NCBI RefSeq assembly: GCF_037126465.1 | Contig: NC_088201.1 | Location: 141,796,376 to 141,860,375, forward strand | Origin: Ornithodoros turicata | Taxonomy: Eukaryota; Arthropoda; Arachnida; Ixodida; Argasidae | Reading direction: 5' to 3' | DNA: 64,000 nt | Shown here: piece after piece, positions 1-64,000 of the stretch | How positions within the stretch are numbered: position 1 is the stretch's first letter | How the letters are laid out: the number at the start of each line of letters is the position of its first letter | Made by a program: the position numbers and the translations under genes | The notes under the pieces: generated by a model | The model's input: only the letters and a program-made list of their open reading frames with translations | What the model was told of the DNA's origin: nothing | The model's database searches: none

Positions 1-47
1 CCTTCGGGTTTCAGACCTTCATTGTTCAAGAATAAATAGAAGGCCCC

Positions 48-425
48 ATGCAGTGCTATAACTGTCAATGCTTTGGCAATCTTGCTCGAAACTGCAGAGG
101 TGCTACTAGGTGTGGCGTATGCGCTGGGCCTCACCGCCGATCTGACTGCAACAATAAGAGAGAGCCAAATTTTGCCAACTATAAATCCTGCCATCGTGCA
201 TCCTTCTCTTTATGTCAGACGCTCCCCGTCGAAGACGCTCCCAGGGGCCCCAATGCCACCGTCACGCCTCGTACGGATGACCACGAGTTTCCTACACTCC
301 CACCCCGGCTTTCACAAGGCGAACGGAGGTTGCAGAACGCCACCGCGACGAAGACCATCAGCACCAGCAACCCGACACACCCGGGTCTCTCAAGGAAGAT
401 TACACGTACACTTACACCGGTGTAA
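48..425 (+). pseudogene. LINE ORF1 zinc-knuckle fragment
   Basis: The translation starts with two closely spaced cysteine motifs. The first has the CCHC spacing but Asn where the His should be; the second is an intact C-x2-C-x3-H-x4-C. In I-group LINEs such knuckles end ORF1 and bind nucleic acid. Proline- and threonine-rich sequence follows and the frame stops at 425. Only the C-terminal part of ORF1 is in the window. It belongs to the element spanning 1-4425. Confidence 0.6.
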
Positions 426-756
426 CGGATCCATCAGTCATGAGACGACAGATAGCACCACCAACCACCGAAGCTGTCCCCTTTCTGACACTCTTCTCAG
501 CTGTACGGTAGTCAAGGCAATTGTCTCTGCCTTTCCTGGTGCGTCGCGACTACCCGAGGTTCAAGCGTTTTTGGCATTGGAGGCATTATTGTTCTCTCCG
601 CATGACGGAACTGTATAGCAAGGCCATCACGATGCAGTGCCTCGACTCTATGAAAGGCCTTACAGCCTACCTAACAAGCTCCCAGATTTTAAATATCATC
701 TTTACCAGTACCAGTTTCCTCTCATAGCTGTATAAGAACATGGCATGGGTGCAGCA

Positions 757-1250
757 CATCGCGTTACTGGTTATACGATCTATCGATCTCATCAATCCTC
801 TGAGAGCAGAACAGCGTTATACATTCGTAATGACCTCGTTGCTCCTCCCATAGGGTCAGTTTGACATCGATCTTATGATTATGTCTCCTGTAAGATCTGC
901 GTTGGGCACATGATGTTAACCGTTCTCAGTATCTTTCTACGTCCCGCGGTACAGGTTCTGTGGACTGACCTCCACCGCTTATACAGTTCACTGGAATCCT
1001 CAGCTCTTGTAGTGGGTGACTTCAATGCTCATAATGCGGCCTGGGGAAGCCGTAGAACGCACGGACGGGGGAGAGCATGGAGACTGCTCACACGTTCCTC
1101 CTAGACAACCGTCAGCCAACTTATATGTGAGCACCAACGTCACTCGATGTCCTGGATCTTTCCTGGTGCTCAGCAGGCATAATTCGCTACATGTCGTGCG
1201 CTACCGATGCCGACATCCGAGGTAGTGACCACTTCCCCATCTATATTGCG
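757..1250 (+). pseudogene. LINE APE-type endonuclease domain
   Basis: The motif GDFNAHN at about 1015-1035 is the Asp/Asn block of APE-like endonucleases, and SDHFP at about 1224-1238 is the catalytic Asp-His block that ends the domain. The two blocks lie in different frames and in-frame stops occur upstream, so the domain is dead. In an active element it would nick target DNA to prime reverse transcription. Confidence 0.75.
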
Positions 1251-1536
1251 CACGAAAGACTGCCTCTGTCACCCACTATAGGACTGATCCATCCCTTTCA
1301 CGAACTGGGCACTCTTTCGTGCTGGCCTCCGAACTTCTGTGCACACCGGCATGTCCTCAGAGGCCCTCTCACAAGGCATTCGTTCCGCCATGCAGGACGC
1401 TGTAGTCATGTCTAAACGGGTCACAGGTCACGTCGGTCATTCTCCAGTAATTAACCACCTCAGAGCATTACGTCGCCGAGCCGGGAGAACGGCTCGCCGA
1501 ACTGGGCAACTTCCTGATATTGTGGCGTAGCGCCGG

Positions 1537-3381
1537 ATGAAAGCTAAAGTAACACGAGAACTTAAGAAAGAGGACCGGAAGCGTTGGCGTAAGTTTTGTC
1601 AACACCTTTCACCATTTCACCCCGCCACAAAGATCCGGAGGACAATTCGAGCTCTGAAGGATGCGCCCCCACATAAGAATCGTCTCGCCGCATTGGCTAT
1701 CGTTAAGGGTGTAGACGAAACCACGCTAGCGACAGATTTCTCCGTCGTCCTAACAACACCACCGGCTGCCTCAACGTCTGCAGTACACAACAGTTTCGTC
1801 CAGAGCCTGCAGACAGAAATCCACCAAGACTTGCCCCGTCCACCGGAGGTTATGGACCGCGACTTTACTCTAATTGAGCTGAAGACTGCGTTGAAACTTG
1901 TGAATGTGCGATCGTCCCCACGACCAGATAAAATCACTGACGCCGCACTGCGAAACCTTGACGAGTCGTCACTCCAAGCCCTCCTTCATGTTTATATGTC
2001 CTATGTGCCCATATATGTCCTATGTATCCTGTATATGTCTATCCATCCTATGTCTTGGCGACAGGAATCCGTACCATCTACTTGGAAAGCGGCTTTTGTT
2101 GTTCCAATCCTGAAACCAGGCAAACCCGCAAATGCCCTATCCTCCTTTCGCCCCGTGAGCCTGACAAGTTGCATGGGAAAACTGGTGGAGAGAATGGTTT
2201 TGCATCGCCTCGACTGGTGGCTCGACATACAAAGTGCGTTCCCTCAGGAAGTAGCTCGATTTCGCCGCCACCGAAGTTCTATGGATCCCGTTCTCGATCT
2301 GGTCTATACAGTCCAACATGCTCGTGCTCATCGGCGGATCGTTGTATGAGTCTTCCTGGACATTAAGCGCGCCTATGATACTTTCTCGCACATCTGTATG
2401 CTCCACGGGTTGCGGTCTTTTCGAGTCTCTGGTCGACTTTTCAGCTGGCTTCACGATTTCCTTACGGACTGAACTGTCGCTGACCGCATATCCCACGGCC
2501 AAAGCCCCAAGCACCCTGTTCATCAAGGCGTACCCCAAGCAAGCATTCACAGTCCTACCCTTTTAATGTGGTAATGGCAGGACTAAAACCGATAGTTCCA
2601 CGCAAGGTAGCATTCTCCGTGTATGCCGATGATGTTGCCCTTTAGACAGTAGGCAAGTCACAACCAGCCCTTCAGCGACGTTTACAACAAACCCTAAACA
2701 ACTTTCATCTCTACCTTACGCGACTTGAAATTGACCTTTCGCCCAAAAACTGCGTTGAGCTCCCTTTCACCCACAAGGCTATGAGTAATTTGCCTCATTG
2801 GGTTGGTGCACGGAACCTCGAGCCTGTGCGTTCCCATCGCTTCCTGGTGTGGCCCTGGACTCCCACCTGCGCTAGGTTCGCACATCAAGCACCTTGAAAC
2901 CAAACTGCAGCGATGGCTTCCTGCCATTCAACATCTTTCTGGCTTCGGCTGGGGCTGTGATCAACACTCCCTCTTAGCCGTTCGCGCGGCTTTGATGAGG
3001 GCGACTCTGCTTTACAGCCTTCCAGTCTTGCATAGGGTTTCTACAACATCGTTAAATACCCTTCGCACCCTGTTTGCCCGAAGAATTCGTCGCTGCCTTG
3101 GCGTTCCAAGAATGGCTGAAACACGGCAAGTCCTAGCTGAAGCTGGAGAACTCCCGCTGGAGGTCCTCCGTGAGCGGGAAACGGCTCGGCACTTCCTACG
3201 TTTGCGTGCGCACGTTCCCCGTCACCCACTCCTCCGGATAATTCGATACCGTCCAGAAAGTGATTTCCATCGCGTGGCGCAGAGGGCACGCCACGCTCTA
3301 ACCGGCTTCATACCTAGGACTCATACCGCCGAACGCCCCCTGGTCTATGCCTGTGCCACCCACCTTCGCACGTCTTCCTGA
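1537..3381 (+). pseudogene. LINE reverse transcriptase region
   Basis: RT blocks are recognisable in order. KPGKPA...FRPVSLTS lies around 2115-2170 and a broken LDIKRAYD (motif A) around 2355-2380, after a TGA at 2347-2349. A YADD box with both catalytic Asp residues lies around 2623-2634, followed directly by a TAG. The 2803-3381 segment is the thumb/connector region leading to RNase H. At least two stops and several frame changes interrupt it. Homologous blocks recur on - at 7649-8557. Confidence 0.8.
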
Positions 3382-3442
3382 CTTCCAGGTCCGCAGAGCT
3401 CAGGTTCCCCCTCAAATCCTTCGAGCCTATTTTTATGCTCTC

Positions 3443-4310
3443 GTAGACTCGAAGTTTTCCACCTCTACCGCCGCTTACACCGATGGCGCATCTCGAAATG
3501 GCAAGTCCGCGTCTTCCTTTGTCATCCCCGACGAAGGCGTAGTTCAGGGACGTCGCCTTTGGCATTGTACATCATCCACAGCTGCGGAACTCTACGTCAT
3601 ACTTTCTTTTTTCGAGCACATCGTTCTCTACCCCCCCCCCCCCCCGGGATTGGGTGGGCTTTACTGACTCAGCATCTGTGCTGCAAGAAATTGAAAATTC
3701 TGGCATACAAGTCTCCTCCGCACCGTTTGTTATGGATGTGTTAACGGTTTACAAACTTGTCTACGAAGCAGGACATAGGCTCGCTCTCCAATGGGTTCCA
3801 GCCCATTGCGGTGTCGAAGGCAATGAACTGGCGGACAGCACCGCCGAAGAGCTGAGAGACGATCGGCGGTCCATACTTCGAAGCCTTGTGACTCCCCTGG
3901 CTACCCACCAACGGACCGTTGACATACTACCCCTCGGTATGCTGAGCAGAGTTGACCCAGCACTCGCTTTCCGCATGGCAGTACATATATCTCGTCAAGA
4001 CGCCGCATTAGTTCATCGAATGCGCCTCGACGTGGCCTTCACAGCACACTGGCGCTACCGCTTGAGAAAAGTTAACTCTCCCCACTGCAGTAATTGCGGA
4101 GCTGTTGAAGATCTCGAGAACATTCTTCTCCATTGCCGACACTACCACCCTTCCCGCTCCGTACTCTCCGCCTCCCTCAACGAGCTAGACTCCCGCCCCC
4201 TCTCCCTCACAAAATTGCTTGGCACCTGGCCGCATCCAGCTCACCAACGCTCTGCACTCGAGGCTCTCTTCGCCCTTTTGGACGCCACAGGTCTTAGATC
4301 CTCATTGTAA
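3443..4310 (+). pseudogene. LINE RNase H domain and C-terminal CCHC finger
   Basis: The acidic catalytic residues of RNase H are all visible: Asp in YTDGAS (about 3482), Glu in STAAEL, Asp in FTDSAS, and Asp in ELADS next to WVPAHCGVEGNE. The first two are in one frame and the rest in another; the break falls at a run of 15 C at 3631-3645. After the domain, C-x2-C...H...H-type residues (HCSNCG...LLHCRHYH) at about 4083-4145 form the finger typical of the end of I-like ORF2. The stop is at 4308-4310. Confidence 0.8.
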
Positions 4311-5177
4311 CGGGACCCCTTACTTCATTCCCCGCTTCACCTCCAGCAATGGGGTAGAGTATCGCCCCCGGCGATGAAACTCCCCACCCTTCATCCTGAA
4401 ATAAAGTTGTTGCTGTTGTTTTTATGCCACCAGAAAGAAATCGGTGCCGATTTTATTCCATACCTTCATAAGGCATATCGATGCTCACGCCCCGGGCGGC
4501 GAAAACATTTCTAAAAAAACAATACGTTTCGGCGCGCCGTCTTCGCCCCTAGTGATGGATGTGTTAATGGCTTACCAGCTAGTGCACGAAGCAGTGCATA
4601 TGTTGGTTTTCCAGTGGGTTCCAGCCCATTGTGTAGTTGTGGGGAATGAAAAGGCTGAGAGCGCCGCAGAAGCAGCTCTTTCATATAGGAGACGTACCAG
4701 TATTGTACTGCTCAGAGGAGACTGACATTCCATTCTTCGACATATAGTCGCACCCCTGCCTTCCCGCCAACGGACAAATGGCATTATCCCCCATCTATGC
4801 TTAGAAGAGTTGATTCAACCTAGATTTCCAGATGCCACGACACACCTCTCGTAAGGCTGCATTAATTTATCCGATGCGACTCAATGTGGCTTTCACATCT
4901 CAGTGGCTTTACTGCGCTTGAGACAGGTTGACTCTCCCAGATACCGTCACTGCGGTGATCTGGCTGATCTAGAGCACGTTCTTCATTTCCCAGACTACCA
5001 ACCTTGCCGAACCACAGTTCAGTCAGCAGGACTCTCGCCTCCTCCCTTTCACAAAATTACTTGGTTCATGGCCGAGTCCAGCCCACCAACGCTCTGCCCT
5101 CAAAGCCACTCTCACCTTTTTGCACCGTACGATTTGAGGCGACTTTGAGGCTGACTGTGAGGCGACTATATTCCATT

Positions 5178-5740
5178 GGAGGGTCCCCGAAATCCACCAT
5201 TTAGAATAAACGCTTAAGAATAAAACATTCAAGAATAATTCGCTTAAAAAATACACGGTTAAAAATATATCTCCTAAAATGAACCGATTACTATCCCCGC
5301 TTAGAGATCACTGTTTAATAATCCACCATGAAAAATAAACTGTTTCAAAATCCCCTCACCATCTAGCACGGAGGCGGACTGATTGCAATTTGCGCCGGGT
5401 TAGATCAGGTTATGTTAGGTTAGTTTGGGGTAGTTTAGGCTAGTTTGGTCCTGTGAGGTTAGTTTAAGCCGCATGCTTGCAGTTCACCTTGACTTGGGCC
5501 ATACCACATGATTCTAGCAACTGTAGGGTGGATTTGGGGGGATTCTGAAACGATTTATTTTTAACGATATATTTTTAACCGTGGATTCCTTAGCGTTTTT
5601 ATTTAAACGGAGATATTCCGGCGATTATTTTGATGCGTTGATTTTTAAGCGTATATTCTGGGAGATATATTTTTAACAGTGGATATTTACGCGTTTATTT
5701 TTGAATGATTATTTTTAACGATTTCAAGCGGTATACACCC
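5178..5740. mobile_element. Small non-autonomous element inserted in LINE copy 2
   Basis: It is flanked by an apparent 8-bp duplication, ATTCCATT, at 5170-5177 and 5741-5748. Both arms are built from short degenerate units around TTAAAAATA on the left and its reverse complement on the right. The stretch near 5331-5358 pairs with 5537-5563 in inverted orientation. It separates the LINE RNase H end from the LINE 3' UTR. An 8-bp duplication suggests hAT-like integration, but the terminal repeats are weak, so family is uncertain. Confidence 0.5.
5397..5470 (+). repeat. Degenerate TTAGG/GGTTAG-like repeat
   Basis: A 74-bp G/T-rich stretch contains repeated GTTAG, GGTTAG and TTTAGG-type words (for example TTATGTTAGGTTAG). 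TTAGG is the common arthropod telomere repeat. Here it is short, imperfect and in the centre of the 5178-5740 element, so it is not a telomere. Confidence 0.5.
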
Positions 5741-5835
5741 ATTCCATTTACCACATCACCACCCGCAGATATGTAAGGTATCCCCCTGGCGATGAAACTC
5801 GCTCACCATCATCTAATAAAGCTGTGTGCCCGCAA

Positions 5836-6225
5836 TAACTGAAAATCGGTGATGCGCGAAAGAATTCTACGTAGAACTGCGACAAATGTAATTTTGTAAA
5901 TTGTTGTAGCCCACACTTGACCCAAAACTTTCGATAAGGCAGTCTAGGCGGCGCTACTGTAATTGTTCTAAGAGTTCGCGTTCGAATGGTCATCGGTGAA
6001 TACGCACCAATAGAGTATAGAAAGACGACCACTGCGGTGCGTAAGAACTCGAATGTGGCGAATTATTTATATGCGGTGCTTCACTGATTAAGAAAAATTT
6101 ATGTATCCATCACCACCTGGACCAGGCGATCTCAGCCGGAGCTCCGCGGAACCCAGGGGTTAATTGACATTGTCCTCAGCTTCCGCGAACGTAACGCTGC
6201 CGACCTACCTTCCGCCAGTGAAAAA
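5836..6225. other. Unassigned spacer between LINE copies 2 and 3
   Basis: No coding, RNA or repeat signature recognised between the 3' ends of two convergent LINE copies. Confidence 0.4.
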
Positions 6226-8613
6226 CAAACAACAACAACGTCATTGGAATAAATATGAGTTGGGAGTTTCATCGCCTGTGGCGATACTCGAGCCATTGCT
6301 GGCGGTAGTGTGGTAAAACGGAATACTGAATAGCCTCGCACTGAAGAGCGCGGTGTCTAATAACTTTAAAAGGGGCAGAGCGCTGGTGGGCAGGACTTGG
6401 CCATAATCCAAGCAAGTTTGACATAGTGAGAGAGCGAGAGTCTAGCTACTTTAGAGACACTAAAAGTGTGGATCCGAAAGGTTGGTGGTGCGGGCAATAC
6501 GGGAAGGATGTGCTCGACATCTTCTAAGTTACCACAGTAGCGGCATCTAGGAGAGTGAACTTGTCGCAAGCGGTAAGGCAACGGAGCTGTGAAAGTCATA
6601 TCGAGTCGCATCGGAGGAATTAATGCAGCGTCATGACGGGAAGTGTTTTGTGGCGTCCGAAAAACGAGTCTAGGATCAAGCATACGTGGGGGAGAATGTC
6701 AGTTGTCAACTCACGGGAAGCCAGGGGTGCAACAAGACGTCGTAGGATGGAACGACAGTCTCCTCTCAGCAACGTTCGTCTCCTAATGCGAGAGAACTGC
6801 TTTTGCGGCGCTGTCAGCCTGCTCATTCCCCCACGACACCACAATGAGCTAGAACCCAATCGAGAGTCAGCCCGCCCGTGCCCTGCTTTGTACACATACT
6901 GGCAAGCCATTTACACATCTGTCAGTAAGGGTGTGGACGAACCTTGTATGTCTGTATTCTCAAGACCTTGGAGCGCACATTCGGAGTCGGTGAACCCAGT
7001 CAATTCTCCCGGGGTAAAATCAACTATACCGGTTGTTTCACGAAGGCCCCCGGCTGAATAATTCGCGAACAGCCGGCGCCGAGGTAGAAATTTCTTTTTG
7101 CTAAAGGTAATTGGACATCTGCCATGAACTGAGTAGTTAGCGGCTCATTTGCATACGCTCACTAATTAAATAAACATCCTAACCTTTAAATTTTGCTTCG
7201 CACGGAACCTCTGTTTTACGCATCGGGACATTCAGCGAAAAATATTGCAAGAAAAAAACCGCGTCGACACTTAGTGATTTTTCCGAGTAATTAATCGGTT
7301 TCGGTTTTTGTATTTCTTGCACCAGTACACCAATGCGCTCTTTGGATCAGCTATCCGGCCGACAATTTCGTGTTCATACGCCTGGTTCACGCACGGGGGC
7401 AACGGAAGATTAGGAACAGCCGCAAGAGACGCTTTGGTATTCCTTCTCAAAGCGACTGGTAAACAGCGCTGGCGGTTCTGTCGTTCCGTAGGTGAGATAG
7501 CGTGATCTTATCGTGGATGAGGGCGAATGCGCCATGAGCGCTGCGAACTAGTGGGGTACACCCTTAAAAATTAACTGGTGGTGTTACGCCCTCAGCTATG
7601 GCTCGTGCGTGTCATCTGCGTTACTCAATAACAGTCACTTTCTCAGCGTTATCGAATTTTCCTCTTGAACGGGTGAGGGTGATTGTGCGCACACAGCAAA
7701 CGGAGGAAGTGCCGAGCCCCTTTCACGGGGAACCTCAATCGGGAGTTCTCCCACTTCAACGAGAACCTGCCTTGTTTAAGCCATTCTTGGAACTCCAAGG
7801 CAGTGACGAAGGCTACGAGCAAACAGGCTCCGAAGAGTAGTTTACGATGCTGTGGAAATCCTGCGGACGACCGGGAGGCTGTAAAGTAAATTCGCCCACA
7901 CCAAGGCTGTCTGAACTGCAACAAGGGAGCTCAAATCACAGCATCACGGATCACATTCTGTTGAATCCTGAAAGGTGTTGAATAGCAGAGAGCCATCGCT
8001 GTACTTTGGCTTCGAAGTGCATAATGTGGCGAGTACAGCGAAATCGGAGTCCATGACCCCGCTGAGGAAGCGGTGGAAACCTACATGCTCAAGATTTTTG
8101 AGACCGACCCACAGAGGGAAATTTCTCATAGCCTTGCGCATGAATGGGAGCTCTACGCACCTTTCGTGCGAAAGGTCTATCCCAAGTTGCGTAAGAGGAT
8201 GTGGATATTATTTAAATCCAGTTGCCGGCGATGCTGAATGGCAGGTCAGGATTTTTCTACTGTCCAAGGTGCGACGACATCTGCATAAACAGAGGACGCC
8301 GCTGCACGAGGAATTATTGATTTTAGGCCCGCCATCACCACATTAAACAGTGTCGAACTTGGGATGCTTCCTTGTGGAACTCCTTGACGAACATTGTGCT
8401 GAGAGCTTTGACTTTGGGATGGGAGTGCGACAGTTTGGTCCGTACGGACGTCTTGCTTTCCGACCGTGCTCCACATCTCATGGTTGTCATCGGAAATGGC
8501 GTCGAGACCGCTGGAACAGGGTGCCGCGGCTGAGGATTGTTGTAATTGGTAAAGCAAGCAGCTATTATCATCATCGGTTGGCTAAACCGGCAATCCAACC
8601 CACGACTCAGCAC
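6226..8613 (-). mobile_element. I-like LINE copy 3 (reverse orientation), decayed
   Basis: Reading on -, RT sequence VRQGVPQGS with a YAD-V box (catalytic second Asp changed to Val) lies near 8270-8400. The thumb segment (ARHFLRL) lies at about 7650-7900. RNase H block sequence occurs at about 6990-6740 (FTDSE near 6975) and the C-terminal finger near 6500-6560. The 3' UTR with AATAAA and an AAC-rich tail (as read on +) ends at 6226. The stretch 7030-7585 is longer than the corresponding part of copy 1 and not recognisable, so another insertion is likely. All frames are broken. Confidence 0.75.
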
Positions 8614-9227
8614 TACTTACTAATACCAAACGAGCACGACAGTTTTCCTAGAGTTATAACAGTAGGTCGTGGTCCAACTCCACATCTACGCACCACGCGG
8701 GCCTGTTGATGTTTTTCTCTCTTGTATTCCGAAACAATGGCGATCACATGAAAAGTGATCCGCTGCAATTGAAAAAAATAAAAAAATATCCGGAGTTACT
8801 CTCGTGCGTACATGTACTTGGGCTTTACATGCAGCAGCAGTAACCGGCCATGCACTGTTTCTGGGGAAGTAATGTGAAACAGCTCAGTAATACGGCAAAG
8901 TTAAGCGACCTCTCGCGTTGAAACAAGAATTACAACAACAGTTGATAAATTGCATATTTTCCTATAGAAAATATATAATTTGTTACATGTACAACCAGAG
9001 TCGTCACGAGGCGAGTTTACGCCCGTGGCGGCTGTCCCTCTCGCCCCCTGCTCCCCATCGGAACAGCTCTGTGTACGACTTTTCATTAGACTGACTCACT
9101 TCTACAGAGTTACTTCAGTAGTAGGTTCCTTCAAGCCGTGTTGGTACTACCACGGCTCCCCTCGAATAACAGAAGTCGAGAACCACTGGTATAGATGCAC
9201 TTTTGCGCACTGCCCGTTCACACTTAC
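8614..9227. other. Unassigned region
   Basis: No supported gene. It may include intron sequence downstream of the Kunitz exon on the - strand. Confidence 0.3.
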
Positions 9228-9401
9228 CTCTACAGGCATTCGAACATTCCTGCAATGTCCTGAAGTTGTTCCTCTTTCCTGAACAACCACTGTAAATGAA
9301 CTGCCTGCAGCTTCTCGAAGCCAGATCGTAATAATATCTGGGAAAGTACATTTTGCAGGGTCCTGGATCGTATCTCAAGCGACAGACGTCATATCCGGTA
9401 C
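9228..9401 (-). CDS. Kunitz/BPTI domain exon of a secreted protease inhibitor (partial gene)
   Basis: A 174-nt exon is bounded on - by an acceptor (ATTTCTACGCAG at about 9402-9413) and a strong donor (GAG|GTAAGT starting at 9227). Both introns are phase 1, the classic symmetric arrangement for a Kunitz domain. All six cysteines are present with the canonical spacing C-8-C-15-C-7-C-12-C-3-C, plus the FYNF-type core residues (RYYYD, YSGC, NNF). The residue after the second cysteine (P1 site) is Lys, so trypsin-like serine proteases are the predicted target. I could not find the signal-peptide exon or other domains, so single- versus multi-domain status is open. No stop or frameshift is in the exon. 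In ticks these proteins are abundant salivary and tissue inhibitors; that role is inferred. Confidence 0.9.
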
Positions 9402-10398
9402 CTGCGTAGAAATATGCCCTCTAACTTGCAAGTACGGTATGATGACGACGATGATGATACTAAAAAAGTAATAGGCATATATTGATGCACTTAGCGTCGG
9501 ATCGACTCCTAAGATCGACTGATTAACAGCGCGTAGGAATTTTCCTATTAATTATATGCCTTAATGGACATGAGGAACTGCACTAATGCTCAAAAATTAA
9601 GGATAATTCTAGTTTATGACTGGAACCGGATTGTTATAGACACAATGTCGTGTATTTAACGATTAACAATACTGTTTATCGTTTAATATACGACATTCTG
9701 TCTACACGTATCTCTTGCGTGGCAATGGTTCTGCGTGGAAAGGGTGAGATGATGTGTGATTGGATGATGAGGGCAATACACGTTTATTTACATTCCTATT
9801 TACAATGGATACAAGCTATAACGGAAATGAACTGTCTGAGACGATGGCTGAGTCCGGACTGCTTGGGACAGTCGAAGTGCGGCTCCCAAGTTGTTCTTGA
9901 AAGGAGTCCTCTCCCCCATTACTTGGAATTGAGGGGTCGCCCTTCCTGTGACGCAGCTCTGAGGTGGAGATGATGAAAGATGATGTGAAGTTTTGGGGAT
10001 GGCTATGTTACACGAACCCCCGCAACAGCCCCTCACGGTAAAGCCACATGCGGCACAATATGTGGACGTACTCAACGTTACTAGACGTTTCCGGAACCAC
10101 GGAGTCCCGCGCTTGCTCGATTAGCATCCGGAGGCTCATAAGAGTTCTCGAAGGCAGATGACGCCGTGCTAGGCGCTTTTCAAGTGTAGCAGGTATATGT
10201 GCATTAGAGGGAGGACGAGCTCTTGTCGGGCTCAGCTCTCACTTCCAGGCACCTCCAGAGTCATGGTGTTCTCTATTGTAGTGTGTGGACATACATTCCA
10301 ACAGTCCTAACTGCACCTGTGGACATAATCTTTGGAATATGACATGCGGCCAGCTATCCAGCTATGTAGAAAGCCTTTGGACGCTATGGACACATACA
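9402..10398. other. Unassigned region upstream of the Kunitz exon
   Basis: Expected to hold intron and an earlier exon of the Kunitz gene on -, but no convincing signal-peptide exon was seen. A short GAT/GAC-rich stretch occurs at 9432-9460. Confidence 0.3.
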
Positions 10399-11201
10399 CA
10401 GGGTTTCTCCTAATGTATTTATTTGAGTGTTTTACTGGATGACCCACTTTCCTGATAATTATAGGGCCAATCGTATTTAGACTCAGCGAACTTTCGTCAC
10501 GATTCGCGTATATTTTGACGAATTCTCTGAATTGCACACGAAGTACGCAGAGTAAACGTCACTTTTTCGTGCCGAAAAGAAGAAACACATGTCGAATTCG
10601 CCCCTAATACTATATGCTCATAGCTGGAAACAAATTGCGTAATAAGTCGTTCCGAGACGCGAAGATGATCGACCGCCGTCAGTCATCCGTCATGTTAATG
10701 AAGGAAGCGGCAGCAGAAAAATAAGGCGTCCCTCTTCTTCCTCTTTCTTTCACACTGTTGTTTCTTATAACTGGCGAATAGCCTTTGTCATTATCTGCAG
10801 TGGCACGGAAAAGGAAACTGTCGGGGTAGGTCCGTCTCCTACATCCGCCGCTTCTTGCATTAACCCGACGGAGAACTGATTGGGGTGGACAATTTGTCTC
10901 TGGGAGCGACGGTTTTCGTTTTTTTCCCCGCCTATTACCTTTGCAGTAGCGAATATATTTCGTAATAACATGGGGTAAATGGGACATGCGCTTTCGTTTG
11001 TGGCAAAAAATGAAACAAAAACGATACGTTGACTGTGCACATTTCCGTACTCAATACACAAAACTCAATTTCTCGCGGCACAAAAATGATGTTGTGGTCG
11101 TGAGTTGCGGCAAAATTTGGCCGAAGATATATGCCGTTGATCCAGTACTTTTCGAACACGTTTCGCAATAGGGTTTTTAACACGTTAGGTGAAGCACCCT
11201 G
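10399..11201. mobile_element. Divergent foldback MITE, CAGGGTG family
   Basis: The left end begins CAGGGTTTCTCC and the right end, reversed, begins CAGGGTGCTTCACC. Arms are inverted and diverged. Inside both arms is a block resembling the one shared by the elements at 27403, 46446 and 59384 (roughly AGTACGSAAATG...CAACGT followed by a T run). A TA duplication is not preserved. No coding capacity is evident. Confidence 0.5.
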
Positions 11202-11898
11202 AATATTGGGGAGTTGCGAAAAACTACCTTTAAAGTCATATTCTATCATCTGTAAAGCTAAAGCTAGAAGTCATGCCGAGACCTTACATGGCTCAACCCC
11301 AGTTTCAGCTTCAAGCTTCGGTTAAATAGGCAGCCTCAGTTGGATTGCACAACACTGGACGTGCTGTGTTCCATACCAAACCATCTGTACACTGCGGTAT
11401 ATAAAAAAAAGATCAAACTGAAAAGTAATTACCATTGAAGTCCCTCGCATACGCATCCAGCACCGATTTTATTCCCCTGACTTCGCTTACACTCTGACAT
11501 GAACTCGCCAACCATGGAACTACGCCCCTACGTTACGCACCTACTTCGGTCCCCTCTTCGACGTTGTTTTTCCAGTTAGAACACCCGAACACCCAGTGTT
11601 CACCTGCTTACACGCTATATAAATTGCATGGTTCCCCTTTTCAGTGTAACTTATGCGCGTCGTGCTTCCTTCTTATTACCGACATTTGCAGTGTATTCAA
11701 CAGTCCTTCCCAGGGTGAAACTGAAGCTGCAGGAACATGGCACAACCCGAGAGCCTTGCAAAGCAACTCCGGCATATATTAAGCTATTACAGCCCATTGC
11801 AACTGTTGGCGCGCAAGGCGATACAGCAAGACGCTCAAAAACGCGTAACGTTTCCACACGTTCCTCTTACACCCCATGTGCATAACCGCGGATGAACT

Positions 11899-11901
<3 letters not shown>
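11202..11901. other. Unassigned region left of the TA-linked chain
   Basis: Short open frames only, with no recognisable domain, RNA or repeat. Confidence 0.3.

Positions 11902-11934
<33 letters not shown>
11902..11934. repeat. (TA)n microsatellite, left border of the chain
   Basis: A pure AT dinucleotide run immediately abuts the first hammerhead-bearing repeat unit. Confidence 0.95.
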
Positions 11935-11936
<2 letters not shown>

Positions 11937-12047
11937 GAGGGGGGAAAAACCATTAAAGAAACAAGTAAATGACACTAGTCGTGTTTGAAATTCAAAATTA
12001 CAGATTAATATGGCTTCTATGGCTGCACGCAGAGAAACAGATACTCA

Positions 12048-12128
12048 TGGAACGATGCGACAGCACCAGAGGACACGTGTTTCGCCGTGTTTGCGGCTCG
12101 TCAGCCCTGGGTAGCTGCGAATCGTTCG
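12048..12128 (-). ncRNA. Hammerhead ribozyme with canonical core (outermost unit)
   Basis: On -, stem I (GAACGATTCGCAGC... paired with ...GCTG...ATCGTTCC) brackets the invariant CTGACGA at 12104-12098. This is followed by stem II GCCG/CGGC with loop CAAACA, GAAA, palindromic CACGTG, and the GTC cleavage triplet. Predicted cleavage lies between 12072 and 12071. It is the only unit of the array with U at core position 4, so it is the best candidate for an active ribozyme. Short open stem III implies action as a dimer, as reported for this ribozyme class. Confidence 0.8.
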
Positions 12129-12312
12129 GGATTGGCAAACCAGCGGCCACTCAGCGAGCGACATACACCTCGGAGGGTGACTGTGCACTCGTCAATGCCA
12201 CAGTGCAAGCCAGTGAATTATAATGAGGGGAAAAAGCCATTAAAGAAACAAGTAAATGAGACGACGTGTTTGAAATTCAAAATTACAGATTAATATGGCT
12301 TCTATGGCTGCA

Positions 12313-12413
12313 CGCAGAGAAACAGATACTCAGGGAACGATGCGGCAGCACCAGAGGACACGTGTTTCGCCGTGTTTGCGGCTCCTCGGCCCTGGGTAGC
12401 TGCGCATCGTTCC
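12313..12413 (-). ncRNA. Hammerhead-like fold, unit 2 (core position 4 changed)
   Basis: Same stems as the neighbouring unit, but the core reads CCGAGGA (12389-12383 on -), i.e. C replaces the invariant U4. Activity is expected to be reduced. Confidence 0.6.
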
Positions 12414-12696
12414 GAATTGGCAAACCAGGGGTCACTCAGCGAGCGGTATACACCTGGGAGGGTGACTGAGCACTCCTCAATGCCACAGTGCAAGCCAGTT
12501 TCTCTGCGTGCAGCCATAGAAGCCATGTTAATCTGTAAGTTTGAATTTCAAACACGTCTAGTATCATTTATTTGTTTCTTTAATGGCTTTTTTTCCCTGC
12601 ATTACAATTCACTGGCTTGCACTGTGGCATTGAGGAGTGCTCAGTCACCCTCCCAGGTGTATATCGCTCGCTGGGTGACCCCTGGTTTGCCAATTC

Positions 12697-12776
12697 GGAA
12701 CGATGCGCAGCTACCCAGGGCCGAGGAGCCGCAAACACGGCGAAACACGTGTCCTCTGGTGCTGCCGCATCGTTCC
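12697..12776 (+). ncRNA. Hammerhead-like fold, representative + unit
   Basis: Stem I pairs GGAACGATGC...GCAGC (12697-12711) with GCTGC...GCATCGTTCC (12761-12776). The core CCGAGGA is at 12721-12727, stem II GCCG/CGGC at 12728-12741, then GAAA, CACGTG and GTC, with cleavage predicted after 12753. Cores in other + units start at 13010, 13295, 13583, 13873, 14161, 14451, 14737, 15025, 15313, 15602 and 15891. All carry C at core position 4. The 14737 unit has CCGAAGA and a changed stem II loop. The 15313 unit has a mismatched stem II. The 15891 unit has lost 12 bases covering half of stem II and GAAA. Confidence 0.7.
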
Positions 12777-15700
12777 ATGAGTATCTGTTTCTCTGCGTGC
12801 AGCCATAGAAGCCATGTTAATCTGTAAGTTTGAATTTCAAACACGTCTAGTACCATTTATTTGTTTCTTTAATGGCTTTTTTTTCCTGCATTACAATTCA
12901 CTGGCTTGCACTGTGGCATTGAGGAGTGCTCTGTCACCCTCCCAGGTGTATATCGCTCGCTGAGTGACCCCTCGTTTGCCAATTCGGAACGATGCGCAGC
13001 TACCCAGGGCCGAGGAGCCGCAAACACGGCGAAACACGTGTCCTCTGGTGCTGCCGCATCGTTCCATGAGTATCTGTTTCTCTGCGTGCAGCCATAGAAG
13101 CCATGTTAATCTGTAAGTTTGAATTTCCAACACGACTAGTGTCATTTACTTGTTTCTTTAATGGCATTTTTTTCATTATAATTCAATGGCTTGCACTGTG
13201 GCATTGAGGAGTGCTCAGTCACCCTCCCAGGTGTATATCGCTCGCTGAGTGACCCCTGGTTTGCCAATTCGGAACGATGCGCAGCTACCCAGGGCCGAGG
13301 AGCCGCAAACACGGCGAAACACGTGTCCTCTGGTGCTGCCGCATCGTTCCATGAGTATCTGTTTCTCTGCGTGTAGCCATAGAAGCCATGTTAATCTGTA
13401 AGTGTGAATTTCAAACACGTCTAGTATCATTTATTTGTTTCTTTAATGGCTTTTTTCCCTGCATTACAATTCAGTGGCTTGCACTGTGGCATTGAGGAGT
13501 GCTCAGTCACCCTCCCAGGTGTATATCGCTCGCTGGGTGACCCCTGGTTTGCCAATTCGGAACGATGCGCAGCTACCCAGGGCCGAGGAGCCGCAAACAC
13601 GGCGAAACACGTGTCCTCTGGTGCTGCCGCATCGTTCCATGAGTATCTGTTTCTCTGCGTGCAGCCATAGAAGCCATGTTAATCTGTAAGTTTGAATTTC
13701 AAACACGTCTAGTACCATTTATTTGTTTCTTTAATGGCTTTTTTTTTCCTGCATTACAATTCACTGGCTTGCACTGTGGCATTGAGGAGTGCTCAGTCAC
13801 CCTCCCAGGTGTATATCGCTCGCTGAGTGACCCCTCGTTTGCCAATTCGGAACGATGCGCAGCTACCCAGGGCCGAGGAGCCGCAAACACGGCGAAACAC
13901 GTGTCCTCTGGTGCTGCCGCATCGTTCCATGAGTATCTGTTTGTCTGCGTGGAGCCATAGAAGCCATGTTAATCTGTAAGTTTGAATTTCAAACACGTCT
14001 AGTATCATTTATTTGTTTCTTTAATGGCTTTTTTTCCTGCATTACAATTCACTGGCTTGCACTGTGGCATTGAGGAGTGCTCAGTCACTCTCCCAGGTGT
14101 ATATCGCTCGCTGGGTGACCCCTGGTTTGCCAATTCGGAACGATGCGCAGCTACCCAGGGCCGAGGAGCCGCAAACACGGCGAAACACGTGTCCTCTGGT
14201 GCTGCCGCATCGTTCCATGAGTATCTGTTTCTCTGCGTGCAGCCATAGAAGCCATGTTAATCTGTAAGTTTGAATTTCAAACACGTCTAGTACCATTTAT
14301 TTGTTTCTTTAATGGCCTTTTTTTTCCTGCATTACAATTCACTGGCTTGCACTGTGGCATTGAGGAGTGCTCAGTCACCCTCCCAGGTGTATATCGCTCG
14401 CTGAGTGACCCCTGGTTTGCCAATTCGGAACGATGCGCAGCTACCCAGGGCCGAGGAGCCGCAAACACGGCGAAACACGTGTCCTCTGGTGCTGCCGCAT
14501 CGTTCCATGAGTATCTGTTTCTCTGCGTGCAGCCATAGAAGCCATGTTAATCTGTAAGTTTGAATTTCCAACACGACTAGTGTCATTTACTTGTTTCTTT
14601 AATGGCTTTTTTTTTCATTATAATTCAATGGCTTGCACTGTGGCATTGAGGAGTGCTCAGTCACCCTCCCAGGTGTATATCGCTCGCTGAGTGACCCCTG
14701 GTTTGCCAATTCGGAACGATGCGCAGCTACCCAGGGCCGAAGAGCCGCAAAGACGGCGAAACACGTGTCCTCTGGTGCTGCCGCATCGTTCCATGAGTAT
14801 CTGTTTGTCTGCGTGGAGCCATAGAAGCCATGTTAATCTGTAAGTTTGAATTTCAAACACGTCTAGTATCATTTATTTGTTTCTTTAATGGTTTTTTTTC
14901 CTGCATTACAATTCACTGGCTTGCACTGTGGCATTGAGGAGTGCTCAGTCACCCTCCCAGGTGTATATCGCTCGCTGGGTGACCCCTGGTTTGCCAATTC
15001 GGAACGATGCGCAGCTACCCAGGGCCGAGGAGCCGCAAACACGGCGAAACACGTGTCCTCTGGTGCTGCCGCATCGTTCCATGAGTATCTGTTTCTCTGC
15101 GTGTAGCCATAGAAGCCATGTTAATCTGTAAGTGTGAATTTCAAACACGTCTAGTATCATTTATTTGTTTCTTTAATGGCTTTTTTCCCTGCATTACAAT
15201 TCACTGGCTTGCACTGTGGCATTGAGGAGTGCTCAGTCACCCTCCCAGGTGTATATCGCTCGCTGGGTGACCCCTGGTTTGCCAATTCGGAACGATGCGC
15301 AGCTACCCAGGGCCGAGGACCCGCAAACACGGCGAAACACGTGTCCTCTGGTGCTGCCGCATCGTTCCATGAGTATCTGTTTCTCTGCGTGTAGCCATAG
15401 AAGCCATGTTAATCTGTAAGTGTGAATTTCAAACACGTCTAGTATCATTTATTTGTTTCTTTAATGGCTTTTTTTCCCTGCATTACAATTCACTGGCTTG
15501 CACTGTGGCATTGAGGAGTGCTCAGTCACCCTCCCAGGTGTATGTCGCTCGCTGAGTGACCCCTGGTTTGCCAATTCTGAACGATGCGCAGCTACCCAGG
15601 GCCGAGGAGCCGCAAACACGGCGAAACACGTGTCCTCTGGTGCTGCCGCATCGTTCCATGAGTATCGGTTTCTCTGCGTGCAGCCATAGAAGCCATGTTA

Positions 15701-16050
15701 ATCTATAAGTTTGAATTTCAAACACGTCTAGTATTATTTATTTGTTTCTTTCATGGCTTTCTTTTCCTGCATTACAATTCACTGGCTTGCACTGTGGCAT
15801 TGAGGAGTTCTCAGTCACCCTCCCAGGTATATATCGCTCGCTGAGTGACCCCTGGTTTGCCAATTCGGAACGATGCGCAGCTACCCAGGGCCGAGGAGCC
15901 GCAAACTCGTGTCCTCTGGTGCTGCCGCATCGTTCCATGAGTATCTGTTTCTCTGCGTGCAGCCATAGAAGCCATGTTAATCTGTAAGTTTGAATTTCAA
16001 ACACGTCTAGTATCATTTATTTGTTTCTTTAATGGCTTTTTTTCCTGCAT

Positions 16051-16071
16051 TATATATAGATATATATATAT
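16051..16071. repeat. (TA)n tract between array and PLE pair 1
   Basis: TATATATAGATATATATATAT directly joins the last satellite unit to the 3' side of the leftmost PLE. Confidence 0.9.
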
Positions 16072-16200
16072 GGTGAGGTAAAAGGAGTATCAAACGGCCA
16101 CGAAGTTTTACAGAAGTTCAAAAAAAGACGCGGAAACAGATTTTAGGGAAGTTAAAAACACTAGTTTATTACATGGGGAGACGTTAAAAAGAAAAATGGG

Positions 16201-16243
16201 CAAGGGGTCGACGTTTCGACAGTGGCACTGTCTTCGTCAGGAC
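16201..16243 (-). ncRNA. PLE family 1 hammerhead motif, left copy
   Basis: On -: GTC (stem I), CTGACGA at 16240-16234, an extra A, hairpin GACAGT-GCC-ACTGTC, GAAAC, then GTC followed by GAC closing stem I. The core is intact apart from the extra A before stem II. Stem III would be only ACGU, implying a dimeric form. Confidence 0.6.
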
Positions 16244-16515
16244 AAAAGATGCGTAGCTGATTACACATTTCTTAAATAGGTTTGCTACCTGACGTCATAA
16301 TCGGTACGGGCACGCCACAGGCGTTTGTCAGTGAGTCAGATTCGGGAATATTCCAGAAGGTCAAGTCCGGGTGGTGATGTCATTCGCCGTAGGTCACTGT
16401 CCGCTTTGGGGAAAATTCCGGGCAGGGTGAGCGCTGCTTCAAACTTTGCTGAAAAAAAAAAGAAAGAAAGAAAGAAAAACAGAAGGGAAACGAAAAAGAG
16501 GAATGTGTAGCTCAT

Positions 16516-18330
16516 CTAGGCGGCCAAATTTCTTACCGTTGAAAGTGCTCCCAGATCTTCGTTAATGGTTGATTGGAATTTGTAAATGAGATAAGATTCG
16601 CGTTGTTCCCTGCACCGATCTGAGCTAAAATTTGACTGGAGAATAAAAAGTGACACGTTATTTAGTGAATGACCTGGCTGTTTGAAATTCCGAGAGACCG
16701 GGAGGTTTGGCTTTTTGGTAACGTCAGATCGGTGGTTGTTGAACCTGATCCGAAATGATGTTTTAGTCTGACCTACGTATTGTGCTTGGCACATGCCGCA
16801 CTGAATGACATAAATGACGTTAGGTGAATTACAGTCGAAGTCACCATTAATTTTGACGGAAAAATTGGAATTAGTACTTTTAAGTACTTGGGTGCTTTGC
16901 ATTAATTTGCATATTTGACACCTTCGACCATCGCACGGGTGACAACCGTTTCCTGGATGCGCTGCTTTGCTAACTTTAGAGCTAACTAGATTATCGTGCA
17001 GGTTGCGCGCGCGCCTGTAGGTTACCCGCGGTGGCTGAGGGAAAATTTGTTCCATGCGCTCTGATTTGAGAAGGATACTATGATGACGGTTTAGTATATT
17101 GTTAACGCTTGGAATATTGCTGCTAAATGTTAAGATGAGGTTTACGGAACCATTATCTAACACGCGTTTGTGGTTTTCGAACAGGGATTTGCGATCTGCT
17201 TTGCGGGCTTTGTTTAGAGCGTCGTCAACTAAGCTAGGTGGAAATTGACGACCGATGAATGTTTCCCTAAGTTGAGCTAGATTTCTGTCCAAGTCATCGT
17301 CACTGGAACAGATTCGCCTGTATCGAAGTGCTTGGCTGTAAGGGATGGCAAGTTTAGTATGACGCGGGTGACAACTGTTAAATGCTAGATACTGTTGAGA
17401 GTCCGTAGGTTTACGTAACAGGTTTGTGGACAAGGCCCCGTTGGTTAACTTTACTTGGACATCGAGAAAGTTAACAGTTAAAGGGGAATAAGAATGAGTG
17501 AACTTGATGGCCGGATGTGCTTTGTTAAAGTCGCTGATAAATGTGATTAGGTCATCTTCTGAGTGTGGCCACACCATGAAGATGTCGTCGAGGAACCGTT
17601 TGTAAAGCGTGGGCTTCTTCAGGCGCTTAGACAGAAATTCTTCCTCTAGAGCTCCCATATATATATTTGCATAGTTAGGTGCCATTTTTGTACCCATAGC
17701 CGTGCCATGAACTTGCAGGTAGTGCTTACCGTCAAATTCGAAGTTGTTATTTTTCAGAATAAGATTGAGAAATGTGCATAGGACACAAGGATCGTATGAG
17801 GTATCAGAATATTTTGAAAATGCCCTTTCAGCTGCAGCAATGCCATCCTCGTGGGGGATGTTAGTATATAGAGAGGAAACGTCTAGCGTGACTAGCAAAC
17901 TGGAAGAAGGAGGCTGACATTCACTTAGAACTTGAAGAAAGTGATTGGTGTCCTTAATGTAGGATGGTAGTTTAGGAGGTATATCTTTAAGAAGGTGGTC
18001 AACAAAGCTTGAAATGTTCTCGGTAGCTGTACCGTTGCTTGAAACTATTGGGCGCCCTGGATTTCCAGGTTTATGGATTTTAGGGAGCATATAAAACCTG
18101 CCCGCTGCGGGGTCTTTGGGGAGTAGATAATCGTATAGGGTGGAATCTATCTTTTTACTTGCTTTTAGATCTTTTAGACTGCGGATAATATAAGCCGTAA
18201 TTTCCTCTGTAGGGTCAGCCTCGAGGAGTTTGTAGAACGATGCGCACGATAATTGCCGGATACCTTCGTTAATGTAGTTTTCTTTGTCCATTACTACGAT
18301 TGCACCACCTTTATCAGCTTTTTTAATGAC
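16516..18330 (-). pseudogene. PLE reverse transcriptase plus GIY-YIG endonuclease (left copy, C-terminal part)
   Basis: 591 residues are open from the internal Met at 18291, and coding continues to the SINE edge at 18330. RT motifs run in order: LPKIHKPGNPGRPIVSS, motif A LDVSSLYTNIPH, motif B GTAMGTKMAPNYAN, catalytic FLDDIFMVW, and the Penelope-typical KPTDSQQYLAFNSCHPRHT. A Cys-rich linker (CHPCDGRRCQICK) precedes the endonuclease: VIYVIQC and AQYVGQT supply the two halves of GIY-YIG, FRIRFNNH the Arg, and INED the Glu. The protein would copy RNA to DNA and cut the target. The frame itself has no stop, but a SINE splits it from its N-terminus and no 5' end is present. It differs from the right copy at about a dozen residues. 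Confidence 0.9.
18319..18330. repeat. SINE target-site duplication (left)
   Basis: TTTTTTAATGAC, repeated exactly at 18605-18616. Confidence 0.9.
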
Positions 18331-18604
18331 TGCTCAGTCGGTAGCGTGTTCGCCTTCTGATCCCGAGATCGCGGGTTCGAACCCGGCCGAGGACGCCAGC
18401 AACTTGGTGGCAGGGTACAAGTTGCTTAGACACGCCGTCTTCCGCGAGGGACGTTAAATACGGGGTGCCGTGTGATGAGCTTTCATTGCACGTTAAAGAA
18501 CCCTCAGGTGGGCAAAAGCAATCCACAGACCGACCGCTGTGGCGTCGCTCATGATCTCAGTTGTCTCGCGACGTAAACACCCAATTATTAAATTATTATT
18601 ATTA
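18331..18604 (+). mobile_element. tRNA-derived SINE inserted in the PLE ORF
   Basis: 274 bp flanked by a perfect 12-bp duplication. The 5' part is tRNA-like, with an A-box-like TGCTCAGTCGG at 18331 and a perfect B box GGTTCGAACCC at 18374-18384, giving an internal RNA polymerase III promoter. The body contains CACGTTAAAGAACCCTCAGG, which I recall as a motif of widespread invertebrate SINEs. The tail is ATT-rich. It carries no protein. It was inserted after this PLE copy formed, because the right copy lacks it. Confidence 0.85.
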
Positions 18605-19393
18605 TTTTTTAATGACTATGTCACTGCGGCTCCGAAGTTCAGAAAGGCTGCGCTGCTCAGCCCGCGTTAGATTTGGCTTCGATTTGCTGTTGTATGATTT
18701 ATTGTAAGCGTTAATGATATATTTTTGAACTGCACGGATGTACATGTCCAGAGCCTTTTCACGGTTAGCCTCTGGCGTAAAGTTGGATAGCGGTTTAAAT
18801 GGGTTGGAATCTGACTTAGGTTTGTCATGAAAGTATTCCTTCAGGCGTAGACGGCGGGCGAAATTATCTAAGTCCAGATAAAGTTGGTATTCATCTAGCT
18901 TGTTGTTACTGGGGCAGAATGAGAGACCACGGCTGAGTAGTGATATTTCCGAATCGGTAAGTTCGTGGGACGATAAATTAACGACGTTATGGGACTTCTG
19001 AGGTAGCATCTCTGCAGATGAGGCTGCTGGGGTGGGACCTGTTTTTCTAGCAAGCGGTTGACGATTTTGCGACGGCGTATTGGTTGTACCTGCATTACTT
19101 ATAAGATCACAGTCCTGAGCTGACACACTGGGTTCAAGCGTAGCTGGAGTATTAACGTTGTCCCTGACTAGCTTCCTCCGCTTAGCATTGCGAATTGCCT
19201 CCTCCCTTTCTTTTGCGTATTGTGCTAATTCTAACTGGTGGTTGTCTGTTAGAACAGATTTACAGTCGATAGTTTTCGCCTGCTGGGATGATTGGGCTAT
19301 GGCGTCCTCACAATGGGATATAAGGACTTCGATTAACGCGGCCGAAGCATTGTTGAGGATAAGTGGAATGAGATCCTCAACAAAAACTAACAT
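18605..19393 (-). pseudogene. PLE N-terminal coding region (left copy)
   Basis: About 260 residues. The segment with NLSSHELTDSEISLL, LSFCP and LDLDNFARRLRLKEYF is the conserved region upstream of the PLE RT and aligns with PLE family 3 at 32400-32570. The upstream NASAALIEVLISHCEDAI matches family 3 near 25950-26010. The frame is truncated at 19393 by the head-to-head junction and stopped in the SINE. Confidence 0.8.
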
Positions 19394-21149
19394 TAACGAA
19401 GGTATCCGGCAATTATCGTGCGCATCGTTCTACAAACTCCTCGAGGCTGACCCTACAGAGGAAATTACGGCTTATATTATCCGCAGTCTAAAAGATCTAA
19501 AAGCAAGTAAAAAGATAGATTCCACCCTATACGATTATCTACTCCCCAAAGACCCCGCAGCGGGCAGGTTTTATATGCTCCCTAAAATCCATAAACCTGG
19601 AAATCCAGGGCGCCCAATAGTTTCATGCAACGGTACAGCTACCGAGAACATTTCAAGCTTTGTTGACCACCTTCTTAAAGATATACCTCCTAAACTACCA
19701 TCCTACATTAAGGACACCAATCACTTTCTTCAAGTTCTAAGTGAATGTCAGCCTCCTTCTTCCAGTTTGCTAGTCAAGCTAGACGTTTCCTCTCTATATA
19801 CTAACATCCCCCACGAGGATGGCATTGCTGCAGCTGAAAGGGCATTTTCAAAATATTCTGATACCTCATACGATCCTTGTGTCCTATGCACATTTCTCAA
19901 TCTTATTCTGAAAAATAACAACTTCGAATTTGACGGTAAGCACTACCTGCAAGTTCATGGCACGGCTATGGGTACAAAAATGGCACCTAACTATGCAAAT
20001 ATATTTATGGGAGCTCTAGAGGAAGAATTTCTGTCTAAGCGCCTGAAGAAGCCCACGCTTTACAAACGGTTCCTCGACGACATCTTCATGGTGTGGCCAC
20101 ACTCAGAAGATGACCTAATCACATTTATCAGCGACTTTAACAAAGCACATCCGGCCATCAAGTTCACTCATTCTTATTCCCCTTTAACTGTTAACTTTCT
20201 CGATGTCCAAGTAAAGTTAACCAGCGGGGCCTTGTCCACAAACCTGTTCCGTAAACCTACGGACTCTCAACAGTATCTAGCATTTAACAGTTGTCACCCG
20301 CGTCATACTAAACTTGCCATCCCTTACAGCCAAGCACTTCGATACAGGCGAATCTGTTCCAGTGACGATGACTTGGACAGAAATCTAGCTCAACTTAGGG
20401 AAACATTCATCGGTCGTCAATTTCCACCTAGCTTAGCTGACGACGCTCTAAACAAAGCCCGCAAAGCAGATCGCAAATCCCTGTTCGAAAACCACAAACG
20501 CGTGTTAGATAATGGTTCCGTAAACCTCATCTTAACATTTAGCAGCAATATTCCAAGCGTTAACAATATACTAAACCGTCATCATAGTATCCTTCTCCAA
20601 TCAGAGCGCATGGGACAAATTTTCCCTCAGCCACCGCGGGTAACCTACAGGCGCGCGCGCAACCTGCACGATAATCTAGTTAGCTCTGAAGTTAGCAAAG
20701 CAGCGCATCCAGGAAACGGCTGTCACCCGTGCGATGGTCGAAGGTGTCAAATATGCAAATTAATGCAAAGCACCCAAGTACTTAAAAGTACTAATTCCAA
20801 TTTTTCCGTCAAAATTACTGGTGACTTCGACTGTAATTCATCTAACGTCATTTATGTCATTCAGTGCGGCATGTGCCAAGCACAATACGTAGGTCAGACT
20901 AAAACATCATTTCGGATCAGGTTCAACAACCACCGATCTGACGTTACCAAAAAGCCAAACCTCCCGGTCTCTCGCCATTTCAAACAGCCAGGTCATTCAC
21001 TAAATAACGTGTCACTTTTTATTCTCCAGTCAAATTTTAGCTCAGATCGGTGCAGGGAACAACGCGAATCTTATCTCATTTACAAATTCCAATCAACCAT
21101 TAACGAAGATCTGGGAGCACTTTCAACGGTAAGAAATTTGACCGCCTAG
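19394..21149 (+). pseudogene. PLE RT plus GIY-YIG endonuclease (right copy, 5'-truncated)
   Basis: It starts mid-ORF at NINEGIRQL, right at the junction with the left copy, and is open to the stop at 21147-21149. An in-frame run upstream of 19394 is antisense to the left copy and is not real protein. Motifs are as in the left copy: RT catalytic FLDDIFMVW, Cys linker, GIY-YIG halves VIYVIQC and AQYVGQT, and a terminal INED Glu. Thr before the motif A Asp is replaced by Lys here (LVKLDVSS). It lacks the N-terminal region, so it is probably not autonomous. Confidence 0.85.
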
Positions 21150-21424
21150 ATGAGCTACACATTCCTCCGTTTCGTTTTCCCTTCTGTTTTTCTTTCTTTC
21201 TTTCTTTTTTTTTTTTCAGCAAAGTTTGAAGCAGCGCTCACCCTGCCCGGAATTTTCCCCAAAGCGGACAGTGACCTACGGCGAATGACATCACCACCCG
21301 AACTTGACCTTCTGGAATATTCCCGAATCTGACTCACTGACAAACGCCTGTGGCGTGCCCGTACCGATTATGACGTCATGTAGCAAACCTATTTAAGAAA
21401 TGTGTAATCAGCTACGCATCTTTT

Positions 21425-21464
21425 GTCCTGACGAAGACAGTGCCACTGTCGAAACGTCGACCCC
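21425..21464 (+). ncRNA. PLE family 1 hammerhead motif, right copy
   Basis: GTC, CTGACGA at 21428-21434, one extra A, GACAGT-GCC-ACTGTC hairpin, GAAAC, GTC, GAC. Stem I is short (GTC/GAC) and stem III is the self-complementary ACGU. Hammerheads in PLE terminal regions are established in the literature. Confidence 0.6.
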
Positions 21465-21555
21465 TTGCCCATTTTTCTTTTTAACGTCTCCCCATGTAAT
21501 AAACTAGTGTTTTTAACTTCCTTAAAATCTGTTTCCGCGTCTTTTTTTGAACTTC

Positions 21556-21581
21556 TATATATATATATATATATATATATA
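21556..21581. repeat. (TA)n tract between PLE pairs 1 and 2
   Basis: Pure TA run shared by the 3' ends of both neighbours. Confidence 0.95.
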
Positions 21582-21856
21582 GAAGAAATAAGTTCGCACA
21601 GAGCACCACCAAAGGAATATTTTCAGATGACTTCATTTAATTCATTTTGAAATTACACAGACACGACGTTTCGAACGGTGGACCGTTCTTTTTCAAGTGA
21701 AAAGATATAATGAGTTGGTCAAACAGAAAACACTCACTTTCGTGTGCTTCGACAGTGGTGGGGGAAGGGAAATCGCAGTGCGTTGAGGTTGCCGAAGGGA
21801 GGTCATAAATTCTGTGTGCGGGGTCCTGTCGAGTGTGTTTCGCACGTGGGTGGTTT

Positions 21857-21888
<32 letters not shown>

Positions 21889-22585
21889 CTAAGACGCATT
21901 TGTGTGGAAAGGACTCGTTTGCGTCTCGCTCTTGAATCCGGATTGTAATATGGCAATAGAGAGTTTCTCAATCGCATGTTCTGGAATGGCCATATGCCTA
22001 GACAGCGGGAGTTCCGGTTTTGTTTTGGTGTGGGACTTGTGGTTGTTGAAGCGAATTCTGAATGATGTGCAGGTTTGTCCAATGTATTGAGCTTGGCATA
22101 TGGTGCAATGTAGAAGGTATATTACGTTTTGAGTCCCACAGTCAAAACTGCCATTGATATGGAATTTGAAGCTTGTGGTAGTGCTGGTAACATCCCGTGC
22201 TGACAACATGAGGGAACAAATTTTGCAGCGGGGTTTTTTGCAAGGCCTGCAGCCAAGGAATTCTTTTTGTTCCCTCGTGACTTTTGAGTTCACCAGTACG
22301 TCCCGTAAGTTTCGCGGTCGTCTATAAACAATCTTGGGAGCCTCTGGGAAGACTTCCCGAAGATGTTCAGATTGGTGCAGAATATTGAGATAGCGTTTCA
22401 GAATGGATCCGATGCCAGCTACATTTTGATTGTAGGTTAAAGTTAAGCTCGGCGCGCAGTACTCATCGGTTTTTGAGGAAGCTGTGGGCTGGTTGGGACC
22501 TAAACGCCGAGCTTTTTCAATTGCGTCATTAACGACATCGGGAGGGTAGTTGCGATCGGCGAATGCGTGCCGTAGATCACCTAGG
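21582..22585 (-). mobile_element. PLE family 2, left copy (reverse), 5'-truncated
   Basis: Inverted partner of 22586-24342. On - it encodes the end of the RT region and the endonuclease (22569-21924). Compared with the right copy it has lost about 143 bp that encode the endonuclease C-terminus. The hammerhead-like stem at 21669-21705 retains GAAACGTCG but has a poor CUGANGA core. Confidence 0.8.
21924..22569 (-). pseudogene. PLE GIY-YIG endonuclease remnant (left copy)
   Basis: VIYLLHC and AQYIGQT (GIY-YIG halves), FRIRFNNH and the Cys linker CRPCKKPRCKIC are readable on -. The frame runs into UTR after GFKS because of the internal deletion, removing the C-terminal Glu block. Confidence 0.8.
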
Positions 22586-23910
22586 TTTTGCTGAAAGCCT
22601 ACACGAAATCACCGTCGGACAGTCCCTACCACGTGGACAGCGCCACACTGAAGGTACTATTGGAAATGATACTAACGCTGAACAACTTCGAATTTAATGG
22701 CCAACACTACGTCCAGATAAATGGCACAGCTATGGGCACAAAAATGGCCCCAAACTACACGAACACCTTCATGGGTAAATTGGAAACATGTTTTCTGTCG
22801 CGGTGCCACATCAGACCATTTCTCTATAAGAGGTATATCGATGACATATTCATAATCTGGGACAAGACTGAGAGTTCACTACTGGAATTCATTCGGGACT
22901 TCAACAACGCGCACCACAGCATTAATTTCACCCACCACTATTGGACCACAACTACGAACTTTCTGGACGTCACAGTAACAGTCAGTGACCAATCACTGGA
23001 AACTAAGGTGTACCGAAAACCAACTGACAGTCAGCAATACTTACACTTTAATAGCTCACACCCCCGTCACTGCAAACTCTCTCTACCTTATAGTCGAGCA
23101 TGCAGATACCGGCGTATCTGCACAGAGGACAGCGACCTCGAGCAAAACCTAGGTGATCTACGGCACGCATTCGCCGATCGCAACTACCCTCCCGATGTCG
23201 TTAATGACGCAATTGAAAAAGCTCGGCGTTTAGGTCCCAACCAGCCCACAGCTTCCTCAAAAACCGATGAGTACTGCGCGCCGCGCTTAACTTTAACCTA
23301 CAATCAAAATGTAGTTGGCATCGGATCCATTCTGAAACGTCATCTCAATATTCTGCACCAATCTGAACATCTTCGGGAAGTCTTCCCAGAGGCTCCCAAG
23401 ATTGTTTATAGACGACCGCGAAACTTACGGGACGTACTGGTGAACTCAAAAGTCACGAGGGAACAAAAAGAATTCCTTGGCTGCAGGCCTTGCAAAAAAC
23501 CCCGCTGCAAAATTTGTTCCCTCATGCTGTCAGCACGGGATGTTACCAGCACTACCACTAGCTTCAAATTCCATATCAATGGCAGTTTTGACTGTGGGAC
23601 TCAAAACGTAATATACCTTCTACATTGCACTATATGCCAAGCTCAATACATTGGACAAACCTGCACATCATTCAGAATTCGCTTCAACAACCACAAGTCC
23701 CACACCAAAACAAAACCGGAACTCCCGCTGTCTAGGCATATGGCCCTTCCAGAACATGCGATTGAGAAACTCTCTATTGCCATATTACAATCCGGATTCA
23801 AGAGCGATAGGGATCGTGAAATGAAGGAATCATTTTTAATACATAAATTCAATCCGGCACTAAACGAACACCCGGGATCGCTGTCCACTGTGAAAAACAT
23901 GAAGAAATAA
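22586..23910 (+). pseudogene. PLE RT (C-terminal part) plus GIY-YIG endonuclease, family 2
   Basis: About 440 residues without a stop. Present are motif B GTAMGTKMAPNY, catalytic YIDDIFIIW, KPTDSQQYLHFNSSHPRH, linker CRPCKKPRCKIC, and the endonuclease VIYLLHC / AQYIGQT / FRIRFNNH with a terminal LNEHPGSLSTV block in which the usual Glu-Asp is Glu-His. Motif A and everything upstream is missing, so this copy cannot be active. It is clearly a different family from PLE 1 and 3. Confidence 0.85.
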
Positions 23911-24340
23911 TAACGCCTACAACACAACAAGAAGCTACACCCGTTTACGCGACGCAAACGAGTCCTTTCCACACAAATGCGTCTTAGGGAAAGACCCCCC
24001 CCCCAAAAAAAAAACAAAGAAAAAAAACACCCACGTGCGAAACATACTCGACAGGACCCCGCACACAGAATTTATGACCTCCCTTCGGCAACCTCAACGC
24101 ACTGCGATTTCCCTTCCCCCACCACTGTCGAAGCACACGAAAGTGAGTGTTTTCTGTTTGACCAACTCATTATATCTTTTCACTTGAAAAAGAACGGTCC
24201 ACCGTTCGAAACGTCGTGTCTGTGTAATTTCAAAATGAATTAAATGAAGTCATCTGAAAATATTCCTTTGGTGGTGCTCTGTGCGAACTTATTTCTTCTG
24301 TGTATTAATACGGCGCCGTCTGAATCTTCAAGACCTTCAA

Positions 24341-24342
<2 letters not shown>
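22586..24342 (+). mobile_element. PLE family 2, right copy, 5'-truncated
   Basis: Begins mid-RT at the head-to-head junction. After the stop come a C/A-rich UTR, the stem-GAAACGTCG motif near 24180-24222, and a 3' end at TTATTTCTTC plus about 45 bp before the TA tract. Confidence 0.85.

Positions 24343-24383
<41 letters not shown>
24343..24383. repeat. (TA)n tract between PLE pairs 2 and 3
   Basis: Longest TA run of the chain (about 41 bp). Confidence 0.95.
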
Positions 24384-24384
<1 letters not shown>

Positions 24385-25373
24385 GCTACAAAATTTAGGT
24401 TCGAACGACCAGGATGTTGAATATAGATAGGGGAGAAGAGACACCAGAGACTGAAGTAGGGAGTAGGGGAAGTTATTTATTAAGCTGGCATTTAAACTAA
24501 GGGTCTGGGGAAGTCTACGTTTCGGCGGAAGCTCCGCCTTCTTCGGGACTGAGACGAAAATCTATGTACAAGGTCTTTTAAAAGGTTACAAAAGTGTCGT
24601 CACAGTTGGTACAATTCCACTGCGAGGCAGTCGTCAGTGAGTCATGTTCTGGAAGATTCCGGAAGGTTCCTGGGTCATCGGCCGGGGAGATTACGTGTCA
24701 GAGTCTTGGGTCGCGCTCGTTGAAAACCTGTTGTCCGGGGTGTTCTTAGAGTCATTGTGTCCAACTGTAAAGAAAAGAAGAAAAGAGGCAGCGGGCACTC
24801 CGAGGACATACAGAAAAAAAGTTATCCGGATATGCTTCTTACAGTTGATAGCACTCCTTTATCCTCATTTATTAGAGATTGGAATTTGTAGATCAAGTAC
24901 GATTCGCGTTGCTCTCTGCAGCGATCGGATGTGAAATTTGACTCTAAAATAAAAAGTGCGACGTTATTAATGGAATGGCCGGGTCGACTAAAATGGCGAG
25001 AAACCGGGAGGCTACCTTTTTTCGAAACATCTGATCGGTGGTTATTGAATCGAATCCTGAATGAATTTTTACTTTGACCTACATATTGCGCGGAGCATGT
25101 TGTACATTGAATGATATAAATAATGTTACTGGAGTTACAGTCAAAGTCGCCATTGATTTTAAGGGAGAAGTCGGAGTTTGTACTCTTGACCGCTGCCGTG
25201 CTTTGCATTGATTTGCATATTTGGCATCTTTTACCATTGCATGGATGGCATCCCGCTGTAGGTGTTAATGGTTTGGGAACTTTGGAGTTGACTAGTCTAT
25301 CTTGGAGGTTGCGGGCACGTCTGTAGGTAACTCGTGGCTTCTCGGCAAATATTTGTCGTGTCCGTTCAGATTG
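24384..25373 (-). mobile_element. PLE family 3, left copy (reverse), 5'-truncated
   Basis: From about 24418 it mirrors 34000-34985; the translated parts are identical, so the pair is recent or homogenised. The 24384-24417 strip next to the TA tract has no mirror. A hammerhead-like motif is at 24512-24548. Confidence 0.85.
24822..25370 (-). pseudogene. PLE GIY-YIG endonuclease (left copy, family 3)
   Basis: Partial ORF on -: linker CHPCNGKRCQICK, IIYIIQC, AQYVGQS, FRIRFNNH, and INED at the end. Its 128 C-terminal residues are identical to those of the right copy. Confidence 0.85.
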
Positions 25374-25723
25374 ACAGGCGCAGGGAGTTCCAGTGCAACC
25401 CCCGGGCGTTCGAATTTAATCGGCGACTGGTAAGGTTGTGCAGGAGCTCCCCGCACCTGTGTTACCTCGACCACGGCTTCCAACACCAACGCCCACCCCA
25501 CGTGCTAGCCGCGGACGGCCTCCACCCCAACTTCGAGGGCGTCCGACAGATCAGCGCTCATCTTCAGGACCTCGTCCCACGGCTCCTCCGACGACTGCCA
25601 CGACGACGACAGGACAACCCTGGAGTGCCGGATCCGGTGTGGCCTACACCACAGGAAGCAGACTCCCTCCTTCAACAACGGCAGCGACGAGGAGGCTGCA
25701 GCACCACATCGAAGCACGACTGA
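25374..25723 (+). pseudogene. SGNH/GDSL-like C-terminal fragment upstream of the PLE ORF
   Basis: The translation contains LAADGLHPNFEGVRQIS. DGLHP with downstream Gly resembles block V of SGNH hydrolases, where Asp and His act in catalysis. The preceding CYLDHGF also fits. Sequence is Pro/Arg-rich afterwards and stops at TGA 25721-25723. That stop is in the same frame as the PLE RT ORF that follows (25724 on), so the two could be ORF1 and ORF2 or one frame with a stop. The 5' part (with the catalytic Ser) is cut off by the head-to-head junction. Esterase-like ORFs are known in CR1 LINEs and in PLE-containing Terminons; membership of this one in the PLE is inferred from position. Confidence 0.5.
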
Positions 25724-26242
25724 CTAACCGCCGGTGAGCGTAAATTTTCCCAACGAAATAGCGACATAACTCCCGAGACTGAAGCGTTCTTTAGGCTCCG
25801 TCAAGTATGCGATAAGAAAATACGCTACAATTCTCACCGCGCCGCACTCAAACTTTACAAAGAGCAAGAAAAAACTCCTAGAGGGTTGACCATTAAAGTG
25901 AACCCGACATTCCCCCTCGATGATAGACTTTCCCGTCAGTGGAATAACATCGTTCAAAATGCCTCTACTGCGCTAATAGATGTATTAATCTCTCATTGCG
26001 ATGACTCTATTAACGAACTTTCTCGAGAAGCGAAAATCATCCACGATACGACGACATTATCCGACGCCCATCAAGAAGAATTGTCAAAATTTTGCAGGTC
26101 CCGTGAACAGCTCGTATCGAGAACTAAACACAAAAAGCTTGCCAGGGACGGAGTATGCTCACCTATTTTAGCTGAAAATAATGAAACGCCTCCAGAAAGT
26201 ATCTCGGTAAATAAACACCCGGTCACCTCTACTCAATTATTA
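25724..26242 (+). pseudogene. PLE family 3 N-terminal coding part, 5' of transposon A
   Basis: Open in the PLE frame from just after the TGA at 25723. It includes SRQWNNIVQNAS and LIDVLISHCDDSI, matching PLE family 1 near 19375-19300. The frame ends in transposon A, but codon 26240-26242 joins in phase to 32321 if the transposon and one TA are removed. First Met in frame is at 25886; the true start is unclear. Confidence 0.75.
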
Positions 26243-27402
26243 CACTCTCAGAAAGAAACCGGATAGTAAGGGTCAAAAATCGTCAAATTTTTGACCCATA
26301 TTCTAAGGGTCAACACCTTACGCATAAAAGTATGACGGATAGTAAGCGTAAAAAATCGTCAAATTTTTGACCCCTATTTTAAGCGGTGTTCGATGCCGGT
26401 TATTCTATGGGCTGTTTGGCTACTCTTGTGATACCGCTTACTGCACCTAAAAATACCACATAGTATGCATCAAACCTGAGCACCGTAGACATCACGTGAC
26501 CTCACGGTCCTTGTACAGACAACGGCTGCAATTCTGAAATGACCCGCAATGCGGTTTTCCGGCGGCTGTTCTGGAAAAGGGTATTTGGTTCCCGATTGCC
26601 AAAAGCATCAGAAAGAAGTTTCCAGAGCAGTAGACGGAAAATCGGATTGCCTGTCAATTTTGCATTGCAGCTATTGCCTGCCCAAGGGACGCTGACATCA
26701 CGCGGCGCCTAAGGTTCCCAGATATGATGCGTACTGTGAGGCATTCTGGGGGTGCAATTCTCTGTGCAAAGACGGCATACCATGCGAAATTGTTTCATAG
26801 GAAAAAAAGAACAGCTGCTACAACAGGATCTCGATGATACGAATCTCACAGGGCATGAAAAAAACAGTTGGTATCATCCGAGACTCGTCAGCAGTACCAT
26901 ATAGGTGCACGAAGCATGTATACGGACGGAAGCCGGTTCACTTTTATATGCTATCGCTTAAAATATATCCATGGTATAGGCATAGCTTGTTGCTCATCCA
27001 AAAGACTTGGCAATTGACAGTGCGCCACAATAGCTAGGCCCACTGCACAGCAAAATAGTATGACACAGACAAACCCATCCATCACGTGAATAACAGATAT
27101 AAAAGGCACGTTCTTGCGCAAGGCAAGCACGTTCTTGCACAAGGCAAGCAATATACAAGAGTTCTCGCGAGAGTCAAAAGAAAAATAAGAAGCACGAGTG
27201 CATCACTTGAACCGGGTTCATCGTCTCACTATAGCCCGCGTACGCCGCTATCTCATTTAAATCAGAACATCTGAATACATGGAAGTATTTCCCACAGCGT
27301 TAGTAGCACGCATTTAAACCGTAATGCAACAAAAATTCGAAAAATAATTCCACTTTATTGCAGGAAAGAGCCCAGAATAATAGATACATGCATGTGTGTA
27401 TA

Positions 27403-28299
27403 CAGGGTGTTTCAAAAAACGTGTCATTCGGACTTTATAAAAAAACGGGGCGACGGAAAAATACGGGGTAAACGGCGTTTGTCTGGCGGCTGAATTTGCC
27501 ATCTTTCAAAAATATTTTCATTTGATTTTAATTAAAAGAAATTGAATTTCTTTAATTGAACTTCAAAATTTCCCAAGTCAACCTAACGTTTTTTTTACAG
27601 AATTAGAGAGCCCGTAGTGAACTTAGTCAGATACACCAAGAAATTCGCTCGATATTGCAAATAGAACTGCCCCAAAAAAGTCCCGAAATTCAGGCTTCAG
27701 AGTTTCGGGTATTCAACGGCGCACAAAATCAGTCGCAAAGACGCGCGGAGAGCCTGACATGCTCCTGCCCCCACGAAGCTAGTACAATTTATCGCCGAAC
27801 CGGCGTGCAGCACAAGACGTGCCGATAACAAGGCGGTTGACATTCCACCATACGTTGATAAGCGGCAAACAAAAATGATTCCGCCTCTTTTTTCCCGCCC
27901 TCTTTTTTTTTCGACCTTCTATCTTTCATGGGGGCAGGAGCATGTGCTGCTCTCTACGCATCTTTGCGACTGACTTGGTGCGCCGTTGAATACCCGAAAC
28001 TTTGAAGCCTCAATTTCGGAAATTTTTTTGGGCACTTCCTTTCGCAATATCGAGCGGATTTCTTGGTGGATCTGACTACGTTCGCTACGGGCTCTCAAGT
28101 TCTGTAAAAAAAACGTTAGGTTGACTTGGGAAATTTTTGAGTTCAATTAAAGAAATTCAATTTATTTTAATTAAAATCAAATGAAAATATTTTTGCAAGA
28201 TGGCAAATTCAGTTGCCACACAAGTGCCGTTTACCTCGTATTTTTCCGTCGCCCCGTTTTTTTATAAAGTCCGAATGACACGTTTTTTGAAACACCCTG
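27403..28299. mobile_element. Foldback MITE 1 (CAGGGTG family), unique to copy A
   Basis: 897 bp, ends CAGGGTGTTTCA / TGAAACACCCTG, TA duplication at 27401-27402 and 28300-28301. Arms of several hundred bp are inverted copies. Copy B (near 44580) has the uninterrupted site GTTTATAGAATATTG, confirming the boundaries. Confidence 0.9.
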
Positions 28300-28642
28300 T
28301 AGAATATTGCACCTATGGCATGAAAATGGTGTGTCTTAAGGTGCACATGACCAAACATTAAAAAAATGGGAACAGCATACTAGCCATAAACCAACAGATT
28401 ACATCACCTGCAATATTTTAGAGAATTATGAAATGACATTTGTGCATCTTCACAACACTTCAACACAACAAAATATAAATTGTAGACTAGCTATATGAGC
28501 TAGTAATTGGATTAAATTACGTTTATAATGGAAAAACACTTAATGAGCGTTATATCACAGGATGAGCCATCGAGGTACACAGAATATCAGACATATACAA
28601 AAAGAAATTCATAGCAGACAGGTCATAAACTAATTATATATA

Positions 28643-30195
28643 GGGTGATTCCACGCCGGATCAGGCAGGATGGTCCGGTCGACCTCTTCAATTTTTTGTT
28701 TTTGTTTCAAACACATATTAAAGCCTTGGCCCTAGGAGGCATATGGGTGCTGAAAGTAGTTGAAAATAATTGGTGGGTATTTTTAATGAATTATCATTCA
28801 GATGTGAGCTTCCTACGCAGCTTGACGCCACGAATCTTCAAACTATTTGACATACTCAGCTTGTCACTTTCTTTTTCTTTTTTTTTTCACGTATTGTCTG
28901 GGGTGGGTAGCATTGAATCAAGTTGTGCAGATCCTAAGAGTTGCCTTCGAGGAGATAAAAAATCGAAAATTTGCCTCATATGTAAAATATGGTACGTTTT
29001 GGGAACCTCACAACTCGTCCCCCAGTTGTGATACCCGAAACTAATCTACATCATTGTGTTCGTCTCGAAATGCCCTTTCTTCGCATAGCGAGTACGTCGT
29101 ATTGTGAATTGGGGCAACGCCCCCAATAGGCTTTTTGTGAGGGATATCTACGGAAAATGCGTAAATTCGACACCGCGCATCCCATATATTCCTACTCGTA
29201 ACATCGTTCATTTTGCTCGCAAGCGTTCATCATGACTATTCTTAGTTGCCGTACCCCAGACTAAATGAGAATAGTTTAGGTGAGACATGAACAGTGAACG
29301 GTATAGTAGTAGCTTATTCGAAAAGGAAAGACGAGTCTATGCCTAGCGGTCATGCCTAATATTTTGCAGAGTTTATTCTGAACGTATTCAATGCGAACGT
29401 AGCGTGTCTCTCGTGTTTGTCCTCGTTCCTGTTTGGATGCATCGAAGGATCACGTATCAACCTGCCCATCTAGTAACGAACGTATTCAATGTGTTCATCC
29501 CATAGCAACTGTTCGTTAAAGATGACACTCAAGCATTTGATGCATTTTACAATATCAACAGGACTGTTAAGATATACTATCTCTTTATTTAGACTATCAC
29601 TCCTGTTTTTGGTCGAAATAGGATTGCTTCAGTTTTACTACTATTAATGCGTGAAGAGTTTAAATTAACCCATTTTTCCAAGTTGCAAAGCATCTCGTTA
29701 GCAGTAGTGGCTATTACATCAATATCAGAGCCACTGGAAAGCACGCTTGCATTGTCCGCATACGAAATAAATTCACAATTGACATCAATGTTAATTATGT
29801 CATTTAGATATCGGGTATCAGATCCGGGTATCTCAACTGGGAGCCGAGTTGTGAGGTTCCCAAAACGTACCATATTTTACAAATGAGGCAAATTTGCGAT
29901 TTTTTATCTCCTCAAAGGCAAACCTTAGGATCTTCACAACTTACAATGCGATGCCACCCACCCTAGACAATATGTAAAAAAAAAGTGTTAACTAGTTATG
30001 AAGATACGTGGCGTCAAACTGCGTAGGAAACGCAATGGTCGAAATGTCCACATCAGAATGATAATTCATTAAAATAGAACCACTGATAATTTTCAGCTAC
30101 TTTCAGCGCCAATATGCCTCCTAAGGACGAGGTTTTAATATATGTTTGAAAGAAAAAAAATTCACCACCGTGCATGATCCGGCGTGAAATCACCG
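28643..30195. mobile_element. Foldback element with captured LINE fragment
   Basis: Ends read GGTGATTCCACGCCGGATCA and, reversed, GGTGATTTCACGCCGGATCA, with TA at 28641-28642 and 30196-30197. Arms of about 400 bp pair (for example 28735-28830 with 30040-30130). Between them lies a LINE RT fragment on -. In copy B the same element is 44923-47387, enlarged by MITE 2. Confidence 0.8.
29160..29873 (-). pseudogene. LINE reverse transcriptase fragment inside the foldback element
   Basis: On -, YADNASVLSS at about 29760 aligns with the YADD box region (second Asp replaced by Asn). LCNLEKWVNLNSSRINSSKT follows, the usual sequence after the box in CR1/Jockey-type RTs. Beyond 29580 the frame degrades but continues as the RT C-terminal region (DEHIEYVR). 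Different family from the I-like LINEs at 1-8.6 kb. Confidence 0.75.
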
Positions 30196-30213
30196 TATAA
30201 TAACTGAAGTATA

Positions 30214-30424
30214 CAGGGTGTTCAAAATTAAGCTTTCACTAGCACTTTATAAATAGGCGAACAAAAGAAAACTGGCTGCTATTTTTCTGTTCCTTGAGTA
30301 AGAAACAGGTTCTACATAATTAGCACCAGCTGTTTCTTACACAAGTAGCGTAAAGTTATCATCCGGTTTCCTGTCATCGCTGTGTTTGCGTAGCGCTCGT
30401 GAAAGCTTAATTTTGAACACCCTA
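30214..30424. mobile_element. 211-bp MITE in copy A
   Basis: TIRs CAGGGTGTTCAAAATTAAGC and the inverted copy near 30400-30424; TA on both sides. Also in copy B at 47406-47614. Confidence 0.85.
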
Positions 30425-31792
30425 TAGTTCAGTGTATTGCAGACGTTGCATTTATCGAGCAATGCATCATTACTCATGAAGCAGTCACAACTTACAAGTC
30501 ATCTTTACAGGTGAGTTGTACTGGTTGTACATGCGTGAGGGAGTAGCGTCTTGTGTATTTCTTCCCAGAATGTGTCGCACAGTAGAAATTTTAGGAGCAC
30601 CACCTAACGCAGTTGAGGGTGCATGCGTGGTATTATGCAGTCCAGCATGGCTACGAAGAGCATGTCGTGTCCTGTTCCTTGGGATGCTGGACATAGAAGT
30701 TTATTGTCATGAGCGCAAAATAATGTGCTTGCTGATATTGTCAAATGGCTACTCATGTCCGTTGAACAGTAGATTCCAAAGATATGGTATTGCATTTCAA
30801 TGAGAAAGCTAATCTCGAAAATGTGCTAGCGTCATAATACGTGACGCAGATAAGGTCTTCTTCGCCAGACCTGGGTCATCTCCAGAGACCTCCCACATGA
30901 AATGGTCACAGGCTGGCAAACATAGCATTCTGAAATCTTTCTCATCCTTTAAGTAGCATTCAACTGAATTTTGTTAGACCCGTAAATTATTTTATCATGT
31001 TATTGATGTGATTTGTGGTACTGTCAAATGGGTGCACGTGTCTGTGCAGCAGTATATATGCCGGAACTGATACTGTTTCTAGCGTTTAAATGGGAAAGCT
31101 AATCTCGTAAATATGGTAACGCCGAAATAAATCATGCCGATGAGGTGCTCTTTGCCAGGCCTGAGTCCATCCCCGCAGAGGCCGCTTACATGAAATAGTC
31201 ATAAACGTAACATGGACTTCAAAAACCACTTACTATAACTGGAAACACTCTAGTCCTTTAAGATAACAGTTAACTGAATAATGTTAGACGCGTAACTCAT
31301 TTCAGCTGTCTAAGAAGTGGCGTTCCACACGTGTTTTGCAGCACCACCACAACCACCACCTGCACCACGTTATCGAAAATCGTGACCATCAGAAAATCGA
31401 TTTGTTTCATGCCAATACATCATGCTGCGGTATAATCAGCAATAATCATCCGAACTCCTATTACAAGAACGGATTGAGGAATCGTTAACAAAGATGCTTC
31501 AACGGGGAGAAACGCACATCCGAGAAAAACGAGAACAAAAAGAGTCTCACCTGGTGTACAATGGGCGTACGCATACGAATTTGTAGCGCGGAGATAGCCT
31601 GGAGAATCACAACTTTTCAAGTAGCGTCGTCCGCGTGCCTTGCCCACATATCGTGCGACGTTGTCTCGTTCGATGCCATCTCTTCCTGTGATACGTTTGA
31701 CACAAATGAAATATGAAATTAAAAAAACTACAGACACCCAGCGCAAAATGTGACAACTTACATTTGTTAGACCGTGCATGATGTGAGACCGT

Positions 31793-32080
31793 GAGACGCC
31801 AGAAGCCAGAGTGACCGTTAACGAAGCGAAAGAAAAGACGCTTTGCACACGGAACCATGCACGTGTTCTCAGAAGGCAGGGCCCGTATAACAATTGAAAA
31901 ACAATAAGCGTCAATATAAGCGTAAATGGATAATATGAGACGCCAGAAGCCAGAGTGACCGTTAACCAAGCGAAAGGAAGGACGCTTTCCACACGGAACC
32001 ATGCACGTGTTCTCAGAAGGCAGGGCCCGTATAACAATTGAAAAACAATATGCGTCAATATAGGCGTAAAGAGCTAATAC
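31793..32080. repeat. Two tandem copies of a 144-bp unit in transposon A
   Basis: GAGACGCCAGAAGCCAGAGT begins each unit (about 31793 and 31937). Both carry GCGTAAA-type words at the unit end. The same pair occurs in copy B at about 48977-49265. Confidence 0.85.
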
Positions 32081-32320
32081 TCCAACGCAGAGCTTCAGTT
32101 TATCCGTCAAGACGAAATCGTATGCGTCAGGATATAAGAGTAAATCATGTCCTCCGTCCCATTTACGCATAAAACTCCGCCCTTTACGCTTACAGCGAGC
32201 GCGTTTACGGTAAAACAGACCTTGACGGATACGGCGTCTGCGATTTTGTCGAACTTTACGCTTAGTAAGGGTAAGATTGGACGTAAGCGTAAATTTATCC
32301 GTTTCGTTTCTGAGAGTGTA

Positions 32321-34588
32321 CTGCCCCAACTTCAACGTGATCATGATGGTGAATTGGACGGTGCGGCCTCTTCCGTCCAACAACGTGTAACTGTATCACA
32401 AAACGTTGTGAACTTGTCATCCCGCACCCTCACCGACTCAGAATTCTCACTTCTGAATCGGGGTCTGTCATTCTGCCCCAACAACGCTAAACTAAATGAA
32501 TATCAACTCCATCTTGATTTGGACAATTTCGCAAGACGTATGCGCCTAAAAGAATATTTTTTCGACAAACCTAACTCCAATCCGAATCCCTTTAAACCAA
32601 CTTCTGATTTCACACCCGATGCCAACCGCGACAAAGCCCTGGATATGTACATCAAGGCTGTTCAAAGGGATGTACTTGACGCATACAACAATCCATCTAA
32701 CCGCAAAACTAAACCAAATTTAACAGCAGCTGAGCAGCGCAGCCTCTCCGACTTACAGAACTGTGGCGATATCATTATCAAAAGGGCAGACAAGGGAGGG
32801 GCAATCGTAGTGATGGACAAACAGGACTACCTTAACGAGGGGTTCCGACAACTGGGCTGTAACACGTTCTATGAGCCGCTTGACAGTGATCCAACAGATA
32901 AGATAGCTGCCGAAATCACCAAAACCCTAAAATCCCTAAAAGCGCGTGAAATAATCGACTCCTGCCTATATGAATTTCTAGCCCCCCAAAACCCTAAACC
33001 AGGCAGGTTCTACATGTTACCGAAAATCCATAAACCAGGAAACCCAGGGCGACCTATAGTTTCCTCAATCGGCACCGCCACGGAGAAAATTTCTAGCTTC
33101 GTTGACCACCTCCTCAAAGATATACCTCCCCGATTACCCTCATATATTAAGGACACCAACCATTTCCTCGAAATACTTAGCAAATGTGAACCACCCAATG
33201 CAAGCTTGCTTGTAACGCTAGACGTTACCTCCCTTTACACTAACATCCCACATGAGGATGGCGTGCTAGCAGCGAAGGCGGCGTATCTGAAGTACTCCGA
33301 TCGCGCGGTTGACCCATCTGTATTACCAACTCTACTCAACTTGATCCTCAAAAATAATAACTTCGAATTTGACGGCCGCCACTATCTACAAATAAATGGC
33401 ACAGCTATGGGAACCAAGATGGCACCAACATACGCAAATATTTTCATGGGTGCACTAGAGGAAAAATTTCTAGCCGTGCGCGACAAAAAACCTAGTCTAT
33501 ACAAACGCTTCTTGGACGACATATTCATGGTTTGGCCACACTCCGAAGAAGATCTCACAGGATTCATTCGCGATTTCAACCTGGTACACCCCGCCATGAA
33601 GTTCACCCACTCCTTCTCGGCAACGACTGTTAATTTCCTAGATGTAAAAGTAACCTTAACCGAGAAGGGCTTTTCCACTGACCTGTACCGAAAGCCAACT
33701 GATGCTCAGCAGTACCTTTCCTTTAACAGTTGCCACCCGCGCCATACTAAACTCGCCATTCCTTATAGCCAGGCACTCCGATACAGGAGGATCTGCTCGG
33801 ACGACGATGTTCTGAACAAAAACCTCGCGGAATTAGAGCAGACCTTCGTTAATCGTAATTTTCCACCCAGTCTAGTAAGAGACGCCCTGTCCAAAGCACG
33901 ACAAACAGACCGGAGGAACTTATTCGGTAAACGCAACGACGAACCCAAGGGCGACCGCGTAAACCTTGTTCTTACCTTTGGTGCAGGCGCGGGTAATATT
34001 AACAGTATCCTCCACCGCCACCATAGCATCCTTCTGCAATCTGAACGGACACGACAAATATTTGCCGAGAAGCCACGAGTTACCTACAGACGTGCCCGCA
34101 ACCTCCAAGATAGACTAGTCAACTCCAAAGTTCCCAAACCATTAACACCTACAGCGGGATGCCATCCATGCAATGGTAAAAGATGCCAAATATGCAAATC
34201 AATGCAAAGCACGGCAGCGGTCAAGAGTACAAACTCCGACTTCTCCCTTAAAATCAATGGCGACTTTGACTGTAACTCCAGTAACATTATTTATATCATT
34301 CAATGTACAACATGCTCCGCGCAATATGTAGGTCAAAGTAAAAATTCATTCAGGATTCGATTCAATAACCACCGATCAGATGTTTCGAAAAAAGGTAGCC
34401 TCCCGGTTTCTCGCCATTTTAGTCGACCCGGCCATTCCATTAATAACGTCGCACTTTTTATTTTAGAGTCAAATTTCACATCCGATCGCTGCAGAGAGCA
34501 ACGCGAATCGTACTTGATCTACAAATTCCAATCTCTAATAAATGAGGATAAAGGAGTGCTATCAACTGTAAGAAGCATATCCGGATAA
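32321..34588 (+). pseudogene. PLE family 3 N-terminal/RT/GIY-YIG region, 3' of transposon A
   Basis: About 755 residues of PLE follow the transposon in an open frame. Order: NLSSRTLTDSEFSLL, LDLDNFARRMRLKEYF, ADKGGAIVVMDKQDYLNEG, LPKIHKPGNPGRPIVSS, motif A LDVTSLYTNIPH, motif B GTAMGTKMAPTYAN, catalytic FLDDIFMVW, KPTDAQQYLSFNSCHPRHT, linker CHPCNGKRCQICK, IIYIIQC / AQYVGQS, FRIRFNNH, INED. No internal stop or shift is seen. Apart from the insertion and the missing 5' end, this is the best-preserved PLE here. Confidence 0.9.
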
Positions 34589-34856
34589 CTTTTTTTCTGT
34601 ATGTCCTCGGAGTGCCCGCTGCCTCTTTTCTTCTTTTCTTTACAGTTGGACACAATGACTCTAAGAACACCCCGGACAACAGGTTTTCAACGAGCGCGAC
34701 CCAAGACTCTGACACGTAATCTCCCCGGCCGATGACCCAGGAACCTTCCGGAATCTTCCAGAACATGACTCACTGACGACTGCCTCGCAGTGGAATTGTA
34801 CCAACTGTGACGACACTTTTGTAACCTTTTAAAAGACCTTGTACATAGATTTTCGT

Positions 34857-34897
34857 CTCAGTCCCGAAGAAGGCGGAGCTTCCGCCGAAACGTAGAC
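34857..34897 (+). ncRNA. PLE family 3 hammerhead-like motif
   Basis: AGTC / GACT stem I, CCGAAGA core (C for U4), extra A, GGCGGA-GCT-TCCGCC hairpin, GAAACGTA. Mirror copy on - at 24512-24548. Confidence 0.5.
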
Positions 34898-34982
34898 TTC
34901 CCCAGACCCTTAGTTTAAATGCCAGCTTAATAAATAACTTCCCCTACTCCCTACTTCAGTCTCTGGTGTCTCTTCTCCCCTA

Positions 34983-34984
<2 letters not shown>

Positions 34985-35012
<28 letters not shown>
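34985..35012. repeat. (TA)n tract, PLE 3 / mariner border
   Basis: TA run ending in the TA duplication of the mariner. Confidence 0.95.
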
Positions 35013-35013
<1 letters not shown>

Positions 35014-35932
35014 GAGGGGCGTTCAAGTCATATCGGGACTTTTCATTTATCGCAAAAGTAAAATGAACTTACAGGCGAGAAATTAGTTTTATTTTTCTGT
35101 GTAATCTCCAGCTGGCACTAATGCACTTGTCCCAGCGTTTGACGAGGGCTTGGATGTCATCAGCGTAGAAATCCTTACCGACGCGTAGCAGCCATGATCG
35201 GACCGCATTCTCGACCTCGTCGTCGCAGCTGAAGTGGCGGCCCCTAAGGTACGCCTTCAGTGGCCCGAAGAGATGGAAATCGCTGGGGGCGAGGTCTGGA
35301 CTGTAAGGGGGATGTGGCAGCAACTCCCAGCGAAGTTCCTGTAAGGTGCGTGTCGTGAGATGCGCGGTATGCGGGCGTGCATTGTCCTGTAGGAGGAGGA
35401 CTCCTTTGGTGATGAGGCCCGGTTTTCCGAAACTGGAGGTGTTCATGAATGATAGTGTCCAACGTTCCCACAGAAAAGTCCGTCTTTCGAGCCAGTTCGA
35501 GACATGTTATTCGTTCGTCCTTGAGGATCAGGCGCTCCACAAGTTAGACGTTCTCAGGAACTGACACTGGGCTCAGAGCCGCCCCGGCCGGGATCGTCCT
35601 GCACTGATGTACGACCGTCTCGGAACCGTTTGCATCGCTCAAACGCTTTGCTGCGGCTAAGTGTACCATGGCCATACTGAGCCTGAAGTCTTCTGTGAAT
35701 TTCAGATGATTTACGCCTTCATTCACGAGAAACTGTATGACAATTCGCTGTTCGATGTGCGCGCTCACCTCCTTGTCGGCCATCTTGTCTAGCACGTACC
35801 TTCTGTTTTGCACAAACTTTGGACCACTACGTGGTGAACGCGTGTGAAAATGATGAAAAAGAAGTAGCGGGAGCCATTTGTACACTCAGGAGAAGGAGAC
35901 AGAAAGTCACGGTTTGACTTGAACGCCCCTCG
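35013..35932 (-). mobile_element. Mariner element, internally deleted
   Basis: TIRs CGAGGGGCGTTCAAGTCA at both ends, TA on both sides, 920 bp against about 1.3 kb for intact mariners. It sits in a TA tract, splitting it into 34985-35012 and 35933-35952. Confidence 0.9.
35069..35811 (-). pseudogene. Mariner transposase (D34D), deleted and frameshifted
   Basis: The N-terminal part on - starts MADKEVSAHIEQRIVIQFLV (about 35790), the helix-turn-helix region; VVHQCRT..GAALSP and LVERLILKDERIT follow in another frame. The C-terminal part carries the second catalytic Asp in LLQDNARPHTA and, 34 residues on, the third in YSPDLAPSDFHLF. The segment with the first catalytic Asp is deleted after LQFRKTG. 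The protein cannot be active. Confidence 0.85.
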
Positions 35933-35952
35933 TATATATATATATATATATA
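35933..35952. repeat. (TA)n tract, mariner / PLE 4 border
   Basis: Remainder of the TA run on the other side of the mariner. Confidence 0.9.
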
Positions 35953-36760
35953 AGTTGAAATAAACGAATGCGGTTGACCACGAAAAATAAAGGTATTCAA
36001 TAAAGATCAGAAGTGGAGACGGTGCTTCTACAGGATAAGGAATAAAAGGGGGACTTTATTAAAAACTAAGAGGGGGTATTCGACGTTTCGACAGCAGCGC
36101 TGTCTTCAACAGGAATGGGATACTATGGTGACGCAAGACAATTGCAAAGAATGAGAGGGGAATATGTACAAGGAGAGAGGGCAGCACACGTGCTTTGTCA
36201 AACAAAGGTAAAGGGGTACAATGAATCATAGGCAGTCAAGTTCTTCGCCGGAGGGCAATGATTTCCTGGGGTGACCAACCGGGGAGTCTGAAAGAGATAC
36301 AAAAGAGTGTATGTATTCTGAGAGAATTAGGAATTTAGGTTGCGAACTGTTGAGAGGACGCCGGGGTCCTCGTTGATCTGGCTTTTAAATTTGTAGATCA
36401 GGAACGATTCTCTTTGTTCTCTAAGGCGTTGGGATGGAAAACCCGATTGCAGAACGAAAATGGCTATGTCGTTAATTGAGTGGCCGGGTTTACTAAAATG
36501 TCGAGACACTGGCAGATTAGGTTTCTTTGATACGTCGGACCTGTGGTTGTTGAATCGGATTCGGAAGGATGTAGCTGTTTGACCGATATATTGGGCCTCG
36601 CACTCATAACATTGAAGGAGATAAAGGACGTTAGAAGAGTTGCAGTTAAATAGACCATTAATTTTTGTGCGATAGTTAGAATTTGTGCTTTCTACTCTGG
36701 TAGCAGTTTGCATTAATTTACAGATCTGGCATCTGCGTCCGTTGCATGGTTGACACTATG
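35953..36760 (-). mobile_element. PLE family 4, left copy (reverse), strongly 5'-truncated
   Basis: Mirror of 36860-37627. It contains only the endonuclease (36757-36327 on -), UTR and hammerhead-like motif (36079-36115). A strip at 35953-35990 with TTGAAATAAA lies between the mirror region and the TA tract. Confidence 0.85.
36327..36757 (-). pseudogene. PLE GIY-YIG endonuclease (left copy, family 4)
   Basis: On -: CNGRRCQICK, VLYLLQC, AQYIGQT, FRIRFNNH, INED. Nearly identical to the right copy (YECE versus NECK near the linker of the GIY-YIG halves). No RT. Confidence 0.8.
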
Positions 36761-37629
36761 GCTACATGGTTGGCACTAAACGGCACTATGCAATCCTCAC
36801 CCAATCTGATCGCATGAGTCAGGTGTTTCCGGAACCACCCCGCGTTACTTATCGTCGAGCAAGGAACATCCAAGACAGACTTGTGAACGCCAAGTTAAAC
36901 AAGTCCGTGGAACACAACGGTTGTCAACCATGCAACGGACGCAGATGCCAGATCTGTAAATTAATGCAAACTGCTACCAGAGTAGAAAGCACAAATTCTA
37001 ACTATCGCACAAAAATTAATGGTCTATTTAACTGCAACTCTTCTAACGTCCTTTATCTCCTTCAATGTAATGAGTGCAAGGCCCAATATATCGGTCAAAC
37101 AGCTACATCCTTCCGAATCCGATTCAACAACCACAGGTCCGACGTATCAAAGAAACCTAATCTGCCAGTGTCTCGACATTTTAGTAAACCCGGCCACTCA
37201 ATTAACGACATAGCCATTTTCGTTCTGCAATCGGGTTTTCCATCCCAACGCCTTAGAGAACAAAGAGAATCGTTCCTGATCTACAAATTTAAAAGCCAGA
37301 TCAACGAGGACCCCGGCGTCCTCTCAACAGTTCGCAACCTAAATTCCTAATTCTCTCAGAATACATACACTCTTTTGTGTATGAACTTGACTGCCTATGA
37401 TTCATTGTACCCCTTTACCTTTGTTTGACAAAGCACGTGTGCTGCCCTCTCTCCTTGTACATATTCCCCTCTCATTCTTTGCAATTGTCTTGCGTCACCA
37501 TAGTATCCCATTCCTGTTGAAGACAGCGCTGCTGTCGAAACGTCGAATACCCCCTCTTAGTTTTTAATAAAGTCCCCCTTTTATTCCTTATCCTGTAGAA
37601 GCACCGTCTCCACTTCTGATCTTTATTGA
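36761..37629 (+). mobile_element. PLE family 4, right copy, strongly 5'-truncated
   Basis: Starts after the RT. The endonuclease is intact. The UTR lacks about 65 bp present in the left copy (the pyrimidine-AG segment at 36240-36305). The hammerhead-like motif is at 37507-37550: ATTC / GAAT stem I, CTGTTGA core, GACAGC-GCT-GCTGTC hairpin, GAAACGTC. Confidence 0.85.
36766..37350 (+). pseudogene. PLE GIY-YIG endonuclease (right copy, family 4)
   Basis: 194 residues, open. HYAILTQSDRMSQVFPEPPRV and YRRARN precede the Cys linker CQPCNGRRCQICK. The endonuclease follows with VLYLLQC, AQYIGQT, FRIRFNNH, HFSKPGHSIND and a final INEDPGVLSTV. As an isolated endonuclease with no RT it is a relic, though it has no disabling mutation that I can see. 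Confidence 0.8.
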
Positions 37630-37644
37630 ATATATATATATATA
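37630..37644. repeat. (TA)n tract between PLE 4 and the palindrome
   Basis: Short TA run; its last TATA is mirrored at the far end of the palindrome. Confidence 0.9.
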
Positions 37645-37924
37645 GTTGAAATAAATGGGAGACAGAAGACGAAAGTAGGGGAAGTAACAAAAAAGGGGTT
37701 TATTAAAACTTAAAAATCATAAAAGTTAGGGAGGATGTCTACGTTACGGCGGAAGCTCCGCCTTCTTCGGGACAAAAGAGCTAAATGTTTTGTCCCGAAG
37801 AAGGCGGAGCTTCCGCCGTAACGTAGACATCCTCCCTAACTTTTATGATTTTTAAGTTTTAATAAACCCCTTTTTTGTTACTTCCCCTACTTTCGTCTTC
37901 TGTCTCCCATTTATTTCAACTATA
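37641..37924. repeat. Perfect 284-bp palindrome of two PLE tails
   Basis: Arms 37641-37777 and 37788-37924 are identical inverted copies as far as I can read, with a 10-nt spacer GAGCTAAATG. Each arm is a PLE-type 3' end: GTCCCGAAGAAGGCGGAGC, a GGCGGA/TCCGCC hairpin, GTAACGTAGAC, then a UTR with AATAAA. No coding sequence remains. It is the minimal form of the head-to-head pairs to its left. Confidence 0.9.
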
Positions 37925-38162
37925 ATTACGTAGTCGTCCGATCCAACTTTTCAAGATATAACTCAAACGTCGCCATGCCAGTACGGGACAGCTGTTTCGG
38001 CCTTGTTGGGCCTCATCAACAGTACGCAGGCAGGCAACGTTTGAGTGGATGGCGTCAGAAGGTCACGTAACACGTGATTCCTCCCGTCAGGGTGAGATAA
38101 CTCACTCACTGAAAGCCCAGTGCAAAGCCAGTGAAGTGTAAAAGGAAAAAAATTGCCAGAGC
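37925..38162 (-). repeat. Single retrozyme-like monomer
   Basis: About 238 bp between two TA tracts. On - it carries a hammerhead. Its left-hand sequence on + (CAGTGCAAAGCCAGTGAAG, then an A-rich run and GCCA) resembles the same part of the 289-bp array unit (CAGTGCAAGCCAGTGAATT), suggesting a related family. Confidence 0.65.
37971..38046 (-). ncRNA. Hammerhead ribozyme fold in the monomer
   Basis: On -: long stem I (CTCAAACGT...GCC paired with GGC...ACGTTTGAG), core TTGATGA at 38019-38013 (U for C3), stem II GGCC/GGCC with loop CAACAA, GAAA, palindromic CAGCTG as stem III, TC, with cleavage predicted after 37987. Confidence 0.65.
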
Positions 38163-38181
38163 TATATATATATATATATAT
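38163..38181. repeat. (TA)n tract, right border of the chain
   Basis: Last TA run of the 11.9-38.2 kb chain. Confidence 0.9.
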
Positions 38182-39274
38182 TTCGGATAAATTTTCAAAT
38201 CACGCAGGCCTGCATCGTAGAAGGACAGCTACCATCCGTTGTTCTTGCCGGTTATTGACGACTGGCTATTTTGTATCACTGTAATGATGTGAGGTAAAAT
38301 GAAAGTAAACACCAGGCACCGATAACGCGTAATCTAATTTTTGCGGTTCATGTGGGTAAGCCCTCTGCAGGCTCTTGTATGATCAGACGTCCAAAAATGA
38401 ACATACAATATCTGCATACTGGAGGGTGACAACTGGCGTTGTGTTCCTTGGATTACGCTTGATTTGAATATTGAGGTAATTCGTGGCTTTACATCGGGTG
38501 ATAACTAAGATCATGAGTGACGCCACGGAGGACTAATTTTCATCAGCTTCTTTAACGTGTGCAGAAAACTCGGCGCACGCCAATAGATTTTGGAAGTTCA
38601 TCGCCACAGCGGGGAAGGGGTGAGCTAAAGTTCGATGGATTAGTACAAATTTATCTGTACAGAAGGTTGGCGTACTAGAATGACACGAACAACAGGATGT
38701 GCAGAATTACCCCAAATATGTCAAAGCACTGCGATATGCGGTTAAATAGAACATTTCTACTTCTCATCAAGGCGGATACAAGTGAGCAGAGGCGTAGCCA
38801 GGCCTGCGGCTTCGGGGCTTCAACTCCCCCCAGAATCGGGAAAGAGGTTAAGTCCATCTCTCATGTAGTGTGAGAACCGCTTCCATTTTTTAAGTTTTTC
38901 TGACTGCAAGAGGGCATGCTGATCCTGTAAAAGTCTGACTGAATAATGCTAGGCAACCTGCCCGATCACCGTGCACGAAAATGGGGTGACCCCCCCCCCA
39001 CACACACACACACACAACATAGATCGGTGGGGGGATCGGTGGGAGTGGCGACAGCCAAATTGCCCTCACCGTCGGACGAACTTGTGCAAGACACACGGTA
39101 TTTACAGTTGTGGAGGGGGACGTGTCTAAGGTTCCTTACCCTGCCAAAAGGCTGCTGGCATCCACGACCGAGTTCGACCAGGACACCGTAGCGGGCGGAA
39201 TACCAGCAAATGATGATCACGCACGCCACTAATTTTCGGAACACTTCAAACACGTACAGTGCATATATACTCAC
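38182..39274. other. Unassigned region; (CA)n at 38997-39016
   Basis: No supported gene. It should contain intron of the secreted-peptide gene starting at 39317 on -. A cysteine-containing open stretch at about 39000-39200 on - could not be joined in phase to exon 1. Confidence 0.35.
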
Positions 39275-39317
39275 ATGAAAGGACGAAGATCAACAGGATA
39301 ACGAAAGCAACCTTCAT
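39275..39317 (-). CDS. Signal-peptide first exon of a secreted protein (partial gene)
   Basis: On -, ATG at 39317-39315 opens 14 codons encoding a short charged start and a hydrophobic core (Met-Lys-Val then AFVILLIFVLS), followed by one base and a consensus donor T|GTGAGT. Length is 43 nt and the intron is phase 1, as in the exon at 53299-53341. A TATA box lies about 55 bp upstream of the ATG. Later exons were not found, so the family is unknown. Small secreted proteins with this layout are common in ticks (inference). Confidence 0.65.
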
Positions 39318-39367
39318 TGTTCGGGATGTTCTTCACTGGCTGAACCTTCAGTAAGAAATTAGCCCAC

Positions 39368-39374
39368 TTTTATA
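39368..39374 (-). promoter_or_regulatory. TATA box of the 39317 gene
   Basis: TATAAAA on -, in context CGTATAAAAGTGGG. Predicted start site about 25-30 nt downstream leaves a 5' leader of about 30 nt before the ATG. Confidence 0.6.
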
Positions 39375-39546
39375 CGTGCACTAACACTATCGAAGTTCTG
39401 GTACTTACAATAGCAAAGACGACGAGGGTGAAACGGAGACTTAATGGGAAAGTCCAACTTTCAACCTTTAATGGGACATAATAAAGGTCCATCATATGAC
39501 ATAGTATAGTCCATCACCAAACAACATACAGAATTACAACAGCGGC

Positions 39547-39594
39547 TACTCCCCATTCATCATCCCCAAATAAAGTTGTTGTTATTGTTGTTGT
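39547..39594 (+). mobile_element. 48-bp LINE tail insertion with target duplication
   Basis: Only the extreme 3' end of an I-like LINE (ATCATCCCCAAATAAAG and TTG repeats) is present, flanked by the exact 11-bp duplication ACAACAGCGGC at 39536-39546 and 39595-39605. Confidence 0.85.
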
Positions 39595-39617
39595 ACAACA
39601 GCGGCCCTGGCGGGAAC

Positions 39618-39793
39618 TAGAGAGAAGCAAAGTCACTGGATTGGGGAAAGTAACGCCATCCTTTCCCGCCTCGACCTTTGGACAAGAATGGTAGCCACAG
39701 CAGTTGTTGGCATGCTGCGGCAGCCATTGCTCCTCAAAGGTTGCGGTGGCAAAGATGAGAGGATGGCAGTACTTTCTCCAATCCAGTGACTTT
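39618..39793. repeat. Short hairpin element
   Basis: AAAGTCACTGGATTGG at the left is inverted at the right end; arms of about 85 bp pair imperfectly across the whole 176 bp. No known family recognised. Confidence 0.6.
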
Positions 39794-40477
39794 CGAGAGC
39801 GGGAAGGAGATTACTTAACCGAGACAAACGCTCTTATCTACGAATCATTTTTGCTTGTGTGATAAAATCACCGTGGCTGTACTGATACAGGAGCTTCAAG
39901 AATTATCTATCTGCGAAGCATCTACAACCTGTAGGACCTGACGATCAGCGGATCAAAAAAAAAAAAAAAAAGGCAGTGGTCGATTACAATAGTCTGTAAT
40001 GCGAAATTTGAGCGCAGCTGTTGAGGTTGAGTTATACACCACTGTTTCCTTTTTATTTTCCACACATACTACTTCCTTCAGGTAGCACTCCTATCCCAGT
40101 CCGTGAAGTCGTTGTGAAGTCGTTCTGAGGTCGTTGTTCACATTGGTGATCTACATCCCGGTTATGTCTGTAGCGCGACTCAGTGTCACGCATACCAACT
40201 TTTGCGGATGATTTTTCGCATAAGAGTACACGACTTTTTCATAGGTGCGATTTTGCGGCCGCCACGGTTCGAGTCGCAAGTTTGGAGCCAAGCTCACGGA
40301 ACTGCAATCAAAGATGCGTTCTGGCTTCCCAAGCGTGCCTTCCTTCTTCGCTTACCTCCTCGCGCCCTCTTCACTCTCGCCGTACGCTCCCCCTTCGCTT
40401 TCCTCCTCGTGCTCCCCCGTACCTTCACCCTTCAATTCGCTCTTTGTTCGCTCTGCAGGTTACACCGCCGAAGCCGC
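39794..40477. other. Unassigned region with A17-type run
   Basis: Poly-A run near 39955-39971. C-rich open frames at 40180-40520 overlap in three frames and look like composition artefacts. Confidence 0.35.
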
Positions 40478-40690
40478 TCAACGCTGGGACGGACGCCTGG
40501 AAGGGCTGCACTCTAAGAGAATCTTAGTCGACACATACCCCGGTGAGCAGCCGCATTGCACGGCATGTACAACTAGCTGAGAATCTGTCTCAGTCTTCGT
40601 CGCTTTGTTCTGCTCATGGGACCTTTCATTTAGACAACGGCCCGTCTCTCCTATGTTCCTTTTTCCACAGGAGAGGGGGACCGAATACAC
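40478..40690 (-). pseudogene. PLE GIY-YIG endonuclease fragment (another family)
   Basis: On -: YSVPLSCGKRNIGETGRCLN followed by ERSHEQN matches the start of a GIY-YIG domain (YS-P...GK-YIG-TGR-LN-R--EH), with Asn for the second-motif Tyr. A Cys residue and HAVQCGC follow. Only about 70 residues survive. Confidence 0.7.
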
Positions 40691-41203
40691 AACCCAAACC
40701 TGCCAGGCAATATGTTATAGTCGTACAAGCAAAAATCATTCATAGATAGCAGGTTGCAACTCGGTTGAGTAAACTGGTTGCCACTCTCTAGTTCCCGTCG
40801 GGGCCAATGTTGTAATTTTGTCCATTGTTTGGCTATTGTTTTGCTATGTCCTTGACTCTGCCGCATTAAAGGTTGACAGTTCGACGTTCCCTTTCTCTCT
40901 CCCTGCCACTTTCGTCGTCCTTGCTGTTCTGGTGTACCAGCCGGCCTTGTTCATCTCTTATTTATGTGCTTATTTATATGTAAATCTACTCCAAATCATT
41001 AATTATTATTATTATTTATATGCTTCTGGTACTTAGCCAGCAGGAGGCAGAATTCGTTTACATATCAGTTTCTCGATTTAAAATCACTATGCAGACGGAG
41101 AAATGTCTATCTGGCTGTCAAAGACCATATGAAATTACACATAGCAGAGTATGACTACAAGGCTGTTTTCTGTTCAGTAACAAAGCATAATCTGCAGAAC
41201 GTA
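40691..41203. other. Unassigned region
   Basis: No supported feature apart from an ATT-rich stretch at 41000-41020. Confidence 0.3.
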
Positions 41204-41416
41204 CAGCTTGGGACAAATGTTTACGGAACACCGGGGTGCCGCATTTCTTCATTGGAGCTACACCCCAGTAGCAAACAGGAACAGGCACAGTACTGATAGA
41301 ATATAGAATATTTTGTCATCCATTTCTTATTCGAGTTCTTCGTGATAGCCAGCAGGGGGCCGCTGCGATGTAGAAATACGCCAGTGCCGTGTTCCGTAAA
41401 CTTTTGTGCTAACCTG
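41204..41416. mobile_element. 213-bp Tc1/mariner-like MITE
   Basis: Ends CAGCTTGGGACAAATG and, reversed, CAGGTTAGCACAAAAG, both continuing TTTACGGAACAC; TA on both sides (41202-41203, 41417-41418). No ORF of a transposase. Confidence 0.8.
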
Positions 41417-41673
41417 TACAACCACCCGTATCTTTCGATTGTAAAATATCGAGCGGTGCCCAAGGCCGGAGATGTGTCGAAGCAAAACACCCGTAATCAT
41501 ATAAAAACAAATACTTAGACTATGTTACGTAGACGTCATGAGGGCGGCCCGAACAGGACGCATCCCCGGGGCCCGTAATTCGTCTCGTCGGTCCTCGTTA
41601 TCGTATCGGAAATCATAAATATCCTCGTACCTAACTTAGGCGGGTAGAAAATCCCGCGAACCGGTAAGGAAGA

Positions 41674-41794
41674 TTCAAGGGAAGTGCGTCGGGACGAAAG
41701 CCGCTGATATTTCGAACAGAGACTGTTCTCGCCCAGGATGAACAGTCTCTGTTCGAAATATCGGCAGCTCTCGTCCTGAGGCACTTCCCTTCAA
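41674..41794. repeat. Imperfect palindrome of two PLE-tail-like arms
   Basis: Arms 41674-41728 and 41740-41794 are inverted copies with about eight differences around an 11-bp centre. Each holds GAACAG-TCT-CTGTTC then GAAATATC, the same layout as the PLE hammerhead motifs with AUAU in place of ACGU. On - the left arm is preceded by CCTGGGCGA, a core-like sequence one base too long. Confidence 0.6.
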
Positions 41795-42009
41795 ACTCAT
41801 ACCTAACTGATTTTTTTTTCCATATCGCTTAACATGGTTTTCATAAGTCATGTTCATGTAAAACGGGACTTCTTTTATTTAGTCATCAGTCTGACGTTCT
41901 CCTCGATCACTTCTGCCTACCAGATTGCAGATTCCTGAATTTAGCTAGCCTTATAGGTACATTCTCCTTATGGTTATAATTACTGAACCTCCACATGATA
42001 GAATTAGAT

Positions 42010-42701
42010 ACCTATGTACTAAGAGGGTTCGAAAGCCTTCTCACACATCGTCAACAGTTCGTCAGCGCAGATGGTGTTAACTCTGCTTTTCACCCAGTTG
42101 TGCCTTCGGGCGTTCATGGGCCCAACTATATTATTAGTCCACAGCAGTGGCCTACGTAACGGAGTTTCTGCTGCGATTCACTTATTGATTTTCACTTATT
42201 TAAACGACAACGACGCTCGCACACTTCTGTTTGCCATCTACGGTATCTCCTCCTGGTGCCGCACGTGGTAAATGACCCTAAATGTAAAAAAAGTGTAAAG
42301 ACGTGCGCGTCTTTCGCCCCTCCATCAGCTTATCTACGTCTTCACGCTGTCATTCTCGAATTGTATCGAATGACCATCTAGACAATCACACCACTACTAA
42401 CGTGAATTGGATTACTCATATCGAATACGTCATTAAAAAGGAAAACATTTGGATGTTGGGGTACCTAGAACGAAACTTCTATTTTGCCTCCAGTGACATT
42501 AAGGCCCTCATCTACAAAAGGAGTATAATTAGAGTACGCGTCAACAATCTGGGTCTGAAACGCTTATCTACCATCTCAAATTCATCGAAAAGGAATCAAC
42601 GCGTATTCAGCACATTATCAGAGGGCATCCAGTGTAACGACCATGAAATTGGTCAACACCAACCAGCATTGCCGCAACATCGCTGTGATCACATCAAATA
42701 A
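42010..42701 (+). pseudogene. LINE RT C-terminal fragment (CR1/Jockey-like)
   Basis: LRGFESLLTHRQQFVSADGV (about 42020-42080) and a degenerate copy of the SGVPQGS...YLNDN block (about 42150-42210) are followed, in another frame, by WITHIEYVIKK, LGYLERNFYFASSDIKALIY and KRSIIR. This is the order of the RT palm end and thumb. The YADD box is lost and several frames are used. Confidence 0.7.
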
Positions 42702-43446
42702 TTGTAATATTTTCAGTCCGATGGGCGTTATATAATACACTAATCCAACCATAGTAGTATTATGTACGCTACGGTGTATAACAAATTGATTGTATTCATC
42801 CATAAGTATATTACGTTCGTAGTTATTGCAACTGTATTACACACATATTGTTTAGTTGTGTGTAGCGTACCATAAAATACGGTTGTTTTTTCCTTCTTTA
42901 CTTCTTCTATATGCTTCTTTGTCTGTACATTGCGAATTATTATTCTTTCGGATTGCTGCAGTTTTGTAGGTAGTTACAAGTTAAAATAAACTCCGGGATA
43001 TCTTACATAATAATATTGTAAAGCAGACAGACAAGGAGCAGAATGACACTTACGTTTCACAGACTGGAATCGTTGCCGGCACTGGTAGTCTTCTATGCCT
43101 TGCTGTCGTTTAAAAACTTCCCACAGCGGCTGCAGGAAATAGCAAGTACAAGTGTGCCTAGGAGTGCAAGCGCTGTGTCACAGCCACGTCTATGACCTCT
43201 CCATCTACAACATATCTCCAACGCTCCTGGAGCAGCAGCCTCAGACGTCCTTCAGACGTTTTCGGAAACAGGATGTCCAATGAACGCCCACTATACGGCT
43301 CCGTTTTCTGTCGGCTAAAGGACTCCACGTGCCGGAAAAGAAGGCTTGTTAGTCTTGAGGATGTCTTAATCAGTCGCTTTTATCTAAAACGAACGGGATA
43401 CACGTCCACGGTGATACTGTTAAGTGATTTTGAAAAACAGGGTCAA
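42702..43446. other. Unassigned region left of copy B
   Basis: An open frame at 43192-43446 runs into the transposon and shows no known domain. Confidence 0.3.
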
Positions 43447-45429
43447 TACGCTCTCCCAAAGAAACCGGATAGTAAGGGTCAAAAATCGTCAAATTTTTTA
43501 CCCATATTATAAGGGTCAACACCTTACGCATAAAAGTATGACGGATAGTAAGCGTAAAAAATCGTCAATTTTTTTACCCCTATTTTAAGCGGTGTTCGAT
43601 GCCGGTTATTCTATGGGCTGTTTGGCTACCCTTGTGATACCGCTTACTGCACCTAAAAATACCACATAGTATGCGGCAAACCTGAGCACCGTAGACGTCA
43701 CGTGACCTCACGGTCCTTGTACTGGCAATGGCTGCAATTCTGAAATGACCCGCAATGCGGTTTTCCGGCGGCTGTTCTGGAAAGGGTATGTGGTTCCCGA
43801 TTGCCAAAAGCATCAGAAAGAAGTTTCCAGAGCAGTAGATGGAAAATCGGATTGCCTGTTAATTTTGCATTGCAGCTATTGCCTGCCCAAGGGACGCTGA
43901 CATCACGCGGCGCCTAAGGTTCCCAGTTACGATGCGTACTGTGCGGCATTCTGGCGGTGCAATTCTCTGTGTAAACACGGCATACCATGCGAAATTGTTT
44001 CACAGGAGAAAAAGAACAGCTGCTACAACATGATCTCGATTATACGAATCTCACAGGGCATGAAAAACAGTTGGTATCATCCGAGACTCGTCAGCAGTAC
44101 CACATAGGTGCACGAAGCATGTATACGGACGGAAGCCCGTTCACTTTTATATGCTATCGCTTAAAAGATATCCATGGTATAGGCATAGCCTGTTGCTCAT
44201 CCAAAAGGCTTGGCAACTGACAGTGCGCCACAATAGCTAGGCCCACTGCACTGCAAAACCGTATGACACAGACAAACCCATCACGTGAATAACCGATATA
44301 AAAGGCACGTTCTTGCGCAAGGCAAGCAATATACAAGAGTTCTCGCGGCAGTCAAAAGAAAAATAAGAAGCACGAGTGTATCACTTGAACCGGGTTCATC
44401 GTCTCACTATAGCCCGCGTACGCCACTATCTCATTTAAATCACAACATTTGAATACATCGAAGTATTTCCCACAGCGTTAGTAGCACGCATTTAAACCGT
44501 AATGCAACAAACATTCGCCAAATAATTCCACTTTATTGCAGGAAAGAGCCCAGAATAATAAATACATGCGTGTGTTTATAGAATATTGCACCTATGGCAT
44601 GAAAATGGTGTGTCTTAAGGTGCACGTGACCAAACATTAAAAAAATGAGAACAGCATACTAGCCATAAACCAACAGATTAGAACACCTGAAATATTTTAG
44701 AGAATTATGAAATGACATTTGTGCATCTTCACAACACTTCAACACAACAAAATATAAATTGGACACTAGCTATATGAGATAGTAATTGCATTAAATTACG
44801 TGTATAATGGAATAAACATTTAATGAGCGTTATATCACAGGATGAGGCATCGAGGTACACAGAATATCAGACATATACAAAAAGAAATCCATAGCAGACA
44901 GGTCATAAACTAATTATATATAGGGTGATTCCCCGGATCAGGCAGGGTGGTCCCGTCGACCTCTTCAATTTTTTTTTTTCAAACACATATTAAAGCCTTG
45001 GCCCTAGGAGGCATATGGGTGCTGAAAGTAGTTGAAAATAATTGGTGGGTATTTTGAATGAATTATCATTCAGATGTGAGCTTCCTACGCAGCATGACGC
45101 CACCCATCTTGACATACTCAGCTTTACGTGCTGACATGCTCAGCACCCACAAACTATTTGACATACTCAGCTTATCACTTTTCTTTTTTTTCACGTATTG
45201 TCTGGGGTGGGTAGCATTGAATCCTAAGTTGTGAAGATCCTAAGATTTGCCTTCGAGGGAGATAAAAAATCTAAAATTTGCCTCATTTGTAAAATATGGT
45301 ACGTTTGGGAACCTCACAACTCGTCCCCCAGTTGTGATACCCGAAAGTAATCTACATCATTGTGTTCATCTCGAAATGCCCTTTCTTCGCATAGCGAGTA
45401 CGTCGTATTGTGAATTGGGGCAACGCCCC

Positions 45430-46170
45430 CAATAGGCTTTTGTGACGGATATCTACGGAAAATGCGTAAATTCGACACCGCGCATCCCAATATATTCTTG
45501 CTCGTAACATCGTTCATTTTGCTCGCAAGCGTTCATCATGACTATTCTTAGTTGTCGTACCTAGACTAAATGGCAATAGTTTAGGTGAGGCATGAAACAT
45601 GAACGGTATAGTAGTAGCTTATTCGAAAAGGAAACACGAGTCTATGCCTAGCGGTCATGCCTAATATTTTGCACAGTTTATTCTGAACGTATTCAATGCG
45701 AACGTAGCGTGTCTCTCGTGTTTGTCCTCGTTCCTGTTTGGATACATCGAAGGATCACGTATCAACCTGCCCATCTAGTAACGAACGTATTCAATGTGTT
45801 CATCCCATAGGAACTGTTCGTTAAAGATGACACTCAAACATTTGATGCATTTGACAATATCAACAGGACTATTAAGATATACTATCTCTTTATTTAAACT
45901 AACACTTATGTTTTTGGTCGAAATATGATTGCTTCAGTTTTACTACTATTAATGCGTGAAGAGTTTAAATTAACCAATTTTTCCAAGTTGCAAAGCATCT
46001 CGTTAGCAGTAGTAGCTATTACATCAATATCAGAGCCACTGGAAAACACGCTTGCATTGTCCGCATACTAAATAAATTCACAATTGACATCAATGTTAAC
46101 TATGTCATTTAGATATCGGGTATCATATCCGGGTATCTCAACTGGGAGCCGAGTTGTGAGGTTCCCAAAA
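45430..46170 (-). pseudogene. LINE RT fragment, copy B version
   Basis: Counterpart of 29160-29873 on -. An extra in-frame stop falls just upstream of the YADD-like box, so it is more decayed than in A. Confidence 0.65.
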
Positions 46171-46445
46171 CGTACCATATTTTAGAAATGAGGCAAATTT
46201 GCGATTTTTTATCTCCTCAAAGGCAAGCTTTAGGATCTCCACAACTTACAATGCAATGCTACCCACCCCAGACAATATGTAAAAAAAGTGTTAAATAGTT
46301 ATGAAGATACGTGGCGTCAAACTGCGTAGGAAACGCAATGGTCGAAATGTCCACATCAGAATGATAATTCATTAAAATAGAACCACCGATTATTTTCAGC
46401 TACTTTCAGCGCCAATATGCCTCCTAAGGACGATGTTTTAATATA

Positions 46446-47331
46446 CAGGGTGTCCCAGAAAATGTGTCATTGAATTATAATAAAAAAACTACACCACCTA
46501 GAGTCATGGGGTCAATGGCATTTGTTCTTACTGGGTTTTTGCCATCTCCTCATGTGAATGTCGTGTAACGTAAGTTTAATTATGTTAATTTTTGCGAGCT
46601 TAAGTCGGAAATTTGCCTAGTAAAGGTTACTTTTTTACCTCACCAATGTGAAGAGCGTGTCTAATTTAGTCAAATTAATGATAATTTACAGGGATATTCA
46701 GGGGCTATCCCATCGGAAAAAATAGCCTAACATCATGCTCTACGGAGGTCGCACAGAATAGCGCGCGATGAATTTTTCAGCGCAATCTTTGTCAGTCCGA
46801 CGAAAGGAGGTTGGAAACCCAGCCCTCCCCGACATCGCAGAAAGAGATAAAACAGGCACGGCTTATCACGTCCGACTCGTCCGACTTTCGCTGGGATAAT
46901 GCTTTCCCTCTCCGAATTTTAGGAAGTGTTACTTTTTCTACTATCGCTCTGTGGGCTGGCTTCGGAACCTTCTTTCGTCGCACTGAGAGCGATTGCGCTC
47001 AAAAAGTCATCGCGCGCTATGGTCCGGTGCTCCGAAAAGCATGATATTCGGCTATTTTTTCCGATGGGATAGCTCGTGAATATCACTGTGAATTATCATA
47101 AATTTGAGTGAATTCGCCACGCTCTTGATATTGGTGGGGTAAAAAAGTGACCTTTACTTGGCAAATTTCCGAGTTCAGTTCGCAAATATTTACATAATTA
47201 AACATGGAGTACATGACATTCACATTAGGAGGTGGCAAAAACCTAATAAGAACAAATGCTGTTGACCGCATGATTCTAGGTGGCGTAGTTTTTTTATTAT
47301 AATTCAATGACACGTTTTCTGGGACACCCTG
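46446..47331. mobile_element. Foldback MITE 2 (CAGGGTG family), unique to copy B
   Basis: 886 bp, ends CAGGGTGTCCCAGAAAATG and the inverse, TA at 46444-46445 and 47332-47333. Copy A near 30140 retains the empty site TTTTAATATATGTTTG. Arms extend almost to the middle. Confidence 0.9.
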
Positions 47332-47405
47332 TATGTTTGAAAGAAAAAAAAAATCACCACCGTGCATGATGCGGCATGAAATCACCGTATAATAACTGAA
47401 GTATA

Positions 47406-47614
47406 CAGGGTGTTCAAATTTAAGCTTCCACTAGCACTTTATAAATAGGCGAACAAAAGAAAACTGGCTGCTATTTTTCTGTTCCTTGAGTAAGAAACAG
47501 GTGCTGCATAATTAGCAGCAGCATTTCTTACACAAGTAGCGTAAAGTTACCATCCGGTTTCCTGTCATCGCTGTGTTTGCGTAGCGCTCGTGAAAGCTAA
47601 TTTTGAACACCCTA
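47406..47614. mobile_element. MITE shared with copy A
   Basis: Counterpart of 30214-30424, CAGGGTGTTCAAATTTAAGC end, TA on the left side. Confidence 0.85.
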
Positions 47615-48976
47615 TAGTTCTGTGTATTGCAGACGTTGCATTTATCGAGCAATGCATCATTACTCATGAAGCAGTCACAACTTACAAGTGATCTTTACAG
47701 GTGAGTTGTACTGGTTGTACATGCGTGAGGGAGTAGAGTCTTGTGTATTTCTTCCCAGAATGTGTCGCACAGTAGAAATTTTAGGAGCACCACCTAATGG
47801 CAGCTGAGGGTGCATGCGTGGTATTATGCAGTCCAGCATGGCTACGAAAACCGTGTCGTGTCATGTTCCTTGGGACGCTGGACATAGAAGTTTATTGTCA
47901 TGAGCGCAAAATAATGTGCTTGCTGATATTGTCAAATGGCTACGCATGTCCGTTCAACAGTAGATTCCAAAGATATGCTATTGCATTTCAGTGAGGAAGC
48001 TAATCTTCAAACTCTGCTAGCGTCATAATACATGATGCAGATAAGGTCTTCTTCGCCAGACCTGGGTCATCCCGAGAGACCTCCCACATGAAATGGTCAC
48101 AGGCTGCCAAACATAGCATTCTGAAATCTTTCTCGTCCTTTAAGTAGCATTCAACTGAATTTTGTTAGACCCGTAAATCATTTTATCATATCATTGATGT
48201 GACCTGTCGTACTGTCAAATGGGTGCACATGTCTGTGCAGCAGTATATATAGCGGAAGTGATACTGTTTCTAGCGTTTAAATAGGAAAGCTAATCTCGTA
48301 AATATGGTAAGGCCGAAATAAATCATGCCGATAAGGTGCTCTTTGCCACACCTGAGTCCATCCCCGCAGAGGCCGCTTACATGAAATAGTCATAAACGTA
48401 ACATGGATAACATTACTATAACTGGAAACACTCTAGTTCTTTAAGATAACAGTTAACCGAATAATGTTAGACGCGTAGCTCAATTCAGCTGTTTAAGAAG
48501 TGAGGCTCCACACGTGTTTTGCAGCACCACCACAACCACCACCTGCACCAGGTTATCGAAAATCGTAACCGTCAAAAACCCAATTTGCTTCATGTCAACA
48601 CATCATGCTGCGGTATAATCAGCAATAATCATCCGAACTCCTATTACAAGAACGGATTGAGGAATCATTAACAAATATGCTTCAACGGGGAGAAACGCAC
48701 ATCCGAGAAAAACGAGAACAAAAAGAGTCTCACCTGGTGGACAATGGGCGTACGCATACGAATTTGTAGCGAGGAGATAGCGTGGAGAATCACAACTGTT
48801 CAAGCAGCGTCGTCCGCGTGCCTTGCCCACATATCGTGCGACGTTGTCTCGTTCGATGCCATCTCTTCCTGTGACAAGTTTGACACAAATTAGATATGAA
48901 ATTTAAAAAAAAAAACTACAGACACCCAGCGCAAAATCTGACAACTTACATTTGCTAGACCGTGCATGATTGTGAG

Positions 48977-49265
48977 ACCGTGAGACGCCAGAAGCCAGAG
49001 GACCGTTAACGAAGCGAAAGAAAAGACGCTTTGCACACTGAACCATGCACGTGTTCTGAGAAGGCAGGGCCCGTATAACAATTGAAAAACAATAAGCGTC
49101 AATATAGGCGTAAATGGATAATATGAGACGCCAGAAGCCAGCGTGACCGTTAACCAAGCGAAAGGAAAGACGCTTTACACACGGAACCATCCACGTGTTC
49201 TCAGAAGGCAGGGCCCGTATAACAACTGAAAAACAATATGCGTCAATATAGGCGTAAAGAGCTAA
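48977..49265. repeat. Two tandem copies of a 144-bp unit, copy B
   Basis: Counterpart of 31793-32080. Confidence 0.8.
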
Positions 49266-49586
49266 TACTCCAACGCAGAGCTTCAGTTTATCCGTCAAGA
49301 CGAAATCATATGCGTCAGGATATAAGAGTAAATCATGTCCGCCGTCCGATTTACGCATAAAACTCCGCCCTTTACGCTTACAGCGAGCGCGTTTACGGGT
49401 ACTAGGAATAAAACAGAGCTTGACGGATCGGCGTCTGCGATTTTGTCGAACTTTACGCTTAGTAAGGGTAAGATTGGACGTAAGCGTAAATTTATCCGTT
49501 TCGTTTCTGAGAGTGTACTGGTAACACGCTCAAATCATTTCTCCACATGTCATGTTTTAAAGCGCGTAAACGTCGCGCTAACATTT

Positions 49587-49652
49587 CAGCTTTGTCTTCA
49601 GCTTTTCATTTTTCATTCAGCTTTCATTTCAGCTTTTCAGCTTTCGACTTCG
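49587..49652 (+). repeat. Short TTTCAGC-type repeat
   Basis: Irregular repeats of TTTCAGCTTT / TTCAGC over about 65 bp. Confidence 0.6.
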
Positions 49653-50067
49653 ATTTCACATGTGTGTTGCATCGGCCACTTGACATACCCAACACGGCCG
49701 ACAAGCTCAGTTGTTGCCGGATACCTGAACGAGTGTGCATATCCCCTTTTACGTGCTGTTCGATATTCCTGTTGCCATGTCCCCATCTGTTTAGGTCTCT
49801 GCATCGCTAACAGACGTAGTTGCTTCACAATGCTAACACTGAACAACAAAAGCGTAACATAGAAAACGGACCTTATCAGTCTTCTTATAACGCATGCATA
49901 AATGTCTTCTAGTTGACTTACCAATCATTTCGACGATGTATCGCCTAATGCTGTTGGGTAACGAGGCACACGTACCACGCTCAACATTGTGTGATCCCCG
50001 CAGCACCTGCCTGAGCAGCGACTAGTGCAGGAGGTGCCTTCCTCTGTATTTCTGCATTGTTCTTTTC

Positions 50068-50350
50068 GAGGAGGAGGAGGAGTGTCGTTGGGAGGAACCC
50101 GAGAGGTCTGCCTGCCTGATTAGGCGGCATGTTTCTCGGGAAGGGAAAGATGGTGGAGAGGAGGAAAGGGTGAAGTGGAAGATAGCTGCGTCCATGGGCC
50201 GACTTCAGGGGAACTGTGCCGGCATACGCCTATTACACATCTGAGGGAAACCCAGGAAAAACCCCAGACGGCACAGCCGGCCCGCGGATTCGAACCGCGG
50301 ACCTCCCAGTCTCCAAGCGCACGCGTTACCGCTGCGCCACCGGAGCTGGT
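50068..50350 (-). mobile_element. tRNA-derived SINE (second family)
   Basis: 283 bp flanked by the exact 12-bp duplication ATTGTTCTTTTC (50056-50067, 50351-50362). On - it begins with a tRNA-like head: A box TGGCGCAGCGG (50339-50329) and B box GGTTCGAATCC (50296-50286). The body includes CGTATGCCGGCACAGTTCC and the tail is CTC-rich (50068-50090 on +). Not related in body to the SINE at 18331. Confidence 0.85.
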
Positions 50351-50362
50351 ATTGTTCTTTTC

Positions 50363-53298
50363 ATTCTGTTTTTGAGGGGAATAGTAAGCCCCGTGTAGAA
50401 CAGACATTTCCCTTAACTTTTGTTTTCTTGACCACTAAATATATCCCCCTCCCTCGACAATGCAGCAGAGGGAATAGCATCACCGCTTGGTCGCTGTAGC
50501 TTAATACTGCGCTCGCTGTTGTCTCTAAAGACACTGCAGCATTTCTTGGGATCCTCTCATCATTGTCGCAGAATTTGGTTAACCGTGTCATTTGTAGTTT
50601 TAACTGCTTCATACTGTTGCTGTCCACAAGATAACTACATATCAGCGAATTAAAAATGTCTTCGGGAACACTCACCGCTTAGCACTTGATGAAGTCAGTA
50701 GCGTCTTAGATAGCGGGAAACGTATTTCACATAATTTCATTTTGGCCTGCTCCGTGTGGCTTTAATTGTGTGTGTGCGTGTTGGTGCGTGCAGTAAAAGT
50801 GGATAACATGAAGTGTACCGCCATACCTTTCATTGCGTTGAAGTGCGCGCATTAGCGAATATCATTTGAGCGTGGTAAATAAGCAGGACTATATCGGCAG
50901 GAGAGTCAGAGGCGGATAATTACGTTTCTACTCAGGAAGTTTGACAGCGATAGTTGAAACGACTGCCGGTGTCTCGAACAAGATTATCGTTTGCGGACAG
51001 CACTGCGGAGAGAGTACTGGCGTTTCAGCTTCATCCTGTTCGGCTAAGCATGCGAGATATCTCTAAATTGCTCACTATGCAGGATATACTAGTAGACTGC
51101 ATGCTCACAGATATTGCCAGAGCCATCGGGAAAGAGCCATCCCAGAGCCATCCCCAGAAAGGTTAAGGTATATAAACGGACGCACACGGGACCAGTAAAT
51201 TCTCTAGCGCGAACGAACTCAACCAAAAGTACATGAAGCCATCAAGGTCAGGTACAGGAAAGGGGACGTCTTAAAAGTGACCATCTCCGGAGTACTTCAA
51301 CAGGTTAGAGAAGCTTTAATTCTGATGCGAATCTGATCGATCACGTAAGTGTTTCAAAAAAAGGCGTAACATAGAGGACGGTTACGATTGTCTAACACGA
51401 ATTTCAGCTATAGCTGTTGTGTGTGGATGTTGACACTTTTATTGGTGATATAAGCACAACTACTTTAGAGTGACGAGCACTGTCTTGTGACCTGTGAAGT
51501 GAGTGGTGATGTGTAGAGATAGGATTTGCGGAACGAAAATACTACTAAAATCGGGACACAAGCGGGTCAGAAAACGCCGAAAAATCGGGATACTTTCAGG
51601 GATAACGTAGCCATCTCTGAGTATGGTATGTCAAAACTGCTTTTATTAGGTTTAGATGATGTTAACTTGTTCAGCATGACCGAAATCGACAGTCCAGTCA
51701 AAAGAGAGAAGACAAAGACAGAAGGAGACAGAGAAAAAGAAGGGAGAAGAAGCGGAGGGTTTTGTGATACAGCGACAGCTATTCCCGAGACCTTTCCGTC
51801 AACAGCTACGCTGCAGAAACCTAGAACAAAATGTGGCGGCGAGGGTGCTGATATATGTGTGGGCTATGAGGCGGCGCAGCTAACATTGCAGCAGTTTTAA
51901 TGCAAGTCAGTACTACGTGTTCTGCTCAAGCTGCGCGTATACTCCTACTCCAGCACTTAGTCTAATATATTGCCAATTGAATCAAGTATGACCCAAATAT
52001 TCTTCGAGTTCGTATTGTTTTCTTGTGAAGTGATGGTCTCAAAATCCATTTCACATGTTGAAGCCGCGTGTAATTTGTGTCGCATGACGCCTCGTAGCAG
52101 AGGAGAGTTTCAGTGGATATGGTAGGGAAGGACGCAACCGCTGTGCTTCCTGTTCGCCACGTTCAACGGAAGTCTTCGTAGGAAGGAAATGAGGTCTGTG
52201 CACTGGCGTCAATCGCCTCCACATACGCCTTCCCTTTCTTATCAGAGGCAACAAAACTGGGCAACTCTCTCACGCACGCTTTCTGCGTATATTAGGAGAT
52301 TGCACTTGTGGAACCGAAACACATATATAGTATTGTGCGTTACCACTGCGACATCCGTCATCACTGCTGATAGTAATATTCTTCGCCTGGTAAGATAGCC
52401 TTCTTTAATGTCCCAGGTATCTGACGTTTAATTCAACTGCGGCAGCAGCTTGATATATGCCATTTGCGGGACGTAGGAATGTTTGCCGAACTTTGGGCAC
52501 ACAAGCAAAGAGGCTCAGACTTGTGTGCATACACAGCAGAAATCCTGCAAAGCATTCGTTTTCCAACTTTCTTTGCGAAGGCTTTGCCCAGAGGGTTTTC
52601 ATAAATTGACACCGGGATCGAACCAGTCAGAGTGGAACGTGGTGTGGTGGGGAATGCCTTAATGGAGAACTGTACGGGTACCTGGCAAACAAAACCAAGT
52701 GTTTTTCTTTTCTTTTTTTCTTCTTTTTTGCCTTTTAGGCGTTTATGAAGTTCTCGCCCCCCCCCCTCCCCACACACACACACTGTATGATCTTGCTGTT
52801 CCTTGCATAACAGGCAAATAGCAACATGGCTATTGACACGTTGAAGCGAACAGCTAAAACGCTGTATTTATGTTGTCCAAAACAAATTGCAAAATCGACG
52901 AACGCAGCCGGGGTACCATACAGTGTGATCTCCCAACAGCTGTCGTCAGGTATGCTTCACTCTGAAACATTGGTCTGGATATGACCTACACAGTAAAAAG
53001 CTTAGGCTCTTTTGTACCTTCGCGATATTTTATGTACAAAAATTAAATACCTGAATAATACTGTAACAAAAGTACCGAATATATTTAAAGACGAGATATT
53101 TCTCGATGTTCTAGAGTGCGTTTTACCTGCAGTATATTAGATATGAAGGGCACAACTGCCAAGCAACCAGCAAGGTATCGTTTATCAAGTAACAAATGGA
53201 TGTCATGGAAATCCATGACTACCAAAGACAGTAAAGTCTACTGTTGTTGTAATTCGTCTTCTATAGGAGTTTCGCCTGCCCACGAATAAGTCATCAAA
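50363..53298. other. Unassigned region
   Basis: No recognisable gene. TATATAAAC at 51168 could be a TATA box but no credible downstream coding start was seen. A Lys/Glu-rich open frame at 51526-51900 (124 codons) has no known domain. The strip before 53299 contains a possible acceptor (TTCTATAG at about 53265) for a 5' UTR intron. Confidence 0.35.
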
Positions 53299-53341
53299 AT
53301 GAAGTTATTCGCTACTGTGTGTGTCGCTGCCGTTTTATTGG
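53299..53341 (+). CDS. Signal-peptide first exon of a small secreted protein
   Basis: ATG at 53299 opens 14 codons with a typical signal core (Met-Lys-Leu then FATVCVAAVLL), then one base and the donor G|GTAAGG. 43 nt, phase 1. It joins in phase to the exon at 54263, giving a Gly codon across the junction and a plausible cleavage region (TLSAGP). Confidence 0.75.
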
Positions 53342-54262
53342 GTAAGGTTGCACACTCTACTTCTTCCTTTGCCTAGTGCTTTATGATTACTCAGCAGACA
53401 ATATCGACGCAATTGAGGATAACTCCACTTGAGGTTCCACCCAATTAAAATTAATGCTTTGATATTCGATATGGGAAAGAAAATAGTAATTACGCCTTCT
53501 GAATTTCTTCTGCTCATGAAATCGGTCCAGGTAGCAAAATTCACAATAGCGCCAGGCTTGACTTATTTCACTTCAATAGTATACCGATAACTTTTGGAGG
53601 ACCTGATAAATACCATAAGTATCATGCTCACTTCATCTCGTGATTACTTTCATCTCTCTGCAGTAGAGATCTGCAGTTTGGCAGTCCAGAAAGACGTTCT
53701 AGCGGTATCTGCAGCATCCAAACCACCAACGTAAAAAAGAAATAAGAAAGAACGACTCTGTCGAGCTGACCAAGTGAACGTTTACATAGTGTTTTTTTTA
53801 GGAAAAAATCGTCCCAGAATCAACACCGGACAGGATGCTTCTCCGCGGGCATAGCAGTTACGTAGGCAGCGCAACAGCGTTGCTATTGGACTAGTTGCTG
53901 CACGCTTGGCTTGATTGCAGTTTCGTATCCTTAAATATATTGCAACTAGAGTAGCCAGGGCATCAAATAATTGGGAGCACATATTCACTTAGTTCAGGTA
54001 ATTAGGAACACACACTTTTCGCACGGGACGAAAAATTTTATCACGTGACTCGCGATCGCTTATTGTAATTCCAGAGTACACATTCAGCATCTTATTTTAT
54101 GGGAACTTCCTCCTCAGGAGCATGGAGAGTGTCATTTTTCGCGATCTCGCATATTTCCCTCTTTCGCTGGACCCGGTATGCCCGTAATCTGCCTGGCTTA
54201 GAATCATTTAGTCACACTCTCCTCTGTTCGTTCCTCTGTTTTTATGTCCTTATTCCTGGCAG

Positions 54263-54440
54263 GTACATTGAGCGCTGGTCCTGTATCCTTGGATTGCACT
54301 GATGAGACTGCTGTGCGTGTTCTGCAAACATGTCAGGAAGAAATGAGAGCGAACCCTTTATTGCAACCTCTGTTGCTCCCACATGACGCACCCGAATCAC
54401 CCGATTCAAACAACGCTCCCGATCATCGTGCTTTTTGCTG
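54263..54440 (+). CDS. Second exon, cysteine-containing secreted protein
   Basis: Bounded by a good acceptor (TATTCCTGGCAG) and donor (CTG|GTAGGT). It starts in phase 1, matching exon 1, and stays open for 58 codons: LDCTDETAVRVLQTCQEEM, a Leu/Pro-rich middle, then an acidic Pro/Ser/Asp segment ending HRAFCW. Three cysteines. The C-x8-10-L-x-C helix-like pattern is vaguely like tick microplusin-type antimicrobial peptides, but I would not assign it. It ends in phase 2, which does not match the best frame of the next exon. Confidence 0.6.
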
Positions 54441-54631
54441 GTAGGTGTGCACGAGATAAATCCAGACCTGAAATTCACTGGAATTCCGTTCGAAAACAAA
54501 ATATCTTATCAATGCATCTGAGCTCAATTCTGTTTTGGTGCTACGAGCTACTTGAATATTCCAGATAATCACTACAATATTTATTCCTACATTGATACCC
54601 TTCTCTTTCTTCTTGTTTCCTTGAAAAACAG

Positions 54632-54778
54632 GCTCGACGTCCGTGTGAGCAGAGCGTTGAAAACAAGCTTAGGCGGTGCCTATTGAAGGAGATGATGCAA
54701 ATGGAGCAAACTACGCGAAACAAATTCAGTGAAGGACTGCTACAGAACCCCTCAATTTATTTGATGTTTTCTGGGTGA
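54632..54778 (+). pseudogene. Possible third exon, out of phase
   Basis: After a strong acceptor (TTGTTTCC...AAAACAG) the frame PCEQSVENKLRRCLLKEMMQ continues to a TGA at 54776. Its Cys-Leu-Cys-Glu-Met pattern echoes exon 2, suggesting a duplicated helical unit. That frame needs a phase-0 intron, whereas exon 2 donates phase 2, which instead gives 19 codons ending at a TGA. Either the gene is broken by a one-base change, an exon is missing, or this exon is not used. Confidence 0.4.
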
Positions 54779-55184
54779 AGTCAGGGTCCGCTACTAATGT
54801 TGACCATATGTTGACCATATGTTGACAGCTGGGAAAGCGCTCTTTCCGTTCATTAAGTTTAACTCACCAATACTATGTTTGATGTAGTGGTACTCACATG
54901 GCCTCCAGCTGCATGAGAAGACACCTAGGAGTACAGTGCCCTGTCCTTGTCGCAGAGGTGGTGAGCATAATGAACGGAGACCTCAAGCGTTTCTTCTCAA
55001 ACAAGCCTTGCGATCTCAACCCGTGCTGAGTGCTGATAAGCGCATATCATGTGTCATAGAGGAAGCCACATTTACAGGAGGGATATCTTTCAGGAAGAAT
55101 AAACAACTTGAAAACCAACTATGTGGTTTGAATTTCATTGGCCATCTACTGGGTGACCTAAAGTTGGAGGTGCTATAGTTCTTG
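54779..55184. other. Unassigned spacer before decayed PLE
   Basis: No supported feature; it may include N-terminal remnants of the PLE that follows. Confidence 0.3.
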
Positions 55185-56770
55185 ATCGCTCAGACTACGT
55201 AGCGAAAGCTCATAAACGACTTAGCGACGTCAAATTTTTTACCAGCCTTTAGAGAAATACCCCACGTCTTCATTCTGCGAAATTATTAACAAAACCATCG
55301 ACACCTTTTACCAGAGAGATTTAATTGCCCATTATATATCCAAGTTCATGCGACCCAAAGACTTTAAGCCAGGCCAGTGGCGGATCCTAGGGGAGGGGGG
55401 GCGACCCCCAAAATGTCAGTTCATACATTGGATTTCCCTCTCCTCCTCCCCCACTACGCGCTCCGACAAAGAAACCGCCCCCCCCCCAAACCGCGGGTCT
55501 GGATCCGCCCCTGAGCCAGTCTCGTTTTACCTACTCATCAAGGTACACAAAGAAAATCGCCCAGGGAGGCCCATCATATCCAGCATTAACACCCCGACAG
55601 AAAACATTTCCCTCTTCCTCGATAATTGTGTTAAACACATTCCACCTCTTCTTCCTATTCTACTATACTTCTATATACTCCGCTATTCTTGCCACTAAGA
55701 ATGTTGTGTCGTTATGTACGAATATTCCACACAACGAGGGGTTCTCATGTGTCGAAAACATCCTGAAGTTATATTCGTCCGACGTCCTCCAATGTTATGC
55801 AGTAATAACCTTGCTCGAACAAAGGGCTCACGCGTGTCTTCCAACTGCGCCAATGTGTTCGTGGGTTCGATCAAAAAAGTAGCGCTGGAAGTCTGAAATA
55901 TACCCATTGGTTTACCTCATGTGTGTACTCATTATTCGGCAGGGTAATGAGATATCTTTGAAACAGTTTTTGGTTCATTTTAACTCGCTACACAACTGCA
56001 TTAAATTCTCATGTCATTTCTCTTATGAATCTTCTATCATAAAATGTGGCAAACTAGCAACATATCTTTTTAAAAAGCCCACCGACAGACGTCAGTATTT
56101 GCAATTTAACAGTCACCATCTCATCTGGACAATTCTCACGGTTAAGGCGAATTTCTTCAGACAACGATAACTTCGTGAAGCACGCTACTGACCTGTCCTC
56201 AGACTTCTTGAAGCAAGGTGAAGGCAAGGCAGACGCTCTTCAGAAAACAAGCCACAAAGAGAGAGAAGATCTCATAAGACCCTGAATTCCCAGAAACAAT
56301 AATTCCAACCTAGGTTTTGCCACCCGATATCCAAACCCCTACAACACTACTCATCACTGTAGATCAATTTTAAACCATCACTTGAACATCCTTCACTCTG
56401 GCAATAACTTAAAGGTGATGTTCCCACGGGCACCGTCTGTCGCGTTCTTGCGTCAGACTACTTTACCTAATATACCGGTCTTCTCCAGCATCCCGAAAAG
56501 CCCTCTTTTAATTTAGCCCTTTAAGCCCTTAAATAAATAAGGGCCCTTAAAGCCCTTTAATTTTTTGTAACAAATGTGGTATGCAGTATATTGGTGAATC
56601 ATTTCATTCCCTACGCGAGAGGTTCTATGGACACAAAGGAGACATCGTTCATAAACGTCCAATTCCTGTGTCCACGCATTTCAATACTATCAATCATGGT
56701 ATCAGTACTATACTATTCCCATACTATCGAGGAGTACTCTAGTGGTGAACGAATTGTTGCCTTGTAGACG
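55185..56770 (+). pseudogene. Decayed PLE (RT and GIY-YIG), separate family
   Basis: Scattered but ordered blocks: LDRSDYVAKAHKRLSDVKFF (about 55180-55240), LRPKDFKP, FYLLIKVHKENRPGRPIISS (55525-55580), a motif A-like SLCTNIPHNEG, FKKPTDRRQYLQFNS (about 56070-56115), LNHHLNILHS, and the endonuclease QYIGESFHSLRERFYGH (56577-56640) with PVSTHFNT. The catalytic DD box region is lost. Many frameshifts. Split by a hAT-type MITE at 55375-55513 and a small hairpin near 56500-56560. Confidence 0.75.
55375..55513. mobile_element. 139-bp hAT-type MITE
   Basis: Ends CAGTGGCGGATCC / GGATCCGCCCCTG; 8-bp flanks AGCCAGGC and AGCCAGTC match at seven positions. C/G-rich interior. Inserted in the PLE after RPKDFKP. 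Confidence 0.75.
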
Positions 56771-57009
56771 TTATCCTGAGATCCTTAGACGCGTTCTGTA
56801 GTTTACGTCGTACTAAATACAATTTCTTTTTGCTGCGGAACATATGCTATCTATGCGTTTCGACCATCACAGTTTGCTGGTTAATCTTACTTCAAGATAC
56901 ATATATTTATCAACTTTATTAATAGGCGTGTCACAAATATTATAAGGATAACAAAGAGGTTGTCTTTTTGTCGTTACGCACACATACGCTGTTTTTGTGG
57001 CAATGAATG
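56771..57009. other. Unassigned spacer
   Basis: Nothing recognised. Confidence 0.3.
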
Positions 57010-59320
57010 TTACGTGTCATTCGAAGCACCAATATTCTAAACGCCTGGGACATTGACCTATGCGTTCTTGATCATTAATTGTTAAAATATGTGTAAACAA
57101 AATGCAATCATCTGCAAACATGCGTATAGAAACATCACGACCCAGAAACTCTGGCAGGTCATTTTTGTAAACCAAGTATAGCAGGGGCCCTAATACTGAT
57201 ACTTGAGGAATTCTGGACTTCCAAGGAGCCTGACAATACACAACCTATATCAACAAACTGCGTGCGGCCGCTCAAGTATGCTTGAATTCACTTAATGAGT
57301 TGGGATGGGACACCTATACGTTCTAATTTTAAGAGAGCTTGTTGTGGGGGGCCTTGTGGAAGGCTTTGGAGTTGTCAAGAAGAATTACGTCTACCTACCA
57401 TCCTCTATCTAGAGCTAACAAACTCGTGAACCGTTGTTACGAGTTGAGCAACTGTAGGATGTCCCCTCCTCAATCAATACTGAAACTCTGACAAAATATT
57501 GTGTTCCTTCGAAAATTATGCTAGAGACTTGGCTATTACGTGTTCCAAATTGTTTACCTGTGACAGATGTTAAGGATATGGGGCGGTGATTCTGAATGTG
57601 TGACCGGTCTCCCTTCTTGAATACTGGTTTTACTCGTGCAACTCGCCAGTCGACTGAGACCGCATTGTACGTGAGAGAAGTCCGGAATATTACCATAAAA
57701 ACCTTGCCAGAGCTTCAGCATACCTACGTACAACAACAACTTTATTTTGAGATGCAGAGTGGGGACATACCTACATAAAAACTAGAGATGGGACGAATCC
57801 AGAATTTCGCGAATCCGAATCCGAATCCGAATCCAAGGAAGGTTCTGCGAATCCACGAATCTTACGAATCTCGAATCTTTCGAATCCTTTCTTTATAAAG
57901 AGTTTAAAAAGCCGAGAGAAAGAAAAAGAACTTCTACTGGAGAGTGTTTTGAAGCAGAATATGATATACTTAGGTTTAATGGAATAAAAAATAATAATAC
58001 TTCAGTTTCGGGAGGAAGTATACCCATATAGTTTACTTAACATATTTAACATATTGTTCATCGACTACAAGAAATACATATTCTCGAGCCTGATTTATTT
58101 CCATGAAGCTAAAGCAACAATCAAAAGCAAAACCATATTAACTTTAAACTTGTAATGTAACAGTTCCTGCCTGAACTCTTTCAGTCCAGAGCAATGTAAA
58201 CAAACAAACAAGAAAACACCTGTCGGTCAATGAGGCTTTCGGCGGTCTTCGGAGGTGCCAATTTTAAAAAAGAAACGAACACACGTGGTCGGTGGATTCG
58301 AAAGATTCGATTCGCCGTTTTGGGCACTGGGATTCGGATTCCCGAATCTCGAATCCCTGCCTAGGATTCGTGGATTCGAGGATTCGCGGATTCGATTGGC
58401 ACATCCCTAATAAAAACCAATGGACCAATCGATTTCTTGATATCCAAATTCAGGAGCATGGGAAGTACACCAGAATATGTGACTCTAATGTTTATGCGTG
58501 GGCCGTTTTCCTCTACGATGGGTGCGATATCTATTGCTGTCACTGAAAATACTTTGGAAATATCCGTGAAATATACCCGTTACAGTTGGTTTGTCAGCTA
58601 TGATGGTGCCGTTATGTGTAATCCGTTCGGCACACTTCTTGTTATCTGGGAGGTAGTGCCAGCATTTTTGCGTGGTTTGTTCCGTGAAAGTGGAAACTCT
58701 GTTTGACAGGGACAATTCTTTCGATTGTCGCAACTTCCCGTGTAAAGCCGCTTCAAGCTGAGAAAGAACGTTTCTGTCAGCATTCCGCCTTTTACGTTGT
58801 TTTTAGTTTATGTTTTAGGTGATCCACATATTTTTCAGTCCCACTCGCTTCTTCTTTTTAGGTATAAAGTTGTCCAAACAATAGCGACAGTGCGCTTTCA
58901 ATTTGTTCCATAGCGCATTAATGTCAGCGCCTGAGAATTATTCTAGTGTCTGATTTAAGTACTCAACAACCTTGATGTCTTCTCCTCCATTGAAATTTTT
59001 CGCAAGGATATGTTTACGCGGCAATGTATCATTTCGTCTATTCGCTGTACACACTAGATACGCTAGTTTGTGTGTCCGATATTCCCACATCGGTAGAAAC
59101 TGGAACGCTGTTAATAGAGTTGCTAATGAATACAATGTCTAACGGGAGGACCATGTATTCGTTACTCTAGTATAGGTTCGTTAACGGTCTGTGTTAAGTC
59201 ATAAGCGAATGCAACATCTAGAAGTATTTCGGAACTCTGTACTTCACTGTTGCCACTCATAAGAGCGTTCCAGTCAATTTCTCCAAGGTTAAAATCACCA
59301 ACAATCAGAATTTGTTGACT
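57010..59320 (-). mobile_element. LINE (CR1/L2-like) with endonuclease and RT, decayed
   Basis: Reading on -: endonuclease block VGDFNLGEIDWN at about 59300-59265, then VNEP; a linker with KKCAERITHNGTIIADKPTV at about 58650; VDWRVARVKPVFKKGDRSHI then NHRPISLTSV (about 57650-57560), and RT palm SVLGPLLYLVYKNDLPEF with FADDCILF (about 57185-57090, both Asp present). It is interrupted by a hAT-type MITE and by stops and shifts. The upstream end coincides with the foldback element near 59384. No RNase H seen, unlike the I-like copies. Confidence 0.8.
57783..58409. mobile_element. hAT-type MITE with GGATTCG arms
   Basis: 627 bp between exact 8-bp duplications ATAAAAAC (57775-57782, 58410-58417). 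Ends TAGAGATGGGACGAATCC and, reversed, TAGGGATGTGCCAATCG. Both arms are filled with GAATCC / GGATTCG repeats in opposite orientation. The interior is A/T-rich without a transposase. Confidence 0.9.
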
Positions 59321-59383
59321 TCGATAGTGGTTCACATATCATACAATCCTTGCAAAAATTGCGAGGATGACTGGAGGCCTATA

Positions 59384-60373
59384 CAGGGGTCTTCGCCTAG
59401 CGTGATAAAAAATTCTAACTGGCGACGTACCCGCCGGAGGATTGTGGGACTTTCGGCAATTACCTTCTGGAATCTTATGCCGCCATTGAGGAAGGCTTTG
59501 GACAATTTTTAATTGCAGGGAATTTATTTTTTCAATTGAACTTTGAAAATTGCCAAGCGAACCTCACTTTTTTACAGAAAAATGAAGCCCTCCACAGATA
59601 ACCGCAGACCCAGCAAGAACTATGCTCAGTATCGCAAAAGAAATAGTCGAAAAAATTCCGTTTTAGCCCCGCCTGCTTGATTGTCACAAGGAAGCGCGCG
59701 CGAAATGTGTTTCTAGAGGAGGAAGTGTCCCCGCCTTCATTTGTTTTCCCTTCTTTGTGGTAAGACGGTTGTTTTGTTTTCTTTGTGAAATTATGAGTTG
59801 ACCTTTCATGTCATCTACACATCACGCCACCCTCATCATCTTATATTTGTTTTTACTTCATCTTTGTGATATATTTTGATTTAGGAATAGGAAGCCGACC
59901 TTCGGTCAGGCTGACCTTTCCGAAATAAACGTATATCCCCTCCCTGTGATAAGAAGACGGTTCTCACTAGTATCAAGGTCAAAGCCGGGGAAAGAAAGGT
60001 AAAACAAGAGGCGGGAACACTTCTTCCTCTCCCTGCACCTTCCGTGCCCTCTTCTTTGCGACAATCAAGCAGGCGGGGCTTAAGCGGAATTTTTACTTTT
60101 TTTTTTTACTATTTCTGTTGCGATACTGTGCATAGTTTTTGTTGGGAGTGTGGTTACCCATGGAGGACTTCATATTTCTGTAAACAATGTGAGGTTCCCG
60201 TGGCAATTTTCAAAATTCAATTGAAAATAATAAATTTCTCTCAATTACAAATTGTCCGAAGCCTTCCTAAATGGCGGCAAAAGTTTCCAGAAGGTAATTG
60301 TCGAAAGTCACACAATCCTCCGGCTAGTACGACGCCAGTTAGAATTTTTTATCATTTCAGGTGAAACACCCTG
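59384..60373. mobile_element. Foldback MITE 3 (CAGGGTG family)
   Basis: 990 bp, left end CAGGGGTCTTCGCC, right end reversed CAGGGTGTTTCACC, TA on both sides. Arms pair over hundreds of bp (GATAAAAAATTCTAACTGGC near 59402 is inverted near 60350). It shares the GCCAAGCGAACCTCACT and T-run block with MITE 1. Confidence 0.85.
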
Positions 60374-60375
60374 TA

Positions 60376-62614
60376 TACTCCAATTATTACAAAGACATTA
60401 CCTGAATAATTTATTTTACAGCACATACTTTCATGTTCAACAACTTGCTCTGGTGTAATGACCCAATTCAATGTTTTAACACGATGACAACACAACCTCC
60501 TCTAGATACACGATCTCTTCTGTTAACATTGTAGGATGGTGGAAATGCAATCTGTGCATGCCGAGTTAAGCCATGTCTCAGTGATGATAGCAACATGCTG
60601 ATCATAGCATAGCAAGATATATTCAAGTTTCTCACATTTGTTCGCAATACTCCGAGCATTGACGCATACAAACCGAAGTTTTTTTTGTTTTTTTTATTCT
60701 CACGCTGTCACTTAAAATTTGAGGAAGGTGATTTCACTGGACTACGTGCATTTTTATGGTCATCCCAAACGTATAAGGCATTATCAACTTTGAGTTTGTC
60801 ATGAATCAGCTTTTACTTTGCATCCATTTTTCTTTTCCTCGACGGCACTTTACCGTAAACACTTCCGTTTACGAAGTGTTTCTCACGAAAAATCATCTCT
60901 AACGTAGAACTTGGTTTCCTTCAGTTTGTTCGCATTTTTCATTACGGTTTCTTTTCCCCTAAATTACTGGAAGTAAAGAACAACCGGCCTATCGCCTCTT
61001 GCGCTCCAAGTGGTGGACCTTACCAAGAGACTTGCATGTTACTCCTAGCCTCTATTCGAAGGGCTCATTAATAACTTTTTTTTTAAAGTTCCCAGTTGAC
61101 TCTGTACTACTCTCTTATATGCCGTGGACAATCAGGTTCGAACGGCGGGATCCGTCTTGAAGGGCGACTAGCATATACTCATGAGCCTTGCAAACAAGAA
61201 ACAAACAACAATAACAAGCATGCAAAAAGTGCAAAGCTCGCAAACAACATACATGCATACCACATGCAAACATGGTGCAAATGTATTGTGCATGCAAATA
61301 AATATTGCGGTACTTGCATTGTACAACATGGAAAATATCTATGTCGCGGATGCTGTTTCAGAAGAACTTAGAACTCAGCAATTGAAAGCGACGTTTAGTC
61401 TACATCCTGTTTCCTGAGCCGCTGCATGCAGCTGTGATAGTCGAAACCCGACAAGTCATATCTGAACGTACATTGTACATCATGTTTTTGAAACCTAACA
61501 TAAAACTCATTAACGTTTCCTTGTTAGGAGGTCACGTCCGGAACTGTGAAAGCCGAACCCAGCAAACCATAGCTAGGCATAACGATGTAATGTGAGCTGT
61601 TACGGATGGCGAATTTTGAATTTTGATTTTCGCCACGAAACAAAGAAGCGAAGAGGAGGTCGGGGACTGTACGTGTGTAGTTTGGGGTGCACGCGGCACG
61701 ACCTTCGAATAGATTCATTCTTTTTCCTTTTGCTTTTACTGGTTTCAGATGGATGAAAAGTAATTCCTAGTATCATGTGCTTTGAGCCTTCTTCGTTAGT
61801 AACGTTCTTAACGTTGCCAATTGCCACTCCTTCATAGTGATGCAGAAACCCGGGAATATCAATATACCAACACATTGGATCGAGAATGTGGCAATGGAAC
61901 GGCTGAAGGTAAGACGTGCGATCCTGCTGGGCAAGCAGTGTTCTACCCGTTTCCGAAACATGGTATCGCGATACGGATACCCATTACTTTAGTAAAAAGT
62001 AGCGAACTACCGATATCGATACTTTTTTTAAGGTAACGGACTACCGCTACTAAAAAAATAACGCGATACTTTGCCCGATTCCTCGCTGGAAATACGAAGA
62101 TGCAACATGGGAAATATCCCTCACGTGAATACACCATTTGTATAATGGCGAATTGAGAGACGACAGTTCTGCAGCAAAAACACAGCATATTTATTATGTA
62201 GCTTAGGTACATTGGTTGACTCTTACCAATACCTGATCCTCAAAGTTTCCTTCTGTCATCCTAGCAGGCCATGGTTTCTCCGGGAACTGAGAGAGATATG
62301 ACAACTACTTTAGTGTCAGACCCACATATACCATGGTCTGGAGTCCAATGACCAAAGAAATCTGTCCAATAAATTTGAAATTGAATTTGAGCTAAACAAT
62401 GCCACAGAAAATGTGAGCGTGGAACGGTGCGACACGGCAGAAAAGTAAAAGTTAGAGCGCAGTGTCAGGGACATGACCTTTGTTCGCCACGGAAGTTTCA
62501 GCAGAGCCACATTCTTCTGAATCAAAGCTCTCCTCCAACGGTCAATCCCTTCAGTCTAGGAAATAAGTAGAACATTTCTCAGGTATAACAGCTGTTACGG
62601 AAGACTAGAGCATA
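60376..62614. other. Unassigned region
   Basis: No supported gene. Loose ATGCAAA/CATGCA repeats at 61190-61310. TATCG/CGATA-rich stretches at 61960-62075 resemble ones at 63170-63300. Confidence 0.3.
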
Positions 62615-63003
62615 CACTCTTAACTCGGTACCCTTTATTTTAACTTTTAGCAACGTGTAACCTTTATATAACGCAGATTTCAAACCATCGTAGAAGTTAC
62701 ATGTCGGATGCCTCTATTTAGAGGTTAAAAACGACTTGTAACCGGACATTATAGGGGCAATAGAGGTTATTTCTGAGTATAACCCAAACCCAGTCGTCGT
62801 AACTTATAAATGTACCCTTTATACGGACGTTTTAACTTCTAAGCGAAAGCCGCGTCTGCTTTTCCTTAGTGTTTGTTTTTCTTCTTTGTTTGCAAAGTAA
62901 CTTTTATAAAATGTGTTGCTCAAACGTTACTTTATAACTTCTGAAATAGAAGGTAAAATATTGAGATTTTTACCCTTTACTAAAGGTTACTAGATTAAGA
63001 GTG
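62615..63003. mobile_element. 389-bp MITE with CACTCTTAA ends
   Basis: Ends CACTCTTAACTCGGTA and, reversed, CACTCTTAATCTAGTAACC; TA on both sides. The interior repeats AACCTTTA / TAAAGGTTAC-type words. Confidence 0.85.
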
Positions 63004-63309
63004 TATTACTGGAGCTGACTACAATTCTTTTGTTGAGTCCAACGCCGCTATTTCATTCAGGTTCGAGGAAAAAAAATAACATGCGTGTCCACATGTTTCT
63101 TGTGGAGCGCCGGGCGAGTGACCATGAATAAAAGTGAGAAATATGGCCGGCGAAGAAAGGGTGAGGTCACTGAAAAAGTATCGGTATCGGCAACGATACG
63201 GAGATCCCGTCACTGTAAATATGTAACGAAAATACTTTTCCGATATCGATTTAAAAAATTATCACGATCCGCACTTCGATACTAAGAAAAATATCGATTA
63301 CAGTGACGG

Positions 63310-63745
63310 CGTTAGTTGTGACGGTGTTACTTACAACACTAGTGGCAAGTGCATTAGGGTAGACAGTGACGTGAAAACTCTTCTTGATGCTGACGACTCC
63401 ACGCCAGAGTACCTGACACAATGCATCGATGGAGTGACGCTACTAAACGAAGCCTTAAGGCAAATGAACACAGCGTTGGATCCGCTCCTCCTTATTGAAG
63501 AGCTGGAAAAGGAATCGACAACCAGTTCTGATTATCACGAAGATGCGGTTAAGACGCATTCTCTGCTGAGCTACCGTCTACAACACCGGAACGAGAGTCA
63601 GCTTCCTCTGTCAGCGTATAGTACAGCTACAGCACAACCGGAATCAGCGACAGCTGAGCTGTCCGCTGGAACAAACCCAGCAAGGAGCGGGATTAAGTTG
63701 CCTAATCTGGAGTTGCCAAAGTTCAACGGAGACTTCCGCAGCCGC
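63310..63745 (+). pseudogene. BEL/Pao gag N-terminal fragment
   Basis: From about 63371 the translation has an acidic, helical N-terminal part and then IKLPNLELPKFNGDFRS. The LPKLELPKF-G-D signature is the start of the BEL/Pao gag domain (DUF1759). After FRS at about 63745 homology stops and unrelated sequence (RRVWAILL) leads to a stop at 63836-63838. So the gag is truncated, either by deletion or by a further insertion whose end may lie beyond the window. Confidence 0.7.
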
Positions 63746-64000
63746 AGAGTTTGGGCTATTCTCCTTTCTATATATACTTTCTTGCTTCCACTGCGGTCTC
63801 AACAGGGGTCGTTGACACCGTGGAGCACTGAAAACTGAGCACCCGCACCCCGCTCTAGACACACTGTCCGTGCCGACTCAAGTTCATGTCATCTCCCTGT
63901 GCTCCACAGACGGTGCCACCTCTGACGAAACGTCCGTCCCAGCAGGGACGGCACGCTCAAGTTATAAACATATTATCCAGGTGCAGCCATAGAGCTTCAG
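63746..64000. other. Unassigned sequence at window end
   Basis: CTGACGAAACGTCCGTCCC near 63924 recalls PLE tails but lacks a stem between the core and GAAAC. A GTCCC-AGCA-GGGAC hairpin follows. Nature unresolved. Confidence 0.3.

Follow-up and report, generated by a model that had tools for sequence, protein, structure and literature searches.

Insertion junctions of a hammerhead-bearing tandem repeat in Ornithodoros turicata resemble those of neighbouring Penelope-like elements

Papers from 2020 named Penelope-like elements (PLEs) as strong or likely candidate mobilisers of animal retrozymes, arguing that the two occur together, carry hammerheads and form tandem copies; a review of 2024 continues to give the mobiliser as LINEs or PLEs. 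An array of hammerhead-bearing repeats that lies beside several PLEs in Ornithodoros turicata raises the question of which machinery inserts such a repeat, and whether its ends record the mechanism. The window, the whole stretch of DNA analysed here, comprises 64,000 nucleotides of contig NC_088201.1.

The array of ~289-bp repeats that a first-pass annotation had placed at 11935..16050 is present, with 11 complete cleavage-to-cleavage units of 285–290 bp. Tandem repeats run over 11931-12499 (period 285) and 12498-16052 (period 288) and form two head-to-head blocks, the first two units being inverted relative to the remainder with a junction near 12499. (TA)n adjoins both outer ends, which masks the length of any target site duplication, and subtypes of the unit reappear out of order along the array. 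The only stop-to-stop frame of at least 150 aa in the array is 177 aa long and spans the inverted junction. Metazoan retrozymes are non-coding, with monomers of 150-450 bp arranged as dimers or longer tandems, lack LTRs, a primer binding site and a polypurine tract, and are self-cleaving RNAs found in linear and circular form. GC content is 49.1% in the unit and 48.8% in the array; Cervera and de la Pena (2020; PMC7229834) give metazoan retrozymes as <50% in the text and <45% in Figure 1. The features of the array are as follows.

11902..11934, no strand: (AT)n tract that adjoins the inverted block at its 3' end, on the side of the insertion target
11935..12499, minus strand: inverted retrozyme block of ~2.0 units, its 3' end being CATTA on (TA)n
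12066-12110, minus strand: hammerhead in the inverted block, core CUGACGA
12351-12395, minus strand: hammerhead in the inverted block, core CCGAGGA
12498..16050, plus strand: direct retrozyme block of ~12.4 units, 12 hammerhead footprints, all C4
12715..12759, plus strand: first plus-strand hammerhead, 45-nt Rfam match, predicted cleavage after GTC at 12753/12754
13004, 13289, 13577, 13867, 14155, 14445, 15019 and 15596, plus strand: further hammerheads above the RF00163 cut-off
near 14731 and 15307, plus strand: hammerheads below the cut-off, weaker RF00163 matches
about 15880-15920, plus strand: deleted hammerhead, lacking some of stem II and the core that comes after it
16051..16071, no strand: TATATATAGATATATATATAT tract that adjoins the direct block at its 3' end and is shared with PLE A

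A covariance-model search of both strands bore out the proposed type I hammerhead, with RF00163 reaching at least the gathering threshold at 11 of the 14 array sites (two minus strand, nine plus strand), while the identical search of 14 control genomes gave 0 matches. That every unit folds in this way was too broad a claim, as one site is partly deleted and two are sub-threshold, with a broken basal stem II pair at anchor 15330 and an altered loop at anchor 14754. Stem II GCCG/CGGC, GAAA and CACGTGTC match the earlier description, but the CUGANGA-like core does not, since 13/14 cores read CCGA(G/A)GA, a U4-to-C change, and only that at 12066-12110 (minus strand) is CUGACGA. These U4C cores together with the damaged sites rule out that all units are canonical hammerheads. 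Relatives that carry U4 do exist, according to a core census whose underlying tree is poorly resolved and was used for the census only. We treated the canonical catalytic core as typical of metazoan retrozymes but not strictly defining, and the array departs from it. The same U4C change is known from a natural viroid hammerhead, which is reported to have lower in vitro activity with infectivity retained (PMC3088659); here it sits in a dispersed genomic lineage and not in an RNA replicon. Because almost all cores carry U4C, it is doubtful that transcripts would self-process into unit-length RNA at full strength, and hints that the RNA may circularise are weak and ambiguous, within-insert identity not being decisive.

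Across the genome there were 274 matches to the array repeat family, which occur as inserts of about one to three or more units and as longer arrays, some of them long and homogeneous; scanning for the unit core word returned 0 occurrences in viral_contigs and 0 in genome_contigs. Among the young loci read, RF00163 was above cut-off in 18/18 and C4 was present in 18/18, although hammerhead constraint in this young lineage was not demonstrable (0.17 versus 0.15 off-consensus loci per position). We left out L001-L008 as overlapping or duplicate pieces, and L009-L016, L018, L023 and L027 as non-independent: members of the latter group align with each other for 0.7 to 5.3 kb and seem to represent a PIF/Harbinger-like DNA transposon (family assigned by eye) with a piece of a 233-bp repeat. 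L019 does not belong to that group, and its 3' end is off (TA)n and at neither of the two end positions described below.

Type I hammerheads, small and apparently non-coding units, tandem and dispersed copies and adjacent PLEs support assignment to a metazoan retrozyme family, in line with the earlier label of animal retrozyme-like. All these features are shared with the metazoan non-LTR retrozymes in the accessible text of PMC7229834, from which the present family differs in carrying U4C in all 18 young loci read; that same text holds no (TA)n, two-site, head-to-head integration signature of the kind found here. Newts, schistosomes and cave crickets, named in PMC7229834, have satellites that likewise form arrays with a hammerhead per unit and a short helix III; the present repeat would be set apart by its short inserts, which are dispersed and have their defined ends on (TA)n.

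Downstream of the array the window contains the following elements.

16072..21555, no strand: PLE A, head-to-head arms 98.9% identical, minus arm 41 nt longer; hammerhead-like motif with core CUGACGA
21582..24342, no strand: PLE B, head-to-head arms, plus arm 44 nt longer
24384..34984, no strand: PLE C, head-to-head arms without a difference along 953 bp (100% identity), minus arm 42 nt longer; hammerhead-like core CCGAAGA
35953..37629, no strand: PLE E, head-to-head arms, minus arm 44 nt longer
37645..37924, no strand: PLE-type palindrome F with symmetric ends, assigned via a hammerhead-like motif similar to that of PLE C
37925..38162, minus strand: further hammerhead element, RF00163 at 37981-38025, core UUGAUGA, with 50 bp that resemble the 289 unit

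The last of these adjoins (TA)n at 38163-38181. In PLE C, a stop-to-stop frame of 814 aa (32144-34588) exceeds the Pfam cut-offs for both RVT_1 and GIY-YIG, and no stop-to-stop frame of the repeat contains a reverse transcriptase with a GIY-YIG endonuclease. The five window PLE insertions all lie in (TA)n and consist of arms placed head to head; four of them have a tail of 41-44 nt on one arm, and L020 supplies an additional PLE one-arm tail of the same kind. Two neighbouring PLEs have the U4C core, and the motifs of two further PLEs depart from the canonical form in other ways. Between the units and the window PLE region there is no shared sequence beyond 12-19-nt chance-level matches, a point against Penelope-like mobilisation, as shared sequence does not account for recognition.

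The ends of the repeat copies are polar. In the first junction count, from which eight segments had been dropped beforehand (six with <80% identity and two minor window hits), 30/46 3' ends had a tract of (TA)4 or more at a distance of up to 15 bp, compared with 5/46 5' ends and a background of 0.9% of positions; with L019 included these became 30/47 and 5/47 (p 1.2e-7), and a second locus set gave 21/24 and 8/23, respectively. While 5' ends are scattered, 3' ends group at two unit positions, mostly abutting (TA)n, and both positions are short T/A matches (GTATCT, CATTA). With class limits chosen after inspection of the data, the two positions account for 18/22 and 21/24 3' ends in the 289 family and 19/24 in the 233 family (19/25 with L019). 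Exact junction words occur genome-wide at 196 site-1 and 103 site-2 ends, and reversed control words at 0. Counting against Penelope-like insertion, several site-1 and site-2 arms are not immediately on (TA)n, the ends of the large contig 3 arrays and of those at L017/L033 are free of (TA)n, and a terminal inverted match is absent in 10/21 intervals between (TA)n tracts.

Retrozyme copies are frequently head-to-head and flanked by (TA)n tracts. One arm ends at each site in 13/15 such pairs, a recount that supersedes an earlier binomial (11/13, or 16/19 with PLEs), and asymmetric pairs make up 9/10 among the genome-wide junctions listed, against 47% expected. The symmetric pairs are the window's own and that at L038, and in 3/18 pairs one arm ends elsewhere than at the two sites. 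The resulting tail measures 41 and 43 nt in 233-family pairs, but 109 nt in the 289 family, unlike the 41-44 nt of the window PLEs. A stem-loop linking the two start sites was considered (-20.1 kcal/mol in the 289 unit, -11.3 in the 233 unit, -3.8 to -12.9 in four PLE tails) and this reading was not used, because the four PLE tails did not clearly fold.

The (TA)n target, head-to-head arms and one-arm tails common to the retrozyme and the PLEs support Penelope-like mobilisation, and we consider it probable that the array is a non-LTR retrozyme that moves via RNA and is inserted by a PLE reverse transcriptase and GIY-YIG endonuclease. The neighbouring PLEs had earlier been presumed helpers; the common integration signature takes that idea beyond mere adjacency, and the helper role itself stays putative. 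GIY-YIG PLEs (PMC3846280, PMC11167929) likewise show AT-rich targets, head-to-head copies, an optional tail and a hammerhead motif near the end, and differ from the repeat, which apparently encodes no protein and is proposed to be a client of PLE machinery and not itself a PLE, with inserts that would work as PLE insertions do. For published PLEs, cutting is AT-rich, both strands are extended from an internal start, and the tail lies between two start sites. In the proposed course of events, tandem retrozyme copies would be transcribed and multimeric or circular RNA taken up by PLE protein, which may open a (TA)n tract, the target being visible in the DNA. Both DNA ends would then prime reverse transcription at either of two fixed internal places in the RNA, usually one per end, a step based on the two discrete and mostly asymmetric 3' end positions; starts are predicted after unit positions 33 and 140. 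The two cDNAs would extend to variable 5' points before joining head to head, as seen in the copies, and some loci may enlarge into long satellites through DNA-level exchange, as suggested by the disordered succession of unit subtypes. In vitro, the start site of the purified PAc Poseidon protein is alike on both strands; an asymmetry of one arm at each site is thus not what the PAc paper would lead one to expect.

An ordinary DNA satellite whose hammerheads are relics, spread at the DNA level by unequal exchange or re-inserted DNA circles and with (TA)n as recombination hot spots, would fit the disordered subtypes, the long homogeneous arrays and the non-canonical core at 13/14 array sites. 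We find it improbable, as DNA recombination is not expected to give two discrete 3' ends with scattered 5' ends, nor 3' rather than 5' ends on tracts, nor asymmetric head-to-head pairs. Twin priming by a LINE-type reverse transcriptase yields head-to-head copies too, and LINE-like reverse transcriptase frames lie near 1531-4310 (identified by eye); that such an enzyme inserts the repeat instead of a PLE is nevertheless a slim prospect, given that in the window PLE pairs, too, the target is (TA)n, the arms lie head to head and the tail is 41-44 nt, a length that the 233-family pairs match at 41 and 43 nt.

The T/A character of both sites would also be explained if (TA)n DNA ends simply paired with T/A-rich spots in the RNA, whichever reverse transcriptase was at work. 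The best unit match to (TA)n, GTGTATATCGC, holds 0/36 of the (TA)n-borne 289-family 3' ends, of which set A contributes 15 and set B 21, the one 289-family end near it, in L047, being off (TA)n. This makes pairing alone scarcely credible.

Returning to Penelope-like insertion, the presence of U4C in the lineage that dispersed recently implies that weak cleavage would be enough or cleavage unnecessary for insertion, and published work found PLE insertion unaffected by hammerhead mutation. Since U4C retrozymes and PLEs with U4C or otherwise non-canonical motifs have all been inserted, the hammerhead may be a docking fold that sets two reverse-transcription start sites for PLE machinery more than a cutter, and retrozymes would be parasites of PLE ribonucleoprotein kept for hammerhead shape and not speed; this we put forward tentatively and regard as rather unlikely.

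PLE-like insertion junctions, some 300 of them counted as exact-match ends and lying in (TA)n tracts also used by PLEs, bring genomic evidence to a mover previously argued from co-occurrence. They separate two ideas that are usually merged, the presence of a hammerhead and the need of cutting for mobility, and they supply a defined target and predicted start sites for in vitro testing.

Tandem Repeats Finder resolved the retrozyme array of the window into two adjoining tandem arrays, one at 11931-12499 with a period of 285 and one at 12498-16052 with a period of 288, and cutting at the predicted cleavage site gave 11 complete units of 285-290 bp. This confirms the ~289-bp repeat of the first-pass annotation, with the correction that the first two units are inverted. 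The ten plus-strand units share 93.8-99.3% identity with one another, and the minus-strand unit is 90.6-92.0% identical to them. Using Rfam, the covariance-model check proposed for the array returned type I hammerhead (RF00163) matches exceeding the curated cut-off at 11 sites, two minus-strand and nine plus-strand, with E values from 7e-07 to 2.5e-05. Two further plus-strand sites gave RF02275 matches below cut-off only, and a 14th footprint at ~15880-15920 is disrupted by a deletion. The claim that every unit is a hammerhead needs correction, as some units are incomplete. The core, which had been described as CUGANGA-like, is instead CCGA(G/A)GA at 13 of the 14 sites, with U4 changed to C (U4C), and stem III is ACAC/GUGU and lacks its own loop. 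Amphibian hammerheads whose helix III is short have been reported to act as dimers (PMC7229834), and Perreault et al. (PMC3088659) mention a natural viroid U4C with considerably lower activity in vitro and infectivity kept.

One array unit as query gave 274 matches in the 1.07 Gb, 379-contig assembly, and those listed were at least 97% alike and spread over several dozen places. We examined 18 loci from this search (L040-L057, the young loci) together with an earlier 20 from the Rfam search plus 11 extensions, both sets being biased, one by Rfam score and the other by likeness to the window unit. Hammerheads above cut-off were present in all 18 young loci, with C4 as the majority base in every one; N7 is C in 11 of them and T in the other 7. 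All 46 pattern-matched units from these loci had C4, an intact stem II and GAAACACGTGTC, with a G8 change in two. The C4 core also occurs in L020, L025 and L035, and the U4 core in L022, L028, L034, L038, L039 and, mostly, in a long 289-family array (L017, L032, L033) that exceeds 19 kb and has all its units on one strand. U4C thus extends beyond this array and marks the recently spread lineage.

A 233-bp family is related to the 289 family (alignment score 69, the highest of 200 shuffles scoring 23) and forms a satellite in which no (TA)n was found at the two ends examined:

G000:C3:106824423-106837050 (contig 3; L029, L030), 233-bp hammerhead satellite, core CUGAAGA, up to 50.9 bits

A piece 79% like its unit lies at the right window end (63738-63998), and a PIF/Harbinger-like DNA transposon (by eye; L009-L016, L018, L023, L027) with many similar copies carries a captured 233-bp repeat piece with RF00163 matches up to 48.3 bits. 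L022 contains another hammerhead tandem repeat at 4668-5704 (period 236, core CTGATGA).

Retrozyme inserts have a (TA)n target, a polarity, two end positions, an asymmetry and inverted arms, in this one genome. Among the loci chosen by hammerhead score, excluding L019, 30 of 46 3' ends lay no more than 15 bp from a (TA)n tract with at least four repeats, whereas only 5 of 46 at the 5' side did (p 9.7e-8, Fisher test; with L019, 30/47 and 5/47, p 1.2e-7), against a background of 0.9% of the sequence examined. The second set gave 21/24 and 8/23, respectively (p 2.8e-4; local background 8%). With unit position 1 set at the nucleotide that follows the predicted cleavage, and class limits fixed after the data were seen, 289-family 3' ends cluster at unit positions ~33 (GAGTATCT) and ~140 (CATTA), the two favoured sites (18/22 in the first set, 21/24 in the second), and 233-family 3' ends at ~36 and 60-90 (19/24), while 5' ends are scattered along the unit. 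Genome-wide, exact junction words numbered 196 for site 1 and 103 for site 2, with none for the reversed words, the only genome-wide control, and 1661 occurrences of the uninterrupted site-1 word; these junction counts, like the other pattern counts, are exact-match minima. The 5' junctions of L043 and L054 carry short fold-back palindromes inside the repeat, similar to those described for Penelope copies (PMC3846280).

Retrozyme copies are often paired head-to-head, with both 3' ends outward. Of 18 pairs with ends examined, both arms could be assigned to site 1 or 2 in 15, and 13 of these had one arm per site (binomial p 0.004), assignment being by eye and including a few arms not directly on (TA)n. 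Likewise, among 162 of the 299 genome-wide junctions, the range completely listed for both sites, neighbours within 5 kb included ten head-to-head pairs, nine with one of each site versus 47% under random pairing (p 0.007), the L040 pair being common to both tallies. The other neighbours were five same-strand pairs and two tail-to-tail pairs, 21 and 25 bp apart across (TA)n. The window array's own pair is an exception, with site 2 at both arm ends.

The array is the first of a chain of insertions delimited by (TA)n at window 11902-38181, followed by:

16072-21555, PLE A, Penelope-like head-to-head pair, one arm longer by 41 nt
21582-24342, PLE B, head-to-head pair, one arm longer by 44 nt
24384-34984, PLE C, head-to-head pair, one arm longer by 42 nt
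35013-35932, mariner-like element (by eye) with terminal inverted repeats, inside (TA)n between two PLE insertions
35953-37629, PLE E (assigned by DNA similarity), head-to-head pair, one arm longer by 44 nt
37645-37924, palindrome F (assigned by motif), head-to-head pair, symmetric (95 and 98 nt)
to 38162, further hammerhead element, after palindrome F

An 814-aa stop-to-stop frame in PLE C has RVT_1 (1.6e-08) and GIY-YIG (2.1e-06) above Pfam cut-offs. In PLE A only RVT_1 passes (GIY-YIG 21.5 bits, cut-off 22.6), and in PLE B RVT_1 is below cut-off with no GIY-YIG match. Arm differences were 41 nt in the PLE-type pair at L020, 41 and 43 nt in 233-family pairs (L020, L024) and ~109 nt in two 289-family pairs. 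When the 21 intervals that separate (TA)n tracts were compared end to end, a terminal inverted match was present in 11 and absent from ten, PLE A falling among the latter because it is split by a short inner (AT)n. Near their ends, PLE A, B, C and E carry a hammerhead-like motif, set back by 83-97 nt at the short end or by 127-138 nt at the long end; these motifs had no Rfam match, and by eye the core is canonical only in A and CCGAAGA (U4C) in C and F. A 144-bp unit occurs in about two tandem copies at 31792-32070, a short way upstream of the frame in PLE C, and at 48981-49267; LINE-like reverse transcriptase frames (by eye) lie at 1531-4310, and an apparent tRNA-derived SINE (by eye) lies within the 233-family pair at L020 (~2511-2787).

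Adjacent units of one insert differ by 1.06 per 100, compared with 1.90 to the nearest copy elsewhere, and in 11 of 29 within-insert comparisons no other locus was equally close. The pattern is compatible with either a circle or a tandem transcript of locally uniform sequence, and does not discriminate between them. L045, with units 3-7% apart, does not resemble the copy of a single circle.

Retrozymes of animals and the hammerheads in them are already described, as is the proposal that PLEs act as helpers (PMC7229834; also PMC7761336 and PMC11722881). In the accessible retrozyme literature, covered mostly outside subscription papers, we found no description of a tick retrozyme and none of a two-site (TA)n signature for retrozymes. 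According to PMC11167929, PAc Poseidon cleaves AT-rich DNA, cutting and extending both strands; reverse transcription starts internally, the genomic tail being the stretch between two start sites, with no start-site difference seen between the strands, and insertion is unaffected by hammerhead mutants. The usual arrangement of Penelope copies is head-to-head, at AT-rich targets and with an optional tail; one instance of a host gene carried in trans between pLTRs is described (PMC3846280). Array units and window PLEs share only chance-level 12-19-nt matches, so shared sequence would not account for PLE recognition of retrozyme RNA, and the common feature is the hammerhead fold. Retrozyme insertions resemble PLE insertions in target, arms and two ends, and we infer that PLE protein probably inserts retrozyme RNA, with the RNA form and any role of cleavage likewise putative.
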